64,000 nucleotides of DNA, taken from contig NZ_CP058529.1 in the NCBI RefSeq assembly GCF_013401515.1, positions 3,038,001 through 3,102,000 of the forward strand, in the 5' to 3' direction. This DNA comes from Halorarum halophilum. GTDB lineage: Archaea; Halobacteriota; Halobacteria; Halobacteriales; Haloferacaceae. Below, piece after piece: positions 1 to 64,000 of the stretch (within the stretch, counting starts at the first letter, position 1; each line of letters opens with the position of its first letter). A model generated the notes under the pieces. The model was not told the DNA's origin and ran no database searches. It saw nothing but the letters and a program-made list of their open reading frames with translations. The position numbers were made by a program, and so were the translations under genes.

Positions 1-459
1 ACCACTGCCGTAATGAAGAGGAGATGTAATAAAAATCAGATACATATCACGAGAAGAATCCGGTAAAGTTCTTCGACGGAAATGAGGATCTAACAGGTTG
101 AAGAAATATTAATATTAGGAAATAATAAACAGAATATGGGATATTGTGCCAGAAAAACCTCGACATCGGAAATTAATGGGTCGTAGTTACGACTCTTATA
201 CAAGTTTGATATTTTATATAAGGAGGTAGCTGACGGCCAAAGTGAATATACTGGGGGAGGAGTGAAACCTACCTCCAGCAGGTATCGATCGATATCGCGG
301 AAGGGCCTCGGGACGACGGACTCGAAGTTCGTGGCGTTCCCCGTGTGGGTTCGAGCCCTTCAATCGCTTGGTTCCCGAACGAGGCAGCGGTTCGGGTCTC
401 TCGACTCGCCCGATTCACGCGTCGGGGAATCGGTTCTCAACCGGGAACGTCCGGCGATT
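1..459. other. AT-rich non-coding edge of the island
   Basis: The first 250 bases are clearly richer in A and T than the rest of the window, with runs such as a TATTAATATTAGG stretch near 107 and TATTTTATATAAGG near 211-224. I find no frame on either strand longer than a few dozen codons and no tRNA or repeat. Bases 251-459 return to high GC and form the 3' flank of the convergent oxidoreductase gene. The composition step suggests an island boundary or old mobile DNA, but nothing here identifies it. Confidence 0.5.
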
Positions 460-1566
460 TCAGCCCTCGACTTCGACCCACTCGCCACGGTCGCCGGACT
501 CGTAGGCCGCGTCGAGGACTCTGAGCAACTGGACCGCGTCGTCGACCGTCGCGGGCACGTCCCCCGTCTCGTAGCCCTCGAAGTACGCCTCGAAGTAGTC
601 CTGGACGAAGTCACCCCAGGCCGGGAAGCGGTCGTAGGAGAACTCGAACTCGGTGGTCCGCGTCGGGGTGGCCGACCAGTTCGGGTCCTCCGACGTGAGT
701 TCGAGCGGGACCGTCGGCTCGTGCTGGAGGGAGTCGTGGTGGACGGGCGTTCGGGCCTGCGCCTCGGTCCCGTAGATGCCGAGGTGCGTGTCCTTGCCCC
801 GCTCGTTCAGGTAGTAGCCGGTGTGATAGGTCCCCAGCGTTCCGCCCTCGGTCTCGAACTGGAGGACCGCGCCGGCCTCGACGTCGACCTCGGCCGCGTC
901 GTGGAATCGAGCGTTCACCCGGGCGATCGGATCGTCCAGCACCCACGGCATCATGTCGACCCAGTGCGGCCCGATCCACTGGAGGGCGCCGCCACGACTG
1001 GTCGCCTCGTCGTAGATGTAGTGGTCGGTGTTCCGGTAGGAGAGCTGGCTCGCGTTGAACCGGCCCTGGACGGTGGAGACGTCACCGAAGAAGCCGTCAC
1101 GGACCTTCTCGCGGAGCTCCATCGTGATTGGGTTCTTCCGGTAGAACGTCGTCGGCGAGACGGTGACGCCCGCCTCGTTCGCCCGCTCCGCGACGGACTC
1201 CAGGTCGGCCGCGGTCCGCCCGATCGGCTTCTCGCTGATGACGTGGACGCCGTTGTCGACGGCGCTCCCGACGATCGACGGCGTCTCGTCGTTGCGGTAC
1301 GTGATCCAGACGACGTCGATGTCCCCGTCGGCGACGAGGCGGTGCGGGTCCTCGTACACGGTCGCATCCGACACGAGGTCCGCGACCTCCTGTCCCTCGG
1401 TCGTGATCTCGTCCGGCCGATCGTCCATCGCGGCGAGGTTCCCGAGGTCGATCCGCCGACCCGGTTCACAGACGGCCGTGATCTCGAGGTCGAGCCCGCT
1501 CGCGATCGCGAAGTACGGATCGCGATGGTGGTGGTCCACGCCAACGTAGCCTATCTTCGCGCCCAT
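460..1566 (-). CDS. Gfo/Idh/MocA-family sugar oxidoreductase (1)
   Basis: A 368-residue NAD(P)-dependent oxidoreductase, cytoplasmic. The N-terminus MGAKIGYVGV is a Rossmann beta-alpha unit, and the family signature EKP appears in VISEKPIGR near residue 95-100, followed by the usual C-terminal alpha/beta domain with GPHWVDMMPW. The family oxidises or epimerises sugars, sugar acids and inositols; the substrate cannot be read from sequence. I start at 1566 because the longer frame upstream is rich in Arg/Cys and unlike the family, and the Rossmann strand begins directly after this Met. It is divergent from a second Gfo/Idh gene at 1831, suggesting shared control. Family call firm, substrate unknown. 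Confidence 0.85.
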   Translation of the reverse strand: MGAKIGYVGVDHHHRDPYFAIASGLDLEITAVCEPGRRIDLGNLAAMDDRPDEITTEGQEVADLVSDATVYEDPHRLVADGDIDVVWITYRNDETPSIVGSAVDNGVHVISEKPIGRTAADLESVAERANEAGVTVSPTTFYRKNPITMELREKVRDGFFGDVSTVQGRFNASQLSYRNTDHYIYDEATSRGGALQWIGPHWVDMMPWVLDDPIARVNARFHDAAEVDVEAGAVLQFETEGGTLGTYHTGYYLNERGKDTHLGIYGTEAQARTPVHHDSLQHEPTVPLELTSEDPNWSATPTRTTEFEFSYDRFPAWGDFVQDYFEAYFEGYETGDVPATVDDAVQLLRVLDAAYESGDRGEWVEVEG

Positions 1567-1830
1567 ATCGGGAATCCAGCGACCGAATACAAGAAGATAC
1601 TGGTCGTAACAACGAGTTCGTCGGCGAGGAGCCCCGGTCCCTGACGCTCCCGACGCGGGAAGCACGCGCGTTATCGACGGTTCTCCGTTCGACGGCGAGA
1701 TCGTCGCGTGTTCGAGCGGTAAGTGCGAGAACCGTGGAACCGACCACCGACCTGTCAGCCCCTTCTAACGTCTTACATTGTCGTGACCAAAACGCTATTA
1801 CAGCTCGATTCCGACCGACGCAGTACGACC
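1567..1830. promoter_or_regulatory. divergent promoter region between two oxidoreductases
   Basis: This 264-bp gap separates two divergent Gfo/Idh/MocA genes. On the plus strand an AACGCTATTACAG element at about 1791-1803 lies some 30 bases before the start at 1831, the spacing expected of a haloarchaeal TATA box with a leaderless message. On the minus strand a TTGTATTC element near 1584-1592 is a weaker candidate, about 20 bases from 1566. No clear operator is visible. Confidence 0.4.
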
Positions 1831-2979
1831 ATGCAAGAGCTCGGTATCATCATGAACGGAGTGACCGGTCGGATGGGGACGAACCAGCACCTCATCCGAT
1901 CGCTCCTGGCACTCCGGGAGGAGGGCGGCGTCGAACTACCCAGCGGGGAGCGCGTAGTGCCGGACCCGCTGCTCGTCGGGCGGAACGAGCGCAAACTGAA
2001 GGCGTTGAGCGACGAGCACGACGTCGACCGATGGGTCGCGGACCCCGACCTCGATTCGTGCCTGGAGGGGGACGACGAGATCTACTTCGACTCGCAGGTC
2101 ACGCCGCGGCGCCCCGGAGCGCTCCTGAAGGCGATCGAGGCCGGGAAGGACGTGTACTGCGAGAAACCCCTGGCCAACGACCTGGACACCGCACTGGAGG
2201 TCACGCGTGCGGCGGAGGAGAGCGGGGTCAAACACGGCATCGTGCAGGACAAGCTCTGGCTCCCCGGACTGATGAAGCTCCAGCGGCTGATCGACCAGGA
2301 CTACTTCGGCGAGGTCCTCTCGGTGCGCGTCGAGTTCGGGTACTGGGTGTTCTCGGGCGAGGTGCAGCCGGCACAGCGGCCGTCCTGGAACTACCGCGCG
2401 GAGGACGGCGGCGGGATCATCGACGACATGTTCTCCCACTGGAGCTACGTGCTGGAGAACCTCTTCGGCCGCGTGGAGTCGGTTATGTGTCTCGGGAAGA
2501 CCCACATCCCCACGCGGGTGGACGAGGAGGGCGAGGAGTACGATGCGACGGCCGAGGACGCGGCCTACGCCATCATGGAACTCGAGAACGACGTCGTCGC
2601 CCAGCTCAACTCCTCGTGGACGGTGCGGGTGAAGCGCGACGACCTGCTCGAGATACAGGTCGACGGCACGGACGGCAGCGCCGTCGCGGGGTTGCGGGAG
2701 TGCAAGACGCAGCACCACTCCAACACGCCGAAACCGGTGTGGAACCCCGACACGCCCACCGAACACGAGTTCCACGAGGACTGGGAGCCGGTGCCCGACA
2801 ACCGGGTGTTCGAGAACGCGTTCAAGCAGCAGTGGGCGCAGTTCATCCGCCACGTCGTCGCGGACGAGCCGTTCCCCTGGGACTTCTCCGAGGGGGCGAA
2901 AGGGGTCCAGCTCACGGAGGCGAGTCATCGAGCCTGGGACGAACGGCGGCAGGTGGACGTCGACGACCTGGAGGTCTGA
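1831..2979 (+). CDS. Gfo/Idh/MocA-family sugar oxidoreductase (2)
   Basis: A 382-residue cytoplasmic NAD(P)-dependent oxidoreductase. It shows a Rossmann start (IIMNGVTGRMG, residues 6-16) and the family EKP motif in VYCEKPLAND near residue 110, followed by an alpha/beta C-terminal domain. The ATG at 1831 is preferred because the preceding 36 codons do not resemble the family and a TATA-like element lies about 30 bases upstream. It is only distantly similar to the neighbours at 460 and 10934, so the three are probably not recent duplicates. Its place beside pectin and sugar-acid genes suggests a sugar or aldonate substrate. Confidence 0.85.
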   Translation: MQELGIIMNGVTGRMGTNQHLIRSLLALREEGGVELPSGERVVPDPLLVGRNERKLKALSDEHDVDRWVADPDLDSCLEGDDEIYFDSQVTPRRPGALLKAIEAGKDVYCEKPLANDLDTALEVTRAAEESGVKHGIVQDKLWLPGLMKLQRLIDQDYFGEVLSVRVEFGYWVFSGEVQPAQRPSWNYRAEDGGGIIDDMFSHWSYVLENLFGRVESVMCLGKTHIPTRVDEEGEEYDATAEDAAYAIMELENDVVAQLNSSWTVRVKRDDLLEIQVDGTDGSAVAGLRECKTQHHSNTPKPVWNPDTPTEHEFHEDWEPVPDNRVFENAFKQQWAQFIRHVVADEPFPWDFSEGAKGVQLTEASHRAWDERRQVDVDDLEV

Positions 2980-3058
2980 CGGCTCGCACCGGCCCGTTCG
3001 ACGACCGAACTCCTTCTTCGCGGAACGCGCGTGCGAGAAAACGGGGACCGACCGGAAC

Positions 3059-4429
3059 TCAGTCCTGCTCGGGGTTCTCGACGCCGGACTTCTCGTGCGG
3101 TGAGGGCGCCGCGAAGTCACCCGATTCGAAGCGGATCGGCGAGGGGTCCTCGAGCACGCGGAGGTCGTCGCGGTCCCGCGCTTCGTCGACGAGCGCCCTC
3201 GACGCGTAGAGCCGGTGGAGGTGCATCGTATCGGCGGCGCGGAGGACGCGGACCGTCGTCGGGTCGACGACGCCGATGGTCGAGAGCGCCGCGACGAGAC
3301 CGGCGCGGTCGGTCTCGACGGCCGGCGGGAGCCGGACGCCCCTGGTCGTACTCGCCGTCAGGGCGTTGATGAGCGTCGTCGGCATCTCGATCTCTTCGAG
3401 CAGGTCCTCGTGGACGAAGTCGGCCGAGCCCATCCCCATGGCGTTCCCGTGGGTCGTCTCGGTGAGCCCCCGCGTGTAGATCCGTTTGACGTCCGGGGAG
3501 TCGGGTTCGGGCTCCTGGATCGCGAACGGGCGGCGGCCGATGACGTTCGTGTCCATCCCCTGGCCGCTGATGTCCTTCCCCTGCCGGTCGAGGATCAGGA
3601 CGTCGAGTTCCGGGAACGGGAGCGTCGGCATGATATCGTACGCGGTCTCGAGGAGTTCCGCCTCGCGGTCGAGGAAGCCCTCGGGCGGGATCGCCTCGAT
3701 CCGCGTCGTGTCGTCGTGCTGGTCCTCCAGGATCGCGACGCCGCCCGCGACGGGGAGCTCCGCGAGTAACCGGTCGGTGATCTCGGGGATCATGTCGCGC
3801 AGCGACCAGTCGACCGCCCAGTCGTGGGCGATCTTCGCCCCGCGCTGTTTGCCCATTCCGATGACGAGCATCTTCGAAAGGCCGCTCTCGACCGTGCCGT
3901 CGAAGTCGGTGTGCGGTTTGATCCGGTTGATCGGGACGATCGCGTCGGCCGCGACCGCGTTCGCGTCGGCGACGACCGGCACGTCCCGATCGGCGGTCCG
4001 ACCGACCTCGGTGACCTCCATGCTCGACCGGATCTCGCAACCCACGGATGACTCCGAGACGCCGAGTTCGGCCAGCATCTCGCGCTGCCCTTCGGCTGTG
4101 GCCCCGCCGTGGCTCCCCATCGCGGGGAACACGAACGGCTCGTACCCCAACTCGTCTACCCCGTCGACCGCTCCGGCGACGATGCCGGGGAGGTTCGCGA
4201 TACCGCGACTCCCGACGCCGAGTGCGACCTCGCCGCCGGCCGGAACGTCGTCGAACGGGAGCGATTGGAGGGCCCGTGACGCGCGTTCGGCGACGTCCGC
4301 CTGCGGGATCGGGTCCGTCTCCCAGACCTGCTCGATCAGCCCCATCTCGGGGAGCGGCGTCTCGCCGCACGCGTCGAGGATCGACCGTTCCGGAACGGCG
4401 AGCGACCGTCGCGACTGATTCGAATCCAT
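3059..4429 (-). CDS. LarA-like nickel-dependent racemase/epimerase homologue
   Basis: A 456-residue protein of the LarA/DUF2088 superfamily, whose characterised members use a nickel-pincer cofactor to racemise or epimerise 2-hydroxy acids (lactate, malate, and in some homologues D-gluconate). Visible landmarks are AMGSHGGAT in the first domain, the KPHTDFDG and GLSKMLVIGMGK stretch that corresponds to LarA's His and cofactor-bearing Lys region, and THGNAMGMG in the second half. I start at 4429; the longer frame upstream is basic and atypical. In this island of sugar-acid dehydratases an aldonate 2-epimerase, or a racemase for lactate produced by the rhamnose route, is plausible but unproven. 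Maturation genes larB/C/E are not in the window. Confidence 0.7.
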   Translation of the reverse strand: MDSNQSRRSLAVPERSILDACGETPLPEMGLIEQVWETDPIPQADVAERASRALQSLPFDDVPAGGEVALGVGSRGIANLPGIVAGAVDGVDELGYEPFVFPAMGSHGGATAEGQREMLAELGVSESSVGCEIRSSMEVTEVGRTADRDVPVVADANAVAADAIVPINRIKPHTDFDGTVESGLSKMLVIGMGKQRGAKIAHDWAVDWSLRDMIPEITDRLLAELPVAGGVAILEDQHDDTTRIEAIPPEGFLDREAELLETAYDIMPTLPFPELDVLILDRQGKDISGQGMDTNVIGRRPFAIQEPEPDSPDVKRIYTRGLTETTHGNAMGMGSADFVHEDLLEEIEMPTTLINALTASTTRGVRLPPAVETDRAGLVAALSTIGVVDPTTVRVLRAADTMHLHRLYASRALVDEARDRDDLRVLEDPSPIRFESGDFAAPSPHEKSGVENPEQD

Positions 4430-4541
4430 ACCGTACCCCTGCACCGATTCGGTGATAAGTTTGCCCCACCCTCGACGACCGACGCTCGACCCCCGTCCCC
4501 GCAAAGCGACGAGTGGATAGCGGCTCCGGGCCGGACGGGAC

Positions 4542-4904
4542 TCACTCGGAAAGCGAGTCGATGTCGCCCTTGGCGTCCCAGATGCGCGTCAGCAGGTCGG
4601 CGAACATCGACGTCCGGAGCGGGTACCCCTCCTCGTCGACCTCGTCCATCCCCACCTCGGCGACGAGTCCGACGAACTCGTCGTCGAAGGTCAGGTCCGC
4701 GAGCGTCTCGCGCACGTCGAAGGTGACCGTCCCCTCGTCGTCGTCCAGCCACGCTGCAGCCCGCTCCCGCTCGTCGTACTCGATGCTGTACTCCTCACCC
4801 CCGACCAGTTCGCAGATGTCGTCCATCGCGCCGACCGTCATCCACCCGTCGTTGCGCTCCAGGTGGAGGGTGCCGTCCCGCACGTCCGTGCGATATCGTT
4901 TCAT
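4542..4904 (-). CDS. small acidic hypothetical protein
   Basis: A 120-residue, highly acidic soluble protein starting MKRYRTDVRD. I see no signal peptide, membrane segment or metal-binding motif and do not recognise a named family. Third-position GC is high and the amino-acid bias (Asp/Glu) is typical of real haloarchaeal genes, so it is likely expressed. It sits between the LarA-like gene and the PL2 lyase, all on the minus strand, with about 80-110 bp gaps, so it may belong to the same transcription unit or stand alone. Confidence 0.6.
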   Translation of the reverse strand: MKRYRTDVRDGTLHLERNDGWMTVGAMDDICELVGGEEYSIEYDERERAAAWLDDDEGTVTFDVRETLADLTFDDEFVGLVAEVGMDEVDEEGYPLRTSMFADLLTRIWDAKGDIDSLSE

Positions 4905-4986
4905 GGGATCCCTTGCGAAGCGCCCGACTTAACGGTACAGGACTCCCTGACGGGCGGACGGTCCTCCGGTGCGACGCGACGTGGAG

Positions 4987-6519
4987 TCAGATTCCACCCT
5001 CGGGCGTCCGGGGAGCGCCGACCGGCGTCGGGAGGTCTGCGGCACTCTCTTCCCGGATTGCTGCAGCGAGGTGGAGCAGGGAGAGCGGGACGGGGTCGTC
5101 CAGCCGAGCCCGATTTCGGTCGTCCACGAAGGCCCCCGTGGACTCCCGAAACCGGCCCTCCAGGAGGTCGGTCCCGAGCGTCTGGGCCGCCTCCAGGTAC
5201 TCCCCCCGGTCCGTCGCGCGGTGGAGTTCGAGCAGTCCGTACAGGAGCGCGTAGTCGGGGGGGTCGGTGCGGTCGGACGCGCTGAGGTCCGGTTTCGAAT
5301 CGGGGCGGCCGACTTCGCCCAGGCCGAGCCCCCGGCCAATGTCCCGGGCGGCCCGCCAACAGACCGGGTCGTCCGTCAGCCGACTCGCCCGCGCGTACGT
5401 CCAGAAGAACTCCGGGCCGGCGTCGATGGGGCCGACGACGCGCCCCTTCGGCCCGAAGTACCCGTTGCGCCGGCAGACGAACCCCTCCAGGCTGTGCCCG
5501 TCGGTGAGCATCGGCTCGAACTCGTTCGCGTCCGAGCGGTAGGCGACCTCGTACCAGGCCCGGAGCTCTTCCAATGCCCACCGCGTGAACGACTCCCCCC
5601 GCGGACCGAGCCGGTCGCCGAGCGCGAGCTGCTGCCGCTGGACGATCGGACGGGGGCGGAACAGCGTTCCCTCGTAGACGAGGTGGTCGCCGTGGATGTA
5701 CGGGGCGAACTGGTACTGCGCCCGGTCGCCTCGGATCGCCGGCCCGTTGCAGTAGCTGGGGTGCTGGCTGAATTGGTAGCCGCTGAGCCCGGGCTCCTGA
5801 CGCGTCTCGACGTACCGACGGGCGAGCCGCTCGGCCCACGTCAGCGGGGCCGCCTCGTTCGCGAACGACGAGAGGAGTCCGGCGGCGTAGTAGAGGTCGC
5901 TCCCGGTGTTGACGAACGTGAGCCCCTCGCCCCAGAAGAACACGTCGCCCCCCTCGTACTCGTCGTCCCAGGGGTTCCCGACGGCCCCGTCCCACTCCCC
6001 GTGACGGTTGAAGTCCAGCCGCCCCCAGTCGACGACGTGCGCGCTCCAGAACGCCTCGACGAACCGCCGGGTCCGTTCGGCGTCGACCTCCCAGAGGAAC
6101 TCGTAGAACGGGTACTCGAACTTCAGTTCGTGCGCGTCCTTGTTGATCACGAGTTCGTCGGCGTCGAGGTCGTACGCGGCGTGGCCGCCCCAGTAGAGGA
6201 GGCCCGCCGAGTCGGACAGTTCCTCGAGGACCCACGAGGTGAGCGCCGCCGCCTCGTCGCGGTACTCGGTCGCCCCGGTCGACCGGGCGAGCCCGACGAG
6301 CGTCCGGAGGAACTCCTGCTGGACGGCGAAGTTCGAGAGCCGACGGCCGTCGTCCACGTCGCGGGCGTCGTAGGGAACGGCGTCAAGCGTCCCGGCGTCG
6401 ACGGCGTCGGCCAGGAGCGGCGTTCGGTCGTCGCCGTATCGGTCGCGGCCGTGTTCGAAGACGGTATCGGCGTGCCGTCGGACGGACTCGACGAGTTCGC
6501 CGGCCAGCGTCGTGGACAT
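4987..6519 (-). CDS. cytoplasmic pectate lyase, PL2-like
   Basis: A 510-residue protein resembling family PL2 pectate lyases, (alpha/alpha) barrel enzymes that cleave oligogalacturonides by metal-assisted beta-elimination inside the cell or periplasm. WGGH (residues 110-113), HELK (130-133) and NRHGEW (171-176) place His113, Glu131 and His173 where the Yersinia PL2 enzyme has its metal ligands (His109, Glu130, His172, from memory), with Arg172 at the catalytic-base position. Length also fits. No signal peptide follows the start I chose (6519); the frame continues upstream but that part would overlap the divergent PL1 promoter. It probably processes imported oligomers. A six-hairpin glycosidase is the main alternative. 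Confidence 0.7.
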   Translation of the reverse strand: MSTTLAGELVESVRRHADTVFEHGRDRYGDDRTPLLADAVDAGTLDAVPYDARDVDDGRRLSNFAVQQEFLRTLVGLARSTGATEYRDEAAALTSWVLEELSDSAGLLYWGGHAAYDLDADELVINKDAHELKFEYPFYEFLWEVDAERTRRFVEAFWSAHVVDWGRLDFNRHGEWDGAVGNPWDDEYEGGDVFFWGEGLTFVNTGSDLYYAAGLLSSFANEAAPLTWAERLARRYVETRQEPGLSGYQFSQHPSYCNGPAIRGDRAQYQFAPYIHGDHLVYEGTLFRPRPIVQRQQLALGDRLGPRGESFTRWALEELRAWYEVAYRSDANEFEPMLTDGHSLEGFVCRRNGYFGPKGRVVGPIDAGPEFFWTYARASRLTDDPVCWRAARDIGRGLGLGEVGRPDSKPDLSASDRTDPPDYALLYGLLELHRATDRGEYLEAAQTLGTDLLEGRFRESTGAFVDDRNRARLDDPVPLSLLHLAAAIREESAADLPTPVGAPRTPEGGI

Positions 6520-6672
6520 GATGATACGGGCATCGTCGGTGCGGAACTTCGTCTTTCGGGTCGCAACAGTCGACGCGCCCGGTTCCGGAGCCGTCCCGTC
6601 GGCTCGGCGGAGATCGATGCTGGTGTCAGATACTACACGGATCAAAATAGCTTGGTACGGGTTGACATAACC

Positions 6673-6710
6673 TTTATAACGGAATGCTATTAGGTTCCTC
6701 CCGGTGTAAC
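6673..6710 (+). promoter_or_regulatory. promoter of the PL1 pectate lyase gene
   Basis: A clean TATA box, TTTATAA at 6673-6679, stands 34-40 bases before the ATG at 6713, predicting a message with a leader of about ten bases. Overlapping the expected start point, 6689-6710 has the shape ATTAGG-N10-TGTAAC, one mismatch per half away from the 22-bp RTTACR-N10-YGTAAY dyad found at five other places. It may be a weak operator for the same regulator, but the central bases differ from the other copies. Confidence 0.5.
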
Positions 6711-6712
6711 CA

Positions 6713-8821
6713 ATGGCACCAACCAGGCGCACGCTCATGCGTGCGATCGGAGCGGGGAGTATCGGTACCGCGGCGGTTCCGCTGGCCAGCAGCGGGGCCG
6801 CGGCTGCGACGATCATCACCATCGAGGGGGGCGGCGCGGACATCTGGAGCGAGGTGGACGCGTTCCACTTCTACTACGAGTCGCTGGAGGGCGACTTCGA
6901 CGTGACGGTGCGCAACACGGAACTCGAACGCACCGACGCCTTCGCGAAGACCGGGCTCATGGTCCGGGAGACGCTGGACGACGACGCGAAGAACGTGATG
7001 CTCCGCCGGACGCCCGACGGGGCGGCCTCGCTGCAGTGGCGACCGGAGGCCGGGACGGAGACGCTCAGCACGACGTCGGGCGGAGAGGACGAGAGCGACG
7101 TGGACGGCGGCAGCGTGCAGGCCGACTGGCTGCGGCTGCGCCGGAGCGGCGACACGGTCGAAGCGTACGGTTCCACGGACGGGAGCGACTGGACGCGGAT
7201 CGCGCAGCTCGGACCGGAGAACGTCGACCTCGACTCGGCGGCGCACGTCGGGATCCCGGTCACGAGCCACAACGTGGGCACGCTGTGCACCGCGCAGCAC
7301 CGGAACCTGTCGGGGATCTCGCCGGACACGAATCGGGACATCGGCGACGTCGAGGTCGCCGGGAGCGTCTCGGTCGAGGAGGGCGTACCGTTCGTCTCGA
7401 CGGATTCCCCGTCGGACGTGACCGCGTCCTCCGCGACCCTCAGCGGCGAACTGACTGACCTCGGCGGGGCGGAGTCCGCCGAGTGCTACTTCGAGTACCG
7501 GGAGGTTCCGACGGAGTCGTGGACCGCGACGGAGTCGACGACGCTCGCGGAGACGGACGAGTTCTCCGTCGACCTCGGCGGGCTGACGAGCAGACGGTAC
7601 TACGAGGTGCGCGCGGTCGCCGACACGAGCGACGGCGACCGCGCGACGGGGTCGTCGGTCACGCTCGGGACGCCGAGCATATCGGACGGCGAGGACGACT
7701 CGGACGGACCGGAGAGCGCGTCCGCGTTCGACCCCGGTGACGGGTTCGCGGACCCCGCTCCGTGGCTGGACAACGACACGCCCGTCATCCTGATCACGGA
7801 GCCGACGCGTCGTCAGCTCGAAGCCGCCGTCGGCGTAGACGGACCGCGCGTCGTGGTCTTCGAGACCAGCGGGACCATCGACCTGGATGCCCAGCGGCTC
7901 ACGGTGACCAACGATCGACTGTACCTCGCCGGCCAGACGGCGCCGTCGCCGGGCATCACGCTCGTCCGCGGGGGGATCTGGCTGTCCGCCGACGACTGCG
8001 TGGTCCAGCACGTTCGCGTACGGCCGGGGGACGCCGGCCAGGACACCAGCTGGGAGCCCGACGCCATCCAGACGGGCGACGGCACCGCGAACAACGTGAT
8101 CGACCACTGCACGGGGACGTGGTCGGTCGACGAGAACATCAACGCGGGCTACGACACGACGGACACGACGATCTCGAACTGCCTGATCGCCGAGCCGCTG
8201 AACGACGCGACCCACTCGAAGGGCGAGCACGGCTACAACTCCATTATCGGCGACCGGGCGAAGCGGGTCACGTACGTCGGTAACGTCCTGGCGTTCGCCA
8301 CCGACCGGAACCCGCGCCTGAAGGAGGGTACCGAGACCGTCATCGCCAACAACCTCGTCCACCGGTACGAGGACGGCATGTGGGCCGACCCCGACACCGC
8401 CCACAGCATCGAGGGCAACGTGTTCCAGCGACCCGTCAGCGAGCAGGCGAACGTCTTCGGCGAGGGGAGCGTCCACGCCGACGGCAACGTCCTCGACTGG
8501 GACGCGGACGTCCCGATGATCGGGGACGGGATCACCCTGCTCGACGAGCGGCCGCTGTGGCCCGACGAGCTGGAACGGATCCCCACCGACCGGGTCGAGA
8601 CACACAACCTCCGGAACGCCGGCGCGCGCCCCGCCGACCGGTCCGAACACGACGAGCGAATCGTCGAGAACGTCCGCACAGCCGGCGGTGCGGTCGTCGA
8701 CAGTCAGGATGAGGTCGGCGGCTACCCCGACCTCGCGGAGCACTCCCGATCGCTCCGCGTTCCCAGCAGTGGGACGCGCGCGTGGCTCCGCAGCTGGGCC
8801 AAGCGGGTCGAGGTCTCCTGA
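6713..8821 (+). CDS. secreted pectate lyase, PL1, with N-terminal accessory domains
   Basis: A 702-residue exported enzyme. Residues 1-31 form a Tat signal (RRTLMRA, then a small-residue stretch ending in an Ala run). Residues 33-200 resemble a concanavalin-like/DUF1349-type beta-sandwich, 225-320 a fibronectin-III-like domain, followed by an Asp/Ser linker, and 355-690 a right-handed beta-helix of PL1 type: VVFETSGTIDL, LAGQTAPSPGITL, IDHCTGTWSVDEN (462-474) and RNPRLK (532-537), the last carrying the likely catalytic Arg. PL1 enzymes cleave polygalacturonate by Ca2+-dependent beta-elimination. It is the only clear extracellular depolymerase here and lies upstream of a GH28 gene. Confidence 0.88.
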   Translation: MAPTRRTLMRAIGAGSIGTAAVPLASSGAAAATIITIEGGGADIWSEVDAFHFYYESLEGDFDVTVRNTELERTDAFAKTGLMVRETLDDDAKNVMLRRTPDGAASLQWRPEAGTETLSTTSGGEDESDVDGGSVQADWLRLRRSGDTVEAYGSTDGSDWTRIAQLGPENVDLDSAAHVGIPVTSHNVGTLCTAQHRNLSGISPDTNRDIGDVEVAGSVSVEEGVPFVSTDSPSDVTASSATLSGELTDLGGAESAECYFEYREVPTESWTATESTTLAETDEFSVDLGGLTSRRYYEVRAVADTSDGDRATGSSVTLGTPSISDGEDDSDGPESASAFDPGDGFADPAPWLDNDTPVILITEPTRRQLEAAVGVDGPRVVVFETSGTIDLDAQRLTVTNDRLYLAGQTAPSPGITLVRGGIWLSADDCVVQHVRVRPGDAGQDTSWEPDAIQTGDGTANNVIDHCTGTWSVDENINAGYDTTDTTISNCLIAEPLNDATHSKGEHGYNSIIGDRAKRVTYVGNVLAFATDRNPRLKEGTETVIANNLVHRYEDGMWADPDTAHSIEGNVFQRPVSEQANVFGEGSVHADGNVLDWDADVPMIGDGITLLDERPLWPDELERIPTDRVETHNLRNAGARPADRSEHDERIVENVRTAGGAVVDSQDEVGGYPDLAEHSRSLRVPSSGTRAWLRSWAKRVEVS

Positions 8822-8897
8822 CGGAGTCCGGCGACCCTTCCTCCGGCCCGTTCGTGCCGTCGCAACCCTTATTTTCGCCCTCCGAGATAGCCGGACG

Positions 8898-10430
8898 ATG
8901 CACGAAACAGCCACCGGTCGGTACGACGTCCGCGAGTACGGCGCGACGGGCGACGGCGAGGAACTCGACACCGACGCGATACAGGACGCCCTCGACGACT
9001 GCGCCGAGACCGGCGGGACGGTCCACGTCCCGCCCGGGACGTACCGGACGGCGCCGCTCCGCGTCGGGGACGACACGACCCTCCACCTCGACGCCGGCGC
9101 GACGATCGCGTTCGTCCGCGACTACGCGGCGTTCCCGACGGTCGAGAGCCGGTGGGAGGGGTGGGACCAGGTCGGCTTCCACCCCTGCCTCCGCGTCGCC
9201 GACGCGGAGAACGTCACCGTCACGGGTCGGGGGGCGATCGACGGGAGCGGCGACTACTGGTGGGAGTTCTACGACGCGCCCGAGTCCGAGCATCCCGACG
9301 GACTGCTGGAGCGCCTGGCGGAGTTCGAGGAGCGGAACGAGAACGCCGACGACGTCAGCAGTTTCACCCACCGGCCGCCGCTGTTCCAGGTGTACGAGTC
9401 CGAGAACGTCACCGTCTCGGGCGTCACGCTCCGGAACTCCCCCTTCTGGAACACGCACGTCGTCTACTCGGAGGACGTCACGATCCACGACGTGAACGTC
9501 GAGAACCCGGCCGACGCGCCGAACGGCGACGGCATCGACGTCGACTCCTCGCAGTTCGTCCGGATCAGCGACACCTACATCAACGCCGGCGACGACGCCA
9601 TCTGCATCAAGTCGGGCAAGGACGCGGAGGGGCGGGAGGTCGGCCGGCCGGCCTCGGGGATCACCGTCACCAACTGCACGGTCGAGGCGGGACACGGCGG
9701 GATCGTCATCGGGAGCGAGATGTCCGGCGATGTCCGGGACGTCGTCGTCTCGAACTGCACGTTCACCGACACCGACCGGGGTATCAGGATCAAGACGCAG
9801 CGCGGTCGCGGCGGCGTCGTCGAGGACCTCCGGTTCGACAGCATCGTCATGCGCCGCGTCGGCTGCCCGTTCGTCGTCAACGGCTACTACTTCACCGACA
9901 TCGACAGCGAGCCGCTCCCCGTCGACGAGGGGACCCCGATGGTCCGGAACGTCCACTTCCACGACATCACCGCCACCGAGGTTTCCTCCGCGGGGTTCAT
10001 GGCCGGACTCCCGGAACGCCCGTTCGAAGGAATCTCGTTCTCGAACGTCCGCATCGACGCGACCCGGCCGCTCGACGCCACGGATATCTCTCCCGCGATG
10101 GCCGAGAACTACGACGCCTCCCACGCGTTCTTCTGCAAGTCGCTCGCCGACGTGTCGTTCGACGGGGTGGAGATTCGGACGCCGGACGCCCCGGCGCTCG
10201 AGTGCGAGGCTGTCGAACTGGTCTCGGTCGACGGACTCCGAGTTCCGGATCCGCAACCCTCGCCGGCGGTATCCGTCACCGACGTCGCGGAGACGAGGGT
10301 GGGCGGCTGTACCGCCCCGGAGTCCGGGACGTTCCTCCGGGCCCGGGGGGCCGGTTCGATCTCGCTCGCCGGAAACCACGGCTCGCTGGCGGACCACGTC
10401 GACGCGGACGCACAGGTCGACCGCCGATAG
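8898..10430 (+). CDS. GH28 polygalacturonase (1), cytoplasmic
   Basis: A 510-residue right-handed beta-helix glycoside hydrolase of family GH28, which hydrolyses alpha-1,4-galacturonosyl (or rhamnogalacturonan) bonds. Motifs run in the canonical order: NGDGIDVD near residue 210, GDDAICIKSG near 231, GHGGIVIGSE near 265 and RGIRIKT near 294, carrying the family's catalytic aspartates, His and the RIK substrate-binding site. There is no signal peptide, so it probably acts as an exo-enzyme on imported oligosaccharides. The start at 8898 is 23-29 bases after a TTATTTT box (8869-8875), indicating a leaderless message. A paralogue is at 55405. Confidence 0.9.
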   Translation: MHETATGRYDVREYGATGDGEELDTDAIQDALDDCAETGGTVHVPPGTYRTAPLRVGDDTTLHLDAGATIAFVRDYAAFPTVESRWEGWDQVGFHPCLRVADAENVTVTGRGAIDGSGDYWWEFYDAPESEHPDGLLERLAEFEERNENADDVSSFTHRPPLFQVYESENVTVSGVTLRNSPFWNTHVVYSEDVTIHDVNVENPADAPNGDGIDVDSSQFVRISDTYINAGDDAICIKSGKDAEGREVGRPASGITVTNCTVEAGHGGIVIGSEMSGDVRDVVVSNCTFTDTDRGIRIKTQRGRGGVVEDLRFDSIVMRRVGCPFVVNGYYFTDIDSEPLPVDEGTPMVRNVHFHDITATEVSSAGFMAGLPERPFEGISFSNVRIDATRPLDATDISPAMAENYDASHAFFCKSLADVSFDGVEIRTPDAPALECEAVELVSVDGLRVPDPQPSPAVSVTDVAETRVGGCTAPESGTFLRARGAGSISLAGNHGSLADHVDADAQVDRR

Positions 10431-10933
10431 ACAGGCAGGCCGCCCCCCAACCCCGTTCCCGCCTGCCGAACCAGTTCTGCCGGGTCACTCCGTCCGTTCC
10501 GGGGAAGACCTCCCGCCGAACCGTCCCGACCTCGCTTCGATCCCGACGAGCGACCCACAGCCCCCGCGTTTTCGTGCGAGTGCCCCCCTCGAGTCCCTGT
10601 CCCCGCCGGTTCCTGCGTTACGAACGGAGTTCCGGGATCGACGGGAGCAGGAGCGGCGACGAGGGAATGCTGGGAACGGGTTCGTAACCGACCCGCGTGT
10701 CGGGAACTGGCTCGCTCACGGCTCCTCCCTGCGGAAATCGGGACGGTGTCGTTCGAGCGTCCCCGTTTCCCCAGTCATCCTTACAAACATACGCTCGTAA
10801 TGACGGTCCGAACGACGGGATTCGAGTTCCCGTGTGGGGAACGGTCTTCCCCGCCTCGCGTGTCGGAGCCAGGAACGATCAGTCGGTAAGCAAAACTGTT
10901 ATGCTCCGCTCGGCGGACGTCGTTACCACCTCG
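10431..10933. other. intergenic region with duplicated-locus residue
   Basis: No gene is supported in these 503 bp. Bases 10452-10490 resemble the conserved block upstream of the IclR gene (26363-26447) and of the IclR remnant (58427-58508), sharing a CGTTCCCGCCT core. Farther right lie the 22-bp dyad (10780-10801) and a 17-bp palindrome (10826-10842), in the same order as in the 26 kb locus. The region therefore looks like a trace of the same duplicated module now acting as upstream DNA of the oxidoreductase at 10934. Confidence 0.45.
10780..10842. promoter_or_regulatory. 22-bp dyad plus 17-bp GTTCCC palindrome
   Basis: Bases 10780-10801 read CTTACA-N10-CGTAAT with a TAC at the centre, a copy of the RTTACR-N10-YGTAAY element. 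Bases 10826-10842 are GTTCCCGTGTGGGGAAC, a 17-bp site with perfect 6-bp arms. Both precede the Gfo/Idh gene at 10934 by 92-150 bp. The pairing repeats at 26540-26584, which supports a shared regulatory role. Confidence 0.55.
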
Positions 10934-11989
10934 ATGATCGAACACTCGGAATCTGACGACGCGATCAGGGTCGGTCTCGTGGGCCTCGGCAGCCTCGGCG
11001 TCCGCCTCGGGCGCCAGTTCGTCGAACTCCCGAACTCCGAACTGGTCGCGGTGTCCGACGTCAGCGCGAGCGGCCTCGCGGACGCGGGCCGCGAACTCGG
11101 CATCCCGGAGTCCGCCAGGTACGCGGAGTACGGGGCGATGCTGGACGGGACGGAGCTCGACGCCGTCGCGATCGCGACGCCGAACGGGCTCCACTACGAC
11201 CAGACGCTCGCCGCGCTCGACCGCGGTCTGCACGTGCTGTGCGAGAAGCCGATCGCGACGAGCGTCGAGGACGCGCACGACATCACCCGGAGGGCCGAGG
11301 CGAGCGATCGGGTGGTGATGCTCGGCTACCAGCGCCACCTGAATCCGGCGTACGACCTGGCGAGGGACCGGTGGGCGCTCGGCGACCGGGAGCCGACGTT
11401 CGTCACCGGGGAGCTGACCCACGACTGGCGCGAGTACTACGAGACGATGGACGACTGGCGGATGGACCCCGAACTGAGCGGCGGGGGGCACCTCCTCAAC
11501 GTCGGCACGCATGTCATCGACGCGATCCTGTGGACGACCGGGCTCACGCCGACGCACGTGAACGCCCACGTGGACTTCCACGACGAGGACCAGATATTCG
11601 ACAAGCAGTCCTCGATCGTCATCGAGTTCGCGAACGGGGCCGTGGGGAACGTCTCCGACTCGGGGATCGTCGCCCGCACGCGGGAGCACGTCCACCTCTG
11701 GGACGACGAGGGGGCGGTGTACCTGGAGGGGACCGAGTGGGACGAGCGGACCGGGTACACCATCGACGCCGAGGGGACCGAGCACCGCCCGCACCTCGAT
11801 TACAGCCGGCGGCTGAGCAAGGGAACGGCGTTCCTCGAGGCGATCGAGACGGGGGCGGAGCCCCCGGCGACGGCCCGCGACGGTCTGAAGGCGACGGCCG
11901 TGACGATGGCGGCCTACGAGTCCGGGCGCGGGGCGGGTCGCGTCGCGATCACCGACCTGTACCCCTTCCTCGACGGGATCTTCGACTGA
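10934..11989 (+). CDS. Gfo/Idh/MocA-family sugar oxidoreductase (3)
   Basis: A 351-residue cytoplasmic dehydrogenase with a textbook dinucleotide fold (VGLVGLGSLG, residues 13-22) and the family EKP motif in HVLCEKPIATS near residue 100, plus a conserved GGGHLLNVGTH stretch whose His is the usual active-site position. The ATG at 10934 is favoured because the preceding 79 codons lie in a region full of palindromic sites and resemble no family. A CTGTTATGC element at about 10896-10904 is a possible TATA box. It directly precedes the first ABC importer operon, so an imported sugar or sugar acid is a likely substrate. Confidence 0.87.
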   Translation: MIEHSESDDAIRVGLVGLGSLGVRLGRQFVELPNSELVAVSDVSASGLADAGRELGIPESARYAEYGAMLDGTELDAVAIATPNGLHYDQTLAALDRGLHVLCEKPIATSVEDAHDITRRAEASDRVVMLGYQRHLNPAYDLARDRWALGDREPTFVTGELTHDWREYYETMDDWRMDPELSGGGHLLNVGTHVIDAILWTTGLTPTHVNAHVDFHDEDQIFDKQSSIVIEFANGAVGNVSDSGIVARTREHVHLWDDEGAVYLEGTEWDERTGYTIDAEGTEHRPHLDYSRRLSKGTAFLEAIETGAEPPATARDGLKATAVTMAAYESGRGAGRVAITDLYPFLDGIFD

Positions 11990-12064
11990 CTCGAACTCCG
12001 TCAAGTCCCGTCCATCTGAACCATCTCGGTGAACGATCCCATCGAAACGGATTCGAGCTGAACG

Positions 12065-12080
12065 ATAGTTAACTATATAC
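12065..12080 (+). promoter_or_regulatory. ABC importer 1 promoter with palindrome over TATA
   Basis: ATAGTTAACTAT at 12065-12076 is a perfect 12-bp palindrome that runs into the TATA box CTATATAC (12073-12080). The TATA centre is 27 bases before the ATG at 12104, so the message should be leaderless. A protein bound to the palindrome would block TBP/TFB, making this a candidate repressor site for the importer. Confidence 0.55.
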
Positions 12081-12103
12081 CATGGGGTTCGCAATGCTGT
12101 GGT

Positions 12104-13984
12104 ATGCCAGACCCTAGCAACTGGCGAAGAGAGCTGAGTACCAGACGCACGTTCCTCAAGACGGGGGCGGCCGGCGGGGCAGCGCTGCTCGCCGGCTGTT
12201 CCGGTGACGACCCGCCCGAACCCGGTGGAAACGGCGGCGGGAACGGCGGGAACGGCGGCAACGGAGGAAACGGCGGCAACGGGTCGTCGACTCGCTTCAG
12301 GGTGTTCGACCCGCTCACGAGCGGGGTCCCGCCAACGGAGCGCCACCTCAACCCCTGGAACCCGTCCCAGACGGGCTGCTGGCATCCGGGCGCCGCGATG
12401 TTCGACCGCCTGGCGGTGTATAGCCCGACGAAGAACGAGGCGTATCCGCTCATGGCCGAGTCCTGGGAGATGACCGAGGACACCGTCCTCGAAGCGACCC
12501 TCAGCGACCAGTGGACCTGGCACAACGGGGATCAGTTCGTCGCCCAGGACTACGTCATGGAACAGCAGATCGAACTCGAGATCCTGAAGGCCGGCGCCGA
12601 GGAGGGCAAGCGGGCCCACCAGGTCATGAAGTCCATCGAGGCCGTGGACGACCGGACCATCAGGGTCACCCTCCACGACCCGATGTCCGAGATCTTCGCG
12701 GTGCAGAACACCATCGGCTCATACCACGGGAACCTCGGGCGCGGCATCTTCACCAAGCACGACGACGACAAGTGGAGCGACTGGCACCAGCGGCTCCGGG
12801 AGGGCGATGGCGACGAGAAGGAGGCCGTCATCGGGGAGATCACGTCGGCGAAGTACCCGGCGCTCTCCGACGACCCGATCGGTCACGGGCCGTTCCAGAT
12901 CTCGGAGGTCGGCGACAACATCGTCATCCTGGAGAAGTACGAGGACCACCCGAACGCGGACAACATCAACTTCGACGAGTTCGCGCTCAAGCTCTTCTCC
13001 CAGGACAAGCCCACCCAGCCGTACTCGAACGGGCTGGTCGACGCCGCACACAAGGGCTTCCCCGTCTCGACCGACCTCGAGGCCCAGCTCCCGGAGGGCC
13101 ACACGCTGTTCCGGGAGGGGAGATCCAGCAACAAGCTGTTCGCGTTCAACTGCGGTCACGACGTCGAAGGGTACGACACGCCCTTCACGAGCGTGAACGT
13201 TCGCAAGGCCGTCTGCCACGTGTTCGACCGTCAGCAGGTATCCTCCCTGCTCCAGGGCGTCAACCGCCTGTTCGAGTGGGCCCCGTGTCGGGTGCCCGGC
13301 AAGGTGCTCACGGAGGGCACCATCGACGTGAGCGACTTCACCCTGTACGGGGAGAACGACACCGAACGCGCGGCGGAGTTGCTCCAGCGGGAGGGGTACA
13401 CGCAGGAGGGCGGCAACTGGATGACCCCCGACGGCGAGCGCTTCAAGCTCAACATCATGAACGGTGCAGAGCGCCCGGACATCCAGGTGCTCAAGAAGAA
13501 CCTCAAGGACTTCGGGATCGAAGTCGAACAACAGCAGGTCGACGACGCGACGTTCGACGAGCGACGGACGAACGGCGAGTACGACATCATGCCCGACGGC
13601 TCGTCCGCCAACGGCATCTCCGCGCTGTGGGCGCTGGACCTGGTCCCCGACTGGATCCAGTCCATCACCCACTTCAAGCCCGAACGCGACGTGCCGATGC
13701 CGATCGGCGACCCGGAGGGGTCGAGCGGGACGAAGACGATCAACGTCGCCGACCACATCCGTCAGTGGCAGGCCACCGGCGAGGACAAGTACCACCGCGA
13801 GCTGATGTGGTGGTGGAACCAGACCCTCCCCGAGGCAGAGATGATGTACCAGCCCGACGCGGGGGCCTACGACGGCTCCAACTGGGAGCTGGACATCAGG
13901 GACGGCATTCGGAACGGCGTCGACGACGCGCTGTACGTCGCGCCGAAGATGTCCGACGGCGCCCTTCGGTACGTCGGCGACTGA
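12104..13984 (+). CDS. ABC transporter substrate-binding lipoprotein, family 5 (1)
   Basis: A 626-residue solute-binding protein of the oligopeptide/dipeptide family (SBP_bac_5), which in haloarchaea often binds oligosaccharides. The N-terminus has a Tat motif (RRTFLK, residues 14-19) and a lipobox ending in LLAGC (Cys32), followed by a Gly/Asn-rich linker (about 38-60), so it is lipid-anchored outside the membrane. The mature part has typical family features such as ATLSDQWTWHNGDQF and NVRKAVCHVFDR. It opens an operon-like array with two permeases (14425, 15416) and a fused ATPase (16560). The pectinolytic context suggests oligogalacturonide or rhamnogalacturonan oligomers. Confidence 0.9.
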   Translation: MPDPSNWRRELSTRRTFLKTGAAGGAALLAGCSGDDPPEPGGNGGGNGGNGGNGGNGGNGSSTRFRVFDPLTSGVPPTERHLNPWNPSQTGCWHPGAAMFDRLAVYSPTKNEAYPLMAESWEMTEDTVLEATLSDQWTWHNGDQFVAQDYVMEQQIELEILKAGAEEGKRAHQVMKSIEAVDDRTIRVTLHDPMSEIFAVQNTIGSYHGNLGRGIFTKHDDDKWSDWHQRLREGDGDEKEAVIGEITSAKYPALSDDPIGHGPFQISEVGDNIVILEKYEDHPNADNINFDEFALKLFSQDKPTQPYSNGLVDAAHKGFPVSTDLEAQLPEGHTLFREGRSSNKLFAFNCGHDVEGYDTPFTSVNVRKAVCHVFDRQQVSSLLQGVNRLFEWAPCRVPGKVLTEGTIDVSDFTLYGENDTERAAELLQREGYTQEGGNWMTPDGERFKLNIMNGAERPDIQVLKKNLKDFGIEVEQQQVDDATFDERRTNGEYDIMPDGSSANGISALWALDLVPDWIQSITHFKPERDVPMPIGDPEGSSGTKTINVADHIRQWQATGEDKYHRELMWWWNQTLPEAEMMYQPDAGAYDGSNWELDIRDGIRNGVDDALYVAPKMSDGALRYVGD

Positions 13985-14081
13985 GGTCGGGACGGCCGGC
14001 CGCGAACGACGTTCGCACGCCACCGACTCCCGATCGGGACGGCGGCTGAACGTTTATTAGCTCCCACCCGAACGTCACGCC

Positions 14082-14279
14082 ATGGGACTCCTCCAGGCGG
14101 CCTCGCGAACGATACTCGGGATCGACATCCTGTTCCTCGTCCTACTCGGGTTCTGCTTCCTGTACCTGGAACCCGGGTCGGGATCGTACGTGGTCGCCCA
14201 ACTCACCCTCGTTCCCGTCGCGCTCACGTTCGCCGCGTCGGCTGTGCTGCTGTACACCGGGTGGGATCCGCTCGAGTAG
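14082..14279 (+). CDS. small two-helix membrane protein
   Basis: A 65-residue protein made almost entirely of two hydrophobic helices, about residues 12-30 (ILFLVLLGFCFLYL) and 37-58 (VVAQLTLVPVALTFAASAV), joined by a short polar loop. A TTTATTA box at 14053-14059 is 23-29 bases before the ATG, giving a convincing leaderless promoter and strong support that this short gene is real. It lies between the binding protein and the permeases of importer 1. Similar small two-helix proteins occur near other sugar genes at 20530, 29794, 45907 and 52356. Function unknown. Confidence 0.7.
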   Translation: MGLLQAASRTILGIDILFLVLLGFCFLYLEPGSGSYVVAQLTLVPVALTFAASAVLLYTGWDPLE

Positions 14280-14401
14280 TGGGTCGTCCCGTCGGCGATC
14301 GGTGTCTGTGACGAGCGGTTCGAATCACGGTGCGCGAGTGGTAGTGTGGGCGACCTGACGTGGCGTTTTCGAGCGGATGGGAAAATTCATTACGGTGGTC
14401 G

Positions 14402-14418
14402 CGAAACGCTTGTCTATC
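14402..14418 (+). promoter_or_regulatory. internal promoter before importer 1 permeases
   Basis: The sequence CGAAACGCTTGTCTATC just before the ATG at 14425 lines up with GAAACGTTTATACTATC before the paralogous permease at 48134. The shared spacing suggests that both permease-ATPase sets have their own promoter separate from the binding-protein gene. Here the TATA core is weaker (CTTGTCTAT). Confidence 0.4.
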
Positions 14419-14424
14419 AGTACC

Positions 14425-15429
14425 ATGGCAACGTTGGACTGGCGCATACGACGGATAGCGCAATCGGTGTTCACGGTGTGGGCGGTCCTCACGCTCTCGT
14501 TCGCCCTGATCCGCATGATGCCGGGGAACCCGATGGGGGCGATGGTCGCCCAACTGGAGAGCCAGGGGGTCGACCCGGTCCGCGCGCGACAGCTCGTCGA
14601 GCTCCGGATGAGCGTCGATCCGACCAAACCGATCCCGATCGCGTACGTCGAGTACATGGGCAGCATGCTCCAGGGCGATCTGGGGGTGTCGACCTACTAC
14701 GCCCAGCCGGTCGCCGAGATACTCGCGCAGGCGATGCCGTGGACGCTGTTCGTGTTGAGCTGGTCGCTGTTCATCAGCTTCTTCATCGGCATCTCCGTCG
14801 GGGCGCTGATGGCGTACTGGGAGGGCGGCAAACTCGACGTGGGGATGACCTCGTGGGCGATCCTCATGGGGTCGATCCCGTTCTACGTCATGGCGATCCT
14901 CCTGTTGATCTTCTGCTCGTACCGGTTCGGCTGGTTCCCGACCAGCGGCCGGGCGCCGACCGGCGTCCCCGCCGGCGTCAACTGGCCGTACATCAAGGGG
15001 ATCGTCCACCACGCGGCGCTTCCGGTCATGTCCATGCTGGTCGCATCCGGGATCGCCTCGCTCGGGATGCGCGGCAACAGCATCCGGGTTCTCGGGTCGG
15101 ACTACCTCAGGGTGGCCCACCTCCGTGGACTCTCGGACGTGACCATCTCGACCCAGTACGTCGCGCGCAACGCCGTGCTCCCGATGTACACGACGCTGCT
15201 CATCAGCATCGGCGAGATGTTCGGCGGCTCCATCGTCCTCGAGAAGGTGTTCCAGTACCAGGGGCTCGGCTACTACCTGTTCTCGGCGTTCAACCAGCGG
15301 GACTACCCGCTGATGATGGGGGGGTTCATGGTCATCACGGTGGCGGTCGTGATCGCATTACTACTCGCGGACATGACGTACGGGTTGGTCGACCCGCGCG
15401 CAGGAGGTCAGCACAGTGAAACGTACTGA
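14425..15429 (+). CDS. ABC transporter permease, DppB-type (1)
   Basis: A 334-residue inner-membrane permease of the oligopeptide/dipeptide importer family (BPD_transp_1). It has an N-terminal helix ending in ALIRMMPGNP, a periplasmic loop, and further membrane segments with the cytoplasmic EAA-type loop around VLGSDYLRVAHLRGLSD that contacts the ATPase. I start at 14425 by alignment with its paralogue at 48134; an in-frame Met 16 codons earlier is possible but would fall across the putative promoter. The next permease gene starts inside its 3' end, showing co-translation. Confidence 0.9.
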   Translation: MATLDWRIRRIAQSVFTVWAVLTLSFALIRMMPGNPMGAMVAQLESQGVDPVRARQLVELRMSVDPTKPIPIAYVEYMGSMLQGDLGVSTYYAQPVAEILAQAMPWTLFVLSWSLFISFFIGISVGALMAYWEGGKLDVGMTSWAILMGSIPFYVMAILLLIFCSYRFGWFPTSGRAPTGVPAGVNWPYIKGIVHHAALPVMSMLVASGIASLGMRGNSIRVLGSDYLRVAHLRGLSDVTISTQYVARNAVLPMYTTLLISIGEMFGGSIVLEKVFQYQGLGYYLFSAFNQRDYPLMMGGFMVITVAVVIALLLADMTYGLVDPRAGGQHSETY

Positions 15430-16555
15430 ATCGCCGTTCGACGACTGGGAGGGTAGGGAGGAAAGCGACGCCGACGGCTCGGCTGAAGACGGTGCCGGGG
15501 CCGACGGCGCGACAACTGGCGGCGACGCGATGGCCGACGGCGGCGCCGTCGGGTCGCCGTTCGAGGTCGTCTCCCAGTACGAGGAGACTCGACGCGACCG
15601 GTACCGGAAGCTGTTCGACGCGTACGTGTACGCCCCCATCTCCATCATCTGGCGCGACTGGCGCGCCCGGATCGGGTTCACCATCGTGCTAGCGTACGTG
15701 CTGATGGGCACCGTCGGAACGGTGATCGTCCCGCCGACGGAGGTGGTCGAGGGGCCGGCGCTCGCCCAGCCGTTCCAGCACTGGGAGTACCCGCTCGGCA
15801 CCGACGACATGGGTCGGGACCTGTTCGCACAGACGGTCCACGCGACACAGGAGATGCTGAAGATGATCACGGCGGGGGCGCTGTTCACCGTGACCATGGG
15901 GACGGTCGTGGGGGCGGTCGCCGGCTACAAGGGCGGGATGGTGGACACGGTGCTCAGTTCGATCACCGACATCTGCATCAACATCCCCGGGCTCCCGCTG
16001 GTGATGGTGCTCGTCCTGCTGCTCCCCATCGGGGGCAACCCGTACGTGATCGGAATCATACTGTGCATCGCGGCGTGGGGCGGGCTGGCACGGGCGATCC
16101 GGTCGCAGGTGCTCACGCTCCGCCAGGAGTCGTTCGTCGAGGCCTCGCGGGCGATGGGGATCCCCACCCGGAGGATCGTCTTCAAGGAGATCGTCCCGCA
16201 CCTGATGCCGTTCGTCGTCATCAACCTCACGAACGCCTCGCGCAGGGTCATCTTCGAGGCGGCGGCGCTGTACTACCTCGGCGTCCTGCCGTTCGAGGAC
16301 CTGAACTGGGGGGCCACTCTGAACCTCGCACAGACGGGCCAGGCCCACGTCCGGCCGCAGGCGCTCCACTGGTTCCTGGTGCCGATGGTGGCGATCATCT
16401 TCATCTCCATCGGGCTGATCCTGCTGGGGCAGTCGCTCGACCGGGTGTTCAACCCCCGAGTTCGGGCGCGACACGAGAAGACGACGTCCGACGCGGGCGA
16501 CGATGCCGAGGAGGAGAGTACGACCAACCCGGACGTGATGGGCGGAGGACTCTGA
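15416..16555 (+). CDS. ABC transporter permease, DppC-type (1)
   Basis: A 379-residue second permease of importer 1. It has an unusually long acidic N-terminal extension (about 65 residues, Asp/Gly/Ala-rich) before the first membrane helix, then the DppC pattern with YPLGTDDMGRD and an EAA loop in VEASRAMGIPTRRIVFKEI. It begins with GTG at 15416, overlapping the previous gene by 14 bases, and is preceded by a strong ribosome-binding site AGGAGGT at 15402-15408, unusual in an organism where most genes are leaderless. It partners with the permease at 14425 and the ATPase at 16560. Confidence 0.9.
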   Translation: MKRTESPFDDWEGREESDADGSAEDGAGADGATTGGDAMADGGAVGSPFEVVSQYEETRRDRYRKLFDAYVYAPISIIWRDWRARIGFTIVLAYVLMGTVGTVIVPPTEVVEGPALAQPFQHWEYPLGTDDMGRDLFAQTVHATQEMLKMITAGALFTVTMGTVVGAVAGYKGGMVDTVLSSITDICINIPGLPLVMVLVLLLPIGGNPYVIGIILCIAAWGGLARAIRSQVLTLRQESFVEASRAMGIPTRRIVFKEIVPHLMPFVVINLTNASRRVIFEAAALYYLGVLPFEDLNWGATLNLAQTGQAHVRPQALHWFLVPMVAIIFISIGLILLGQSLDRVFNPRVRARHEKTTSDAGDDAEEESTTNPDVMGGGL

Positions 16556-16559
16556 GACA

Positions 16560-18740
16560 ATGACCCTTTCAACGACCGAGTACGGAACCGAACGGGAGGT
16601 AGAGGATCCGATCATGCAGGTGCGCAACGCGTCGGTCACGTTCGACATGGAGCGGGGCGACTCGCGCGTGCTCGACGACGTCGACCTCGACATCCAGCGC
16701 AACGAGGTGCTCGGCGTCGTCGGGGAGAGCGGGAGCGGGAAGTCGATGCTCGCGTCCGGGCTGCTCGACGCCGTCGTCGACACCGGCGTGCTCACGGGCG
16801 AGCTCACGTACCGCCCGAAGGACGGGGAGCCGGTGGACGTGCTCGATCTTACGGACTCGGAGCTGAGGGAGTTCCGCTGGGAGCAGGTCTCGATGGTGTT
16901 CCAGGGCGCGATGAGCTCGTTCAACCCGGTGCGCGAGATCAGCACCCACTTCGTCGAGACCCTGAGCGCGCACGACTACAACGTCGACGAAGGGATGGAG
17001 CGGGCCGAACAGCTGCTCAGAGACCTGTATCTCGACCCCGATCGGGTGCTCAACTCGTACCCGCACGAGCTCAGCGGGGGGATGAAACAGCGGGCGCTAA
17101 TCGCGCTCAGCCTCATCCTCGAGCCGGAGGTGCTCGTGATGGACGAGCCGACGGCGGCGCTGGACCTGCTGATGCAGCGCTCGATCATCGCGCTGCTCGA
17201 GGACCTGAAGGACCAGTACGACCTGACCATCGTCTTCATCACCCACGACCTGCCCCTCATCGCCGACCTCGTCGACCGCATCGCGGTGATGTACGCGTTC
17301 GAGATCGCCGAACTCGGGCCGACGCGGGAGATCCTGGAGTTCCCCGCACACCCGTACACGCGGCTCCTATTGAAGTCGACGCCGAACCTCGGGTCGCCGA
17401 TCGAGGAGATGCGGCCGGTCGAGGGGAGCGCACCCGACCCGGTGAACGTCCCGTCGGGCTGTTCGTTCCACCCGCGCTGCCCGCTCTCGGACGAGACCTG
17501 CGAGATGCAGGATCCCGCGGCGTACCCGGTCGACGACGATCACCACGTCCACTGCCACCACTGGGAGGAGTCCGCCGAGGCGATCCCGATGGCCGACGAC
17601 GCCGCCTCGTCGGACGCGTTCGCCGACCACGACGTCGGGACGGCGACCGCCGTGGCCCGCGGCACGAACGAGCAACCGGTCGTGTCGCTCTCCGACCTCG
17701 AGGTCCACTTCGAGCAGGCGAAGGGGTTCCTCGACGTGTTCTCCTCGCCCGACACGGTCAAAGCGGTCGACGGCATCTCGCTGGACGTCTACGAGAACGA
17801 CGTGGTCGTCCTCGTCGGCGAGTCCGGGTGCGGGAAGACGACGCTCGGCAAGGCCGCCGTGGGGCTCCAGCGACCGACCGGCGGGAGCGTGGAGTACCGC
17901 GGCCACGACATCTGGGACGTGCGGGAATCGGGGAGCGACGACATGACGTGGGGGCAGATCCGGCGCTCGCTCCAGATCGTCCACCAGGACCCCGGCAGTT
18001 CGCTCAATCCCCACCGACGGATCAAGGCGAGCCTGCAGGAACCACTCAAGCGCTGGAACGCCGACCTCGACGGGAACGACCGGAAGCAGCGCATCCTCAG
18101 CCTGCTCGAACACGTCGGCATGTCGCCCGCGGAGGACTACTTCGAGCGCTACCCCCACCAGCTCTCGGGCGGCGAACAACAGCGCGTCGCGCTCATCCGC
18201 GCGATGCTGATGAACCCGGACCTCATCCTCGCGGACGAGCCGGTCTCTGCGCTGGACGTGAGCCTCCGGGTCGAGATGATGGACATGATGATCCAGCTCC
18301 AGGACGTGTTCGACACGTCGTACCTGTTCATCAGCCACGACCTCTCGAACGCCCGGTACATCGCGCAGCGGACCGGCGGCCGCATCGGCGTCGTCTACCT
18401 CGGCGAACTCGTCGAGATCGGCCCGCCCGAGCAGATCATCCACAACCCCCAGCACCCGTACACGCAGGCGCTCCGATGGGCGACCCCAGAACTCTCCGCC
18501 GAGGAGGCCGAGGGCGAGGTCGACGACTCCCCCATCCGGACGATCGACATCCCGGACCCGACGAACCCCCCGAGCGGGTGCCGGTACCACACCCGCTGTC
18601 CGGAGGCGCGGGAGGTATGTCGCACGACCGAACCGGAGTCGTACGGCGCGTCGGACGCGGACGACCACAGGGTCGCCTGCTTCCGCTCGGTCGACGACCA
18701 CGAGTACTGGAACAGCGAGTCCATCGTCGGCGACGACTGA
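16560..18740 (+). CDS. fused double ABC ATPase (DppD-DppF type)
   Basis: A 726-residue protein carrying two complete ATPase halves. Half 1: Walker [10 protein letters not shown] (about 55-63), signature [10 protein letters not shown], Walker [12 protein letters not shown], then the oligopeptide-type C-terminal region with CSFHPRCP. Half 2: Walker [10 protein letters not shown] (about 420-428), signature [11 protein letters not shown], Walker [12 protein letters not shown] and CRYHTRCP. A linker of about 40 residues joins them. It energises the importer formed with the two upstream permeases, starting four bases after the permease stop with GGAGGA upstream. In importer 2 the same two halves are separate, overlapping genes (50162, 51232). 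Confidence 0.92.
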
Positions 18741-18832
18741 GCGACGCTCCTTCCTCCTCCGTCGGCCATCGTAGTCCGGCCGGCCGACCCAAACGTTACG
18801 TGGTGTACCGTCGTGTGTGTCGCTAGCGCACG

Positions 18833-19966
18833 ATGGAGATCAGCGATATCGAGACGATCAGGTTCACGTACCGGTCGGGCAGGGTCCGCGATGGGAAGGG
18901 ACACTCCCACCCCGGAGCGCCGCACGAGACGGTCGGGAGCATCACCCGCGTCGTCGTCGACGGCGGCCCGGACGGCTACTGCACCGGCGGCGACAGACGG
19001 GCGAACGAACTGGCGGCGGAGTACCTCCGGGGGGAGGACCCCCTCGAACGCGAGCGGCTCTGGCAGCGGCTCAATCGGTCCCAGCGGCTCCACAAGGGGA
19101 CGTTCAGCGACTCGAACGTCTCCCGCATCGACTGCGCACTGTGGGACGTCGCCGGCAAGCACTTCGACGTGCCGGTGTACAGGCTGCTCGGGGGACACAG
19201 GGAGCACGTCCCCGCCTACGGCTCCACGATGGTCGGCGACGACGACCCCGACGGGCTGGGCACCCCGGAGGCGTACGCCGCGTTCGCGACCGACCTGCTC
19301 GATGAGGGGTACGGGGCCATCAAGCTCCACACGTGGATGCCGCCGTACGACGCCGACCCCGACCGCGTCGTCGAGGCGTGCCGGGCCGTCCGGGACGCAG
19401 TCGGGCCGGACGTGGAACTAATGCTCGATTCCCATCACTTCTACAGCCGAACGGAGGCGAAGCGGATCGGGCGGGCGCTGGCGGAACTCGACTTCAGGTG
19501 GTTCGAGGAGCCGATGGACGAGCACTCGATGTCCTCCTACGAGTGGCTCACGCGGAACGTCGACGTCCCGGTCGTGGGCCCGGAGACCGCGGAGGGGCAG
19601 ATGTACACCCGCGCCGAGTGGATCAAGCGCGGCATCGCGGACATCAGCCGGGTCGGCGTGGCCGACGTCGGCGGGCTCACCCCCGCGATCAAGACGGTCC
19701 ACCTCTGCGAGTCGTTCAACGTGCCGTGCGAGGTCCACGGCGGCAACGCGCCGAATCTCCACCTGCTCGGCGCGATGGCGAACCCGGGCGAGTACTACGA
19801 ACGCGGCCTGCTCCACCCGAAGTACGAGTACGACGAGGCGACCCCCTGGCTGACCGACCCCGTCGACCCCCTCGGCGAGGACGGCACCGTCCGCGTTCCC
19901 CAGGAGCCGGGACTCGGCTACTCGTTCGACTGGGACTTCGTCGAGGCGAACCGCGTCGAGAACTGA
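18833..19966 (+). CDS. enolase-superfamily sugar-acid dehydratase (MR/MLE), KxH type (1)
   Basis: A 377-residue member of the mandelate racemase/muconate-lactonizing group, which abstract a proton next to a carboxylate with Mg2+ help, usually to dehydrate sugar acids. Capping domain 1-120 with IDCALWDVAGK; barrel motifs KLHTW (Lys about 163), LMLDSHHF (metal Asp about 199), WFEEPMDE and VGPETAEG (metal Glu), and EVHGGNAPN. The usual K-x-K is K-x-His here, so exact chemistry is uncertain. It follows importer 1 on the same strand. A close paralogue follows importer 2 at 52689, indicating module duplication. Confidence 0.85.
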   Translation: MEISDIETIRFTYRSGRVRDGKGHSHPGAPHETVGSITRVVVDGGPDGYCTGGDRRANELAAEYLRGEDPLERERLWQRLNRSQRLHKGTFSDSNVSRIDCALWDVAGKHFDVPVYRLLGGHREHVPAYGSTMVGDDDPDGLGTPEAYAAFATDLLDEGYGAIKLHTWMPPYDADPDRVVEACRAVRDAVGPDVELMLDSHHFYSRTEAKRIGRALAELDFRWFEEPMDEHSMSSYEWLTRNVDVPVVGPETAEGQMYTRAEWIKRGIADISRVGVADVGGLTPAIKTVHLCESFNVPCEVHGGNAPNLHLLGAMANPGEYYERGLLHPKYEYDEATPWLTDPVDPLGEDGTVRVPQEPGLGYSFDWDFVEANRVEN

Positions 19967-20085
19967 CCGGGGCGGGTTCCGTCGGCGCGATGCCCGCGGA
20001 ACGCGACCTGGGAACCGTCCGTGGCGTCCCGCGTGGCGCGCGGCGACGCGGCGGGTGAAAACTTAACCCGAACGCCACCGACGGA

Positions 20086-20526
20086 ATGGGTATGGACTCG
20101 TTCGAATCAGACGACGGCCACGTCGTCGTCCGCCTCGACCGCGGCGACCTCGTACTCGAATCGCTCACCGACGCCTGCGCCGACCACGACGTCGACACCG
20201 GCGCCGTCGTCTCGGGCATCGGGACGTTCAGCGGCCTGAAGATCCACTACGTGAACCGGACCGACCTCCCGGAGGAGCAGGCAGACCGGAACGTGACCCT
20301 CGAACTCGACGGCTCGTGGGAGGTGACGAACGTCGGCGGCGTCGTGGCCGACGGGGAGCCCCACCTGCACGTCACGGCGTTCGACGGCGACCGGACGGTC
20401 GGCGGTCACCTCGAGGAGGGGAACGAGGTGAACGTGCTCGGTGAGTTCACGATTCGGAAGTTCCAGGGGCTCTCACTCGAACGGCGGCCGGGCGACCACG
20501 GGATCTCACAGCTCCGGCGTCGGTGA
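20086..20526 (+). CDS. PPC-domain (DUF296) protein
   Basis: A 146-residue cytoplasmic protein of the PPC/DUF296 fold found in plant AT-hook factors and as stand-alone bacterial and archaeal proteins. Visible landmarks are VVSGIGTFSG (about 44-53), the HLHVTAFDGDRTVGGHL segment with clustered histidines (about 97-113), and EFTIRKFQG. The family forms trimers; prokaryotic functions are mostly unknown. A CTTAACC element near 20061-20067 is a plausible TATA box. An internal Met two codons later is an alternative start. The next gene is convergent with a 3-bp gap. Confidence 0.75.
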   Translation: MGMDSFESDDGHVVVRLDRGDLVLESLTDACADHDVDTGAVVSGIGTFSGLKIHYVNRTDLPEEQADRNVTLELDGSWEVTNVGGVVADGEPHLHVTAFDGDRTVGGHLEEGNEVNVLGEFTIRKFQGLSLERRPGDHGISQLRRR

Positions 20527-20529
20527 CGG

Positions 20530-20766
20530 TCAGCGACGCCGCCACTGGATGAGAGAATAGGTGGTCACCCCGAACAGCACGAGCGCCGTCCCCCAGATGA
20601 CGAAGATCGCGGCCCACACGCCGGTGTTGATGAGGAGTCCGATGACGACCAGGACGAGGCCGAGCGTCGCGAGCGAGAGGGTGGCCGAGTTCCTCAGGGT
20701 TCCCAGCACGGTCGACGCTCCCCAGGACCGGTCCTCGCGCCCGCTGGCCCGTTCTACTGAACTCAT
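20530..20766 (-). CDS. small two-helix membrane protein
   Basis: A 78-residue protein with a polar N-terminus and two hydrophobic helices (about 32-48 and 51-72), ending in a basic WRRR tail. A TATATG box on the minus strand at 20791-20797 is 25-31 bases before the chosen ATG at 20766, which selects this start over the longer reading frame. Its C-terminal half, WGTALVLFGVTTY, resembles WGISLVLVSVGSF of the small protein at 52356, so the two are probably related. Function unknown. Confidence 0.65.
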   Translation of the reverse strand: MSSVERASGREDRSWGASTVLGTLRNSATLSLATLGLVLVVIGLLINTGVWAAIFVIWGTALVLFGVTTYSLIQWRRR

Positions 20767-20858
20767 TACTACCGTGTTACGGAATGCCACCATATATCGG
20801 TTGGGGTCCGGCGGCGAACTCGGCGCCGCGAGGTACCCCTCGGACTGCCCACCGCCTG

Positions 20859-21698
20859 CTACTCGGGCGGCCCGTCCCACTCCGCGCTGTCGTCCTGCGG
20901 GTCGTACCCGAGCGTCGCCCGCGCGTGTTCGAGGTCGAACCACCGGGACCGGTTGTCGCTCACCCCGTTGAAGACGTCGAACTCGACGGTGTCGTCCCGG
21001 AGACAGCGGTCGATCATGTGCGCGAAGTCGCGCCGTGACTGCCAGGTCGACGTCATCCGGGCGACCGCCTCCTCGTACTCGGCGCTGCCGCGCTCCCACT
21101 CCCCCTCGTCGGCGCCCTGTTCGGCGTCGCCGTAGGGGTGGTCGTACTCCTCGTCGTTGACGGTGCAGATGCGGAGCGCGTAGAACCGTTTCGGGTACTC
21201 GTACTCCTCCACGTAGTAGCGGCCGAGGTCCTCCCCGAAGCTCTTCGAGGCGCCGTAGTACGAGTCGGGACGGACGGGAACCTCGTGGTCGAGGACGAGG
21301 TCGAACCCCCTCGAGTAGATCTCCGGCCTGTGCTCGAGTTCGTACATCCCCACGACGTGGTTCGAGGAGCCGAAGACGAACGATTCGACCTCGGCCTCCC
21401 GGGCGGCCTCCAGCGCGTTGTACATGCCGACGATGTTCGGTTCGAGGACGTCCCCCCAGTCCCCGTCGGTGAGCGGGTAGGCCGCGAGGTGGATGACGGC
21501 GTCCCGTCCCTCGAACGCGTCCCGGAGCGTCTCGTAGTCGGCGATGTCGCCGACGACGGTGTCGTAGCCGCCGTACGGGTGGTCAGGCGGCCTGTCCGAC
21601 CGGTTGTAGTAGGTGAAGTCGTACCCCTCTCGGTCGTGCAGGTGGTCGATGATAGCCGTCCCGCAGCGACCGTACGCGCCTGTTACGAGTACGTCCAT
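20859..21698 (-). CDS. udh: uronate dehydrogenase (NAD-dependent SDR)
   Basis: A 279-residue extended short-chain dehydrogenase. TGAYGRCG (6-13) is the NAD-binding glycine motif; FGSSNHVVG (109-117) holds the catalytic Ser and YYGASK (147-152) the Tyr/Lys. SSNH, RPDSYYGASKSFGE, the STW region and DLEHARATLGY match bacterial uronate dehydrogenases, which oxidise galacturonate or glucuronate to the aldaro-lactone. The ATG at 21698 follows a TTTTAATA box (21721-21728) at leaderless spacing. It is divergent from nothing and followed on the same strand by none; a dehydratase lies just upstream at 21796. It would be the entry enzyme of an oxidative galacturonate pathway. Confidence 0.8.
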   Translation of the reverse strand: MDVLVTGAYGRCGTAIIDHLHDREGYDFTYYNRSDRPPDHPYGGYDTVVGDIADYETLRDAFEGRDAVIHLAAYPLTDGDWGDVLEPNIVGMYNALEAAREAEVESFVFGSSNHVVGMYELEHRPEIYSRGFDLVLDHEVPVRPDSYYGASKSFGEDLGRYYVEEYEYPKRFYALRICTVNDEEYDHPYGDAEQGADEGEWERGSAEYEEAVARMTSTWQSRRDFAHMIDRCLRDDTVEFDVFNGVSDNRSRWFDLEHARATLGYDPQDDSAEWDGPPE

Positions 21699-21795
21699 AC
21701 GGGTAGGGCAGGCGGTTCGATATTAAAAGGTCTGGTCCAAGCGACCGACCGGAACGCGGCGGCGGGCGGCGTGGGACGAACGATCCACGTCCCGT

Positions 21796-22929
21796 TCAGT
21801 CGTCCCGGTAGCGCTCGACGGCGCTCTCGTCGACCGAGATGCCGAGTCCGGGTTCCTGTGGGACGTCGAGGGTTCCGCCGGTCGGGTCGAACGGCGTCTC
21901 CAGGATCTCCGACCGGAGCGGGTTCTCGCTCCGGTCGAACTCCAGCATCATCGGCTCCGGCACGTTCCGGGTGTGGGGGTACGGCGACACGCTGGCGGCG
22001 AACTGGACCGCCGCGGCCACGCCGACGGCGCTGTTCCACACGTGGGGCCGGACGGCGACGTTCTCCGTCGTCGCCATGTCCGCGATGAGCCGCGCCTCCG
22101 AGAGGCCGCCACACCGCCCCAGGTTCGGCTGGACGACGTCGACGAGTCGGTCGTCGACGAGCCGTTTGAACGCGAAGCGACCGTAGTGGGCCTCCCCCGC
22201 GGCGATCGGCGTGTCGATCCGGTTCTTCACCTCGCGGTAGCCCGACTCGTTCTCGGGGGGGACCGGCTCCTCGATCCACGCGACGTCGTACTCCTCGATC
22301 GCCCGCGCCGTCTTGATCGCCTGTCGCGGCCGGTAGTTGCCGTTCATGTCGACCATGAGCGCGGCGTCCTCGCCGAGGAGTTTGCGCGCCGTCCGGACGC
22401 GCTCGACGTCCGCCTCGAAGCCGCTCCCGATCTTGATCTTCGCGGCGGTGAACCCCTCCGCGACCGCCCGCTCGATCGGCTCCGCGATCGGCTGCTCCTC
22501 GGCGGTGAAGTACATCGTCGACGCGTACGGTGTCAGGGTGTGGCACTCCTCGCCGCCGAGGAGGCGGTGGACGGGCCGGCCGACCGTCTTGCCGATTACG
22601 TCCCAGCAGGCGACGTCGATGCCGCTGAGCGCGCTCTGGACGAAGACGCTCCCGCCGAAGTGGTAGGGATCGGTGTAGGATCGGTCGGCCAGCGACTCGA
22701 CGTCGAACGGGTCCATCCCGAGCACCCGGTCGCGGAACAGTTCGTCGACGGTCGCCTCGACGACGCTCCCCGGGGCGAACGCCTCCCCCCAGCCGACCGT
22801 CCCGTCGTCGGTCTCCAGTCGGACGAGCGAGGTCGCGCGCGTCCGGCCGAAGCCGCGCGAATCGCCCATCCCCTCGCCCTCCGGGAGCGACCACGAGAGC
22901 GGAATCACCTCCAGATCCGTTATCTCCAT
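21796..22929 (-). CDS. enolase-superfamily sugar-acid dehydratase, KxK type
   Basis: A 377-residue MR/MLE enzyme with a complete canonical active site: AAKIKIGSG (K-x-K), LMVDMNGNY (metal Asp), WIEEPVPP and AAGEAHYG (metal Glu), and VRPHVWNS (catalytic His with Asp partner region). Such enzymes dehydrate aldonates or aldarates to 2-keto-3-deoxy acids. Next to uronate dehydrogenase (20859) and divergent from a DHDPS-family gene (23101), a galactarate or related dehydratase is the best guess. The start at 22929 lies 22-29 bases from a GCTATAATGC promoter element (22951-22960, minus strand). Confidence 0.87.
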   Translation of the reverse strand: MEITDLEVIPLSWSLPEGEGMGDSRGFGRTRATSLVRLETDDGTVGWGEAFAPGSVVEATVDELFRDRVLGMDPFDVESLADRSYTDPYHFGGSVFVQSALSGIDVACWDVIGKTVGRPVHRLLGGEECHTLTPYASTMYFTAEEQPIAEPIERAVAEGFTAAKIKIGSGFEADVERVRTARKLLGEDAALMVDMNGNYRPRQAIKTARAIEEYDVAWIEEPVPPENESGYREVKNRIDTPIAAGEAHYGRFAFKRLVDDRLVDVVQPNLGRCGGLSEARLIADMATTENVAVRPHVWNSAVGVAAAVQFAASVSPYPHTRNVPEPMMLEFDRSENPLRSEILETPFDPTGGTLDVPQEPGLGISVDESAVERYRDD

Positions 22930-23100
22930 GAACCGAGCAGTCGGCCGGGCGCATTATAGCTTGTGTCGACCGGCTGGACGGCTGATTCCGACCTCGACGC
23001 AGGGCTCCTTGCCCCGACATCCGAGCCGGGGCGGACACCGGAGCTGTGTACGGGGGGGCGGTAGCTTTATTTGAATTTCCGGTTTACTGTGAGTCACTCC

Positions 23101-24036
23101 ATGGCAAGAGCCGACCTCAGAGATAGCTATCGGGACGTCGCGTTCACCACAGCCACGCCGTTCGGCGAGGCGGACGGGGAGGTCCTCCACGACGCGCTGG
23201 CTGAGAACCTTTCGGGACTGTACGATGCCGGAGCACGCCAGTTCGTCCCCTGCGGGAACACGGGCGAGTACTACTCGCTCACGGACGAGGAGCGGGCCGA
23301 GATCGTCGAGACCCACGTGGCGGCGACCGGCGACGAGGCGACGGTGACCGCCGGCGCCGCGGGGAGCGTGGCGGAGATCGAACGCCTCGCGTCGGCCTAC
23401 GAGGAGGCGGGCGCGGACGCGATGATGGTGATGCACCCCGACCACACGTACGCGCACGAGGACGGCCTGAAGGAGTACTACCACGCCGTGTGCGACGCGA
23501 CCGACCTCGGCGTCGTCATCTACAAGCGTGGCCCCGAGGTGACGCGCGACACCCTCCTGGAGCTGTCCGAACGCGAAGAGGTCGTCGCCGTGAAGTTCGC
23601 CGTCAACGACATCAAGGAGTTCGCCCAGACGGTGGCCGACTCCTCGGGCGAGGTGACCTGGGTGAACGGGATCGCGGAGCGGTACGCGCTCTCGTTCGCG
23701 ATCGAGGGGGCGAGCGGGTTCACGACCGGCATCGGGAACTTCGTCCCGGAGGCGACGCTGTCGCTATTCGACGCGGTCGAGGCGGAGGAGTGGGAGCGCG
23801 CCCGGCGCATCCAGCGCGTCCTGCGGCCGTACGAGGACCTCAGGGAGGACGTCGGCGAGGGCAACACGCTCCCGGCCGCGAACAACGTCCCGGCGGTGAA
23901 GTACGGGATGGACCTGGCGGGGTACCACGGCGGCCCGGTGCGGAGCCCCCTCGTCGACCTCTCGGAGCGGGACCGATCGCGGGCGGAGGAGCACTACGAC
24001 CGCATCGAGGCGGAGTCGCCCCTCGAAGTGATCTGA
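23101..24036 (+). CDS. DHDPS/NAL-family aldolase or decarboxylating dehydratase (1)
   Basis: A 311-residue TIM-barrel class I lyase. GNTGEYYSL (52-60) is the substrate carboxylate loop, Tyr141 in VVIYKRG the proton relay and Lys165 in VVAVKFAV the Schiff-base residue. The family includes 2-keto-3-deoxy-aldonate aldolases and 5-keto-4-deoxyglucarate dehydratase/decarboxylase (KdgD). The latter would complete a galacturonate-to-2-oxoglutarate-semialdehyde route with the genes at 20859, 57281 and 21796, but an aldolase role is equally compatible. Start at 23101 follows a TTTATTTG box (23066-23073). A paralogue with an altered loop is at 31884. Confidence 0.85.
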   Translation: MARADLRDSYRDVAFTTATPFGEADGEVLHDALAENLSGLYDAGARQFVPCGNTGEYYSLTDEERAEIVETHVAATGDEATVTAGAAGSVAEIERLASAYEEAGADAMMVMHPDHTYAHEDGLKEYYHAVCDATDLGVVIYKRGPEVTRDTLLELSEREEVVAVKFAVNDIKEFAQTVADSSGEVTWVNGIAERYALSFAIEGASGFTTGIGNFVPEATLSLFDAVEAEEWERARRIQRVLRPYEDLREDVGEGNTLPAANNVPAVKYGMDLAGYHGGPVRSPLVDLSERDRSRAEEHYDRIEAESPLEVI

Positions 24037-24126
24037 CCGGTCGAACTCGTTCACCGCGAAGCGGCACCCTCCGATATTCCTCCGTCCGAACCGCCCGTGA
24101 GGCGACCGGAACTCCTCCGTCTCGCC

Positions 24127-25371
24127 TCACGCGGATTCGTCGTACTCGAACTCCGTCCACGGGCCCTCGACGAACGGGTACTCCTCGAGGACGTCGAGGT
24201 CGACCGTGACGCCGAGTCCGGGACCGTCGGGCACGGCCAGCATGCCGTCGGCGATCTCTAGCCGCTCCCCGATGATGTCGAACGCGAGGTCGAACTGGTA
24301 CATCCCCGGGTCCTCGTCGGCGTCCAGGGCCGGATCGCCCTCGAAGACGGGGTACTCGAGCAGCCGGACTTCGGGGGCCGCGGCGACGAGGTGCGCGTTC
24401 GCGACGAGGCCGAGCCACGTCCCGAAGTTGTGCGGGACGAACTCGACGTCGCGCCCATGACAGAAATCGACCGCCTCCCGGCACCCGGTGTACCCCTCGT
24501 GATGGCGCACGTCACCCTGGAGGAAGTCCACTGCGCCGGTTCGGCCGAGTTCGACGAGCCCGGCCGCCGACTCCTCGCTCTCCCCGCCGGCGAGCGGGGC
24601 GCCCGTCTCCGCGAGGGCGACGTACCCGTCGTGGTCGTCGGGTTCGACGGGCTCCTCGATCCAGTAGGCGCCGGCCTCGGTCGCGTACTCGACCAGTCGA
24701 GCGACTGTCTCGTCCCCGTAGGCGTCGCGGAGCTTCCACCACGTGTGGACGTCGAGCATGAGCTCCATGTCGTCGACCGCCTTGACGAGCAGGTCGACCG
24801 TCCGGCGGTCGCCGTCGGGGCCGATGCCGGGCCGGTACTTGTACCCCATGAACCCCAGTTCCTCCAGGACCGCCGCCTGGTCGGCGTAGCCCGTCGGCTC
24901 CATGTACATCCCGGCGCTGGCGTACAGCGGGAGCTCGGTGGTCGGGGTAGTCCCGTACTCGTCCGCGAGGAGCTCGTAGATTGGCGCGCCGAGCCGCTTC
25001 CCCCGGATGTCGTGGAGGGCGACGTCGACGGCCGAGCACGCCTCCGTCAGGAGGTGGCCCGTCGGCCCGGCCCCCGCGAGCAGGTCGTGCGCGTCCGCGG
25101 GCTCGTCCAGCGTCTCACCCTCCAGCGCGTCGGCGACGGTGCCATCGACGAGGTCGGCGAACGTCCCCTGCGAGTCGCCCTCGAAGTACTCCCGCATGGC
25201 GGAGCTGCTCGCGCCAGCGGTGGCGACACCCCGCTCGCCGTCCCGCGTCTCGACGACGACGAGGACGACGTCACGCTTCCGGAGGCGGCGCGTCCCGCCG
25301 AAGAAGCGGCGTTCCTGCGGCGGGTCGATCGGCGACGAGAGCGCGTATCCTCGGACGGTGGAGATCTGCAT
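24127..25371 (-). CDS. enolase-superfamily dehydratase, divergent subgroup
   Basis: A 414-residue MR/MLE protein. It has the superfamily frame (SAVDVALHDIRGK in the capping/barrel junction, LMLDVHTWW, YWIEEPVEP, AGGESEE, VPHNFG) but the first lysine motif is YKYRPG rather than K-x-K, pointing to a subgroup of uncertain chemistry. The start at 25371 is favoured over 25389 because a GGTTTAGA element (25396-25403) sits at leaderless distance from it. It lies just downstream of the IclR regulator on the same strand (78 bp), so the two may be transcribed together. Confidence 0.82.
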   Translation of the reverse strand: MQISTVRGYALSSPIDPPQERRFFGGTRRLRKRDVVLVVVETRDGERGVATAGASSSAMREYFEGDSQGTFADLVDGTVADALEGETLDEPADAHDLLAGAGPTGHLLTEACSAVDVALHDIRGKRLGAPIYELLADEYGTTPTTELPLYASAGMYMEPTGYADQAAVLEELGFMGYKYRPGIGPDGDRRTVDLLVKAVDDMELMLDVHTWWKLRDAYGDETVARLVEYATEAGAYWIEEPVEPDDHDGYVALAETGAPLAGGESEESAAGLVELGRTGAVDFLQGDVRHHEGYTGCREAVDFCHGRDVEFVPHNFGTWLGLVANAHLVAAAPEVRLLEYPVFEGDPALDADEDPGMYQFDLAFDIIGERLEIADGMLAVPDGPGLGVTVDLDVLEEYPFVEGPWTEFEYDESA

Positions 25372-25449
25372 GGTGGTGGATGCGGACACGGGCGTCTAAA
25401 CCGTTCCGGCTCCCGCGAGTAGGACTGACGACGCCGAACCCGGCCGCGC

Positions 25450-26223
25450 TCAGGAGAACTTCGTGTTGAGCTCGATGACGTTCGCCGCCCGGCGGACGTA
25501 GTCGGAGAGCACGTCGTGGAAGCGGTCGTTCGTGAACCGGCTCGACGGCCCGGACACGCTAATCGCCCCCAGCACCTTCTCGCCGTTCTTGACGGGGGCG
25601 GAGACGCACCGGAGCCCCTCGATGTTCTCCTCGTCGTCGATCCCGTACCCGCGCTCGGCCGTCACCTCGAGTTCCTCGTAGAGCTCCTCGCGCGTCGTGA
25701 TCGTCTTGGGCGTCATCCTCGTCAGCTCGGTCGACTCGACGATCTCCTCGCGGCGCTCCGCCGGGAGGAACGCGAGAATCGTCTTCCCCAGCGAGGTGGA
25801 GTGGATCGGCTGCTGGGTTCCGATCCTGGAGGCCGTCTCGACCGCCCGGTCGCCCGTCGCCTTGCAGAGGTAGGAGATGCGACCGTGTTCCTCGATCCCG
25901 AACTGGGCGATCTCGCCGGTCTCCTCCGCCAGCGACTCGACTTCGTCCTGGATGACGTCATGGTTACCGACCTGTTCGCGGACGTGCGTCGCCATGTCGA
26001 GGATGCGGAGGCTCAGTCGATAGCTGTCCCCCTCGCGGACCAGGATCTCCCGCTCCTCTAGCGTCCGGAGGTGGCTGTGGATCGTGCTCTTCGAGTGTCC
26101 CAGCTCGCTCGCGAGTTCGGTCACCCCGATGTCGTCCCGCTCCTGGAGGACGTCGATGATGTTGAAGGCGATCTTCACCGACCGGATCGTTCGGCCCGAC
26201 GCGGGTCCCGCTTGCTCTGTCAT
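25450..26223 (-). CDS. IclR-family transcriptional regulator (1)
   Basis: A 257-residue regulator: N-terminal winged helix-turn-helix (about 18-80; IIDVLQERDDIGVTELASELG, then SKSTIHSHLRTLEE as recognition region) and a C-terminal IclR effector domain (GYGIDDEENIEGLRCVSAP, ISVSGPSS). Haloarchaeal IclR proteins control pentose and hexose pathways. It begins at 26223, 25-31 bases after a TTTATGT box, with a perfect 17-bp palindrome (26257-26273) touching the upstream side of that box, suggesting autoregulation. Two decayed copies of the gene lie at 32948-33225 and 58183-58262; a more distant IclR protein is at 34831. Confidence 0.93.
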   Translation of the reverse strand: MTEQAGPASGRTIRSVKIAFNIIDVLQERDDIGVTELASELGHSKSTIHSHLRTLEEREILVREGDSYRLSLRILDMATHVREQVGNHDVIQDEVESLAEETGEIAQFGIEEHGRISYLCKATGDRAVETASRIGTQQPIHSTSLGKTILAFLPAERREEIVESTELTRMTPKTITTREELYEELEVTAERGYGIDDEENIEGLRCVSAPVKNGEKVLGAISVSGPSSRFTNDRFHDVLSDYVRRAANVIELNTKFS

Positions 26224-26247
26224 ACCAGTGTAGCACACCCCATACCA

Positions 26248-26273
26248 CATAAACCTGTTCCCATGAGGGGAAC
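26248..26273 (-). promoter_or_regulatory. IclR promoter with GTTCCC-N5-GGGAAC operator
   Basis: On the minus strand TTTATGT (26248-26254) is the TATA box of the IclR gene. Immediately upstream, overlapping the expected TFB-recognition element, is GTTCCCATGAGGGGAAC (26257-26273), with perfect 6-bp arms. The same 17-bp form occurs at 10826 and 26568, with imperfect copies at 33270 and 33410. Position against the promoter fits an autoregulatory site. Confidence 0.65.
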
Positions 26274-26705
26274 GGGCGTCGGGCGCCTCGGGTGAACGGC
26301 CCCGGAGAGAACTACGAACGGGTGAGCCCTAACGACCGTCGGGGGACGGACGTCACCCCCTGGACCGTCGGAACGCCCCGGCCGTCCGTTCCCACCTCGC
26401 GAACGAATCGGCGGGTCGTTTCACGCCGATTCCGCTGACGACGGCGGGGATCGCCGTTTCGGATGTGGAGGGGAACGACGCCACGGACGCTGCCGAGCGA
26501 CCTCGAACTAGGTCCGCCTGGTGGCCATCGGAGCCTCGAATTACAAGAGTACGACTGTAATCTATCTGTTCCCCGGTGGGGAACACGTGGCGGTAAAACC
26601 CCCGAACTATCGAGTTCATGCGTCACAGTCCGTGACCGTCCCACGGACGGGGATGGCTGTCGGACCGAACGTTTTTGCCGGCCGGCCGAGAGTCCTACCC
26701 ATATC
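26274..26705. other. IclR-ThuA divergent region with conserved block
   Basis: No gene is supported. Bases 26363-26447 align with 58427-58508 (for example the shared CCGTCGGAACG start and CGTTCCC core), marking the two halves of a segmental duplication. A GGGATCGCCGTTT run at 26447-26459 recurs upstream of the decayed IclR copy near 33427-33439. Two dyads follow at 26540-26584. A CGTTTTTGCC stretch near 26670 precedes the small coding frame at 26706. Confidence 0.5.
26540..26584. promoter_or_regulatory. 22-bp dyad plus 17-bp GTTCCC palindrome
   Basis: Bases 26540-26561 form ATTACA-N10-TGTAAT with GTAC exactly at the centre, the most symmetrical copy of the 22-bp element. Six bases later, 26568-26584 is GTTCCCCGGTGGGGAAC with 7-bp arms. 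They lie between the divergent IclR and ThuA genes. Co-occurrence with the pair at 10780-10842 argues for paired regulator sites. Confidence 0.6.
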
Positions 26706-26924
26706 ATGCTGAAAGCCGAGTTCCGGGGGCGGACGGAGCACCGCACGGGCGGACCCGTGAGGGTGGGCCATCTCGCCTGCAAGGGCTGCGTCAGCGGAGT
26801 GGTCACCGACGCCTCCGCCGGCGAGTTCGCGCTCCTCTCGGGAGACGAAACGGGAACCCGTTTGCATCCACACGGAGCTCGCGGAGGACGGGGGTCCCCC
26901 GACGAGCGGAGCGTGAGAGCGTGA
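26706..26924 (+). CDS. possible small protein coupled to ThuA
   Basis: A 72-codon frame beginning at ATG 26706 and ending at TGA 26922-26924, which overlaps the GTG start of the ThuA gene (GTGA), a layout typical of translational coupling. The first half has high third-position GC and reads [10 protein letters not shown]...[11 protein letters not shown]; the second half loses coding bias and is Arg/Gly-rich. I do not recognise the product. It could be a genuine leader peptide or small protein, or the worn stub of an older gene. Confidence 0.3.
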
Positions 26925-27643
26925 CGCTTCGCGTGACAGTGTGGAACGAGAACGTCCACGAGCGGGAGGAGCCGGCCGTCGCGGAGCGGTACCCGAACGG
27001 CATCCACGGCGCCGTCGCGGCGCCGCTCGCGGACGAGGGCCACGACGTTTGGACGGCCACGCTGGGAGAGCCCGAGCACGGCCTCACCGAGGAGGTGCTC
27101 GCCGAGACGGACGTGCTCGTCTGGTGGTCCCACTGCGCGAACGACGAGGTGAGCGACGAGGTAGCCACGCGCGTCGTCGACCGCGTCCACGGTGGGATGG
27201 GGTTCGTTCCGCTCCACTCCGGGAAGAACTCCAAGCCGTTCAAACGCCTGATGGGGACGACCTGCGACATCAAGTACCGCCACGGTGGCGAGCGCGAGCG
27301 CGTGTGGGTCGCCGACCCCGGCCACCCCATCGCGGACGGGCTGGGGGAGTCCTTCGAGATCCCGGCGACCGAGACGTACGGCGAGCCGTACGACGTCCCC
27401 GAGCCGGATCGCACGGTGTTCATCTCATGGTTCGAGGGCGGTGAGGTGTTCCGCTCGGGGCTCTGTTACCGCCGCGGGCGCGGCCGGATCTTCGCGTTCC
27501 GCCCCGGACACGAGGAGTACCCCATCCTCCACCAGGCGGAGGTCAAGCAGGTGATCCGCAACGCGGTCGAGTGGGCCGCCCCGAACGAGGGGGCGACGGT
27601 GAACTGGGGGGAAGTTGAGCCCGCCGAGTCGCTCGAGGACTGA
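26921..27643 (+). CDS. ThuA-like (trehalose utilisation) domain protein (1)
   Basis: A 240-residue protein of the ThuA family, a class-I glutamine-amidotransferase-like fold found in sugar catabolic clusters (ThuA itself helps convert 3-keto-disaccharides). It reads [10 protein letters not shown] at the start, [11 protein letters not shown] around residue 64-74 and [11 protein letters not shown] near 90-100, the nucleophile-elbow region, then [10 protein letters not shown] near the end. The GTG at 26921 is chosen because the family's first strand begins there. A decayed copy of its 3' third lies at 58690-58850 beside dgoD, and possible N-terminal debris at 33523-33666. Role here unknown. Confidence 0.8.
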
Positions 27644-27646
27644 CTC

Positions 27647-27760
27647 TCGGGTGCGGAAGCATCGGAGGCGATAGGAAAGACGGCGTTCACCGCCTGCACA
27701 CGCTCGAGACGTCGGGCTGGACGACGTCCACCGCGCCCGACTCGAGGATCCCGGCCCGGA
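27647..27760 (-). pseudogene. remnant of a second D-galactonate dehydratase gene
   Basis: Bases 27701-27740 are identical over 40 bases to 59230-59269 inside the intact dgoD gene (27701-27748 matches 47 of 48) and encode GAVDVVQPDVSS on the minus strand. The adjoining 27647-27697 matches the 3' end and downstream flank of dgoD (58836-58885). The two parts are joined with about 340 bp missing, so this is an internally deleted dgoD copy directly after the ThuA stop. It cannot encode a working enzyme. Confidence 0.8.
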
Positions 27761-27804
27761 GTACCGTCTCGTCGTCCTCCTGGCAGTCGGACGCCCCCGT
27801 CGAC

Positions 27805-28845
27805 TCAGAGGTGGTCCCGGATGAACGGCCAGACACCCGCCTCGTAGTACCGGTGTCCGCCGTCGCCGACGTACAGTTCGCACGCGTCGTGGGCTCCGGA
27901 CCCACGGTACACGTCACGGAGTCGATCGAAGGCCCGTCTGGTCCCCTCGATGGGGAAGATCGGGTCGTGCTCGCCGGCGGCGACGAGAAGCGGCCGCGGC
28001 GCGATCAGGCCGGCGAAGTCCCACACCTCCCCCAGTCGGCGGATGCCGGGGACGTAGTTACAGACGCAGTGGTCGATGGGGACGAGCGAGTCCTCGAAGG
28101 GACAGACGGACGCGCACGGGGCGACGGGGGAGAGCCGGTCGTCGAGCGCGGCAGCGAACAGGGTCACCACCCCGCCGCCGGAGTGACCCGTGATCGCCAA
28201 CCGGTCGACGTCGAGCGCCGCGCGTCGCTGGACGAACTCGATCAGCCGTAGCGTATCCCACACTCGCTCCCCGACGAGCGTTCGCCCGACCAGTTGGGCG
28301 TGCTTCTGCAAGCTCGTACACTGGCGGTCTCCGCTGGCCGTCTCCGGCGCCGCGAGTTCGCCGAACGCGCGCATGTCCGGTGCGACCGCTGCGTACCCGC
28401 ACTCGACGGCCTGCCGGGCGATATCCCGTCGCTCGTCGGCGATCCGCTCGCGATCCGCATCGCTCTCCACCTCCCCGACCGAGAGCTCCTTGCCGCTCTC
28501 GGCGTGGCCGTGGACGGTGAGGACGACCGGGTACGGTGGCTCCGGCTCGTTCGGGAGTAACAGGTAGAACGGGACGCGAAACTCCCGTTCCGTCCGGACG
28601 CTCCACATCTGTCGCTCGTGGTCCGCCGCCGCCTCCGTCCCGTGGCAGCGGGGGTCGAGGTCGGGAACCCCGCCCTCGCGTATCACCGGGAACCCGAGGA
28701 CGGATCGGAGCTCCTCGCGGAGGGTCTCCTGCCAGACGGGAAACGCCGACCCGGTCTCCCCGCCGTAGGCGAACGGGAGGTCGCTCGCCCGAAGCACGTG
28801 CTCCGTCCACTCGGCGCGATCGTGTCCGAACCGTCGGTCTTCCAT
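27805..28845 (-). CDS. alpha/beta hydrolase (dienelactone hydrolase/acetyl esterase type)
   Basis: A 346-residue serine hydrolase without a signal peptide. VVLTVHGHAESG holds the oxyanion-hole region, ITGHSGGGV (nucleophile Ser), VAAGEHDPIFP (Asp) and VGDGGHRYYE (His) complete the triad in order. It resembles esterases of the dienelactone hydrolase and acetyl-xylan-esterase-like groups that deacylate sugars. Next to pectinolytic genes, removal of acetyl or methyl esters from imported oligomers is plausible. It sits where the second dgoD copy once continued, so it may have displaced it. Confidence 0.8.
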   Translation of the reverse strand: MEDRRFGHDRAEWTEHVLRASDLPFAYGGETGSAFPVWQETLREELRSVLGFPVIREGGVPDLDPRCHGTEAAADHERQMWSVRTEREFRVPFYLLLPNEPEPPYPVVLTVHGHAESGKELSVGEVESDADRERIADERRDIARQAVECGYAAVAPDMRAFGELAAPETASGDRQCTSLQKHAQLVGRTLVGERVWDTLRLIEFVQRRAALDVDRLAITGHSGGGVVTLFAAALDDRLSPVAPCASVCPFEDSLVPIDHCVCNYVPGIRRLGEVWDFAGLIAPRPLLVAAGEHDPIFPIEGTRRAFDRLRDVYRGSGAHDACELYVGDGGHRYYEAGVWPFIRDHL

Positions 28846-29077
28846 GTGAGCTCCGACTGACGGTGCTCATCCCACTCACAAATGGCTACCGACCGTCGTT
28901 CACCCTCGAACCCGCGAGGGCTGTTCGAGATCGGTCCTCCGAATCGAGATCCGACCCTCGTGTCGCTGGTGAGGCTACTGGCGGCTCCATCAGTTGGCCG
29001 AACCGATACCCAACCCGTGACCCGGTCTCACCCGATTGACCGAAACGTTCTTGCGCCCGTTCTGCCACGCTCGAACC

Positions 29078-29731
29078 GTGACACCACCCTCCGCACTCGT
29101 CGTGGGCGAAACCCGATTCCCGTTCCACGACCTGGATAACATGGGCCCCCACGTGGAGGCGGCGCTCGGCGACGCCGCCGACGTGACTCGCTCCACGGAG
29201 CGGGACGACCTCGTCTCCCTCTCGGGGTACGACCTCGTCGTCGACTACCTCACCGACAGCACGCTCACCGGGCCGCAGCGAGCGGGTCTCACCGACTTCG
29301 TCGCCCGCGGCGGCGGCTACCTCGGAATCCACTGTGCGGCCGACCTCACGAGCGTCGGCGACGGCGATGGGGGACTCGACCACCGTCGGGAGCCGGTTCC
29401 GGAGCTCCGCGAACTGGTCGGGGGGCACTTCCTCGATCACCCCCAGCAGTCGACGTTCGGCGTCGAGATCGTCGACGCGCATCCCGTAACCGAGGGCGTC
29501 GATAGCTTCGATGTGTTCGACGAACCGTACGAAGTGGAGGTGGACGACGACGTGTGCGTTCTCGCCCGAATGGACCATCCCGACCTCCCCGCATACCCGG
29601 TCGTCTGGACGCGACCGTACGGCGACAGCCGGGTCTGCTACGCGTCGCTCGGGCACACCGAGGAGGCGTTCGCCCACGACGAGTACCGGAAGCTCCTCCG
29701 CAACGCCGTCGGCTGGGTCGTGGACGCCTGA
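29078..29731 (+). CDS. ThuA-like domain protein (2)
   Basis: A 217-residue ThuA-family protein, divergent from the first (26921) but with the same plan: ALVVGETRFPFHDL at the N-terminus, GGGYLGIHCAADL (about 88-100) at the nucleophile-elbow position with Cys, VGGHFLDHP and a C-terminal VCYASLGHTEEAF followed by NAVGWVV. I start at GTG 29078, where the first strand begins and a weak AACGTTCTT box lies about 30 bases upstream; ATG 29036 is an alternative. ThuA proteins commonly accompany Gfo/Idh dehydrogenases in sugar clusters, as here. Confidence 0.78.
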   Translation: MTPPSALVVGETRFPFHDLDNMGPHVEAALGDAADVTRSTERDDLVSLSGYDLVVDYLTDSTLTGPQRAGLTDFVARGGGYLGIHCAADLTSVGDGDGGLDHRREPVPELRELVGGHFLDHPQQSTFGVEIVDAHPVTEGVDSFDVFDEPYEVEVDDDVCVLARMDHPDLPAYPVVWTRPYGDSRVCYASLGHTEEAFAHDEYRKLLRNAVGWVVDA

Positions 29732-29793
29732 GCAAAAGCGCGATGGCTCGGTCCACCTGAGCCTTTATTCCGGTAGACTGCATCCGCTTCCGC

Positions 29794-30078
29794 ATGTCGT
29801 TCAGAAAAACCGACGTGACGGTGTACGTGTTCGTGCTGGCGGTGCTGCTGTCGGGGATGTTGATTGGTGACCGGTTCGGGATGGACTGGTCGCCGCCTCT
29901 CCTCCTGTTGGTAGGCATCGCTACGGCGGCCTGGACGGCCTACTATCGGTACGCGGTAGGACCTCGCCTCGAGGCGAACACTCCGTCGGGAGAGAGTGGC
30001 GAACCGGACGGCGGGGAGACGCGCCCGCCGAACAGCGCACGGGAAGAGTCAATGCACGGGTCCGACGTCCGGGAGTGA
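29794..30078 (+). CDS. small two-helix membrane protein
   Basis: A 94-residue protein with two hydrophobic helices (about 9-25 and 33-50) and a long, acidic, Gly/Ser/Glu-rich C-terminal tail likely exposed to the cytoplasm. A TTTATTC box at 29764-29770 stands at leaderless distance from ATG 29794. It belongs to the loose set of short two-helix proteins near the transport and sugar genes (14082, 20530, 45907, 52356), distinguished by its tail. Function unknown. Confidence 0.65.
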   Translation: MSFRKTDVTVYVFVLAVLLSGMLIGDRFGMDWSPPLLLLVGIATAAWTAYYRYAVGPRLEANTPSGESGEPDGGETRPPNSAREESMHGSDVRE

Positions 30079-30147
30079 AGTCAGTCAGCCGTTTCGGGGT
30101 CGGAGGCAGTTCGGGTTCCCCTCGGCTTCCCGCGACGTCGCCGCGTC

Positions 30148-31581
30148 TCAGTCCCGGAGGACGGACGCGTCGAGGTCGTACCCGTCGAGATAGTCGCGTT
30201 CGGCCGCGACGAGGTCGGCGAACAGGTCCCGAGCCTCCTCCCGCCCTAGCGTGACGAGCGGTTCGTTGAGGAACGCCTGGAACGCGAGGTCGAGGTCCCC
30301 GGTGAACCCGGCCTCGATCAGCGTCTCCTGGTTGGTGACGTGGCGCTCGACCATGCTCCGGAACTCGTCCGGCAGTTCGCCGGCACACAGCGGGGTGACG
30401 CCTCCCCCGGTGAGCAGGGCGTTCGTCTCGACGACCGCGCCCGTCGGGAGTCCGGCGATCTGTCCCTCGTTGGGATAGTTGAGGTGGGTAACGAACTGTC
30501 CCTCGCCGAGGAGCGCACGCATGATATCGACCGCCTCCTCGCCGGACTCGCTGAACTCGAACGTCTCCTCGCCGTCGAGGTACTGTGCCATCTCGTCGGG
30601 CCCGTCGGCGTCGTCCACGCGGGCGGAACTCGGCGTGAGGCGGATCCCCCAGCGCTGGATCTCCTCGGGGTCGTCGATCGCGAGGTACCACGGGACGAAC
30701 TCGGCGAGGTGACGGTCCCCCGCGGCGCCGAACACGCCGAAGCGGTCGTAGAGGTCGAAGGCGATCTGGAAGTTGTTCACCCAGTAGGACTCCCCCTCCA
30801 TGTCGCCCGGTTCGTACCCCGGAAGCGGCGTTCGATTCTCCAGTTCCGCGTCGAGATACGCGAAGAGGTCGTGACCGCGCCAGTACGCCTCGTCGACCGC
30901 CGTGAAGTGATTGATCCCCTTGACAGTGACCTCCACGTCCCCGCGATCGACGTCCTCGGCGGCGTCGACGTACGTCTCGGCCAGCTCCGCGAACAGCTCC
31001 TGGGTCTGGAACACCTCGTGACAGAGGCCGATCGCGTTGATATCGGGGTACTCCTCGTACAGCGTCCGCGTGCAGACGGTCATGGGGTTGGTGTAGTTGA
31101 TCACCCACGCGTCCGGGCAGCGTTCGCGGACGGTCGCCGCGATCTCGCGGTACTGCGGAATCGCTCGCAGCCCGCGCATGGTCCCGCCGGGTCCGACGGT
31201 GTCCGCAACCGGCTGGTACACCCCGTACTCCTTCGGGATGTCGATGTCGTTGACGAACGTGTCCGCGGGTGGGTCCTGCGTCGAGCAGATCACGAAGTCG
31301 GCGTCGTCGAGCGCCGCGTCCATCTCGCGGTGAGCTTGGAACGTCCAGTCGCCGACGGCTTCCTCGCGCCCCATGACCTGGTTCCCGAGTTCGGCGTTTC
31401 TCGCCGCCAGTCCGTGGTTCACGTCGTACAGCGCCACCTCCCCCGTGAGGTCCTCACACTGCGCCAGGTCGTTGATGAGCGTGTGAGCCCACCCCTGGCT
31501 CCCGCCACCGACGTACCCGATCTTCAGGCTCCGAGCTCGGTCGGCGGCCGGACGGTGGTCTCGCTCCGCGAGTCGGTACAT
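30148..31581 (-). CDS. GH4 glycosidase, possibly alpha-galacturonidase
   Basis: A 477-residue NAD- and metal-dependent glycoside hydrolase of family GH4. IGYVGGGSQG (21-30) binds NAD, INYTNPM (161-167) and GLCHEV (185-190) contain the family's Asn and metal-binding Cys, and KGINHF follows. The CHEV tetrad is found in AglA-type alpha-glucosidases and, from memory, in LplD-type alpha-galacturonidases; the pectin context favours the latter. There is no signal peptide, so it acts inside the cell. ATG 31581 is favoured over an upstream GTG because a CTATTTTC box (31608-31615, minus strand) is correctly spaced. Confidence 0.85.
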   Translation of the reverse strand: MYRLAERDHRPAADRARSLKIGYVGGGSQGWAHTLINDLAQCEDLTGEVALYDVNHGLAARNAELGNQVMGREEAVGDWTFQAHREMDAALDDADFVICSTQDPPADTFVNDIDIPKEYGVYQPVADTVGPGGTMRGLRAIPQYREIAATVRERCPDAWVINYTNPMTVCTRTLYEEYPDINAIGLCHEVFQTQELFAELAETYVDAAEDVDRGDVEVTVKGINHFTAVDEAYWRGHDLFAYLDAELENRTPLPGYEPGDMEGESYWVNNFQIAFDLYDRFGVFGAAGDRHLAEFVPWYLAIDDPEEIQRWGIRLTPSSARVDDADGPDEMAQYLDGEETFEFSESGEEAVDIMRALLGEGQFVTHLNYPNEGQIAGLPTGAVVETNALLTGGGVTPLCAGELPDEFRSMVERHVTNQETLIEAGFTGDLDLAFQAFLNEPLVTLGREEARDLFADLVAAERDYLDGYDLDASVLRD

Positions 31582-31883
31582 ACGGTGTCCGGTGACGAAA
31601 GCGGTCCGAAAATAGCTGTTGTTCTCGGACACCTTCGCCCCCTATCCGGCCGAACGTGGGACTCGGGACGGCGCTGACGCCCTCCATCTTCCATCTCGCC
31701 CGTTCCCGTGGCTCCGTTCGTCCGGAAGCGTCCGTGGGATCGGTCTCGTCTCGGTGCCGGTCTCGCCGTGTTCGCCCTCGATTCCCGAGGTTCGCCCGTT
31801 CCGTCCTGGCCTCACCGTCCCGTTCTTCTAGATTTCCCACAGGTGGACGAAGGTATTATGACGACGGGCTGGGATTCACTTCT
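31582..31883. promoter_or_regulatory. divergent promoters of GH4 and DHDPS-like genes
   Basis: This 302-bp gap contains the minus-strand TATA box of the GH4 gene at 31608-31615 and, at the other end, TATTATG (31854-31860) centred 27 bases before ATG 31884. Between them the DNA is GC-rich and I see no gene or repeat. Confidence 0.5.
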
Positions 31884-32858
31884 ATGCCACTTTCCGAGGA
31901 CGGCGTGCGTCAGCACCTGCGTGGCGTCGCCGCTGGTCTCCTCACACCGTTCGACGCCGATACAGAGGTTGACCATTCGAAACTGAAGGAGAACGCGGAG
32001 ACGCTCTACAGCGCGGGCATTCGGACGTTCCTCGCGGCCGCGAACATCAGCGAGTACCACTCCCTCTCCCGCGACGAACGGGTCGCGGTGACCGAATCGA
32101 GCGTCGACGCTCTCCCATCCGACGCCTGCGTTCTCGCGGGGGTCGGGGGGAGTACGTCGGCGGCGCAGGAACTCATCAGGGCGTACGACCGGGTCGGCGT
32201 CGACGCGATGATGGTGATGCCGCCGGACCACTCGTACGTCCACGAGCAGGGACTCATCCGCTACTACGAGAAGCTGGATTCCGCCACCGAAACGCCGCTC
32301 GTCCCGTACGTCAAGGGGTTCGACCCGTCGGTCGGCTACCTTCAGGATCTGACGCGCGTCGACGGCGTCGTCGGCATCAAGTACGCGCTGGAGGACGCGG
32401 TGAAACTCGGCGCGGCAGTTCCCGCGGGGGCCGACGACGTCGTCTGGGTGGATGGCCTCGCCGAGCCGTTCGCGGTGCCGTTCTGGAACGAGGGAATAGA
32501 GGGATTCTCCGCCGGCGTCAGCAACTTCCGCCCCGAGGTCGGCCTCGAACTGTTCGACGCGCTCACGGCGGAGGACTGGGAGCGTGCACGTCGCATTCGA
32601 AACGTCTGTATCCCATATCAGAACTTCCGAGAGGAGACGGGACAGGGGAACTCCATCGCGGGAGCGATCAGCGTCTCCGCGGTGAAGAAGGGACTCGATC
32701 TCGCCGGCCTCCACGGCGGCGGGGTTCGCGAACCCATCCAGCCACTCTCGCCGGCGGACGAACGCCGGGCCGAGGAGCTCTACGACCGACTCGACGACGA
32801 TATCGAACGCGTCATCGGCGACAGCACTCAGTCGTGGGCGACTGGAGACACCGACTAG
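31884..32858 (+). CDS. DHDPS/NAL-family lyase (2), altered substrate loop
   Basis: A 324-residue paralogue of the gene at 23101, with the same fold: Tyr142 (LVPYVKG) and Schiff-base Lys166 (VVGIKYAL) are kept. The carboxylate-binding loop, normally G-x-TGE, reads AANISEYHSL (residues 52-61), with Thr-Gly replaced by Ile-Ser, so substrate contacts should differ. The C-terminal part matches the paralogue closely (GNSIAGAISVSAVKKGLDLAG against GNTLPAANNVPAVKYGMDLAG as separate stretches). Leaderless start supported by TATTATG upstream. A 2-keto-3-deoxy-acid lyase of unknown substrate is the safest call. Confidence 0.82.
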   Translation: MPLSEDGVRQHLRGVAAGLLTPFDADTEVDHSKLKENAETLYSAGIRTFLAAANISEYHSLSRDERVAVTESSVDALPSDACVLAGVGGSTSAAQELIRAYDRVGVDAMMVMPPDHSYVHEQGLIRYYEKLDSATETPLVPYVKGFDPSVGYLQDLTRVDGVVGIKYALEDAVKLGAAVPAGADDVVWVDGLAEPFAVPFWNEGIEGFSAGVSNFRPEVGLELFDALTAEDWERARRIRNVCIPYQNFREETGQGNSIAGAISVSAVKKGLDLAGLHGGGVREPIQPLSPADERRAEELYDRLDDDIERVIGDSTQSWATGDTD

Positions 32859-32947
32859 CTGCGCCTCTCGAATCACGCCGTCGACCGCCCCCGTGGGCGC
32901 TCCATTCCGGAGGACTGCGGCTTGAAGGGACTGACGTTCCGACCGTG

Positions 32948-33225
32948 ACGAGATTACGTCTTCGCTTTTCACAGGCGCGGCGGTGCGCCGGAGGCCGTGG
33001 ACGTTCTCCTCGCCGTCGATTCCGTACTCGCCCTCGGCGATGACTTCCGTCCGTCGCGAGGCTCTCGGGACCCGCGAGCGACGTCGAGGTCCGGTTCGGA
33101 GCTTCACTCGTCTATGACTCGCGCCGTCTCTCGAGGGGGGCGGTGTGCGAGGCCCGCAGTTGTAGTGCATCGAGGATACTGAACGCGACCCGTGCCCCTT
33201 CGGTTCGTCGCCCGTCTCCGTTCTC
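32948..33225 (-). pseudogene. decayed IclR regulator gene
   Basis: Two frames on the minus strand resemble the intact IclR gene at 25450. Near 33115-33215 the frame reads GARVAFSILDALQL, matching RSVKIAFNIIDVLQE at the N-terminus; near 32950-33050 a different frame reads EGEYGIDGEENVHGL, matching ERGYGIDDEENIEGL, and AAPVK. The middle (about 110 codons, including most of the HTH and the effector domain core) is missing and the frames are shifted. It lies downstream of and facing the DHDPS-like gene. An imperfect 17-bp palindrome at 33270 matches the operator position of the intact gene. Confidence 0.75.
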
Positions 33226-33269
33226 GAACCGGGATAGGGCGAACACCGTTCTGCGACGATCCGACAGTC

Positions 33270-33426
33270 GTTCTCGGGAGGGGAACGCGTGACATCCTCC
33301 ATCCGGGCGGAAATGAGCGCGTCCATCCAGGTTTCCTGGCTTTATCGGCCAGTTCTTCAGAAACCCGTACAACTGCTGCCGGAACCACGAGGTGGTTTCT
33401 TCGATGACCGTTCCCGTAGCGGAAAC
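33270..33426. promoter_or_regulatory. two imperfect GTTCCC palindromes
   Basis: GTTCTCGGGAGGGGAAC (33270-33286) and GTTCCCGTAGCGGAAAC (33410-33426) each differ by one base from the 17-bp GTTCCC-N5-GGGAAC form. The first is placed relative to the decayed IclR gene as the operator at 26257 is to the intact gene. The rest of this gap holds no gene. Confidence 0.45.
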
Positions 33427-33447
33427 GGGATCGCCGTTTAAACGGTC

Positions 33448-33471
33448 CCGTCCCCCACCAGGGGGGGACGG
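33448..33471. repeat. perfect 9-bp inverted repeat
   Basis: CCGTCCCCC (33448-33456) and GGGGGACGG (33463-33471) form perfect arms around a 6-base loop, giving a very stable GC hairpin. It lies between the imperfect GTTCCC palindrome and the 22-bp dyad. No run of T follows, so an archaeal terminator is not supported. Confidence 0.5.
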
Positions 33472-33493
33472 AACTCGAAACGTACCACGTGAG

Positions 33494-33515
33494 ATTACAA
33501 CACTACTACTGTAAC
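33494..33515. promoter_or_regulatory. 22-bp RTTACR-N10-YGTAAY dyad
   Basis: ATTACA-N10-TGTAAC, with CTACTAC inside the spacer exactly as in the copy at 34705. It sits 24 bases after the GC hairpin and upstream of the possible ThuA debris, so its place in the decayed module equals that of the copy at 26540. Confidence 0.55.
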
Positions 33516-33522
33516 TCCTCAG

Positions 33523-33666
33523 TCCAGGAGCTCGGAGTTCCCTCCGTTCAATCGTCCCGAGAGGGCCGAGAACGGCTGGCTCACCGAGGAAGCGGTCGAT
33601 CAGGCCCGGACGGCACCCCGGATTCGCGAGCGGGGAACGCCTCGAGGGGGAAAATGGCAGACGTAA
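33523..33666 (+). pseudogene. possible ThuA remnant
   Basis: A short open frame to the right of the dyad reads ERAENGWLTEEAVDQAR, loosely like [16 protein letters not shown] of the ThuA gene at 26921. Together with the decayed IclR gene and the dyad on its left, it has the order of the 26 kb locus. The match is short and could be chance. From 33667 to 33892 I see nothing except a weak CTTAAGG box before 33893. Confidence 0.3.
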
Positions 33667-33892
33667 CAATCGAACGATAGCGGTGAGGGCTTCGCCGCGC
33701 TGCATCGGATTCAGTCGACGCCGGCACGGATGCCGGCTCTCTGATCGCCCGACTGAGGGCAGGTACGCCCACAGATGGCGTTCGATCGGCGGGGGGACCG
33801 ACGCGACGCGCTCGGGCTGGCCGAGGGGTGGTTCGACGTGTGGGACCGACGCTCCAGTCGACTTAAGGGGGCCGGGGCCGACGCGCCGGACG

Positions 33893-34564
33893 ATGCGAAC
33901 GTACGAAGTGCGGTACGAACCGGACGGCGTCCAGCTGTCGGGCGAGGTGAACGGAACCGCCTGGGACCGGGCGAAGGCCGGCGAGATCGACCGGTTCTCG
34001 TGGTCGGACGACGGGGATGGGCCCGGAACGGTCGTCCGCGCACTCCACGACGAGGACGCGCTGTTCCTGCAGTTCCAGGTCGAGGACCGTGAGATGCGCG
34101 CGGAGGTGACCGAACTCAACGGCCCGACGTTCGAGGACAGTTCGGTCGAGTTCTTCGCCACCCCCGGCCCGGATGCCGAGGGGAAGTACCTCAACTTCGA
34201 GGCCAACTGCTGCGGGACGTTCAAACTGGGGTGGCAGGAGCCGGCGTGGCGGGAGCGGGGAGTCGGTCGCGACCTCGTGTCGCCGATGCTCGCCGGGGAG
34301 ATCGACGTCGAGACGTCCGTGCCCGGTCCGACCAGAACGCCGTCGGAGGACGACAACGGGTGGTGGTTGGCCGTACGCATTCCGGAGGCGACTCTCCAGT
34401 CGTTCACCGGTCGACCGGTGTCGATAGCGCACGACGCCGTCTGGCGGGGGAACTTCTACCGGAGCGGCGTCCCGGACCACCGAAAGGCGACGTGGAACCC
34501 GCTTCCGACGCCGACACCGGAGTACCACTCCCCGGAGCACTTCGGCCGGATACGGTTCGAGTGA
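33893..34564 (+). CDS. CBM9-like carbohydrate-binding domain protein
   Basis: A 223-residue protein that consists of one carbohydrate-binding module family 9-like beta-sandwich. Characteristic stretches are DEDALFLQFQVED (about 58-70), DSSVEFFATPGPD (about 86-98), YLNFEANCCG and WWLAVRIPEATL; family 9 modules bind sugar-chain ends. There is no signal peptide, so as a stand-alone cytoplasmic protein its role is unclear. ATG 33893 is supported by a CTTAAGG element about 28 bases upstream (33862-33868). It is convergent with the IclR gene at 34831. Confidence 0.75.
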   Translation: MRTYEVRYEPDGVQLSGEVNGTAWDRAKAGEIDRFSWSDDGDGPGTVVRALHDEDALFLQFQVEDREMRAEVTELNGPTFEDSSVEFFATPGPDAEGKYLNFEANCCGTFKLGWQEPAWRERGVGRDLVSPMLAGEIDVETSVPGPTRTPSEDDNGWWLAVRIPEATLQSFTGRPVSIAHDAVWRGNFYRSGVPDHRKATWNPLPTPTPEYHSPEHFGRIRFE

Positions 34565-34704
34565 GGCCCCTCTCGGATCGACTGGTTCGGGGAGAAGACG
34601 ACGGTTGACGATCCCGCTTTTGAAGGTACCGTCCGAGAGTCTCGGAACGGGAGGAGAACGTCGGCCCGCCCACCGGTCGCTGTCGATCTGCCGCGAACCC
34701 GGGT

Positions 34705-34726
34705 ATTACGGGTCTACTACTGTAAC
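34705..34726. promoter_or_regulatory. 22-bp RTTACR-N10-YGTAAY dyad
   Basis: ATTACG-N10-TGTAAC with the same CTACTACTGTAAC right half as the copy at 33494. It lies between two convergent genes (CBM9-like ending at 34564 and IclR ending at 34831), where a promoter operator is not expected. That placement suggests either a recombination scar or control of an unseen transcript. Confidence 0.5.
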
Positions 34727-34830
34727 GACGTCCGGCGTCCGGTGATGGCGGACGCATCTCGAACCGGGGTCGGTCCACGGTCGAACCGATGGACGACCGC
34801 TGCGGGGGTTTGGGGACGGCATCAGCGCCG

Positions 34831-35595
34831 TCAGGAGTAGGTCATGTTGACCTCGATGACGTTCGCCGCGCTCTGGACCTGGCGCGGGATGTCGTTCTCG
34901 TACCGGTCGTCGTGCATCCGGCTCATCGGGCCCGAAACGCTCACCGCGCCGAGAATCTCGTCGTTGCGGTCGAGGATCGGCGCGGCAATGCAGCGCATAC
35001 CCTCGATGCGCTCCTCGTCGTCCGTGGCGTACCCCCGTTCCCGAATCTCGGCAAGCTGGTCGGAGAGCGTCTCCCGGTCCGTGATCGTCTTCCTGGTCAC
35101 CTTCGGCAGTCCCCGCTCGGAAATGATACGGTCGACTTCCGACTGGGGCATGTGAGCGAGGATCGCCTTCCCCATGGCGGCAGTCTGGAGCGGGACGCGC
35201 ATTCCGGGTCGGGTGTCGAGCGTGACGGCGTCCTCCCCCTTGGCCTTGTACAGGAAGATACCGAGGCCGTGCTCTTCGATCATGAGGTTGGCGTGCTCGC
35301 CCGTCTCGTCGGCGAGGCGGTTGATGACCGGCCGCGCCACGCGATACACCTTCATGTTCTCCCGCGCGTAGCCGCCGTACTCCAGGAACCGCGTGCCAAT
35401 CCGGTAGCCGTCGGGGGCTTTCACGACGAACTCGAGTTCGACGAGCGTACTGAGGTGATCGTGTGCGGTGCTCTTGGGCACGCCGACGTGGTCGGCAACC
35501 TCCGCGATACTGGGCCGGTCGAGCTGTTTGAGCGCCTCGACGATCGCGAACGTCGTTCCGGCCGATTTCACCCGGAGCGGGTCTGACACCGTCAT
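34831..35595 (-). CDS. IclR-family transcriptional regulator (2)
   Basis: A 254-residue IclR regulator, clearly different from the one at 25450. The N-terminal winged HTH spans about 10-75 (PSIAEVADHVGVPKSTAHDHL), the C-terminal effector domain includes GYATDDEERIEGMRCIAAP and VSVSGPMS. Start 35595 is set by a minus-strand CGTTTATGC box at 35619-35627 and by homology; the longer frame upstream overlaps this box. It stands beside the rhamnose gene set (35944-42171) and is the natural candidate to regulate it, perhaps through the direct repeats at 35666-35715. Confidence 0.92.
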   Translation of the reverse strand: MTVSDPLRVKSAGTTFAIVEALKQLDRPSIAEVADHVGVPKSTAHDHLSTLVELEFVVKAPDGYRIGTRFLEYGGYARENMKVYRVARPVINRLADETGEHANLMIEEHGLGIFLYKAKGEDAVTLDTRPGMRVPLQTAAMGKAILAHMPQSEVDRIISERGLPKVTRKTITDRETLSDQLAEIRERGYATDDEERIEGMRCIAAPILDRNDEILGAVSVSGPMSRMHDDRYENDIPRQVQSAANVIEVNMTYS

Positions 35596-35943
35596 TGCCA
35601 CAACAACACGTGAGTGAACGCATAAACGTTTGGTATCGCCGGACGGCACACTGTCACACGCCCTCGTCCAGGCGACGTACTGCGAGGAGGATCGTCCAGG
35701 CAACGTACCGCGAGGGGCAGATCGACGGCACCGACGCCGACCTGGCGTCGGGCATTACCGGACGGGCTGTTTTTTCAACCGGTGCAGAGCTTCACGGTTC
35801 CGGTCGCCGACGAACGAAGGACCCCTTCGGTGCAATCCGTCCGCCTCGATCGATGACGTAGCCAGTAGACGTCCAGCAGTACTCACACGCTCACAGTCCG
35901 TCACGGGACGTGATACCGTCGAAGCAGGTCGTAGCGCGGACGA
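35596..35943. other. upstream region of IclR (2)
   Basis: This 348-bp gap has no supported gene. It holds the IclR promoter (35619-35627), a pair of 22-bp direct repeats (35666-35715) and a T6 run at 35771-35776 that could end a plus-strand transcript. The rest is featureless to my eye. Confidence 0.45.
35666..35715. repeat. 22-bp direct repeat upstream of IclR (2)
   Basis: Two copies of GTCCAGGCRACGTACYGCGA(GG) at 35666-35687 and 35694-35715 differ at 2 of 22 positions and are spaced 28 bp apart, nearly three turns of DNA. They lie about 40-90 bp upstream of the IclR promoter. The spacing suits two bound dimers on one face, so a regulator-binding array is possible; a simple duplication is the alternative. 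Confidence 0.5.
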
Positions 35944-36810
35944 CTATCGTCGTACTGCCCGTTCGAACGCCCGGCCGCGAAGCCAACGGAGGTCGGTTTC
36001 GCCGAGTTCCGGGACCCGTTCGAGCCACGTCACGCACTCTTCGTAGGTCGCGACGTCGCTGACGTTCGGGTAGTCCGTGCCCCAGACGAGCCGCTCCCTG
36101 CCGAACTCCTCCAGGAGCCACCGGACGTGGTCGTGCATGTCCTCGTGGGGATGCGCCTCCCGGGAGCGGTGCTGGACCTCCGAGAGCTTCGCGTACACGT
36201 TATCATACTCCGCGAGTTCGGCGTACGTCGAGAACGAGGACTCGTCCGGTGGGGTGGCGGGGTCGGCGTGCGAGAAGTGGTCGACGAGGTAGGTCAGGTC
36301 GGGGTAGGCGTCGACGAGTGCGACCACCTGGTCGAGCTGGTCGACATGGGCGAGCACCTGCACGACCGCGTCCGTCTCCCACGCAGCCGCCCAGAACGCC
36401 CGCTCCTCGATGGCGTCGAGCAGCCAGTCCACCGCTGGATCGAACGTCTCCCACATCCGGTCGTACGGGCAGATGGCGCCGAGGCGGAACCCCACCACGC
36501 CGTCGTTGGCCATCAGGTTCCGGAGGTGGTCGGCGGCGCCGTCGGCGAACTGGTCGACCATGACGATACCGGAGAGTCGGTCGTGGCTCGCCGCCTCGAC
36601 GGTGTACCAGTTGTCGGTCCACTCGCAGATGGGGTAGCCGACGACGACGGCCTCGTCGACGCCAGCCCCGTCCATGTCGGACAGCAATCGATCGACGTCG
36701 TACACCGCCGGCACGTCGAACGTCTCCACGAGATCGACGATGTCGCCGTTGACCCACGGGTGCTCCGGGCTCGGACGGCCCCACGCGTGCATGTGACTGT
36801 CGATGATCAT
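35944..36810 (-). CDS. amidohydrolase-family sugar lactonase
   Basis: A 288-residue metal-dependent hydrolase of the amidohydrolase-2 group. DSHMHAWG (4-11) gives the HxH pair, LVDHFSHA a third His and LVWGTDYPN the catalytic Asp. This group includes L-rhamnono- and L-fuconolactonases, and its neighbours (mutarotase 36915, dehydrogenase 37322, rhamnonate dehydratase 38743) make the lactonase step of the rhamnose pathway the best assignment. No signal peptide. A minus-strand CTTTTGAG box (36833-36840) is at leaderless distance from ATG 36810. Confidence 0.82.
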   Translation of the reverse strand: MIIDSHMHAWGRPSPEHPWVNGDIVDLVETFDVPAVYDVDRLLSDMDGAGVDEAVVVGYPICEWTDNWYTVEAASHDRLSGIVMVDQFADGAADHLRNLMANDGVVGFRLGAICPYDRMWETFDPAVDWLLDAIEERAFWAAAWETDAVVQVLAHVDQLDQVVALVDAYPDLTYLVDHFSHADPATPPDESSFSTYAELAEYDNVYAKLSEVQHRSREAHPHEDMHDHVRWLLEEFGRERLVWGTDYPNVSDVATYEECVTWLERVPELGETDLRWLRGRAFERAVRR

Positions 36811-36914
36811 TGGGTGAGTGCACTCCCCGACATCTCAAAAGCCTTCCCCGCCGACCGCTCGATACGCCTCCCCGGCGAAACGGCTATGAGGGCGTTCCGT
36901 GAACGGGCGCTCGC

Positions 36915-37220
36915 ATGGAACGGATCGCGTTTCACCTCGAGATCGTCGACGGAAAGCGTGACGCCTACCGCGAAGCCCACGAGAGCGTTCCGGAGGAGTT
37001 GGTGGAGGCGTACCTCTCCTCCGGCGCCGGCATCGAATCCTACAGCGTGTTCGAACAGGACGGCCACGTCTTCGGCTTCATGACCGTGGAGAATCCCGAG
37101 GCAGTCCGGCGCGTGATGGAGTCGAGCAGGGCCCAGTCCTCCTGGAACGAGGTGATGGACCCGATCCTCGAGGACGGCGACGGCGGGATCTGGATGGACG
37201 AAGTGTACCGGATGAAGTAA
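36915..37220 (+). CDS. rhaM: L-rhamnose mutarotase
   Basis: A 101-residue protein of the RhaM/YiiL family, dimeric alpha/beta enzymes that interconvert the alpha and beta anomers of L-rhamnose (some act on L-fucose). Family features are the start FHLEIVDGKRDAYREAH, which carries the conserved Tyr and His, VPEEL, YSVFEQDGHVFGFM, SWNEVMDPIL and the end VYRMK. Length is normal. It diverges from the lactonase gene and is convergent with the MDR dehydrogenase. A GGCTATGAGG element near 36883-36892 may be the TATA box. Confidence 0.87.
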   Translation: MERIAFHLEIVDGKRDAYREAHESVPEELVEAYLSSGAGIESYSVFEQDGHVFGFMTVENPEAVRRVMESSRAQSSWNEVMDPILEDGDGGIWMDEVYRMK

Positions 37221-37321
37221 CTTATCGAACTCGGCCGACGGGCTGGACGAACGGCTCCGCCCACCGGGAGTGTTACTATGGGACTAGGGGAACTCACGTC
37301 GGAGAGGTCCGCTGCCGTGGA

Positions 37322-38353
37322 CTACTCCGCGAACGAGAAGACCGGCTTGCAGGTCTCCGAGGAGAGGAACGCCTCGAACGCCGCCGTCGGATCGTCTACA
37401 GAGTAGGAGGAGTCGACGATGACGCCCGGCTGGATGGCGCCGTTGTCCATCAGCCGAAGCGCCTGCTCGAAGTTGCGCCACGTCGAGCCGTAGGAGGTGT
37501 TGATGTCGATCTCGCCGCGAACGGGCGGGGTCATGTACAGTTCGCTCGGCTCGGCCGGCAGCCCGACGACGACGACCTGGCCGCCCTTCCTGACGTGCTC
37601 GACCGCGGTCTCGACGCCGCTCCTGTGCCCCGTGGTGTCGAAGACGACGTCGAATCCCACCCCGTCCGTGAACGACTCGGTGTGCGCTTCGAGGTCGGAT
37701 TCCTCCAGGTTCACCGTCTCGATGCCAAGGTCCTCGAGCAGCGGGAGCCGGTAGACGGTGTCGCGTTCGAGCCCCGAGACGAGCACGTTCGCGCCCATCG
37801 AATCCGCGACGCAGGCCGTGAGCACTCCGATCGGACCCGGCCCCTCGACGAGCACGTTGTGGCCGGGGGTCGTCATCGACTGGGTCAGAACCGCCCGGGC
37901 GGCGATGCTCGTCGGCTCCGTGATGGCGGCGTGCTCGAGCGGGACGTCTGCCGGCACCGAGTGGAGGTGCTGGTCCTCGACCGTCACGTACTCGGTGTAG
38001 GCGCCGTCGCGATGCATCCCGGTGATGGAGAAGTTCTGGCACACGTTCGGCTGTCCGTTCCGACACTGGAAGCAGGTGCCGCAGTCGTGGATCGGCTCCT
38101 CGACGACCTTCTCCCCGACGGAGAACTCCTCGACATCGTCGCCGACCGCCTCCACGACGCCGGCGTACTCGTGGCCCATGATTCGGGGCATCGGGACCCA
38201 CTCGTAGCCGCCCTCGTACCGGTAGGCGTGCGCGTCGCTCCCGCAGAGGCCCGCCGAATGAACGCGGACTAGTACCTCGTCGTCAGCAGGAGTTGGGCGG
38301 TCTCGATTCTGGAGTTCGACGGATTCGGGTCCGGTTTGCACGATGGCTTTCAT
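37322..38353 (-). CDS. zinc-dependent MDR alcohol/sugar dehydrogenase
   Basis: A 343-residue medium-chain dehydrogenase. Catalytic zinc ligands are Cys37 (GLCGSD) and the His61-Glu62 pair in MGHEYAG; the structural zinc site is Cys91, Cys94, Cys97 and Cys105; VEGPGPIGVL is the NAD(P)-binding glycine motif. Within the rhamnose set it could oxidise L-rhamnose to the lactone or 2-keto-3-deoxy-L-rhamnonate to the diketo acid. A pair of oxidations is needed and only this enzyme and the LLM protein at 39962 are candidates locally. ATG 38353 begins the family's first strand (MKAIV). Confidence 0.88.
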   Translation of the reverse strand: MKAIVQTGPESVELQNRDRPTPADDEVLVRVHSAGLCGSDAHAYRYEGGYEWVPMPRIMGHEYAGVVEAVGDDVEEFSVGEKVVEEPIHDCGTCFQCRNGQPNVCQNFSITGMHRDGAYTEYVTVEDQHLHSVPADVPLEHAAITEPTSIAARAVLTQSMTTPGHNVLVEGPGPIGVLTACVADSMGANVLVSGLERDTVYRLPLLEDLGIETVNLEESDLEAHTESFTDGVGFDVVFDTTGHRSGVETAVEHVRKGGQVVVVGLPAEPSELYMTPPVRGEIDINTSYGSTWRNFEQALRLMDNGAIQPGVIVDSSYSVDDPTAAFEAFLSSETCKPVFSFAE

Positions 38354-38742
38354 TGGTATGGCGAGATGCTCACCGATAACGGGGGAGCTCGTTCGAACAG
38401 CGGTTTCGCGGAGGAGACCTTATAATTTTGGTCTGTTACCCGTGGTGGGTGGGAGTTCGAGTACGCGCTCGGGCGGCGGGCACCTCCCGACGGACGGGAA
38501 CGGCCGTTCGAGACGAACCGACCCGGAACCGCTCCGACGGACCCCTCTCGGGACTCGGGAACGTGACCGTCACCCCGCACGACGCCGGACGAAGCCCAGA
38601 GCGGTGGAACCGCCTCGCCGGTCTCGAATCGTGGCCGAGCACCTCCGGCACCTCGACGGCGGCGGGAGCACGGGCCTTCACAAAGATTTATGGTCGAGTT
38701 CCGCACGTCTCACACGTACACGGCCACCAGCCAACGCCACCC
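38354..38742. promoter_or_regulatory. divergent promoter region, dehydrogenase and rhamnonate dehydratase
   Basis: This 389-bp gap separates two divergent genes. An AT-rich CCTTATAATTTTGG at 38418-38431 is the best promoter element for the minus-strand dehydrogenase, which would give a leader of about 40 bases. GATTTATGG at 38686-38694 precedes ATG 38743 and predicts a leader of about 25-30 bases. I see no dyad of the two island families here. Confidence 0.45.
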
Positions 38743-39957
38743 ATGGAAATCACAGATATCTCAGTCACCAAGGTCAGCACGGAGTCGTGGGGCGAGTTCG
38801 TCGAGTTCCCCCTCGTCACCGTGATGAGCAAGTTCGAGGAGTACAACAACGCCGACGGCGACAACCCCCAGGCCCGCCGGAAGTGGATGGGGCCGGTCGG
38901 GGACGTCGTCGTCGAGGTCGAGACCGACGCGGGCATCACCGGCGTCGGCCAGGGTAACTGGGCGACCGGCGCCATCGAGACCATCGTCGACGAGACGCTC
39001 TCGAAACTCATCGTCGGCGAGGACCCGACCGAACGCGAGCGTCTCTGGGATATGATGTACCGGGCGACCATCCCGTTCGGCCGCAAGGGCGCCGCGATCG
39101 AGGCCATCAGCGCCGTCGACATCGCGCTCTGGGACATCGCCGGCAAGGAGGCCGGCAAGCCGGTCTACGAACTACTCGGCGGGCCGACCGAGAGCGAGAT
39201 CACCGCCTACGCGAGCAACCTCCACCCGGTCGACCACGACAAACTCGCCGAGGAAGCGCAGGACTACGCCGACCAGGGGTTCGACACGATGAAGCTCCGG
39301 TTCCGGTACGGCCCGGAGGCGGGACGGCGCGGGATGCGCGAGAACGAGGGCATCGTGGAGACCGTCCGCGACGCCGTCGGCGACGATATCGAGATCGCCG
39401 GCGACGCGTACATGGGCTGGACCGTGAAGTACGCGAAACGGATGATCTCACGGCTGGACCGGTACGACGTGGCATGGGTCGAAGAGCCGGTCCTCCCCGA
39501 CGAGATCGACGGGTACGCCGAAGTCCGCGAGCACGTGGCTACACCCATCTCCGGTGGCGAGCACGAGTTCACCCGCTTCGGGCACAAGGAACTGCTCGAC
39601 CGCGGGGCGGTCGACATCCTCCAGCCCGACGTCCACCGGGTGGGCGGCATCACCGAGATGATGCGCATCGCGGACATGGCGAGCACGTACAGCGTCCCGG
39701 TCGTCCCCCACTCGGGGACGAACCCGACGCTCCACTGTATCGCGGCCTCGGACAACATACCGATGGCCGAGTACTTCCCCATCCCGGAGTGGTACAGGCA
39801 GCGCCAGCAGGAGGCAGCCGACCGCGAGTCGACGTACGCGGACGCCATCTACGCGAACCCGCCGGATGCGGAGGGTGGAACCATCCCCCTCCCCGAAGGG
39901 GTCGGCGTGAGCGCGGAACTCAACCGCGAGGCGCTCGAACACTTCGCCGTGGAGTGA
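38743..39957 (+). CDS. L-rhamnonate dehydratase (enolase superfamily)
   Basis: A 404-residue MR/MLE enzyme that matches the rhamnonate-dehydratase subgroup: MYRATIPFGRKG and AISAVDIALWDIAGK in the N-terminal half, a YGPEAGRRGMREN loop, AGDAYMGW, WVEEPVLPD, SGGEHEFTRFG, ILQPDVHRVGGITE and VVPHSG, closely tracking the Escherichia coli enzyme. It converts L-rhamnonate to 2-keto-3-deoxy-L-rhamnonate. K-x-K is replaced by KLRFR, as expected for a subgroup that relies on histidines. It begins a co-directional pair with the LLM oxidoreductase four bases downstream, followed by the FAH-family hydrolase. Confidence 0.87.
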   Translation: MEITDISVTKVSTESWGEFVEFPLVTVMSKFEEYNNADGDNPQARRKWMGPVGDVVVEVETDAGITGVGQGNWATGAIETIVDETLSKLIVGEDPTERERLWDMMYRATIPFGRKGAAIEAISAVDIALWDIAGKEAGKPVYELLGGPTESEITAYASNLHPVDHDKLAEEAQDYADQGFDTMKLRFRYGPEAGRRGMRENEGIVETVRDAVGDDIEIAGDAYMGWTVKYAKRMISRLDRYDVAWVEEPVLPDEIDGYAEVREHVATPISGGEHEFTRFGHKELLDRGAVDILQPDVHRVGGITEMMRIADMASTYSVPVVPHSGTNPTLHCIAASDNIPMAEYFPIPEWYRQRQQEAADRESTYADAIYANPPDAEGGTIPLPEGVGVSAELNREALEHFAVE

Positions 39958-39961
39958 CCCG

Positions 39962-40990
39962 ATGAGCGAGCTATCGTTCGAGTTCAACGTGCCGGTGTTC
40001 GCGGGGGCGCCCCAGTCGGACGCGGAGCCCGTCCACCGGGACACGCCGTGTTACGAGGAGCTCGACTGGGAGACCACCCGGATGGGGGTCGAGACGGCGG
40101 AGGACCTCGGCTTCGACGCCGTCTGGGCGCCCGACCACCTCATGCTCGGGCGCGACCACGCGGAGTACGAGTGCTGGACGCTCCTCAGCGCCATCGCCGG
40201 GTTCACCGAGGACGTGAACGTCGGCTCGCTCGTACTGTGTAACGACTACCGGAATCCCGCGCTCGTCGCGAAGATGGCGGCCACCCTGGACGTGGTCAGC
40301 GACGGCCGTCTCGAACTCGGGCTCGGCGCCGGGTGGCACGAACCCGAGTACGACGCCTACGGTTGGGAGTACCGCGACGGCTTCGAGCGCCTGATGCGGC
40401 TCGACGAGTCCATCCGGCTGATGAAGCGGATGTGGGACGCCGGCACCGACGGCGCGAGCTTCGACGGCGACCGCTACCAGATCGAGAACGCTTACTGCGC
40501 GCCGCCGCCGGTGCAGGACCCGCACCCGCCGATACTCGTCGGCGGGCAGGGCGAGGAGGTCACGCTCAAACTGGTCGCGAAACACGCCGACGTCTGGAAC
40601 ACGGACGTCTTCAACGGCGACGTGGAGACGCTCGAACACAAGATCGGCGTCATCGAGGACCACTGCGAGACCGTCGGACGCGACCCCGACGAGATCGAGT
40701 ACTCGTGGGACGGCCACGTCATCTGCACCCGCGACGAGGAGAAGTTCGAACGGCTGCTGGACCTGATGACGCCGATCCAGTTCGAGGAGGAGTACCAGGA
40801 CCGGGCGGCGATCGAGACGGAGGAGGACGCCCGGGAGTACTTCATCATCGGCACTCCCGAGGAGTGCGCCGAAGCCATCGAGCGACGGATCGGGGCGGGC
40901 GTCACGAAGTTCCAGGGCTGGTTCGTCGACTTCCCCGACACGGCCGGGATGGAGCTGTTCGCCGACGAGGTGATCCCGCAGTTCGACTGA
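39962..40990 (+). CDS. LLM-class (F420-type) oxidoreductase
   Basis: A 342-residue luciferase-like monooxygenase-family TIM barrel, whose archaeal members mostly use coenzyme F420. FDAVWAPDHLMLG (about 50-62) is the signature containing the His used by F420-dependent glucose-6-phosphate dehydrogenase; SDGRLELGLGAGWHEPEY and PPILVGGQGEE are further family blocks. It starts four bases after the rhamnonate dehydratase stop, so they are co-transcribed. That location suggests a sugar or 2-keto-3-deoxy-acid dehydrogenase of the rhamnose pathway, using F420 in place of NAD; a side role such as an oxidative clean-up enzyme is possible. Confidence 0.85.
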   Translation: MSELSFEFNVPVFAGAPQSDAEPVHRDTPCYEELDWETTRMGVETAEDLGFDAVWAPDHLMLGRDHAEYECWTLLSAIAGFTEDVNVGSLVLCNDYRNPALVAKMAATLDVVSDGRLELGLGAGWHEPEYDAYGWEYRDGFERLMRLDESIRLMKRMWDAGTDGASFDGDRYQIENAYCAPPPVQDPHPPILVGGQGEEVTLKLVAKHADVWNTDVFNGDVETLEHKIGVIEDHCETVGRDPDEIEYSWDGHVICTRDEEKFERLLDLMTPIQFEEEYQDRAAIETEEDAREYFIIGTPEECAEAIERRIGAGVTKFQGWFVDFPDTAGMELFADEVIPQFD

Positions 40991-41279
40991 CGGTCCCTCC
41001 CGACGAGGATGCCTGTTTTTGCGAACGTGCGACGGAGACTGTACGGATGCGGTCCGGATCCTCGGAATCCGTGACGCTGTGCGTCCACGCGCGGTGTCCT
41101 ACGGACGAGGATGATGTGGAGTACTTCGACGCGCTGGACCGGACACGGGACCGATGAACACCTCCGACGACAGTGAGCGAGTGACGGTGCAGCGGTGGGC
41201 CGCGGCGCCGATACCGGGCCGGAACGAGTTCTCGGAGGCGCGACGGGCATCGAGGTGCGTCCATCCCGCTCCCGAGCTG
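40991..41279. other. intergenic region before the FAH gene
   Basis: A TTTTT run at 41014-41018, shortly after the LLM stop, is a reasonable archaeal terminator. Two very short coupled frames (41047-41157 and 41154 onward, overlapping as ATGA) can be read but have no recognisable product and weak coding bias. Nothing else is apparent. Confidence 0.4.
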
Positions 41280-41304
41280 GGGAACACAATAGTTAGGTGT
41301 TCCC
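41280..41304 (+). promoter_or_regulatory. dyad enclosing the FAH-gene TATA box
   Basis: GGGAACAC (41280-41287) and GTGTTCCC (41297-41304) are perfect 8-bp arms around AATAGTTAG, which holds the TATA-like element about 29 bases before ATG 41323. A protein bound to both arms would cover the promoter. The half-site GTTCCC is the same as in the 17-bp palindromes, but the arms face the other way. Confidence 0.55.
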
Positions 41305-41322
41305 GGGGTGGATCGACTTTCG

Positions 41323-42171
41323 ATGCAGTTCGTTCGATACACCGGAGGCGGAGCCCCGCAGTGGGGCGTTCGCCGCGACGACGCAATCGTACCGCTCACC
41401 GGACTCCGCGAGGACGTGTCCTACCAGCAGTTGACCAGCCCTGGGTTCCTGCGGGTCGTCGAGGACGCAGTAGACGCCGCAGAGGACCGCTCGGTGGCGG
41501 TGGAGAGCGTCGACGTGCTGGCGCCCGTTCCGCATCCCGGCAAGATAATCTGCGTCGGGTTGAACTACCACGACCACGCCGAAGAACAGAACGAGGACGT
41601 GCCCGAACGGCCGCTCCTGTTCGGGAAGGCCGACACGGCGGTCACGAACCCGGGGGATCCCATCGTCCACCCCGCCGAGGTCGAAGAGGTCGACTACGAG
41701 GTGGAACTCGGCGTCGTCGTGGGCCGGACGGCCAGGGACGTCCCCGCCGAGGACGCCCGCGACTACGTCGCCGGGTACACGGCCATCAACGACGTAAGCG
41801 GACGGGACGCCCAGTTCGATGACGAGCAGTTCTTCCGCGGGAAGAGTTACGACACGTTCGCCCCGATGGGCCCGACACTCGTCCCGGAGGGCTACCTCGA
41901 TCCGAACGACCTGGACGTCGCCTGCCGCGTCAACGGCGAGACGAAGCAGTCCTCGAACACCGAGGAGTTCATCTTCGACGTCGGGGAGGTCGTCGAGTAC
42001 ATCAGCGGGATCACGACGTTGCGACCCGGCGACGTGATCTCCACGGGGACCCCCGGCGGCGTCGGCATCTTCCGCGACCCCCCGGAGCTCCTCGCCCCCG
42101 GCGATACCGTCGACGTCGAGATCGAGGGTATCGGAACGCTGACGAACCCCGTCGTGGCCGAACGACGGTAG
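41323..42171 (+). CDS. FAH-family hydrolase, probable 2,4-diketo-3-deoxy-L-rhamnonate hydrolase
   Basis: A 282-residue fumarylacetoacetate-hydrolase-family enzyme. Metal and catalytic elements are visible in order: CVGLNYHDHAEE, FGKADTAV, VDYEVELGVVVG (two metal-binding Glu), NDVSGRDAQF (Asp), GKSYDTFAPMGP and STGTPGGVG. In the diketo-hydrolase branch of L-rhamnose catabolism this family splits 2,4-diketo-3-deoxy-L-rhamnonate into pyruvate and L-lactate; its position after the dehydratase and LLM genes fits that. ATG 41323 is chosen over GTG 41308 because the TATA-like element at 41288-41296 has leaderless spacing to it. Confidence 0.87.
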   Translation: MQFVRYTGGGAPQWGVRRDDAIVPLTGLREDVSYQQLTSPGFLRVVEDAVDAAEDRSVAVESVDVLAPVPHPGKIICVGLNYHDHAEEQNEDVPERPLLFGKADTAVTNPGDPIVHPAEVEEVDYEVELGVVVGRTARDVPAEDARDYVAGYTAINDVSGRDAQFDDEQFFRGKSYDTFAPMGPTLVPEGYLDPNDLDVACRVNGETKQSSNTEEFIFDVGEVVEYISGITTLRPGDVISTGTPGGVGIFRDPPELLAPGDTVDVEIEGIGTLTNPVVAERR

Positions 42172-42320
42172 ACCCGAACGCGGTCCGGAACCGAACCAGG
42201 GCCAACGGGTCACGGACATACTTCTCCCCGACAGCGGCACTATCGAACACGGCAGCGCGGAGCGATACGAGGCTGGGGGTCGATCGCCAGGAGAGGGGTA
42301 TCGCTTCGCCGACCGACGCG

Positions 42321-43352
42321 TCAGGCCGACGAATCGGTCCCCGCCAGGAGCGGCGTCAGCTCGCGCGCGAGGTTCTCCCCCATCCGTATCATGGCGTCGT
42401 CGCCGGGGTGGACGAGATCGGTCGTCAGTCCGGCGGCCGTCGGGAGGACGTCCGGCCCCTCGACGAGGTGGACGTTGTCGTGGTCGCAGTCGGCGACGAC
42501 GGCTCTGAGCGCGTCCCGGAAGCGTTCGCATTCGTCGCCTTCCTCGTGGTCGGTCCGGTAGTCGCGGGCGTTCGGGAAGATCGTGATGGGGGCGACGGGT
42601 CGGTCCGGGTTCGCTCCCGCGACGGTGTCGACCATCGCGGACGCCCGGTCGCGGAACACCTTGAGCGGGAACGTGCCGACCATGTTCACCGACAGGGAGA
42701 GCGTCGCGATGTCCCAGTCGTCGCGGCCGGCGACGTGTTCGGCCATCGCCTCGTCGCAGTACGCGGTGCCGCAGGAGCCGAGGTTTATCGCGTCGGCGCC
42801 GAGGCGTCGCGCGGTCTGGTTGACGTACGTGAGCGTCTCGCTGACGGGGGCTTCGCCCTCGGTTATCGACGTGCCGTACGCGAGATATCGCACCGACGGG
42901 ACCTCCGACGCGTGCGGCGGGCGGACGGTCCCCTCGACGCCGTGGAAGCGAACGTGCCCCCCGCGGTGCTCTCCAGGGAGGACGAGCCGGCACAGACGGG
43001 GGTCGTACCGGAGCCCATCCCGGACGGATGGACGGAGGTCGGTCAACTGTTCGGGACGTTCGAGTTCGATGGTCCGGGGCTCCTCACCGACGATGACCTC
43101 CCTCCCAGTGGCCTGGAAGTCGCCCCAGAACGGACGGACCACGCTGTCGCGCACGCGTGAGGAGAGCGTCACGCTGACGGGTTCGTCGGGGACGAACCGG
43201 AGTTCGACGCCGGCGGGGTGACACATCCGACTCTGTGCCCCGTCGTTCAGCCGAGTTCGAACGTCCTCGGGCACCCGTTGCAGTCTGAGACCGTCACCGT
43301 CGACGTCTCGCAGCTCTTCGACGTTGTGAAACTGGATCCCGTCTCGTTCCAT
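42321..43352 (-). CDS. SGNH/GDSL-family esterase
   Basis: A 343-residue protein with an N-terminal beta-sandwich (about 1-150) and a C-terminal SGNH hydrolase domain. Block I is YGTSITEG (Ser nucleophile), block II NLGSCGTAY (Gly), block III SLSVNM (Asn) and block V DLVHPGDD (Asp/His). The arrangement resembles two-domain GDSL carbohydrate esterases that deacetylate polysaccharides. There is no signal peptide. Near beta-helix and rhamnose genes, deacetylation of pectic oligomers is the likely role. ATG 43352 begins the first domain. Confidence 0.8.
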   Translation of the reverse strand: MERDGIQFHNVEELRDVDGDGLRLQRVPEDVRTRLNDGAQSRMCHPAGVELRFVPDEPVSVTLSSRVRDSVVRPFWGDFQATGREVIVGEEPRTIELERPEQLTDLRPSVRDGLRYDPRLCRLVLPGEHRGGHVRFHGVEGTVRPPHASEVPSVRYLAYGTSITEGEAPVSETLTYVNQTARRLGADAINLGSCGTAYCDEAMAEHVAGRDDWDIATLSLSVNMVGTFPLKVFRDRASAMVDTVAGANPDRPVAPITIFPNARDYRTDHEEGDECERFRDALRAVVADCDHDNVHLVEGPDVLPTAAGLTTDLVHPGDDAMIRMGENLARELTPLLAGTDSSA

Positions 43353-43513
43353 CTACTCCCCCCTGCACGGCAACCTACTTATCCGTGTTCCCGCCGCCCC
43401 CCGCGTCTCCGTAATCGCATCCCGTGCACTCCGTTCTCGAACGTCACGTATCTGGTTCTCGTACGAACGTAACGGAGATAAATTATTTACGCAATGGTAA
43501 TGATTAGCTGCGC

Positions 43514-45169
43514 GTGACTGAACCCAGCTCACACAGCGACGGTACCGACCAGCACTCCGGATCCGCCCTGACGTACACCCGCCGGACGGTACTGGCACTG
43601 CTCGGCGTCGGAAGCGTCTCGGCGTTCGCCGGCGACGCAGCCGCAGACGCGCGGTCCGACGACGGAGAGACGGAGACCGGTTCCTCCGCAAGGCAGTGGA
43701 ACCGCGACGTGGACGCGAACGGCCACAGCCTCTCCGAACTCGGCGAACTCGACGTTCAGCACGTCTACACCTCGGCCCGCGACGCCGACGTTGTCGTCTG
43801 GAGGGACGAAGCGGGCGTCTTCCACGCCGACGGCCCCGATGGGGAGGTCGCGAGCGGAGACGGCGTCGTCCCCGTCACGCGGGCGGCGATCGACGGCCTC
43901 ACCGACGGTCGAACGTCCAAGGAGAAGGTGGTCGTCGCCTCCCCGGGCGAGGTGAAGGAGGGCGACGGGTCGATCGAACTGCCCAGTTACACCGTCCTCG
44001 ACGCGCCAGTGACGCTCTCGGTTCCCGACGGCGAGGCGGTTCCGCCGGTCGTGCGGGCGGAGGGCGCATCGCAGATCGAAGTCGAATCGCTGGTCGTCGA
44101 GGGACCGGCGGACATGGGCGTCCGACTGACGAGCTGTTCGGAGGTCCGCCTCGGCGACCTGCGGATCGTCGGCGTGAGGAGCGACGGCGTCCGCATCGAC
44201 GGCCGCGGCGACGCGCCCCGCTCGACCGATATCCAGGTCGACCGGGTGTACGTGGAGGGGAACGACCACCACGCGTTCGAGACGTATGGCGTCGACCGCC
44301 TCCAGATCGACCAGGTGATCGGCGTCGACCCGGCGAGTTGCGTCGTCCTCCTCAACGACACCACGGATACGACGGTCAACAGCATCGTCGGCCTCGAACC
44401 CGGTGTTCCCGCTGGATACGCCACGTTCCGCGTCGCGAACGGCGCGCACGACATCACCGTCGGCGAAGTGGTGAGTCGCGGCGGCGCGCGCGGCGTCTTC
44501 GGCGTCTCCGAGTGTTACGACGTGACCGTCGGCGAGGTCAACATCGAGGGCGCGGCGGAACAGGGCATCCTGATCCAGAACTGTCGGAACGTGACCGTGC
44601 AGGGCGGCGTCGTGAAGAACACGAACGGGGACGGCGTCCGCATCGACTCGCGCGACGACGGCGAGCAGTTCCCCGCCGAGGGCGTCTCGGTGACCAACCT
44701 CCGCGTGTACGACGACAGGGACGACCCGCAGCAAGCCTGGGGGATCCTGGAGACCGGGCCGAACACGAACAACAACCGTATCGTCGGAAACGACGTGCGC
44801 GACGCCGCGACGGAGGGGAGCATCCGGACGTTCTCGAACACGACCGTCGTCCGGGACAACGTCGGCGGCGGGTTCGCGTCCGGCGAGGTCACCCTCTCGT
44901 CGGGCGACTCGCCCGCCGCGCGCGTGGAGGGCGTTCGAAGTTCCGACTACGCCTCGGTTCCCGGAAGCGTCGAAGCGCCGGAGGACTTCGAACCCTCGGC
45001 GCTCGATCTCCGCGCGAAACCCGCGACCGGCGGGACGTCGGCCACCTACTCGTGGGAGAGCTACTTCGAGTGGGACGGCGGGGACGGCGTCTGGGATCTG
45101 GTGTTCGAGTGGCGGACCGACCCCGGGTCGGATATCGACGTTGACTACGTGGTGGACAAGACACGTTGA
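43514..45169 (+). CDS. Tat-exported right-handed beta-helix protein
   Basis: A 551-residue exported protein. A Tat signal is clear (TRRTVLALLG, residues 22-31, then an Ala-rich cleavage region near 40-47). From about 150 to 450 it has repeated beta-helix coils, with recurring short units such as VTVGEV, GVRIDG and NVTVQGG, followed by a C-terminal beta-sandwich-like tail. It resembles polysaccharide lyases and pectinase-like helices, but I see no catalytic set of PL1 or GH28. It starts with GTG at 43514, 24-31 bases after TTATTTAC (43483-43490), and a TTAC-N6-GTAA dyad (43487-43500) covers that element. Confidence 0.75.
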   Translation: MTEPSSHSDGTDQHSGSALTYTRRTVLALLGVGSVSAFAGDAAADARSDDGETETGSSARQWNRDVDANGHSLSELGELDVQHVYTSARDADVVVWRDEAGVFHADGPDGEVASGDGVVPVTRAAIDGLTDGRTSKEKVVVASPGEVKEGDGSIELPSYTVLDAPVTLSVPDGEAVPPVVRAEGASQIEVESLVVEGPADMGVRLTSCSEVRLGDLRIVGVRSDGVRIDGRGDAPRSTDIQVDRVYVEGNDHHAFETYGVDRLQIDQVIGVDPASCVVLLNDTTDTTVNSIVGLEPGVPAGYATFRVANGAHDITVGEVVSRGGARGVFGVSECYDVTVGEVNIEGAAEQGILIQNCRNVTVQGGVVKNTNGDGVRIDSRDDGEQFPAEGVSVTNLRVYDDRDDPQQAWGILETGPNTNNNRIVGNDVRDAATEGSIRTFSNTTVVRDNVGGGFASGEVTLSSGDSPAARVEGVRSSDYASVPGSVEAPEDFEPSALDLRAKPATGGTSATYSWESYFEWDGGDGVWDLVFEWRTDPGSDIDVDYVVDKTR

Positions 45170-45337
45170 ACTTCGGTCGTGCTGGACGGGTGGTAGTTCG
45201 GCGATCCGACCCGGGCGTCTCGAACGGGCCCCTCCAGGGGTCCCGTAGACGCGTCGCGTGAGGCACCCGTTGACCGTGCGTTCCCGGCCGGTGTCGTGGC
45301 CGCGTCCGCGGCCGACCGAGGGAGTCCCACGTTGGCC

Positions 45338-45796
45338 TCACTCGGCGTGGAGCGTGACGTAGCCGTCGAAGTTGAGGACGACGGACTGGGCGAGATCCCC
45401 GAAGATGGCCTTCCCCGTCGGGGAGCGCTTTCGTCCGAGGACGAAGACGTGGTCGCTCCCGGTCTCCTCGGCGACTTCGACGACGGTCTCCGCCCGTTCG
45501 TCCTCGTCGGCGATGCGCGCGACGACCTCGTACGGGACGGCGCCGTCCGCGAGGACGTCCTGCGCCAGTTCCTCGGCGACGTTCGCGGCTGCAGTGAGGA
45601 CCTGGTCGTCCGTGTAGGTCGTGTTCTCGACGCTGCCGATGGTGTCGAGCATCTCCTGGGTCTCGTCGAACTCGTCCTCGGTGAACGTCACCAACAGGAC
45701 GAGGTCGGCGTCCGCCCCGACGGAGTACTGTTTGGCCTCCTGCAGGAGCCCCCTGTGCGTCTCGGTATCGTCCACGAGGACCACTCCTCGATCCAT
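45338..45796 (-). CDS. universal stress protein, UspA family
   Basis: A 152-residue cytoplasmic protein of the UspA fold. It opens with GVVLVDDTETHRGLL and ends with DHVFVLGRKRSPTGKAIFGD, where the G-x2-G-x9-G(S) type nucleotide-binding loop is found in ATP-binding members (here RKRSPTGKAIFGD). Such proteins are common and numerous in haloarchaea and often adjoin transporters. It is divergent from the small membrane protein at 45907. No specific role in the sugar island can be read. Confidence 0.85.
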   Translation of the reverse strand: MDRGVVLVDDTETHRGLLQEAKQYSVGADADLVLLVTFTEDEFDETQEMLDTIGSVENTTYTDDQVLTAAANVAEELAQDVLADGAVPYEVVARIADEDERAETVVEVAEETGSDHVFVLGRKRSPTGKAIFGDLAQSVVLNFDGYVTLHAE

Positions 45797-45906
45797 ACTG
45801 GAGGCATACGACCGGCATTATCTAACTCTACCGACGGGGACTCCCCGACGGACGACGTACGTTCGGCGGACAACACAATCAAATAGGCCGTGGACGACTA
45901 CCCGCC

Positions 45907-46125
45907 ATGTCCGAACCGCGCCTCGCCGGGATCCTTCGGGACTATACGACGAAGATGAAGTACGTACTCGTCATCTCGGCCGTGTCCATCCTCCTCCTGT
46001 TGCTGTCGCTGACGGCCGTCGAACCCGGCACGAGCACCCACGTGCTCGTCCTCGTGCAACTGGCGACGTTCGTCGTCCTCTTCGTCGGCGTGGTCGTCCT
46101 GCTCTGGGTGATCCACCGCACGTGA
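45907..46125 (+). CDS. small two-helix membrane protein
   Basis: A 72-residue protein with a basic N-terminus (LRDYTTKMK), one helix at about 18-37 and another at about 46-68 ending IHRT. An AATCAAATAGG element (45876-45886) lies at leaderless spacing before ATG 45907. It immediately precedes importer 2, as the gene at 14082 lies within importer 1. No family is recognised; a small partner or regulator of the importer is conceivable but unproven. Confidence 0.65.
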   Translation: MSEPRLAGILRDYTTKMKYVLVISAVSILLLLLSLTAVEPGTSTHVLVLVQLATFVVLFVGVVVLLWVIHRT

Positions 46126-46241
46126 CCGGACGTCGCCCGTCCGGACGGAGTGGGGTTCGTGGTCACGGACGAGGAACATCACCCGAAACCGGCAATTTCG
46201 ATATGTATTTATAGGATGGATAGTATGATAAATGATGACGC

Positions 46242-48071
46242 ATGGCAAAAAGGAGTTTGAGCCGTTGGAGCAGACGAGACTTCGTAAAGTACGGCGCCGT
46301 CGCGGGCAGTGCGGGTCTGGCGGGTTGTTTTAGCGAATCGGAGACCACGCCGACGGGCGATACGGGCGGCGACGGGAGCGACGGAGGGAGCGGAGTAGCG
46401 GACGACACGCTCGACTTCCCCGCCGGACGGCCGCCGACCGACGTCCAGTTCAACAGGTACAGCCTGGGGAACTACGCCCACACGCTGCAGGACCAACTGT
46501 TCGAGCAAGTCGCCAGAGGGTACGCGGACGGGTCGGTCCGGCCGGACCTCCTCGAGGAGATGACCGTGGACGGCAGGACGCTCACGCTGAAGTTCCCGAA
46601 GAACTTCAAGTGGTGGAACGGCGACGACCTGACGGCCGAGGACTACTTCGTCGGCCTCGAGATCGACAGGCTCCAACAGCCCGAGAAGTCCACCATCGAG
46701 AGCAACGAGCTGGTCGACGACTACACCATCGAGCGGACGTTCAAGAACGCCGTCGCGCCGAACCTGATGAAGGCGGACGTCGCGGAGACGTTCGTCAACA
46801 CGCCGCGATCCGTCTACAAAGAGTACCTCACGAAACTGCAGGACGCCGCCGACCAGGGCGAACGCGACGCGGTGACCGAGGAACTGCTGAACCTGAAGAT
46901 AACGACCCAGCAGCTGATCGACGAGGGACTCGGCAACGGCCTGTACCAGGTCACCGGGTTCAACTCCTCGGAGACGAAGCTGAAGAAGTTCGAGGACCAC
47001 CCGTACGCGGACCGAACGGACATCCCGAAGGCGCGGATCATCCCTGAGACGGCGGCCGACGTGGACTCGCTCGCAGTGAACAACAAGGTCGACATGAACC
47101 CCGACGTCCTCATGTCGAAGTCCCAGCGGGGTTCCTACCCGGAGAACCTGCAGAACGTCTACCGCCTCAACTGGTTCCGGACGCAGAAGTTCACCTTCAA
47201 CTTCAAGAACGAACACCTCGCGAAGCTCCCCGTCCGGCGGGCCATCGCCCACGCGGTGGACCTCGAGTCGATGGTCGCCGCGATGCGACAGGCCGGAACC
47301 GTCGGCAAGCCGCCGAAGAAGCAGACCGCGCTCCGATCGACCATCCACGACAAGTACCTCGGCTCGGACTTCGTCGACAAACTCATCGACTACCCGACGT
47401 CGAAGGACGTCGAGGGCGCGACCGCGCTGATGGAGGAGGCCGGGTACACCAAGAAGAACGGAAACTGGGTGGACCCCGACGGGAAGCAGTTCACGTTCAA
47501 CGTCCTGACCTCGAACGAGAACATCCAGGTGCAGGCGACGAAGGTGTTCAACGACCAGTTGAACTCCTTCGGCCTCCAGACGAAGATCAGCACCGTCAGT
47601 TCCTCGGACTACTACCAGCGTCTCCAGACGTACCAGGCCGACATCTTCTGGATCTGGCACGTCGCGAAGGCGTTGTGGCACCCCACGGCGTACTTCTCGA
47701 ACAACTTCTACGGCATCGAAGTCGGCGACCCGTCCAGCGGGGACGCCGGCCCGACCGGGAAGCCGTTCACGACGACCATTCCGAGCGAAGTCGGCGCGAA
47801 GGAGGTTCAGGGCGGCGGAACGGAGATCCAGCCCGCGAAGCTGATGAACGAACTGCCGTCGTCGGAGTCCAAGAAGGAGGTCAAAGAGAACACCAGAAAG
47901 CTCGTCCAGTGGTTCAACTACGCGCTTCCCGACCTCGTGTTCGTCGAGGAGGACTCGGGGTACTGGGGCGACGTCGAGGACTTCTCGATGCCGGCCGAGG
48001 GCGACCAGGAGCTCAACACGAACCGACCCGGCCAGTTCTCGTTCAAGAACGGGTGGATCAGCTCGAAGTAA
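46242..48071 (+). CDS. ABC transporter substrate-binding lipoprotein, family 5 (2)
   Basis: A 609-residue SBP_bac_5 binding protein. The Tat motif is SRRDFVK (10-16) and the lipobox ends AGLAGC (Cys29); a Gly/Ser/Asp linker follows before the mature domain near residue 55. It is clearly more distant from the protein at 12104 than their downstream permeases are from each other, suggesting different ligands. TATTTATAGG at 46206-46215 is a strong TATA box in a locally AT-rich stretch, centred about 31 bases before the ATG. Genes 48134-52308 supply the membrane and ATPase parts. Confidence 0.9.
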   Translation: MAKRSLSRWSRRDFVKYGAVAGSAGLAGCFSESETTPTGDTGGDGSDGGSGVADDTLDFPAGRPPTDVQFNRYSLGNYAHTLQDQLFEQVARGYADGSVRPDLLEEMTVDGRTLTLKFPKNFKWWNGDDLTAEDYFVGLEIDRLQQPEKSTIESNELVDDYTIERTFKNAVAPNLMKADVAETFVNTPRSVYKEYLTKLQDAADQGERDAVTEELLNLKITTQQLIDEGLGNGLYQVTGFNSSETKLKKFEDHPYADRTDIPKARIIPETAADVDSLAVNNKVDMNPDVLMSKSQRGSYPENLQNVYRLNWFRTQKFTFNFKNEHLAKLPVRRAIAHAVDLESMVAAMRQAGTVGKPPKKQTALRSTIHDKYLGSDFVDKLIDYPTSKDVEGATALMEEAGYTKKNGNWVDPDGKQFTFNVLTSNENIQVQATKVFNDQLNSFGLQTKISTVSSSDYYQRLQTYQADIFWIWHVAKALWHPTAYFSNNFYGIEVGDPSSGDAGPTGKPFTTTIPSEVGAKEVQGGGTEIQPAKLMNELPSSESKKEVKENTRKLVQWFNYALPDLVFVEEDSGYWGDVEDFSMPAEGDQELNTNRPGQFSFKNGWISSK

Positions 48072-48103
48072 GTCCCTCGCGACGGAGGCCTCGCAATGAA
48101 ACG

Positions 48104-48111
48104 TTTATACT
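48104..48111 (+). promoter_or_regulatory. internal promoter before importer 2 permeases
   Basis: TTTATACT is centred 26 bases before the GTG at 48134, so the permease-ATPase genes can be transcribed leaderless and independently of the binding-protein gene that ends at 48071. The equivalent sequence before the importer 1 permease is at 14402-14418. Confidence 0.6.
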
Positions 48112-48133
48112 ATCGTGCGGGAGATGCTAACCC

Positions 48134-49141
48134 GTGACGCCACGATACCTGTTGAAGCGACTCGGACAAGCATTGTTGACGTTCTTCGTCACAATCACGG
48201 TATCGTTCGGGCTGTATCAGGCGATGCCGGGCGGTCCGACGGAGGCGATGAAGAGCGTCATCCTCTCACAGAGCGGTTCGACCGGTATGGACATCGACCG
48301 CCTGAACACGCTGATTCAACTGTACACGAACGTGAACCCGGATCAACCGGTCCACGTGCAGTACCTGAACTACGTCAGGGACGTGGTACTGTACCAGGAC
48401 CTCGGTCGGTCGTTCTTCAAGAACGAGAAGGTCACGACGCTCATCCTCCAGCGGCTGCCGTGGTCGATGTTCATCAGCCTGTACGCGTTCGCCCTCGGAT
48501 ACTCGCTCAGCATCATCCTCGGCGTGCTGACCGCGTACAAGGAGAAGTCGCGGTTCGACTCCGGCGTCTCCTCCGTCGTCATCGCGCTCAACTCCATCCC
48601 CTACTACATCGTGGGCGTCGTGCTCATCTACTTCCTCGCGATCGAGCAGTCGTACTTCCCCGTCGGGGGCCGAATTGGCTCGGGAGTCCCGGTGGGGTAC
48701 AACCCAGACTTCATGATCAGCCTCGTCAAGCATGCCGCGCTTCCGGCCATCTCGATGGGAGTGCTCGCCACGTCAGCCGCCCTCTCGATGCGCGGGAACG
48801 CGATACGGATCCTCGGCGAGGACTACGTCCGCGTCGCGCAACTTCGCGGCCTCCGCGACACGAGAATCGCGACGCAGTACCTCGGGCACAACGCGATACT
48901 GCCGATGTACACGCAGTTCATGATCGGTATCGCGGGCGTGTTCAGCAGCGCCGTCATCGTCGAGGAGGTGTTCTCCTACCCCGGGATGGGACTGCTGATG
49001 TTCGAGGCGGTGAAGACCCAGGACTACCCGCTGTTGATGGGGACGCTCATCGTCTTCACGGCCATCTCGCTGACGGCCATCTTCGTCGCCGACCTCACGT
49101 ACAGCCTCATCGACCCACGAATCTCGGTTGACGAGTCATGA
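48134..49141 (+). CDS. ABC transporter permease, DppB-type (2)
   Basis: A 335-residue permease, paralogue of the gene at 14425 and alignable along its length: an N-terminal helix ending GLYQAMPGGP, a periplasmic loop, and the cytoplasmic coupling segment ILGEDYVRVAQLRGLRD that docks on the ATPase. It begins with GTG at 48134, 22-30 bases from the internal TATA box. The next permease gene overlaps its stop codon by four bases (ATGA), showing tight coupling. Confidence 0.9.
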   Translation: MTPRYLLKRLGQALLTFFVTITVSFGLYQAMPGGPTEAMKSVILSQSGSTGMDIDRLNTLIQLYTNVNPDQPVHVQYLNYVRDVVLYQDLGRSFFKNEKVTTLILQRLPWSMFISLYAFALGYSLSIILGVLTAYKEKSRFDSGVSSVVIALNSIPYYIVGVVLIYFLAIEQSYFPVGGRIGSGVPVGYNPDFMISLVKHAALPAISMGVLATSAALSMRGNAIRILGEDYVRVAQLRGLRDTRIATQYLGHNAILPMYTQFMIGIAGVFSSAVIVEEVFSYPGMGLLMFEAVKTQDYPLLMGTLIVFTAISLTAIFVADLTYSLIDPRISVDES

Positions 49142-50145
49142 GTAACCCCGAATCAGACACCTTCGACCTACAGAACCTCTACGACGAGAGCAGCGACCAC
49201 GAACCCGAATCCAGGAAGGTTCGGCTCAAGCGAGCGATAGACCTGAACGCGCTGGCGCCCGCCCGGGTGGCCAGCGACGACTGGCGCGCCCTCCTCGGCG
49301 GCGCCATCCTGGCGGTGTTCGTCCTCATGGGAACCGTCGGCGTCGCCCTCGTGGACAAGCCGACGAGCGGCGACGCGCCGGTCCTCGCGGCCCCGTTCCA
49401 GGCGCTCGCGTACCCCTTCGGGACGGACGTGTTCGGCCAGCCGATCCACGCCCAACTCATCCACGCGACGCCCGGCATCTTCAAGATGATATTCGCCGGG
49501 GCCGTCGTCAGCGTCGGGTTCGCGGCCGTCGTCGGCGTCCTCTCCGGGTTCAAACACGGCGAGCGCATCGACACGATACTGATGACGTTCACGGACGTCG
49601 TCATCACGATCCCCGGGCTTCCGCTCATCATCGTCATCACGGCGATCTTCCAGCCGGAGAACCCCTACCTCGTCGGCGTCTTCCTCGGCATCGACAACTG
49701 GCCGGGGCTCGCCCGGACGGTCCGGTCGCAGGTGCTCAGCATCCGCGAGGAGTCGTACGTCGAGGCGTCGGAGATCATGGGGATTCCGCTCTCGACGATT
49801 CTCCGCCGGGACATCCTCTCGCAGCTCATGCCGTACGTGATGATCAACGGCGCGATCACGTCGCGACGCATCATCTTCGAGTCCGTCGGGCTCTACTTCC
49901 TCGGCATCCTGCCGTTCACCACGTTCAACTGGGGCGTGATGATGAACCTGGCCTACGAGGGGAACGCGCTGACGCGGCCGGAGATGCTGCACTGGATGGT
50001 GTTCCCGATGCTCTGCATCTTCCTCCTGTCGTTCAGCCTCGTCCTCCTCTCGCAGGGACTCGACAGCCTGTTCAACGTCCGCCTCCGCGCCCGGCACGCG
50101 AACACGACCAAGAAGGACGCATCGCACACCAGCCAAAGCGACTGA
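49138..50145 (+). CDS. ABC transporter permease, DppC-type (2)
   Basis: A 335-residue permease paired with the preceding one. It has a short polar N-terminus (about 40 residues, much shorter than in the importer 1 paralogue), YPFGTDVFGQ in the first periplasmic segment and the coupling loop VEASEIMGIPLSTILRRDI. The ATG overlaps the upstream stop (ATGA). Seventeen bases separate it from the next ATPase gene. The short N-terminus shows that the acidic extension at 15416 is an addition, not a family feature. Confidence 0.9.
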   Translation: MSNPESDTFDLQNLYDESSDHEPESRKVRLKRAIDLNALAPARVASDDWRALLGGAILAVFVLMGTVGVALVDKPTSGDAPVLAAPFQALAYPFGTDVFGQPIHAQLIHATPGIFKMIFAGAVVSVGFAAVVGVLSGFKHGERIDTILMTFTDVVITIPGLPLIIVITAIFQPENPYLVGVFLGIDNWPGLARTVRSQVLSIREESYVEASEIMGIPLSTILRRDILSQLMPYVMINGAITSRRIIFESVGLYFLGILPFTTFNWGVMMNLAYEGNALTRPEMLHWMVFPMLCIFLLSFSLVLLSQGLDSLFNVRLRARHANTTKKDASHTSQSD

Positions 50146-50161
50146 CCGAGAAGGTAAGACA

Positions 50162-51235
50162 ATGAACTCGACACTCGATACGGAAACCGGGACGGACGAC
50201 GCGGCGCGGGACGAATCGGAGGTGGTGTTCGAAGTGCGGGACCTCGAGGTCACCTTCGGCACCAACCGTGGCGAGTCGAAGGTGGTTCGCGACGTCGACC
50301 TCGACATCCACCGCAACGAGACGCTCGGCATCGTCGGCGAGAGCGGGAGCGGAAAGTCGATGCTGTCGTCGACGCTGCTCAACGCCGTCGTGGACCCCGG
50401 CGAGACCAGCGGCGAGGTGACGTACTACCCGCCCGACGGCGGCGACCCGATCTCGGTGCTCGACCTCTCCGAGAGCGAACTGAAGGAGTTTCGCTGGGAG
50501 GAGGTGGCGATGGTGTTCCAGGGCGCGATGAGCTCGTTCAACCCGGTCAAGCGGGTTCGCGGCCACTTCTCAGAAACGTTGGAGGACCACAACCGTGACG
50601 TCGACGCCGGAATGGACCGGGCGCGCGGAATCCTCGAGGACCTCTACCTCGACCCCGACCGCGTCCTCAACGCGTACCCGTACGAGCTCAGCGGGGGGAT
50701 GAAACAGCGCGCGCTCATCGCGCTCGGGCTCGTCCTGGAGCCGGAGGTGCTGGTGATGGACGAACCGACGGCGGCGCTGGACCTACTGATGCAGCGCTCC
50801 ATCATCTCCCTGCTTCGCGACCTCAAGGAGGAGTACGACCTGACCATCATCTTCATCACCCACGACCTGCCGCTGTTGACCAAGCTCGCGGACCGACTCG
50901 CGGTGATGTACGCGTTCGACATCGTGGAGGTGGGCGACACGGAGGAGATACTGTACCACGCGGCGCACCCGTACACCCGGATGCTCCTGCAGGCGACGCC
51001 GGACCTGAACGTCCCCGTCGAGGAGATGCGGTCCGTCGAGGGGAACAAGCCGGACCCTGTCATCAGGATTCCCGGTTGTTCCTACCACCCGCGCTGTCCC
51101 ATGGCTGACGAGTCGTGCACGCAGGCGGAACCGCCGATGGTGATGCGGTCGCCGGGCCACCGAACCGCCTGCTTCTACCACGACGACGTGGACGAAGCGA
51201 TGCCGCTCCGGAGCGACGGGGAGGGCCGACGATGA
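50162..51235 (+). CDS. ABC transporter ATPase, DppD-type
   Basis: A 357-residue ATPase equivalent to the first half of the fused protein at 16560. Walker A is GESGSGKSM, the signature [10 protein letters not shown] and Walker [12 protein letters not shown]; the oligopeptide-type C-terminal region with CSYHPRCP is present, with clustered cysteines of the kind thought to bind iron-sulfur or metal. Its stop overlaps the start of the second ATPase (ATGA at 51232-51235). It works with the permeases at 48134 and 49138. Confidence 0.92.
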   Translation: MNSTLDTETGTDDAARDESEVVFEVRDLEVTFGTNRGESKVVRDVDLDIHRNETLGIVGESGSGKSMLSSTLLNAVVDPGETSGEVTYYPPDGGDPISVLDLSESELKEFRWEEVAMVFQGAMSSFNPVKRVRGHFSETLEDHNRDVDAGMDRARGILEDLYLDPDRVLNAYPYELSGGMKQRALIALGLVLEPEVLVMDEPTAALDLLMQRSIISLLRDLKEEYDLTIIFITHDLPLLTKLADRLAVMYAFDIVEVGDTEEILYHAAHPYTRMLLQATPDLNVPVEEMRSVEGNKPDPVIRIPGCSYHPRCPMADESCTQAEPPMVMRSPGHRTACFYHDDVDEAMPLRSDGEGRR

Positions 51236-52308
51236 GCTCCGACTCCTCGGTCGTCTCCGTCGACGACGTGTCGGTCCACTTCACGAACAACGGCGGGCTC
51301 CTCGACCTGTTCTCCGAGAACGAGACCGTCCGCGCCGTCGACGGCATCTCGCTCGACATCGGCGAGAACGACGTGGTCGCGCTCATCGGCGAGAGCGGAT
51401 GCGGGAAATCGACGCTCGGGAAGGCCATCATCGGCGCGGAGCGCCCGACGTCGGGGACGGTCACGTTCCGCGGTCAGGACATCTGGGAGGCCCGCGACGA
51501 ACGTGATCCGGAGATACCCTTCTCCGAGATCAGGCGCTCGCTCCAGATCATCCACCAGGACCCCGGCAGCGCGCTGAACCCGAATCAGCGCCTGTTGACC
51601 TCCCTGATGCTCCCGATGAAGAAGTGGTACCCCGACCTGAGCCGCGAACGGCGCAAGGAGCCCATCCTCGCGCTCCTCGAGAAGGTCGGACTGTCGCCCG
51701 CGGAGGACTTCGTCAACCGCTTCCCGCACCAGCTGAGCGGGGGCGAACAACAGCGGGTGGTCCTCGTCCGGTCGCTCCTCTCGAATCCGGACCTGATCCT
51801 GGCCGACGAGGCCATCAGCGCGCTCGACGTGAGCCTCCGGGTCGAGATGATGGACCTCATGCTCGAACTGCAGGAGCTGTTCGGCACGTCGTACCTGTTC
51901 ATCAGCCACGACCTCTCGAACGCCCGGTACCTCGCGGAGAAGGCCGGCGGGCGAATCGCCGTGATGTACCTCGGGAGGATCGTCGAGGTCGGTCCGATAG
52001 AGCAGGTGATAGAGAACCCACAACATCCCTACACGAAGGCGCTGAAGTGGGCAACCCCCAACCTGTACGGCGACGAGGGCGAGGAGGAGCTCCCCGTCCG
52101 AGAGATAGACATCCCGGACCCGGTCGACCGTCCGTCCGGGTGCCACTTCCACCCCCGGTGTCCGAAGGCACGAGAGATCTGCCGCACGCGGGATCCGGAC
52201 CTCATCACCACGGACGACGGCCACGGCGCCCGATGCTACCGGGCGGACGAGTCCCACGAGTACTGGGACAGTCAGAGCATCGTCGACGACGAGGGCGAAC
52301 TCCGGTAG
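51232..52308 (+). CDS. ABC transporter ATPase, DppF-type
   Basis: A 358-residue ATPase equivalent to the second half of the fused protein at 16560. Walker A GESGCGKST, signature [11 protein letters not shown], Walker B LILADEAISAL (an Ala replaces the usual Pro after Glu), and C-terminal CHFHPRCP. The two halves end alike (HEYWDSQSIVDDE here, [13 protein letters not shown] in the fusion), showing common origin. The ATG at 51232 is chosen because of the four-base overlap with the upstream stop. Confidence 0.92.
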   Translation: MSSDSSVVSVDDVSVHFTNNGGLLDLFSENETVRAVDGISLDIGENDVVALIGESGCGKSTLGKAIIGAERPTSGTVTFRGQDIWEARDERDPEIPFSEIRRSLQIIHQDPGSALNPNQRLLTSLMLPMKKWYPDLSRERRKEPILALLEKVGLSPAEDFVNRFPHQLSGGEQQRVVLVRSLLSNPDLILADEAISALDVSLRVEMMDLMLELQELFGTSYLFISHDLSNARYLAEKAGGRIAVMYLGRIVEVGPIEQVIENPQHPYTKALKWATPNLYGDEGEEELPVREIDIPDPVDRPSGCHFHPRCPKAREICRTRDPDLITTDDGHGARCYRADESHEYWDSQSIVDDEGELR

Positions 52309-52355
52309 TCCGAACAGCATCTATTTGTGAGTGGCTGTCTAACGCTCGGGATACC

Positions 52356-52577
52356 ATGGCCGTCGAGACGTCTCCCAGGTCGCGACCCCTGACCGCGCTA
52401 TCGGAACACAAACTGTTCGTCGGTGCGGTCGCCGCCGGGGCCCTGATGATCCTGCTCGCACGGTTCGTGCTGGAGGGCGTCATCGCCGGAATGTTCGGCG
52501 TGTGGGGTATCTCGCTCGTCCTCGTCAGCGTCGGATCCTTCCTCTTCCTGTGGGCGTGGGGCGCCTACAACCGCTGA
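52356..52577 (+). CDS. small two-helix membrane protein
   Basis: A 73-residue protein: polar N-terminus, hydrophobic helix about 23-42, second helix about 46-68, ending AYNR. CTATTTGTG at 52321-52329 is a plausible TATA box about 30 bases before ATG 52356. Its second half resembles the protein at 20530 (WGISLVLVSVGSF against WGTALVLFGVTTY). It directly follows the importer 2 ATPases, completing the parallel with importer 1. Function unknown. Confidence 0.65.
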   Translation: MAVETSPRSRPLTALSEHKLFVGAVAAGALMILLARFVLEGVIAGMFGVWGISLVLVSVGSFLFLWAWGAYNR

Positions 52578-52688
52578 CGAGGGGGAACGGAGGAGGCGCC
52601 GGCCGCGGAGTCGGACGGGTCGCAGTATCGGGAAGCGGGGAGGGTTCGGAAGGCGGGTTCGCGTTCCCGGTCGGTGGCGTCCGCGGGG

Positions 52689-53819
52689 TCAGTCCAGGCG
52701 GTTCTCCTCGACGAAGTCCCAGTCGAACTCGTACCCGAGACCGGGCGACTGCGGCATCTCGACCACGCCCTCGTCGTCGATCTCGTCGGGGAGTTCCTCC
52801 AGTTCGGGGAAGTACGTCGCGTAGTCGTGCTTCGGGTGGAGCAGCCCGCGTTCGTAGTACCGGCCGGGGAACGCCATCGTTCCGAGCAGGTGGAGATTCG
52901 GCGCGTCGCGGCCGTGTATCTCGCACTCGACGTTGAACGACTCGCAGAGGCCGATTGCCTTCAGCGCGGGGGTGATGCCGCCCACGTCGAAGACGCCGAC
53001 GCGGACGATGTCCGCGATATCCCGCTTGATCCACTCGGCGCGGGTGTGCATCCGGCCTTCCGCGGTCTCCGGGCCGACGACGGCGATGTCGAGTTCGTTC
53101 GACAGCCACTCGTAGGAGGACATCGAGTGCTCGTCCATCGGCTCCTCGATCCAGCGGAAGTCGAGTTCTTCGAGGGCCCGGCCTATCTTCTTGGCCTCGG
53201 AACGACTGTAGAAGTGGTGCGCGTCGAGCATCAGGTCTACGTCCGGCCCGACCGCGTCGCGGACGGCCCGGCACGCCTCGATGTCGCGGTCTGGACTCTC
53301 GCCGAACGGCGGCATCCACGTGTGGAGTTTGACCGCCCGGTACCCCTCCTCGACGAGCGCTGTGGCGAAGTCGGCGTACGCCTCGGGCGTCCCGAGTCCC
53401 TCCGGGTCGTCATCGCCGACCATCGTACTTCCGTAGGCCGGAACGTCGTCGCGCGCCGCGCCGACGAGTTGGTAGACCGGCAGGTCCGCGTGCTTGCCCG
53501 CGACGTCCCAGAGGGCGCAGTCGATCGGAGCCACGCGCTTGTCGGTGAGCGTGCCCTTGTTCAACCGCTCGGCGCGACTGAGTCGCTGCCACAGCTCCTC
53601 GCGGTAGAGGGGGTTCTCCCCGACGAGGTGGCGTTTCGCGAGCTCGTTCGATCGCTCGTGTCCGCCGCGGCAGTAGCCGTCCGGGCCGCCGTCGACGACG
53701 ACGTGCGTTATCGTCCCCGTCGCGTCGGTTGGGGGGCCCGGGTGGCCGTGGCCCTTCTCGTCGGCTTCGACGTGAGCGGTGTAGCGGAACCGAATGGTAC
53801 GGACGTCGGTGATCTCCAT
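52689..53819 (-). CDS. enolase-superfamily sugar-acid dehydratase (MR/MLE), KxH type (2)
   Basis: A 376-residue close paralogue of the gene at 18833: both share PIDCALWDVAGKH-like text, VPAYGSTMVGDDDP, KLHTWMPP, MLDAHHFYSRSEAK, EEPMDEHSMSSYEWL and GPETAEGRM as separate matching stretches. The K-x-His variation is kept, so it marks a real subgroup. The enzyme probably dehydrates a sugar acid derived from what importer 2 brings in. Start 53819 lies 28-34 bases from a minus-strand TTTATTA box (53847-53853); the longer frame upstream is rejected. Confidence 0.86.
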   Translation of the reverse strand: MEITDVRTIRFRYTAHVEADEKGHGHPGPPTDATGTITHVVVDGGPDGYCRGGHERSNELAKRHLVGENPLYREELWQRLSRAERLNKGTLTDKRVAPIDCALWDVAGKHADLPVYQLVGAARDDVPAYGSTMVGDDDPEGLGTPEAYADFATALVEEGYRAVKLHTWMPPFGESPDRDIEACRAVRDAVGPDVDLMLDAHHFYSRSEAKKIGRALEELDFRWIEEPMDEHSMSSYEWLSNELDIAVVGPETAEGRMHTRAEWIKRDIADIVRVGVFDVGGITPALKAIGLCESFNVECEIHGRDAPNLHLLGTMAFPGRYYERGLLHPKHDYATYFPELEELPDEIDDEGVVEMPQSPGLGYEFDWDFVEENRLD

Positions 53820-53925
53820 CGGTGGCGTGAGTCTCTGCACCGGCGGTAATAAACTCACGGCAGGCGGCGACTGGGGACGACGGCCGCGGGTCGACATCGC
53901 CCGACCGTGAGGCGGTTCCTCGCCG

Positions 53926-55347
53926 CTACTCGAGAACGTCCTCGGGCGACTCGGGGTACGGTTCGCGGATGAGGCGGCCCATGTCGAGTCGCTGGTACGG
54001 ATACCGCCGAAGGGTTCCGTTCTCCACGAAGTCAGTCCGGTCGTCCGCCTCGAGTTTTCGCGCCGCCGTCTCGCGGAGTTCGGCCGTCTGCTCCGGCCGT
54101 TCGCCGGACAGGTCGTCGAGTTCGTGCGGGTCCGCGGAGAGGTCGAACAGTTGCTCGCGCCCCCCGTTCTGCATGAACACGTACTTCCAGTCGCCCTCGC
54201 GGACCATCGTCGTGAAGTTCGGCGCGAGTCCGGGCGTCCGGTGATACCCGTACAGTCGTTCGCGTGGGTCGGCGTCGTCCTTCACCATCCCGACGACGTC
54301 GATACCCTCGCGCAGGTCCGGGTTTCCGGCCGCCGTCGTCGCGACGCCGAACAGGTCGGTCAGCGAGACCAGTTCGTCGTTGCGCACTCCCGCGGGGAGT
54401 TCCGCAGGCCAGCTGAGCAGAAACGGGATCCGGCAGGACGACTCGAAGAACGACGACTTCTCCCACCCGTGGTGGTCGCCGAGGAGTTCGCCGTGGTCCG
54501 AGAAGAAGCAAATGACCGTGTTCTCGGCGTCGTCGCGCGACTCCACCGCGTCCAGCAGTCGCCCGATGTGGCGGTCCACCTCTGAGATCATCCCGTAGTA
54601 GTGCGCCTTGAGTACCCGGACGGTGGTCGCGTCGATCCCGTCCTCGCGTGTCGTCCAGAAGTGGTAGTTCTGGGCGGGGATCTTCTCGTCCATGTGGTCG
54701 ACCGCGCGGTCACCGCGGACGGGGCCGGGGAGTCTGTCGGGGTCGTACATCCGGTCGAACGGCGGTGACGGCGCGAAGGGCGGGTGCGGCGGTTCGTAGG
54801 AGACGAGTCCGAAGAAGGGGCCGTCGCCCCCGATGAGTTCGACCGCGCGGTCGGTCGTCCACGCCTCGTAGTTCGACTCGGGCGGCAGGTGGTTCTGCTG
54901 GGGGAGGTGGACCATCGCACCTTCGCGGGCGGTGGTCTTGACCTCGTGGCCCGTGTCCTCGCGGTACGCCTCGACGCTGAGACGGGTGTCGTACCCCAGG
55001 TCGATGTCGCGGGGGTGGGCGTGGTACTTCCCGACGAGGAACGTCCGGTACCCCCGTTCGCGCATCGCCCGGGCGAGAAACGGGCCGCAGCGTTCCTCGA
55101 GGTGACTCGCGTCCCGCTTCTCGTTTCCGAGGAAGTCCGTCGTCGTCGCCTCGCACCCCGTCCGGACGGTGTGTCTGGCGGGGATGCAGATCGGGTCGGG
55201 CGAGTACGCGTCGGTGAACGAGACGCCACGGTCGACCAGACGGTCGATGTTCGGGGTGTGGATTCGCGCGTTTCCCAACGCGCGAACGGTGTCGTATCGC
55301 TGCTGGTCCGTCATCACGAAAAGGACGTTCGGCTTGGTGGCGGGCAC
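53926..55347 (-). CDS. type I sulfatase
   Basis: A 473-residue sulfatase of the alkaline-phosphatase superfamily. It starts PATKPNVLFVMTDQQ (metal Asp), then DPICIPARHTVRTG (about 51-64), whose C-x-P-x-R motif is the site turned into formylglycine in active sulfatases, later FFSDHGELLGDH (metal site) and KSSFFESSCRIPF. I prefer the GTG at 55347: the frame runs upstream to ATG 55374, but that Met lies inside the promoter's TATA box, which is spaced for 55347. There is no signal peptide, so desulfation of imported sugars is implied. A phosphodiesterase of the same fold is less likely. Confidence 0.82.
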   Translation of the reverse strand: MPATKPNVLFVMTDQQRYDTVRALGNARIHTPNIDRLVDRGVSFTDAYSPDPICIPARHTVRTGCEATTTDFLGNEKRDASHLEERCGPFLARAMRERGYRTFLVGKYHAHPRDIDLGYDTRLSVEAYREDTGHEVKTTAREGAMVHLPQQNHLPPESNYEAWTTDRAVELIGGDGPFFGLVSYEPPHPPFAPSPPFDRMYDPDRLPGPVRGDRAVDHMDEKIPAQNYHFWTTREDGIDATTVRVLKAHYYGMISEVDRHIGRLLDAVESRDDAENTVICFFSDHGELLGDHHGWEKSSFFESSCRIPFLLSWPAELPAGVRNDELVSLTDLFGVATTAAGNPDLREGIDVVGMVKDDADPRERLYGYHRTPGLAPNFTTMVREGDWKYVFMQNGGREQLFDLSADPHELDDLSGERPEQTAELRETAARKLEADDRTDFVENGTLRRYPYQRLDMGRLIREPYPESPEDVLE

Positions 55348-55366
55348 TCGCGTCACTTCGACCACC

Positions 55367-55380
55367 GATATCATAAAGGC
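55367..55380. promoter_or_regulatory. overlapping divergent core promoter
   Basis: GATATCATAAAGGC serves both strands. Read minus, CTTTATGATATC is centred about 28 bases before GTG 55347 (sulfatase). Read plus, ATATCATAAAG is centred about 31 bases before ATG 55405 (GH28). The two TATA boxes overlap, so the two genes should compete for one TBP site or be strictly co-regulated. Confidence 0.6.
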
Positions 55381-55404
55381 ACGTCCGGGAGTGTGAACGG
55401 GTAG

Positions 55405-57015
55405 ATGGCGCCCGCAGCGAGCGCGTACGACGTAACCCAGTACGGCGAATCGGACGACGACCTCCACACGGACGCGTTCCGAGGCGCGATAGACGCCTGC
55501 GCGGACGCCGGAGGCGGCACTGTCGTCGTTCCCAGCGGCGAGTACACGACGGGGACGATCCACCTGAAGAGCGACGTGACGCTCCACCTGGAGGCCGGTA
55601 CGGTGGTGTATCCGGCGTCGGAGGAGTCCGCGTTCACCTCGAAGTACGTCGGCCCGGACGACGAACGCGTGTTCCTCCTCGCGGAGGACGCGGAGAACGT
55701 CACTATCGCCGGCGACGGCGAGTTCGACGGCCGCGGCACGGAGTTCATGCGGATGGACACGCCGATCCAGGGCCACTCGAACGAGAGCACGAGCCACCCG
55801 CTCATCTCGAACGGCCCCCACGAGGCGCGGCAGGGTCGGCGGTATCTCGCCCGAAGCGGCGGGACGGAGGGGTGGCCCGTCGCGAAACCCGACTTCAGGC
55901 CAGGACCGATGTTCAGGTTCGACGACTGCACGAACGTGACCGTGCGCGACGTGACGCTTCGGGACATGCCCGCGTGGACGGTGAGCCTGCACGGGTGCGA
56001 GGAGGTGGACGTACTCGGCGTGGACATCCTCAACCACATGCTCATCCCGAACTGCGACGGCATCCACATCGGCGACAGCAGGAACGTCCACATCTCTGAC
56101 TGCACCATCGAGTCCTGCGACGACAGCATCACATTTGGCGCCCGATCCGACGTGGAGACGACGTGCGAGGGCGTCACCGTCACGAACTGTACGCTCTCCT
56201 CGAGCGCCTGCGCCATCAAGTTCGGGTCGGGGACGGACGACACCATCCGCGACTGCACGTTCCAGAACATCGTCATCCAGGGGTCGAACCGCGGACTCGG
56301 CATCCAGCACCGGGACTCGGGCGACCTGGAGAACGTGCTGTTCGCCGACATCGTCATCGACTCGAACCTGCTCCCCGGCCCCTGGTGGGGGAAGGGCGAG
56401 CCGATTCACGTCTCGTCGGTCCCCCGCGACGAGGACACCGACCTCGGCGCGGTTCGCAACGTCCGATTCGAGAACATCGTCGCCCGCAGCGAGAACGGCG
56501 CTCTCGTCTACGGGTCCGAGGAGTCCGATATCGAGAACGTGGCGTTCGAGAACGTCCGCATCGAGCTCGCCGGGAGCGAGAACGCCGACCTCGTGGGTGG
56601 GAACTTCGATCTCCAACCCACGTCGGTGATGTCCCCGATCTTCGAGAGCGACATCGCGGGCGTCCACGTCGAGAACGTCAGCGGCGTCACGATCCGCGAC
56701 GTGACGCTGACGTGGGCCGACGACGTGCCGGACTACTATCGGAACGGGCTGGCGTGTTCGGACGTCGACGGACTGCTCGTGGACGGGTTCGTCGGCCGAC
56801 AGGCACACCGCGACGGGGACGACGCCGCCGTCCGCCTGTCGAACGCCCGCGACATCACCGTTCGCGACTCGCGCGCCGCCGACGGGACGGCGACGTTCAT
56901 CGCCCTCGATGACACGGGCGACGAACGCCTGTTCGCGAACAACGACCTGCTCGACGCCGCGGACCCCGGCGACGTGGAGCCGTTCGCGAGATCCGGCAAC
57001 GTCCCCTCGCTGTAA
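55405..57015 (+). CDS. GH28 polygalacturonase (2), cytoplasmic
   Basis: A 536-residue right-handed beta-helix GH28 protein. It has the N-terminal DVTQYGESDDDL and LHLEAGTVVY blocks, then NCDGIHIGD (from residue 216) and SCDDSITFGAR (about 237-247), the positions of the catalytic aspartates. The usual G-D-D is C-D-D and the His/RIK regions are less clear than in the gene at 8898, so specificity may differ (for example rhamnogalacturonan or an alpha-rhamnosyl/galacturonosyl exo-activity). There is no signal peptide. It is divergent from, and shares a promoter with, the sulfatase. Confidence 0.85.
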   Translation: MAPAASAYDVTQYGESDDDLHTDAFRGAIDACADAGGGTVVVPSGEYTTGTIHLKSDVTLHLEAGTVVYPASEESAFTSKYVGPDDERVFLLAEDAENVTIAGDGEFDGRGTEFMRMDTPIQGHSNESTSHPLISNGPHEARQGRRYLARSGGTEGWPVAKPDFRPGPMFRFDDCTNVTVRDVTLRDMPAWTVSLHGCEEVDVLGVDILNHMLIPNCDGIHIGDSRNVHISDCTIESCDDSITFGARSDVETTCEGVTVTNCTLSSSACAIKFGSGTDDTIRDCTFQNIVIQGSNRGLGIQHRDSGDLENVLFADIVIDSNLLPGPWWGKGEPIHVSSVPRDEDTDLGAVRNVRFENIVARSENGALVYGSEESDIENVAFENVRIELAGSENADLVGGNFDLQPTSVMSPIFESDIAGVHVENVSGVTIRDVTLTWADDVPDYYRNGLACSDVDGLLVDGFVGRQAHRDGDDAAVRLSNARDITVRDSRAADGTATFIALDDTGDERLFANNDLLDAADPGDVEPFARSGNVPSL

Positions 57016-57280
57016 GCGACTGTGCCGGGCGGCCGTCGGGGGTGACGGGGAACGAGTGCGGCGGAGGCACCCGCTGAAGGGATCACCTGAACACGACCCT
57101 CGTGGTGGCGATCAGCGAGAGCACCCGCTTCGCGTTCCGCCACACGGACGGCGCGAAATCCATCGCGGCCACCATCGCGCGGCTCGGGGCGTTCACGGCC
57201 GCCGCGGTCGGGAAGCCGACGAACCGTTCGAGCGAGCAGCATCGCCCGCGAGCAGTGTCGTCCGCCCGTTCCCGCGTGCC
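57016..57280. other. intergenic region, no gene recognised
   Basis: The gap between the convergent GH28 and SMP-30 genes is GC-rich. A plus-strand frame (57102-57350) reads AISESTRFAFRHTDG and then an Ala-rich stretch, but it runs into the SMP-30 gene, has no family match I know and no promoter. It may be debris. No terminator or dyad is obvious. Confidence 0.35.
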
Positions 57281-58138
57281 TCAGAACCGGTCGAAGCCGG
57301 TCAGCTCCGTCTCCGCGCTGTGGAGGCTTCCCGTCAGGTCGGCCACGTAGAGGGTGGAACGGTCGGGTCCGCCGAACGTGCAGTTGGTCGGCCGGTTCTC
57401 CGGGAACGGGTGGCGGGCGAGTAGTTCCCCCGCGGGCGAGAAGACGTACACCGACGGGCCGGGTCCGCTCTCCTCCCACCCGGCGCAGGCGACGATGGCT
57501 CCCTCCTCGGTGAGCGTCATCCCGTCGATACCGCGATGGTCGCCGAAATCGTGCAGCACCTCGTACTCGCCGAGCGACCCGTCAGCCGAGATCTCGTAGG
57601 CCCGCAGGTCGCAGTCCTGGTCGGGGCCGTACGTGCACTCGGCGACGTAGAGCTTCGACTCGTCGGGCGAGAGCAGGAGCCCGTTCGGCCGGTCCATCTC
57701 GTCGGTCAGATGGACGAGTTCCCACCCCGAGTCCCCCCGTTCGGCCCGATACACCGACGTGTGACCGAGTTCTCCGCGGCCGATGTCGTCCGGATCCGTG
57801 AACCAGATGTCCCCCTTGCCGTCTATCTCCAGGTCGTTCGGTCCGTTGAGCGGCGTTCCCTCGAACTCGTCCACGACGACCGTCGTCGCCCCTTCGGGCG
57901 ACAGCGCTGCGATTCGGTGTCCCTCGGCCTCGCAGGCGTAGAGCGTTCCGTCGAGTCCCTCGTGGAGCCCGACGGCACCTGCCGTCTCGTCGATGTACAC
58001 GCGCGTCGCGTCCGTCTCGGGGTCGTACTCGAGGAGTTGATTCCTGCGGATCTCGGTGAACCGGACCACCCAGTCCATCCAGACGGGGCCCTCGGTGGCG
58101 TCGCGCGGGCCGGAAACACGCTCGAACTCCCATGACAT
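57281..58138 (-). CDS. SMP-30/gluconolactonase-family lactonase
   Basis: A 285-residue six-bladed beta-propeller of the SMP-30/LRE family, metal-dependent sugar lactonases. The metal-binding Glu is Glu16 in ATEGPVW; PLNGPNDLEIDG, DRPNGLLLSPDE and HRGIDGMTL supply the Asn and Asp ligands. In this island it could open the galactaro-lactone formed by uronate dehydrogenase (20859) or an aldono-lactone ahead of dgoD (58877). ATG 58138 follows a minus-strand TATTTATG box (58165-58172) at leaderless spacing. The upstream frame, though open, is a decayed IclR gene and not part of this protein. Confidence 0.85.
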   Translation of the reverse strand: MSWEFERVSGPRDATEGPVWMDWVVRFTEIRRNQLLEYDPETDATRVYIDETAGAVGLHEGLDGTLYACEAEGHRIAALSPEGATTVVVDEFEGTPLNGPNDLEIDGKGDIWFTDPDDIGRGELGHTSVYRAERGDSGWELVHLTDEMDRPNGLLLSPDESKLYVAECTYGPDQDCDLRAYEISADGSLGEYEVLHDFGDHRGIDGMTLTEEGAIVACAGWEESGPGPSVYVFSPAGELLARHPFPENRPTNCTFGGPDRSTLYVADLTGSLHSAETELTGFDRF

Positions 58139-58182
58139 CGGTCGTACGTCACCGCTCGCCCCACATAAATACGGTCGCCCGC

Positions 58183-58262
58183 TCCCGTCGTCGATCCCGT
58201 ACCGTGCTCGCCGGCGTCCGGAGGTGGTGAAGGCGATCCTCACAGATTCGATCGCCCGGTCC
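58183..58262 (-). pseudogene. IclR remnant upstream of SMP-30 gene
   Basis: On the minus strand this stretch reads AIESVRIAF and then ARYGIDDGSG, joining the N-terminus (RSVKIAF) and a C-terminal motif (GYGIDDEEN) of the IclR protein at 25450, with everything between deleted. A 17-base run GTCGTCGATCCCGTACC is shared exactly with the intact gene. The SMP-30 promoter lies right at its 3' end, so it has been absorbed into the lactonase upstream region. Confidence 0.75.
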
Positions 58263-58603
58263 GCTGGGGGTCGGGTCAGGTTCTCGTGGCGGAGTCGCCC
58301 GCTCCGTTCCACCAGTGCGTTCCGAGGGCGGGAACGGATGCGGGGCTGTCCAGGATACCCGATCCGAGGCGTCAGGTGCGGAGTGCGCCAAGAACACGCT
58401 CGGCAGGACAAACGCGGACCCGTCCGAACCGTCGGAACGTCCCGACCGCTCGTTCCCGCCTTCCGAATGAATTGATCGGGTGAAGCGCCTTCGATTCGGC
58501 CGACGGCGGTGACTCTCGTCGGTTCGGACGTGACAGGAAACGGCGTCACGAACCCTGCAGAGTTGCTCACGGCCCTGTTCCGAGACGCGACACGGAGTTC
58601 CTC
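58263..58603. other. conserved block of the duplicated locus
   Basis: Bases 58427-58508 align with 26363-26447 upstream of the intact IclR gene, sharing the CCGTCGGAACG start, a CGTTCCC core and a CGACGGCGG end. The order IclR, block, dyad, ThuA, DgoD is the same at both loci. No gene is supported within. Confidence 0.55.
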
Positions 58604-58626
58604 GTTACGTTCGTACTATTTGTAAC
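58604..58626. promoter_or_regulatory. 22-bp dyad variant (23 bp)
   Basis: GTTACG-N11-TGTAAC keeps both half-sites and the central TACTA but has one extra base in the spacer. It lies between the IclR and ThuA remnants, at the place that corresponds to the copy at 26540. The extra base suggests it may no longer be bound. Confidence 0.45.
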
Positions 58627-58689
58627 TACTAGGATCGGCTCAGGAGAACGCATGGCGGCACGTATCGACGGGTCGAGAACGGGTACGAC

Positions 58690-58850
58690 CGCTCGGAACC
58701 ATCGATCGGCGGCGATGCCGACGTGAAGTTGCGGTCGAGGGGGTACTCGGCGATGCGGTCGAGTAGGCGGCCTCGATCGAGGGGGTGACCGTGAACTGAG
58801 TGAACGTCGAACCCGCCGAACTACCCGGAGGTGGCTCGCGGGTGCGAAAG
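58690..58850 (+). pseudogene. ThuA remnant next to dgoD
   Basis: Bases 58755-58883 align with 27563-27693, the 3' end and flank of the ThuA gene at 26921, with about three quarters of positions matching by eye. The plus strand reads AVE-stop-AASIEGVTVN-stop-VNVEPAE where the intact gene has [22 protein letters not shown], so two Trp codons or their neighbours became stops. The N-terminal two thirds are missing. This proves a former ThuA copy upstream of dgoD. Confidence 0.8.
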
Positions 58851-58876
58851 CATTGGAACCGGAAGCACGCCGTCGT

Positions 58877-60052
58877 TCACCGCTCGCCGACGCTCCCGTC
58901 CGGGCGCCGGCCCACCGGCCGCTCGAACGAGAGGTCCTCGCCGTCGAGGTCGCGGACCCGCTCCTCGTCGATCGAGACGCCGAGCCCTGGCCCCTCGGGA
59001 ACGTCGAGGAACCCGTCCGTCGGCTCGAACGGGCTCGGGTCCTCGACGTACGAGAGCGGCCGGTCCTCGCCGATGACGACCTGCTCTTGGACGAGCGCGT
59101 TCGGCGCGCACGCGTCGACCTGGAACGACGCGGCGAGCGCCAGCGGCCCAATCGGACAGTGCGGCGCGAGGGCGACGTCGTACGTCTCGGCGGCGGCGGC
59201 GATCTTCCGCGTCTCGGTGATGCCGCCCGCGCTCGAGACGTCGGGCTGGACGACGTCCACCGCGCCCGATTCGAGGACGGGTCGGAAGTCCCACCGGGAG
59301 TAGAGCCGCTCGCCCGTCGCCAGGGGGACCGTCGTCTGCTCGGCCAGCCGTGCGAGTTCGGGACCCTGCTCCGGGAGAACGGGCTCCTCGACGAACAGCG
59401 GGTCGAACTGTTCCAGCGCGTCGAGCAGGCGCCCCGCCATCGACTTCGACGCCCGCCCGTGGAAGTCCAGCGCGACGCCCACCTCCGGCCCGACCTCCTC
59501 GCGGACGGCCCCGACGACGGTCTCGGCGCGATCGATCGTCGCGGGAACGTCGATTCGCTCCAGCCCGCCGGTCGGCACGAGTTTCACGGCGGTGTACCCC
59601 TCGTCGACGGCTGAGCGAGCCTCCCGCGCCGCGGCGGCCGCCGCGTCCGCGACAGGTTCGTCGTGGGGGACGGAGACGTGCTCGTAGACGCGGATTCGAT
59701 CGCGCACGCGGCCGCCGAGCAGTTCGTGCACCGGCTCCCCGCATCGCTTGCCCTTGATGTCCCACAGCGCCTCGTCGATGCCGGCGATCGCGCTCATGTG
59801 GACCGGCCCGCCCCGGTAGAAGCTGCTCCGGTACATCGACTGCCAGATGTCTTCGATCCGTGCCGGGTCCGCGTCCAGCACGTAGTGCTGGATCATCTGG
59901 TCGACCGCGCTCCGCGTCGCGGGGGCGCTCCCGTTCACGAAGTGCCACTTGGTGTAGGGCTCGCCCCAGCCGACCAGCCCGTCGCTCGTCTCCAGCCTGA
60001 GGAACTGCCAGCGCGGCGGCACCTCGAACAGCTCGTAGTCGGTGATACGCAC
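58877..60052 (-). CDS. dgoD: D-galactonate dehydratase
   Basis: A 391-residue enolase-superfamily enzyme that follows the DgoD sequence almost block by block: VPPRWQFLRLETSDG, VGWGEP, MYRSSFYRGGPV, MSAIAGIDEALWDIKGK, ALDFHGR, FVEEPVLPEQ, TGERLYSRWDF, QPDVSSAGGITE and LAPHCPIGPLALAA. It converts D-galactonate to 2-keto-3-deoxy-D-galactonate. The start is GTG 60052 (VRITDYEL, matching the family N-terminus); a weak AGATTCATG element (60078-60086, minus strand) may be its TATA box. A 3' scrap of a second copy lies at 27647-27760. Confidence 0.88.
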   Translation of the reverse strand: MRITDYELFEVPPRWQFLRLETSDGLVGWGEPYTKWHFVNGSAPATRSAVDQMIQHYVLDADPARIEDIWQSMYRSSFYRGGPVHMSAIAGIDEALWDIKGKRCGEPVHELLGGRVRDRIRVYEHVSVPHDEPVADAAAAAAREARSAVDEGYTAVKLVPTGGLERIDVPATIDRAETVVGAVREEVGPEVGVALDFHGRASKSMAGRLLDALEQFDPLFVEEPVLPEQGPELARLAEQTTVPLATGERLYSRWDFRPVLESGAVDVVQPDVSSAGGITETRKIAAAAETYDVALAPHCPIGPLALAASFQVDACAPNALVQEQVVIGEDRPLSYVEDPSPFEPTDGFLDVPEGPGLGVSIDEERVRDLDGEDLSFERPVGRRPDGSVGER

Positions 60053-60979
60053 GCGAGGAGGTGTGTGACATCGGGGCATGAATCTTCTGTGAACGGGCCA
60101 CCTTCGTCGTTCGACGGCGGGCGAACGAGGCCGTCGCATCCGCCACGACGGTACAAACCCGGAAGTCGTCGTGAAGTAGCGTTCATCCACGTTCGACCAG
60201 CATTGTGGTGGCACTCTCCGAATAGCAGATTCCAGAGAAGAGTACGCGTTTGGAACCAGGGCTGGCAGAGTTGACGGACTACGGAAACGATTTCTATATG
60301 TCCAGATCTGATGTATGATTTCGGGGAAGCTATCGGCTTCCGTTTCGCTTCTGGGTCCCATGCTCGATTCCGACACGCACTCGAATAACGCCAGCAGGTG
60401 CCGTAGTACACCGTCGACGAGATACGGGCGCTTTCCAACCAAGATAGGCGATAACACGATCGGTGAACACGGTTGGAGCGGACGCATGGGGCGTTCGGAG
60501 CGAAATATCTCGATTCGTAGATCGACTCTGATCCACAACTCGAACTGTCCGCCGTCGGGTCAGGTCCCCGTTTCGTCGAGGGTGCCGCGATCCGACTCCT
60601 TTCTCGTCAGGACGTGGACCTCCACTTCCGCATCTCTCGGGAACACCGACTCGCTGCCGGCCGACGCGAAAATACCGAACAACAGTATATTATGCCCAAG
60701 TGTTACTATCGCTGGTTGGGTGTCAGGTTGAGGCTCTCGTTCGGCCCGGAGTACGTAGTGCTCGATGGAGGGCGGTGGGCCGCGGTCATCACGTGCGGAG
60801 GAGGAACGTATACTGAGGAGATGTTCACTGTATATGCTATGAATGACCATCACATTTGACTCGTGTATTCCTTCGATGAGATGGATGAAAAACAGGGGAA
60901 TACCATCGCTAGGTTCGCTCGATTTGGCTAGCAGGCCGATCGCGCGTAATCGGGGGTATCCATCGACGGCAAAGGTCGT
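60053..60979. other. long AT-richer gap at the end of the sugar island
   Basis: This 927-bp stretch has lower GC than the island and no recognisable gene. A minus-strand TATATTATG-like element near 60686-60694 stands upstream of a short acidic frame (end about 60560; VFPRDAEVEVHVLTRKES) with fair coding bias, possibly the tail of a truncated gene. Other frames are open only because stops are rare. I found no inverted repeats, transposase motif or tRNA. It likely marks the island edge. Confidence 0.4.
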
Positions 60980-62305
60980 CTACTGGTCGACATCGGCTCG
61001 ACTCACCTCCCGCCCACGTTTCGACCGGTCGAGGGCGTTCATCACCGGGCTGGAGCTGATCCCGTGCAGGAGTATCGACGTGAGAACGACGAATCCGACG
61101 AACGCCCAGAGCTCCTCCGCCGCGATGAGGAGTTCCGTCTCCCGAAACGACGATTCGGCCAGGGCGTGGGAGAGGTAGTAGAACGAGCCGATGCCGCGGA
61201 TGCCGAAGGTGGAGATGACGAGCCGTTCGGGCCAGGGGGCGTCGCTTCCGACGAAGCTGAGCACCCCCGTTACCGGTCTGACCACCAGGAGGAGTGCCAA
61301 GCCGATCAGCCCTTCGAGCCACGTCACCGGTGCGAGCAACCCCCCGGCGATGGCACCCCCGAACAACACGAGGACCGTCGCCATCAGCAGCCGTTCGACG
61401 AGGACGGCGAAATCGTGGAGCTCCAAGTAGTAGTCGTGTTCCCACTCGAAGTGGCGGAGCGACAGCGCGGCCACGAAGACGGCGATGAAGCCGTACCCGC
61501 CCAGTTGCTCGGTTACCGCGTACGCGAGCAGCGTCGTCGCGAGCGCCTCGACCCCCGCCATCACCTCCCCGCCACGCCCCATCATCTCGGCGACGCTCTC
61601 CGAGGTCGGGAGCCGAAACAGGAAGCGGGCCATGAGGTGTCCGATCACGTAGCCGAACACGAGCCCCGCGCCGATCTTGTAGAGGACGTCGACGAGAACC
61701 CAGTCGATCAGCCAGGACCCCCCGGTGAGCGACGCCCCGGCTACGGCGATCGCCAGGTTCGTGATCGGAAAGGCCAACCCGTCGTTGATGCCCGCTTCCG
61801 AGGTGAGCGCGAACCGAACCGTCCCCCACCGGTGTTGCGGGTCCCGTTCCTCCTCGAGTTCCGTCAGCGGCGCGCCCGACTCGATCCCGGACGCGAGGAC
61901 CGGATCGGTCGGAGCGACCACGGCGCCGAGCAGAATGGCCGTGGCTGGCAAGAGCCCCAGGAGGTGCCACGTGAGGATTGCCATCACCCCGGCCGTGAGG
62001 GGCAACGCGACTCCGAGCAATCGCCAGGTGGCCGACCAGGCTCGTAGCGAGAACGGTCGGTCGAGTTTCAGTCCCGCCCCCATGAGCGAGACGATCACGA
62101 CGAGCTCGGTTATCCGCTCGGTCAGATGGGCGTTCCCGATCGGATCGAGGGCGGGCGCACCGGGGACGACTGCAAAGAGGAGTACTCCGAGCGCGACGTA
62201 TACGATCGGAAACGAGAGGGGTTTGTGTTCGAGCAGCCGTGGGAGGACGGCTGTCCCCAGGAGCGCGATGGCGACAACGATCAGCCCGATCTCGTAGGCG
62301 CTCAT
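60980..62305 (-). CDS. Na+/H+ (cation:proton) antiporter, CPA1 type
   Basis: A 441-residue integral membrane protein with about 12-13 hydrophobic helices. Motifs expected for a cation:proton antiporter are present: LGAVVAPTDPVLASGI (helix with the Thr-Asp pair), EAGINDGLAFPI (the Asn-Asp ion-binding pair) and FGIRGIGSFYYL. These exchangers expel Na+ and help pH and osmotic balance, a housekeeping role in halophiles. It is not obviously linked to sugar use and marks the change to unrelated DNA. Confidence 0.9.
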   Translation of the reverse strand: MSAYEIGLIVVAIALLGTAVLPRLLEHKPLSFPIVYVALGVLLFAVVPGAPALDPIGNAHLTERITELVVIVSLMGAGLKLDRPFSLRAWSATWRLLGVALPLTAGVMAILTWHLLGLLPATAILLGAVVAPTDPVLASGIESGAPLTELEEERDPQHRWGTVRFALTSEAGINDGLAFPITNLAIAVAGASLTGGSWLIDWVLVDVLYKIGAGLVFGYVIGHLMARFLFRLPTSESVAEMMGRGGEVMAGVEALATTLLAYAVTEQLGGYGFIAVFVAALSLRHFEWEHDYYLELHDFAVLVERLLMATVLVLFGGAIAGGLLAPVTWLEGLIGLALLLVVRPVTGVLSFVGSDAPWPERLVISTFGIRGIGSFYYLSHALAESSFRETELLIAAEELWAFVGFVVLTSILLHGISSSPVMNALDRSKRGREVSRADVDQ

Positions 62306-62700
62306 CCACCTCCCTCATTCGGGTCCGAAGTACGAAAGCGTGAGTACGGCGGACGGATCGCTTCACGGAGGTCGTTCAGAGTTGTACGAACTACATACCC
62401 GATCCGGCCTTCGACCTCGTCAGGGCGTTCCCACCGCTGTGAGGACGCTGTCTGCTCGTTCGGGTCCGTCGGCGGGGTCTGGATGTCGTCGTCCGTCTCT
62501 GTCCCTATCGAATCAGTCCAGGCGAGTCGAGTTGCGCGACCATCGCGTCTGCGCTCTCCGCCTGGAGGAGTGCGTGCGAGTCCTTGGCGGAAGTGGTGAC
62601 GTGGTACGACTGCTGTTCGTAGGTCTCCTCGTAATCGGTGAGCCCGTCCCCGTCGTCGTGTGAGACTGAATTCTAACCCGTACGTTCCGATTCCGCGAGA
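62306..62700. other. intergenic region holding one gene fragment
   Basis: Apart from the calcium-binding fragment at 62505-62672, these 395 bp contain no supported gene. GC is lower than in the island. Confidence 0.4.
62505..62672 (-). pseudogene. fragment of a calcium-binding (TSP3-like) protein gene
   Basis: The minus strand reads DDGDGLTDYEETYEQQSYHV and on to QLDSPGLIR-stop. The DDGDGLTDYEE unit is a thrombospondin type 3/calcium-binding repeat typical of large exported proteins. The frame is closed by a stop just upstream and has no start codon, so only about 55 codons survive. It looks like the C-terminal scrap of a lost surface or enzyme gene. Confidence 0.6.
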
Positions 62701-63258
62701 TTACGTAGGGAGAACGTCCTCGACCAGGGCGATCTTGAATTCGACGCGCCCGAGGAAATCTAGCTTCCCATCCTCGGGCATCGCGTATCCTTTCGATTCG
62801 GCGAACGATTCGAACGCCCAATACGCGTAGTCGAACTCCTCCTCGAACGCCCAGTTACGGCCTGGCTCCGCTTGCGTCTCGTACAGCCGCTTCGCGTCCT
62901 GATATCGCTGAACTGCATCATCGCTCTCCAGCATGAGGTGTGCATCTCCCATCCACTCGTGGAGGAGTCCTTCCAGGATGGGGTCGTCAGCGTCCCCTAT
63001 CATCGGCTCGTACCACGGCGATAGGGTCGTGAAGAGGTTCTCTGCACGCGACTGATTCCCTCCTCGGACGTCAGCGCTGATGGCTTCGAGTGTGTGGGCG
63101 AACGCCAATCGCATTGTCCGTCCCGGTTGGAACGTGGACTCGAGTAGCCCGGCGAAGGCGCGAAGGGCGTACAGCTCGGCGGCTTCGCCGTACTCGCCTG
63201 CCTCCTCCAACTGGAACGCGTCAGCGAACAGGTCCCGACTTATATCGTCAATCGGCAT
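62701..63258 (-). CDS. hypothetical protein, TPR-like
   Basis: A 185-residue acidic, all-helical soluble protein. The N-terminal third (FQLEEAGEYGEAAELYALRAF, about 14-34 in shorter pieces) has the spacing of a tetratricopeptide helix pair, and later helices contain HEWMGDAHLMLESDD. It may act as a scaffold, but I do not recognise a named family. ATG 63258 is selected because the extra 13 codons upstream are non-acidic and unlike the rest. Codon bias is milder than in the island. Confidence 0.6.
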   Translation of the reverse strand: MPIDDISRDLFADAFQLEEAGEYGEAAELYALRAFAGLLESTFQPGRTMRLAFAHTLEAISADVRGGNQSRAENLFTTLSPWYEPMIGDADDPILEGLLHEWMGDAHLMLESDDAVQRYQDAKRLYETQAEPGRNWAFEEEFDYAYWAFESFAESKGYAMPEDGKLDFLGRVEFKIALVEDVLPT

Positions 63259-63427
63259 AGCCCAAGCTGAGATGGTAGTGTGGCGTGCGTTCATCACCTG
63301 TACCTTCTCGAAATGGTGGTTCGTTCTGCCGTCCTCTCAATTCTCTATCGTTTCTGAATAGCGTTAGCTCGGACATCGTTGCCGGTTTCATCTCTTTTCT
63401 TGTCAACGACGAGGTGAATATCTGCTC

Positions 63428-63847
63428 TCAGTCATAGAGTCGAATCCCGTAACCCTTATCTCTCGCGAACTGACATAATGCGAGTACTTGTTTGGATACA
63501 GTTTCCTGCACACTCGCTCGTCCTACGTTTTCGTGATCGGCCTGCTCTGCATATTCGTCGATAATCACCACTAGATTTGCAATATCTTTGCCGAATATCG
63601 TTCGAGCCTCTCCGCTGTCGATGAGAATATCGTACAACCGTTCGGCTCCATACTCCTCAATCAGGTCCCTCGGAATCGTTTCCACAAGGAGATACTCGCT
63701 TTCATCCCAATTGGTGATTAATCTCTCAGCGGTCTCAGACCCCGCTTCGTGGTCTGAAGAATCGGGTCCTGCACCATGATACTGATTGTAGTACTCCCGG
63801 ATGTCGTCTGCAGTCATGCCGGATGGGACAACTAAACGAAGGTCCAT
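63428..63847 (-). CDS. hypothetical protein in a low-GC pair
   Basis: A 139-residue acidic protein starting MDLRLVVPSGMTADDIREYY, with lower GC and more A/T-ending codons than the island. I see no membrane segment or catalytic motif. It begins three bases after the stop of the gene at 63850, so the two are co-translated. The composition suggests separate ancestry, perhaps another accessory region beyond the window. Function not assigned. Confidence 0.6.
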   Translation of the reverse strand: MDLRLVVPSGMTADDIREYYNQYHGAGPDSSDHEAGSETAERLITNWDESEYLLVETIPRDLIEEYGAERLYDILIDSGEARTIFGKDIANLVVIIDEYAEQADHENVGRASVQETVSKQVLALCQFARDKGYGIRLYD

Positions 63848-63849
63848 GA

Positions 63850-64000
63850 TTATTTCATCTCCTGTGCAGTTTCATATAACGCACTGAGTTGCTCTTCGCT
63901 GAATGGAATCTGCTCGTCGTATGCATCTGACGGCCCAACACTTCGTAATTTATCACTGTCCCTAAATGGATCTGGGAGGTCGTCATCCGTGAGTTCCAGA
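63850..64000 (-). CDS. C-terminal end of a hypothetical protein (runs off the window)
   Basis: The last 49 codons of a minus-strand gene, ending IPFSEEQLSALYETAQEMK-stop at 63850-63852. Earlier visible text (LTDDDLPDPFRDSDKL) is acidic and polar. Its start lies beyond 64000. It is immediately upstream of the gene at 63428 with a two-base gap, so they form an operon. Too little is present to name it. Confidence 0.6.
   Translation of the reverse strand, partial: LELTDDDLPDPFRDSDKLRSVGPSDAYDEQIPFSEEQLSALYETAQEMK

Follow-up and report, generated by a model that had tools for sequence, protein, structure and literature searches.

A predicted cytoplasmic PL2 pectate lyase within a conserved pectin gene cluster of the haloarchaeon Halorarum halophilum

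Does a haloarchaeon carry a genuine intracellular pectate lyase of family PL2, and on which substrate would such an enzyme act? This question is raised by a minus-strand gene in a stretch of 64,000 nucleotides of the Halorarum halophilum contig NZ_CP058529.1 (called the window below), of which an earlier note, made by reading the letters, had proposed that it encodes an archaeal PL2 lyase with a preserved metal site. The observations on family membership, residue conservation, the absent signal peptide and the conserved gene cluster are best explained, with a probability of about 0.85, by a true PL2 enzyme that would act in the cytoplasm as a metal-assisted, beta-eliminating lyase on imported oligogalacturonides.

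Family, active site and cellular location of the PL2 protein

The proposed family assignment is borne out by the profile search, as the Pfam family PF06917 (Pectate_lyase_2) matches the 510-residue protein with an E-value of 6.8e-158 and 526.8 bits (cut-off 26.6) over its full length (profile positions 1-489 of 491), which is, at the level of sequence, a match far above chance. At an E-value of 0.001 no other Pfam family was found on the protein, and it is the single PF06917 match in its own genome. Its best solved relatives are the structures of Yersinia enterocolitica YePL2A (PelP; PDB 2v8i/2v8j/2v8k/6ojk/6ojl; E 2.8e-92, 36.3% identity over aligned columns), and the exopolygalacturonate lyase of Vibrio vulnificus (PDB 5a29) is matched with an E-value of 6.4e-64 (33.8% identity over aligned columns); every one of the five PDB sequences matched is a PL2 enzyme. 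The predicted structure is weak (mean pLDDT 55.4, pTM 0.69, three sequences only). Used with Foldseek, this model gave five PL2 chains as the sole matches at E ≤0.001 (best 6.3e-17), and a second structural aligner gave the PL2 chains Z values of 23.1-23.8, the next family reaching 17.5 (2v8j: Z 23.8, rmsd 5.0, 413 residues aligned). The structural matches of this low-confidence model thus favour an (alpha/alpha)7 barrel. Had another alpha/alpha-barrel family matched this model better, the proposal would have been contradicted; none did, and this alternative was rejected, since the GH47, LanC-like, UGL and epimerase folds rank below the five PL2 chains.

The active site was compared by aligning 11 haloarchaeal proteins with four bacterial ones, one archaeal row being pieced together from both parts of a broken frame; for the Yersinia protein, 4 was added to the chain index to obtain the numbering of PMC10992409. 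According to that paper, His109, His172 and Glu130 of YePL2A are the metal ligands, Arg171 and Arg272 the catalytic arginines, and Glu130, Lys132 and Glu515 contact the substrate; the +1 subsite is assigned there to Glu, Lys and Arg residues, plus Glu515 (PMC10992409). The residues His113, Glu131, Arg172 and His173, in which the metal and base pattern had been recognized earlier, do align with YePL2A His109, Glu130, Arg171 and His172, while Lys133 and Arg266 align with Lys132 and Arg272, so that all six Yersinia residues are kept; they are identical in 15 of 15 aligned rows, and 5a29 has the same catalytic residues. By alignment, H113, E131 and H173 would be the metal ligands, R172 the base, and K133 and R266 subsite residues. 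E507, near the archaeal C-terminal end, varies among homologues, and the Yersinia stretch compared ended before Glu515.

One position of the subsite region sets the archaeal proteins apart. The titles of PDB entries 6ojk and 6ojl name the YePL2A mutants K291W and R194K, with tetra- and pentagalacturonic acid; R194K concerns the base Arg171 (Arg194 in precursor numbers), the other position mutated by the depositors being Lys291. At the Lys291 site all 11 archaeal rows carry Ile followed by Arg (I262-R263 in the window protein), whereas the bacterial rows have Lys-Phe in Yersinia, Lys-Tyr in Cetobacterium and in 5a29, and Trp-Phe in Vibrio tritonius. Immediately ahead of this site, before the GDR motif, the archaeal proteins are also seven residues shorter than the Yersinia chain, and they end near GGI/GGV, where the Cetobacterium and Vibrio tritonius proteins are 18 and 24 residues longer. 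No report of this archaeal subsite change was found among the papers listed from the open-access literature, which is weak evidence of absence.

The location of the protein depends on where the frame starts. The frame is open further upstream, as a 618-residue ORF reaching to position 6843; this longer ORF was rejected as a gene because it overlaps the divergent gene with a Tat signal, which has its start at 6713. Among the haloarchaeal homologues, only 2 to 48 codons of open frame precede the aligned start, and in three of them there are 8 codons at most, too few to encode a signal peptide; we therefore kept 6519 as the start and the view that no signal peptide is present. Neither a hydrophobic nor a twin-arginine start was seen in the N-terminal sequence, as the earlier claim of an intracellular enzyme would have it, and the protein is thus most likely cytoplasmic. 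Its composition is acidic (87 D+E to 53 K+R). The mode of attack is less easily placed: the cytoplasmic location resembles that of YePL2B (PelW), a cytoplasmic, exolytic enzyme (PMC5559549, according to the portion of that paper available), yet the cut-off of the NCBIfam equivalog for cytoplasmic exolytic PelW (NF041904) is widely missed, with 215.7 of 1000 bits over profile positions 8-492. YePL2A, on the other hand, is described as periplasmic and endo-acting (PMC5559549, PMC10992409), whereas the window protein lacks a signal peptide.

A conserved gene cluster around PL2

The genes of the window that surround PL2 and bear on its function are collected in Table 1.

Table 1. Features of the PL2 gene cluster in the window; families and products are predicted by similarity.
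Feature	Coordinates	Strand	Evidence
PL2 pectate lyase	4987..6519	minus	510 aa, no signal peptide; PF06917 526.8 bits; PDB 2v8j E 2.8e-92; aligned active-site residues
Exported Tat-type pectate lyase, PelZ-like, divergent to PL2	6713..8821	plus	NCBIfam PelZ 226.5 bits (cut-off 840)
GH28 polygalacturonase-like enzyme	8898..10430	plus	PF00295 159.2 bits; likely start 8898
Gfo/Idh/MocA oxidoreductase	10901..11989	plus	PF01408 92.4 bits; start 10901 or 10934 (362 or 351 aa)
Family 5 solute-binding lipoprotein	12104..13984	plus	PF00496 134.3 bits; Tat lipoprotein signal by eye
ABC permeases (14377-15429, 15416-16555) and double ATPase (16560-18740)	14377..18740	plus	BPD_transp_1 twice; ABC_tran with oligo_HPY
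DHDPS-family aldolase or dehydratase	23071..24036	plus	PF00701 120 bits
Enolase-superfamily (MR_MLE) enzyme	24127..25389	minus	PF13378 149.9 bits
IclR-type regulator	25450..26250	minus	PF01614 131.7 bits
GH4 alpha-galacturonidase-like enzyme	30148..31632	minus	PDB 3fef LplD alpha-galacturonidase E 1.5e-111

The divergent PelZ-like lyase, whose RR (Tat-like) signal was read by eye, also matches the PDB pectate lyase 9buj (E 2.2e-18), and its N-terminal part gives a weak DUF1349 match (25.7 bits, under the cut-off of 32.4). No signal peptide was seen on the GH28 enzyme from its likely start, and it seems, from sequence, to be cytoplasmic like PL2. The ABC transporter is likely to be an importer, putatively of oligogalacturonides. 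The nearest solved relatives of the Gfo/Idh/MocA protein are aldose-aldose and glucose-fructose oxidoreductases, the best PDB match of the enolase-superfamily enzyme is galactonate dehydratase 5olc (E 8.7e-32), and the DHDPS-family protein scores 168.8 bits with the 5-dehydro-4-deoxyglucarate dehydratase subfamily, under its cut-off of 278.

The conservation of these neighbours was assessed at nine haloarchaeal PL2 loci with flanks (L004, L005, L016-L020, L043, L044), out of the ten besides that of the window, G667 being left out. Most flanks measure 8 to 10 kb, those of L043 and L044 5 to 13 kb, and some genes are truncated at the ends; all counts are therefore lower bounds. Relatives of GH28 (66-78% identity) were found in nine of nine neighbourhoods, those of the PelZ-like exported lyase (52-79%) in eight, and those of the Gfo/Idh/MocA oxidoreductase (66-72%) likewise in eight, the ninth record ending right after GH28. 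The IclR regulator recurs in five (63-66%, one over a partial frame), the solute-binding protein in four (62-75%), GH4 also in four (68-70%; directly after PL2 in L017, L018, L020 and L044), and the enolase-superfamily enzyme in two, L005 and L019, where it adjoins PL2 and is 68-69% identical. By its gene content, the PL2 cluster is a homogalacturonan island.

Several further observations were made in the window. Downstream of PL2 lies a gene for an acidic protein of 120 residues (4542-4904), with relatives (45-65% identical) in four of nine neighbourhoods; Pfam lists no match for it up to an E-value of 10. Past it, a nickel-pincer-cofactor isomerase is encoded at 3059-4504 (NCBIfam group 22, 493.3 bits, cut-off 400). 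A bacterial-type promoter or terminator was not found between the divergent PL2 and PelZ-like genes. The 8-mer CGACCCGA, followed by A, occurs upstream of PL2 (6520-6600) and is common to five of ten haloarchaeal upstream regions; it is a possible promoter or regulator site. A second, divergent GH28-like gene (55405-57015, 79.7 bits) is 29-33% identical to the GH28 enzymes of the PL2 neighbourhoods. The stretch 35944-42171 encodes an amidohydrolase, a zinc alcohol dehydrogenase, an enolase-superfamily enzyme nearest to L-rhamnonate dehydratase, a luciferase-like protein and a fumarylacetoacetate hydrolase nearest to 2,4-didehydro-3-deoxy-L-rhamnonate hydrolase, under equivalog cut-offs where tested; the set resembles a diketo-hydrolase route for L-rhamnose, which rhamnogalacturonan use would need. 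At 20859-24036 an epimerase-type dehydrogenase, an enolase-superfamily enzyme and the DHDPS-family enzyme stand side by side, and we presume a resemblance to the Agrobacterium set of uronate dehydrogenase, cycloisomerase and keto-deoxy-galactarate dehydratase. For this epimerase-type dehydrogenase, however, NCBIfam gives glucose-6-phosphate dehydrogenase Azf as the best match (189.2 bits, cut-off 400), and a relative 78% identical is found in L044.

Distribution and closest relatives of haloarchaeal PL2

In the haloarchaeal class, PL2 is rare but real: PF06917 scores over its cut-off in 10 of 391 genomes, that of the window included, an eleventh genome (G497) carries a PL2 fragment only (79 aligned residues), and in a phylum-wide sample PL2 is over the cut-off in two of 392 genomes, with a third weak partial match. 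A scan of genome contigs with the window protein alone gave two haloarchaeal relatives, the bacterial sampling amounting to four sequences, and the scan of viral contigs found no PL2 relatives. A plasmid collection yielded homologues from five haloarchaea and two bacteria, cases which give no rate of plasmid-borne PL2, as this collection contains plasmids only. Four of these five haloarchaea are already among the ten genomes, the one added being Natrinema sp. SYSU A 869. The record of Natrinema sp. DC36 lists no gene at its PL2 frame (L019:9001-10518), which an in-frame stop divides in two; this is either a pseudogene or a sequencing error. In the phylogenetic tree the haloarchaeal proteins are grouped with full support and separated by a long branch from the four bacterial proteins; the tree is silent on the date and direction of transfer, since it holds four bacterial rows only, all differing in composition.

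That a haloarchaeal PL2 is unusual, as had been suggested, holds as to rarity, but not as to novelty. A comparison of ten haloarchaeal genomes published in 2011 already listed a family 2 lyase, Htur_4786, in Haloterrigena turkmenica, close to PL1 lyases and a likely polygalacturonase (PMC3102087, in the portion of the text available), and three of the five haloarchaeal plasmid products are named 'pectate lyase'; the window protein is therefore a further example of something known. The closest described system is WP_012945801.1 of the H. turkmenica plasmid pHTUR02, 60.5% identical over the full query, which would, judging by the described neighbours, correspond to Htur_4786, the record having newer locus tags. 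Its locus shares the GH28, exported lyase, GH4 and IclR neighbours with the window; it lies on a 414-kb plasmid, whereas the window gene is found on a contig of 3.68 Mb.

Substrate and fate of the products

In the proposed scheme, the exported pectate lyase would cut homogalacturonan outside the cell, the ABC importer would bring oligogalacturonides into it, and GH28, GH4 and PL2 would shorten them in the cytoplasm. PL2 would work by metal-assisted beta-elimination: a transition metal, by analogy Mn2+ or Ni2+, would be bound by H113, E131 and H173, and R172 would abstract the C5 proton. The roles of the cluster enzymes are deduced here from their families and the PL2 chemistry from the conserved residues; the identity of the metal, the length of the substrate, an exo or endo mode of attack, uptake and growth on pectin likewise enter the scheme by inference.

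That the fold and metal site serve another uronate polymer or oligomer of hypersaline habitats, and not homogalacturonan, appears unlikely to us, although there are reasons to consider it. According to the available parts of PMC9726719, one large enrichment study yielded no pectin-using haloarchaeon, and isolates with PL genes (PL1, PL11, PL22 and PL26 being named there, PL2 not) failed to grow on pectin, polygalacturonate or rhamnogalacturonan; the authors suggest that another activity of these lyases is possible. The archaeal-only I262-R263 in the subsite region and the C-terminus, shorter than in the two bacterial proteins whose C-terminal ends were included, fit a different substrate as well, and PL2 may act on short fragments only, or on something else. 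Against this speak the conserved pectin-enzyme neighbours (GH28 in nine of nine loci, the PelZ-like lyase in eight), a GH4 enzyme closest to the LplD alpha-galacturonidase, and the retention not only of the metal and base residues but also of the +1 subsite Glu, Lys and Arg as assigned in the accessible text of PMC10992409. Less probable still is that the gene came as a passenger with a horizontally moved island and is now decaying or unused, with little activity in this cell. Its patchy spread (10 of 391 genomes), the stop-split copy of Natrinema sp. DC36 and the G497 fragment would suit such a passenger, but the window gene is full length, keeps the tested catalytic residues, encodes a protein of acidic composition and stands among the same neighbours as at other loci. 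We thus retain a cytoplasmic PL2 lyase on imported oligogalacturonides as the preferred explanation.

How the unsaturated products of such a lyase would be used is less clear from the known routes. In bacteria, as stated in the available part of PMC12838403, oligogalacturonate lyase (PL22) splits both saturated and unsaturated dimers to DHU, unsaturated rhamnogalacturonan or glycosaminoglycan oligomers are split to DHU by GH105- or UGL-type hydrolases, and either KduI or DhuI, a member of the RpiB/LacAB family, then isomerises DHU. PL22 scores over its cut-off in four of the ten PL2-bearing genomes and PF07470 (GH88/105) in five, six of ten having at least one known enzyme able to free DHU. 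By profile search, KduI (PF04962) was found in none of the ten and, with comparison genomes, in none of 15, the same holding for the DhuI family (PF02502) in these 15; among 14 named control genomes the KduI search was positive in six and the RpiB search in seven. PL22, GH88/105, KduI and the DhuI family are all without a match in four genomes (G000, G313, G411 and G429), that of the window among them. Across the 391 genomes of the class PF04962 gave 12 weak partial matches, five just over the cut-off and none full length (best 26 bits, cut-off 23.9); KduI has been reported in glycosaminoglycan-using haloarchaea (PMC13260240, in the portion available), and could there be a cupin-type enzyme like these weak matches. 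KduD is over its cut-off in none of 15 genomes, and short-chain dehydrogenases below the cut-off are abundant (25 in the window genome). By these profile searches, known steps are thus missing. The nickel-pincer isomerase was tried as the missing isomerase tied to PL2 and rejected: it occurs in none of nine neighbourhoods, has four copies in the genome and is also present in PL2-negative haloarchaea.

From chemistry and gene order, the conserved Gfo/Idh/MocA oxidoreductase may fill this gap by direct reduction, a role for or against which its nearest solved relatives do not speak. It would reduce the unsaturated monomer directly at the aldehyde to 2-keto-3-deoxy-L-galactonate; saturated galacturonate, reduced and dehydrated, would give the same compound, and both branches would join at one aldolase step. 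We put forward only tentatively, as a rather doubtful proposal, a pathway of some PL2-bearing haloarchaea without PL22, GH88/105, KduI and DhuI, in which PL2, GH28 and GH4 would yield monomers, Gfo/Idh/MocA would reduce DHU, and the archaeal PL2 would form a third specificity group. The use of DHU without an isomerase was not encountered among the papers listed from the open-access literature, again weak evidence of absence.

For the biology of haloarchaea, these results bear on pectin use: genomes carry pectin enzymes, yet the enrichments described in the accessible part of PMC9726719 failed. The absent downstream enzymes point to an archaeal step outside the known routes, and, if the proposal were true, the archaeal PL2 clade, with Ile-Arg for the bacterial pair of Lys or Trp and an aromatic residue, would represent a third specificity group of the family. 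A full-length PL2 with metal site and base, together with the importer, the exported lyase, GH28 and GH4, constitutes a defined, testable gene set.

Follow-up and report, generated by a model that had tools for sequence, protein, structure and literature searches.

A recurrent dyad at iclR loci of Halorarum halophilum is a predicted binding site of RdfA, the neighbour of an archaea-specific SMC-related protein

A 64-kb stretch of the Halorarum halophilum genome (C1:3038001-3102000, here called the window; the genome has 4.28 Mb in four contigs) contains several copies of a 22-bp palindrome, which raises the question of which protein reads this element and what it does at these loci. The initial annotation had listed five copies of the pattern RTTACR-N10-YGTAAY and had proposed that they are either the operator of an island-specific regulator, possibly IclR, or a mark left by the recombination that copied these segments. 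We re-examined the copies in the window, in the whole genome and in about 150 relatives.

Three of the five listed copies (26540, 33494 and 34705) matched the pattern without mismatches, and the copy at 10780 deviated only in the first base (C instead of R). The fifth one, a 23-bp element at 58604, has a spacing of 13 between the half-sites and belongs to a class that, like the spacing-14 control, has no conserved centre; it was discarded because of its spacing. A weaker match at 6689 was discarded because of its score (4.9, compared to 21-35 for true sites). With TTAC and GTAA as half-sites, the window contains four matches at spacing 12, one at spacing 13 and none at spacings 7-11 and 14-19. 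When two mismatches to the original pattern were allowed, 8 matches were found in the window, while 7.0 were expected, i.e., there was no enrichment. Since the loose pattern occurs at chance level and the exact dyad does not, the signal lies in the exact dyad with its TA centre rather than in a degenerate form. All four remaining sites possess the half-sites TNACR and YGTNA (20 bp in all) with TA in the centre, and the axis of the 26540 copy is GTAC.

The 10780 dyad is intergenic, and a Gfo/Idh/MocA oxidoreductase gene starts 100 bp downstream of it (at 10901). The 26540 dyad is flanked by an iclR gene (start at 26250 or 26178) and a ThuA gene (26939), whereas the 33494 dyad lies in the intergenic region between a KdgD/DHDPS-like gene and the gene for a CBM9-domain protein. 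The 34705 dyad had been described as lying between convergent genes, and this was correct: the CBM9 gene and an iclR gene converge on it, with the stop codon of the latter ~105 bp away. The product of this iclR gene is 63% identical to its Haladaptatus halobius counterpart.

Table 1 Features of the window. The form of a dyad is named after the second base of its half-site
Feature	Position	Strand	Remarks
RdfA-type dyad CTTACAAACATACGCTCGTAAT	10780..10801	.	T form, score 26.7; predicted site
RdfA-type dyad ATTACAAGAGTACGACTGTAAT	26540..26561	.	T form, score 32.9; predicted site
RdfA-type dyad ATTACAACACTACTACTGTAAC	33494..33515	.	T form, score 29.4; predicted site
RdfA-type dyad ATTACGGGTCTACTACTGTAAC	34705..34726	.	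T form, score 23.6; predicted site
iclR gene	25450..26250	-	PF09339 + PF01614; linked to the 26540 site
iclR gene	34831..35595	-	254 aa; linked to the 34705 and 33494 sites
CBM9-domain protein gene	33893..34564	+	Pfam PF16011; convergent with iclR
Paralogous blocks	15655-19832 and 49278-53763		all dyad copies >4 kb from block edges
Second palindrome	10455, 10609, 10826, 26257, 26388, 26568, 33270, 58319		GTTC-N9-GAAC

The second palindrome listed in the table, GTTC-N9-GAAC (often GTTCS-N7-SGAAC), is found in the dyad-bearing intergenic regions. In many genomes, it is enriched around RdfA sites, by a factor of about 4. It is possibly an operator of IclR or of another regulator. The GTTCS-N7-SGAAC form is unspecific, with 154 matches genome-wide.

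In the complete genome, the motif could be refined to TTACR-N4-TA-N4-YGTAA, with TA exactly in the centre. There are 23 exact copies of it, and none of the reversed-pattern control. A genome-wide scan at spacing 12 gave 24 matches, all with TA at positions 10-11, and position 5 is A in 21 of them, position 16 T in 19; at spacing 13 only 6 matches without a conserved centre were found, as many as in the spacing-14 control. The 22-base palindrome repeated in this genome is thus a real dyad. It is present at no fewer than 20 loci on all four replicons, and the idea of an island-specific element had to be given up.

Of these 24 sites, 14 are located at most 3 kb from a gene for an IclR-type helix-turn-helix protein, compared to 0.66 expected and a maximum of 5 in 5000 random draws. 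Viewed from the genes, 13 of the 17 full iclR genes of the genome have an exact dyad within 3 kb, and 15 when one-mismatch copies are counted. The motif was detected in 36 of 59 genomes of the order and is almost absent from genomes without iclR, so that both the association with IclR loci and the conservation in relatives were borne out by the scans of the genome and of the relatives. Genomes with more iclR genes also have more sites (rho 0.89), and therefore iclR loci are the main targets.

We further analyzed the placement of 108 distinct sites from H. halophilum and other genomes, at loci that were partly picked for sites or iclR genes. The sequence of these loci is 72% coding, but only one of the sites is located within a called gene. 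The neighbouring genes are convergent at 27 sites, divergent at 24 and in tandem at 46, and 11 sites begin 1-13 bp past an iclR stop codon. This placement at the 3' end of iclR recurs in many genomes, and the 34705 dyad is one example of it. Sites are not confined to promoters and do occur between convergent genes, which does not correspond to a promoter operator; since convergent settings are as frequent as divergent ones, promoter control does not account for the sites in general. In one genus (g12; loci L098, L099, L101, L106 and L107), an orthologous iclR gene stands beside a CitE-like/glyoxalase cluster, and the dyad is kept 1-12 bp past its stop codon while the convergent neighbour gene varies.

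Could the dyads have been left behind when island segments were copied, by recombination or by a mobile element? Their concentration in accessory regions and plasmids would be consistent with this. However, no copy is found at a duplication breakpoint, the distance to the edges of the paralogous blocks ruling this out, and a strict dyad with matched T, A and G forms at unrelated loci is not what a recombination mark would look like. We regard this explanation as having practically no chance of being right. The window contains two paralogous ABC-transporter blocks (14346-19966 and 46242-53819) with 72-89% DNA identity, in which an 810-bp part is inverted.

The proximity of the sites to iclR genes, their number and their frequent start just past an iclR stop codon initially favoured IclR as the binder, with each dyad being the operator of an IclR regulator (an XacR/GacR/MscR-like activator) near its own gene. 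Site-marked iclR genes do belong to the haloarchaeal activator family of XacR, GacR, RhcR and MscR (PMC11519228), but the IclRs studied here do not co-vary with the dyad. In related genomes the motif is switched to TAACA..TGTTA, or rarely to TGACA..TGTCA, at all their loci together, and a genome-wide scan revealed mostly one form per genome, with some mixed genomes. In one genus (g6), with as many as 17 iclR genes, TTACA sites are almost absent; its iclR loci carry RTAACA-N4-TA-N4-TGTTAY, with 11 matches to TAAC-N12-GTTA in 16 loci and at most one match at each other spacing. The recognition helices of IclR are nevertheless alike in the form groups (KSTVHNHLQTL type), and orthologous IclRs that are 73% and 69% identical and share the same recognition helix carry different site forms. 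It is hard to explain how 17 paralogues would switch form together, and one shared factor is simpler. Moreover, sites are not restricted to loci with iclR: rdfA-sph loci of Haloferax mediterranei and H. larsenii carry sites, too, and lack an iclR gene within 20-25 kb, and conversely an RdfA-less genome with three iclR genes has a single site. IclR was therefore dropped as the candidate. It is probably not the binder, judging from these sequence comparisons, and we consider the operator explanation very unlikely.

The sites also adjoin genes for ASRP, an archaea-specific SMC-related protein (NF045487), whose neighbour is RdfA (PF21811); they are often located exactly in the rdfA-asrp junction and otherwise beside the operon. 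In the alignment segment D-F-V-[ST]-X1-Q-A-I-X2 of RdfA, the residues X1 and X2 vary with the site form. In the discovery set, RdfA has H,H or H,Y where the site is of the T form, Y,R where it is of the A form and R,H where it is of the G form (TGACA..TGTCA; three loci), in agreement for all 26 labelled loci. The follow-up set comprised 80 loci, a few of them from species of the discovery set, and was collected with a pattern that allowed H, Y or R: proteins with H or Y as X2 corresponded to 52 T-form and no A-form loci, and those with R to 12 A-form and no T-form loci. An informative case among the latter is an H,R protein, whose site has the A form. When all labelled loci are considered, X2 separates T from A in 94 of 94 cases (G form, 3 of 3), and it is the only alignment column with full information on this distinction.

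The same relationship was found when whole genomes were compared. The 20 genomes with only T-type RdfA have 150 T and 2 A sites, the 12 with only A-type RdfA have 1 T and 26 A sites, and the 14 with both types have 107 T and 37 A sites. Two genomes with Y,N-type RdfA (G003, G021) have 22 A and no T sites, and 10 genomes without RdfA have 2 sites in all. In H. halophilum, with an HH-type RdfA on plasmid C2 and a YR-type RdfA on C3, there are 23 T and 3 A sites, and the T form of the window sites matches the resident HH protein. Named plasmids gave the same picture: for Haloferax mediterranei (RdfA SHQAIH), all 11 sites are T. Haloarcula marismortui pNG700, with TYQAIR in its RdfA, has A in 8 of 9 sites; the ninth is an imperfect dyad, and there is no symmetric T site. 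As a point against RdfA, no T- or A-form dyad was found in two genomes (G008, G024) that have YR-type RdfA, ASRP and 4 iclR genes each. RdfA copy number was rejected as a predictor of site number, with a rho of 0.13 within RdfA-positive genomes. The genes iclR and rdfA occur together in 48 genomes and are both missing in 9, with one discordant genome each way (Fisher 8e-9, phylogeny ignored). Three tandem dyads with a 34-bp period and the forms A, T and A are located at ~149.3 kb of contig C3 (L040:4999, 5033, 5067), upstream of an iclR gene that adjoins the A-type rdfA-asrp pair.

In an RdfA tree computed after removal of the helix columns, 7 changes each were found for site form and X2, and the best tree contains 6 independent pairs, all concordant, but its well-supported branches force only one T/A switch. 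Shared ancestry thus inflates the locus counts and explains some of the correlation with the residues. More independent support comes from the mixed genomes, from the H,R protein and from the G form. The match between residues and site form across loci and genomes fits RdfA, and not IclR, as the reader of the dyad.

An AlphaFold model of RdfA built from 47 sequences (pLDDT 90.6) has a helix at 101-107, a turn and a second helix at 111-121. X1 (residue 111) and X2 (residue 115) lie where the second helix begins and are separated by one turn, which in this model would place them where a helix-turn-helix contacts bases. The CxxC..CxC pattern at the C-terminus suggests a zinc ribbon. A PDB sequence search with RdfA (E<=1) gave no match, and fold searches (Foldseek, VIA-align) gave weak matches only, with no clear relative; the similarity to sigma region 4 (6vvv_F) comprised only 43 residues (1.5 A, Z 3.8) and was not taken as evidence. 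The P-loop of ASRP reads GRNATNRTS in 77 and GKNATNRTS in 11 of 88 sequences (e.g., L034:4853-6805), i.e., arginine stands at the position of the usual Walker-A lysine.

Taken together, the best explanation of the whole, and in our opinion a very probable one, is that the dyads are RdfA-binding sites, which probably serve to nucleate RdfA-Sph at accessory catabolic loci. The motif, its targets and the residue match emerge from sequence comparison, and we strongly infer from them that RdfA binds the dyad. RdfA, a small haloarchaeal protein with a predicted helix-turn-helix and zinc ribbon encoded beside the SMC-like ASRP/Sph, would act as a symmetric dimer reading TNACR on both sides of the central TA. 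X1 and X2 would jointly set the second base of the half-site: H with H or Y for T, Y or H with R for A, and R with H for G. The C2 protein would then pair with T-form sites, among them all four of the window, and the C3 protein with the three A-form sites. Putative RdfA sites mark almost every iclR gene as well as the rdfA-sph operons. In bacteria, ParB-parS with SMC and MatP-matS with MukBEF combine a sequence-specific protein, a short dyad and an SMC-type ATPase at scattered sites. The proposed RdfA-dyad pair with its SMC-type partner and scattered sites resembles them, and by this analogy RdfA most likely nucleates Sph at the dyads, with the accessory catabolic loci being organised or damped, and possibly silenced, insulated or gathered, as the presumed outcome. 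The system differs from the bacterial ones in that its sites are at catabolic-regulator loci and not around the origin or terminus, and RdfA has no sequence similarity to any solved structure.

Since rdfA is paired with sph and the sites ignore promoters, RdfA probably nucleates Sph, although this conclusion is weaker than that of binding: we give recruitment of Sph slightly better than an even chance, and an effect of the sites on expression is evenly balanced. RdfA could also bind the dyads as an ordinary transcription factor, with its SMC-like neighbour acting elsewhere, e.g., as a cytoskeletal coiled-coil protein. Sites 100-500 bp upstream of iclR starts and beside the rdfA operon would fit regulation of iclR and of rdfA itself, and Sph3 has been proposed to be cytoskeleton-like (PMC10869688). 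Yet the balance of convergent and divergent sites and their frequent position straight after stop codons do not suit promoter operators, and rdfA and sph are tightly linked, being adjacent in 42/54 (PMC10869688). This alternative is less likely than not, but it has to be reckoned with.

RdfA and Sph3 of Haloferax volcanii (HVO_2174 and HVO_2175) are required for rod shape and motility; RdfA has been described as a cell-shape factor whose function is unknown, and a cytoskeletal role has been considered possible for Sph3 (PMC10869688). The proteins studied here belong to the same families (PF21811 and ASRP NF045487) and their genes are likewise adjacent. We found no report in the open-access literature on DNA binding, a site or a target set of RdfA. 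Sph is a member of the same archaea-specific SMC-related family as the coalescin ClsN of Sulfolobus, which marks the low-expression B compartment (PMC9389158, PMC9764264). These papers describe no sequence-specific targeting factor for ClsN, whereas Sph would have such a partner, with its own sites. It is conceivable, though we rate it somewhat below even, that RdfA and Sph form an SMC system of the coalescin type that is guided by sequence. RdfA dimers at the dyads, with their residue-to-base code, would place Sph on plasmids and at all iclR-type catabolic loci, and the system would gather or silence accessory genes and link carbon regulation to cell shape.

RdfA, a conserved haloarchaeal family, thereby gains a proposed molecular activity: it would bind specific DNA sequences according to a simple residue-to-base code, and this code would predict RdfA sites in any haloarchaeal genome. 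It also provides a candidate mechanism by which an archaea-specific SMC-related protein would be targeted; coalescin, the best-studied protein of this family, forms repressive chromosome compartments. The switch between rod and disk shape would also be tied to the loci of carbon-source regulators (IclR, sugar metabolism).
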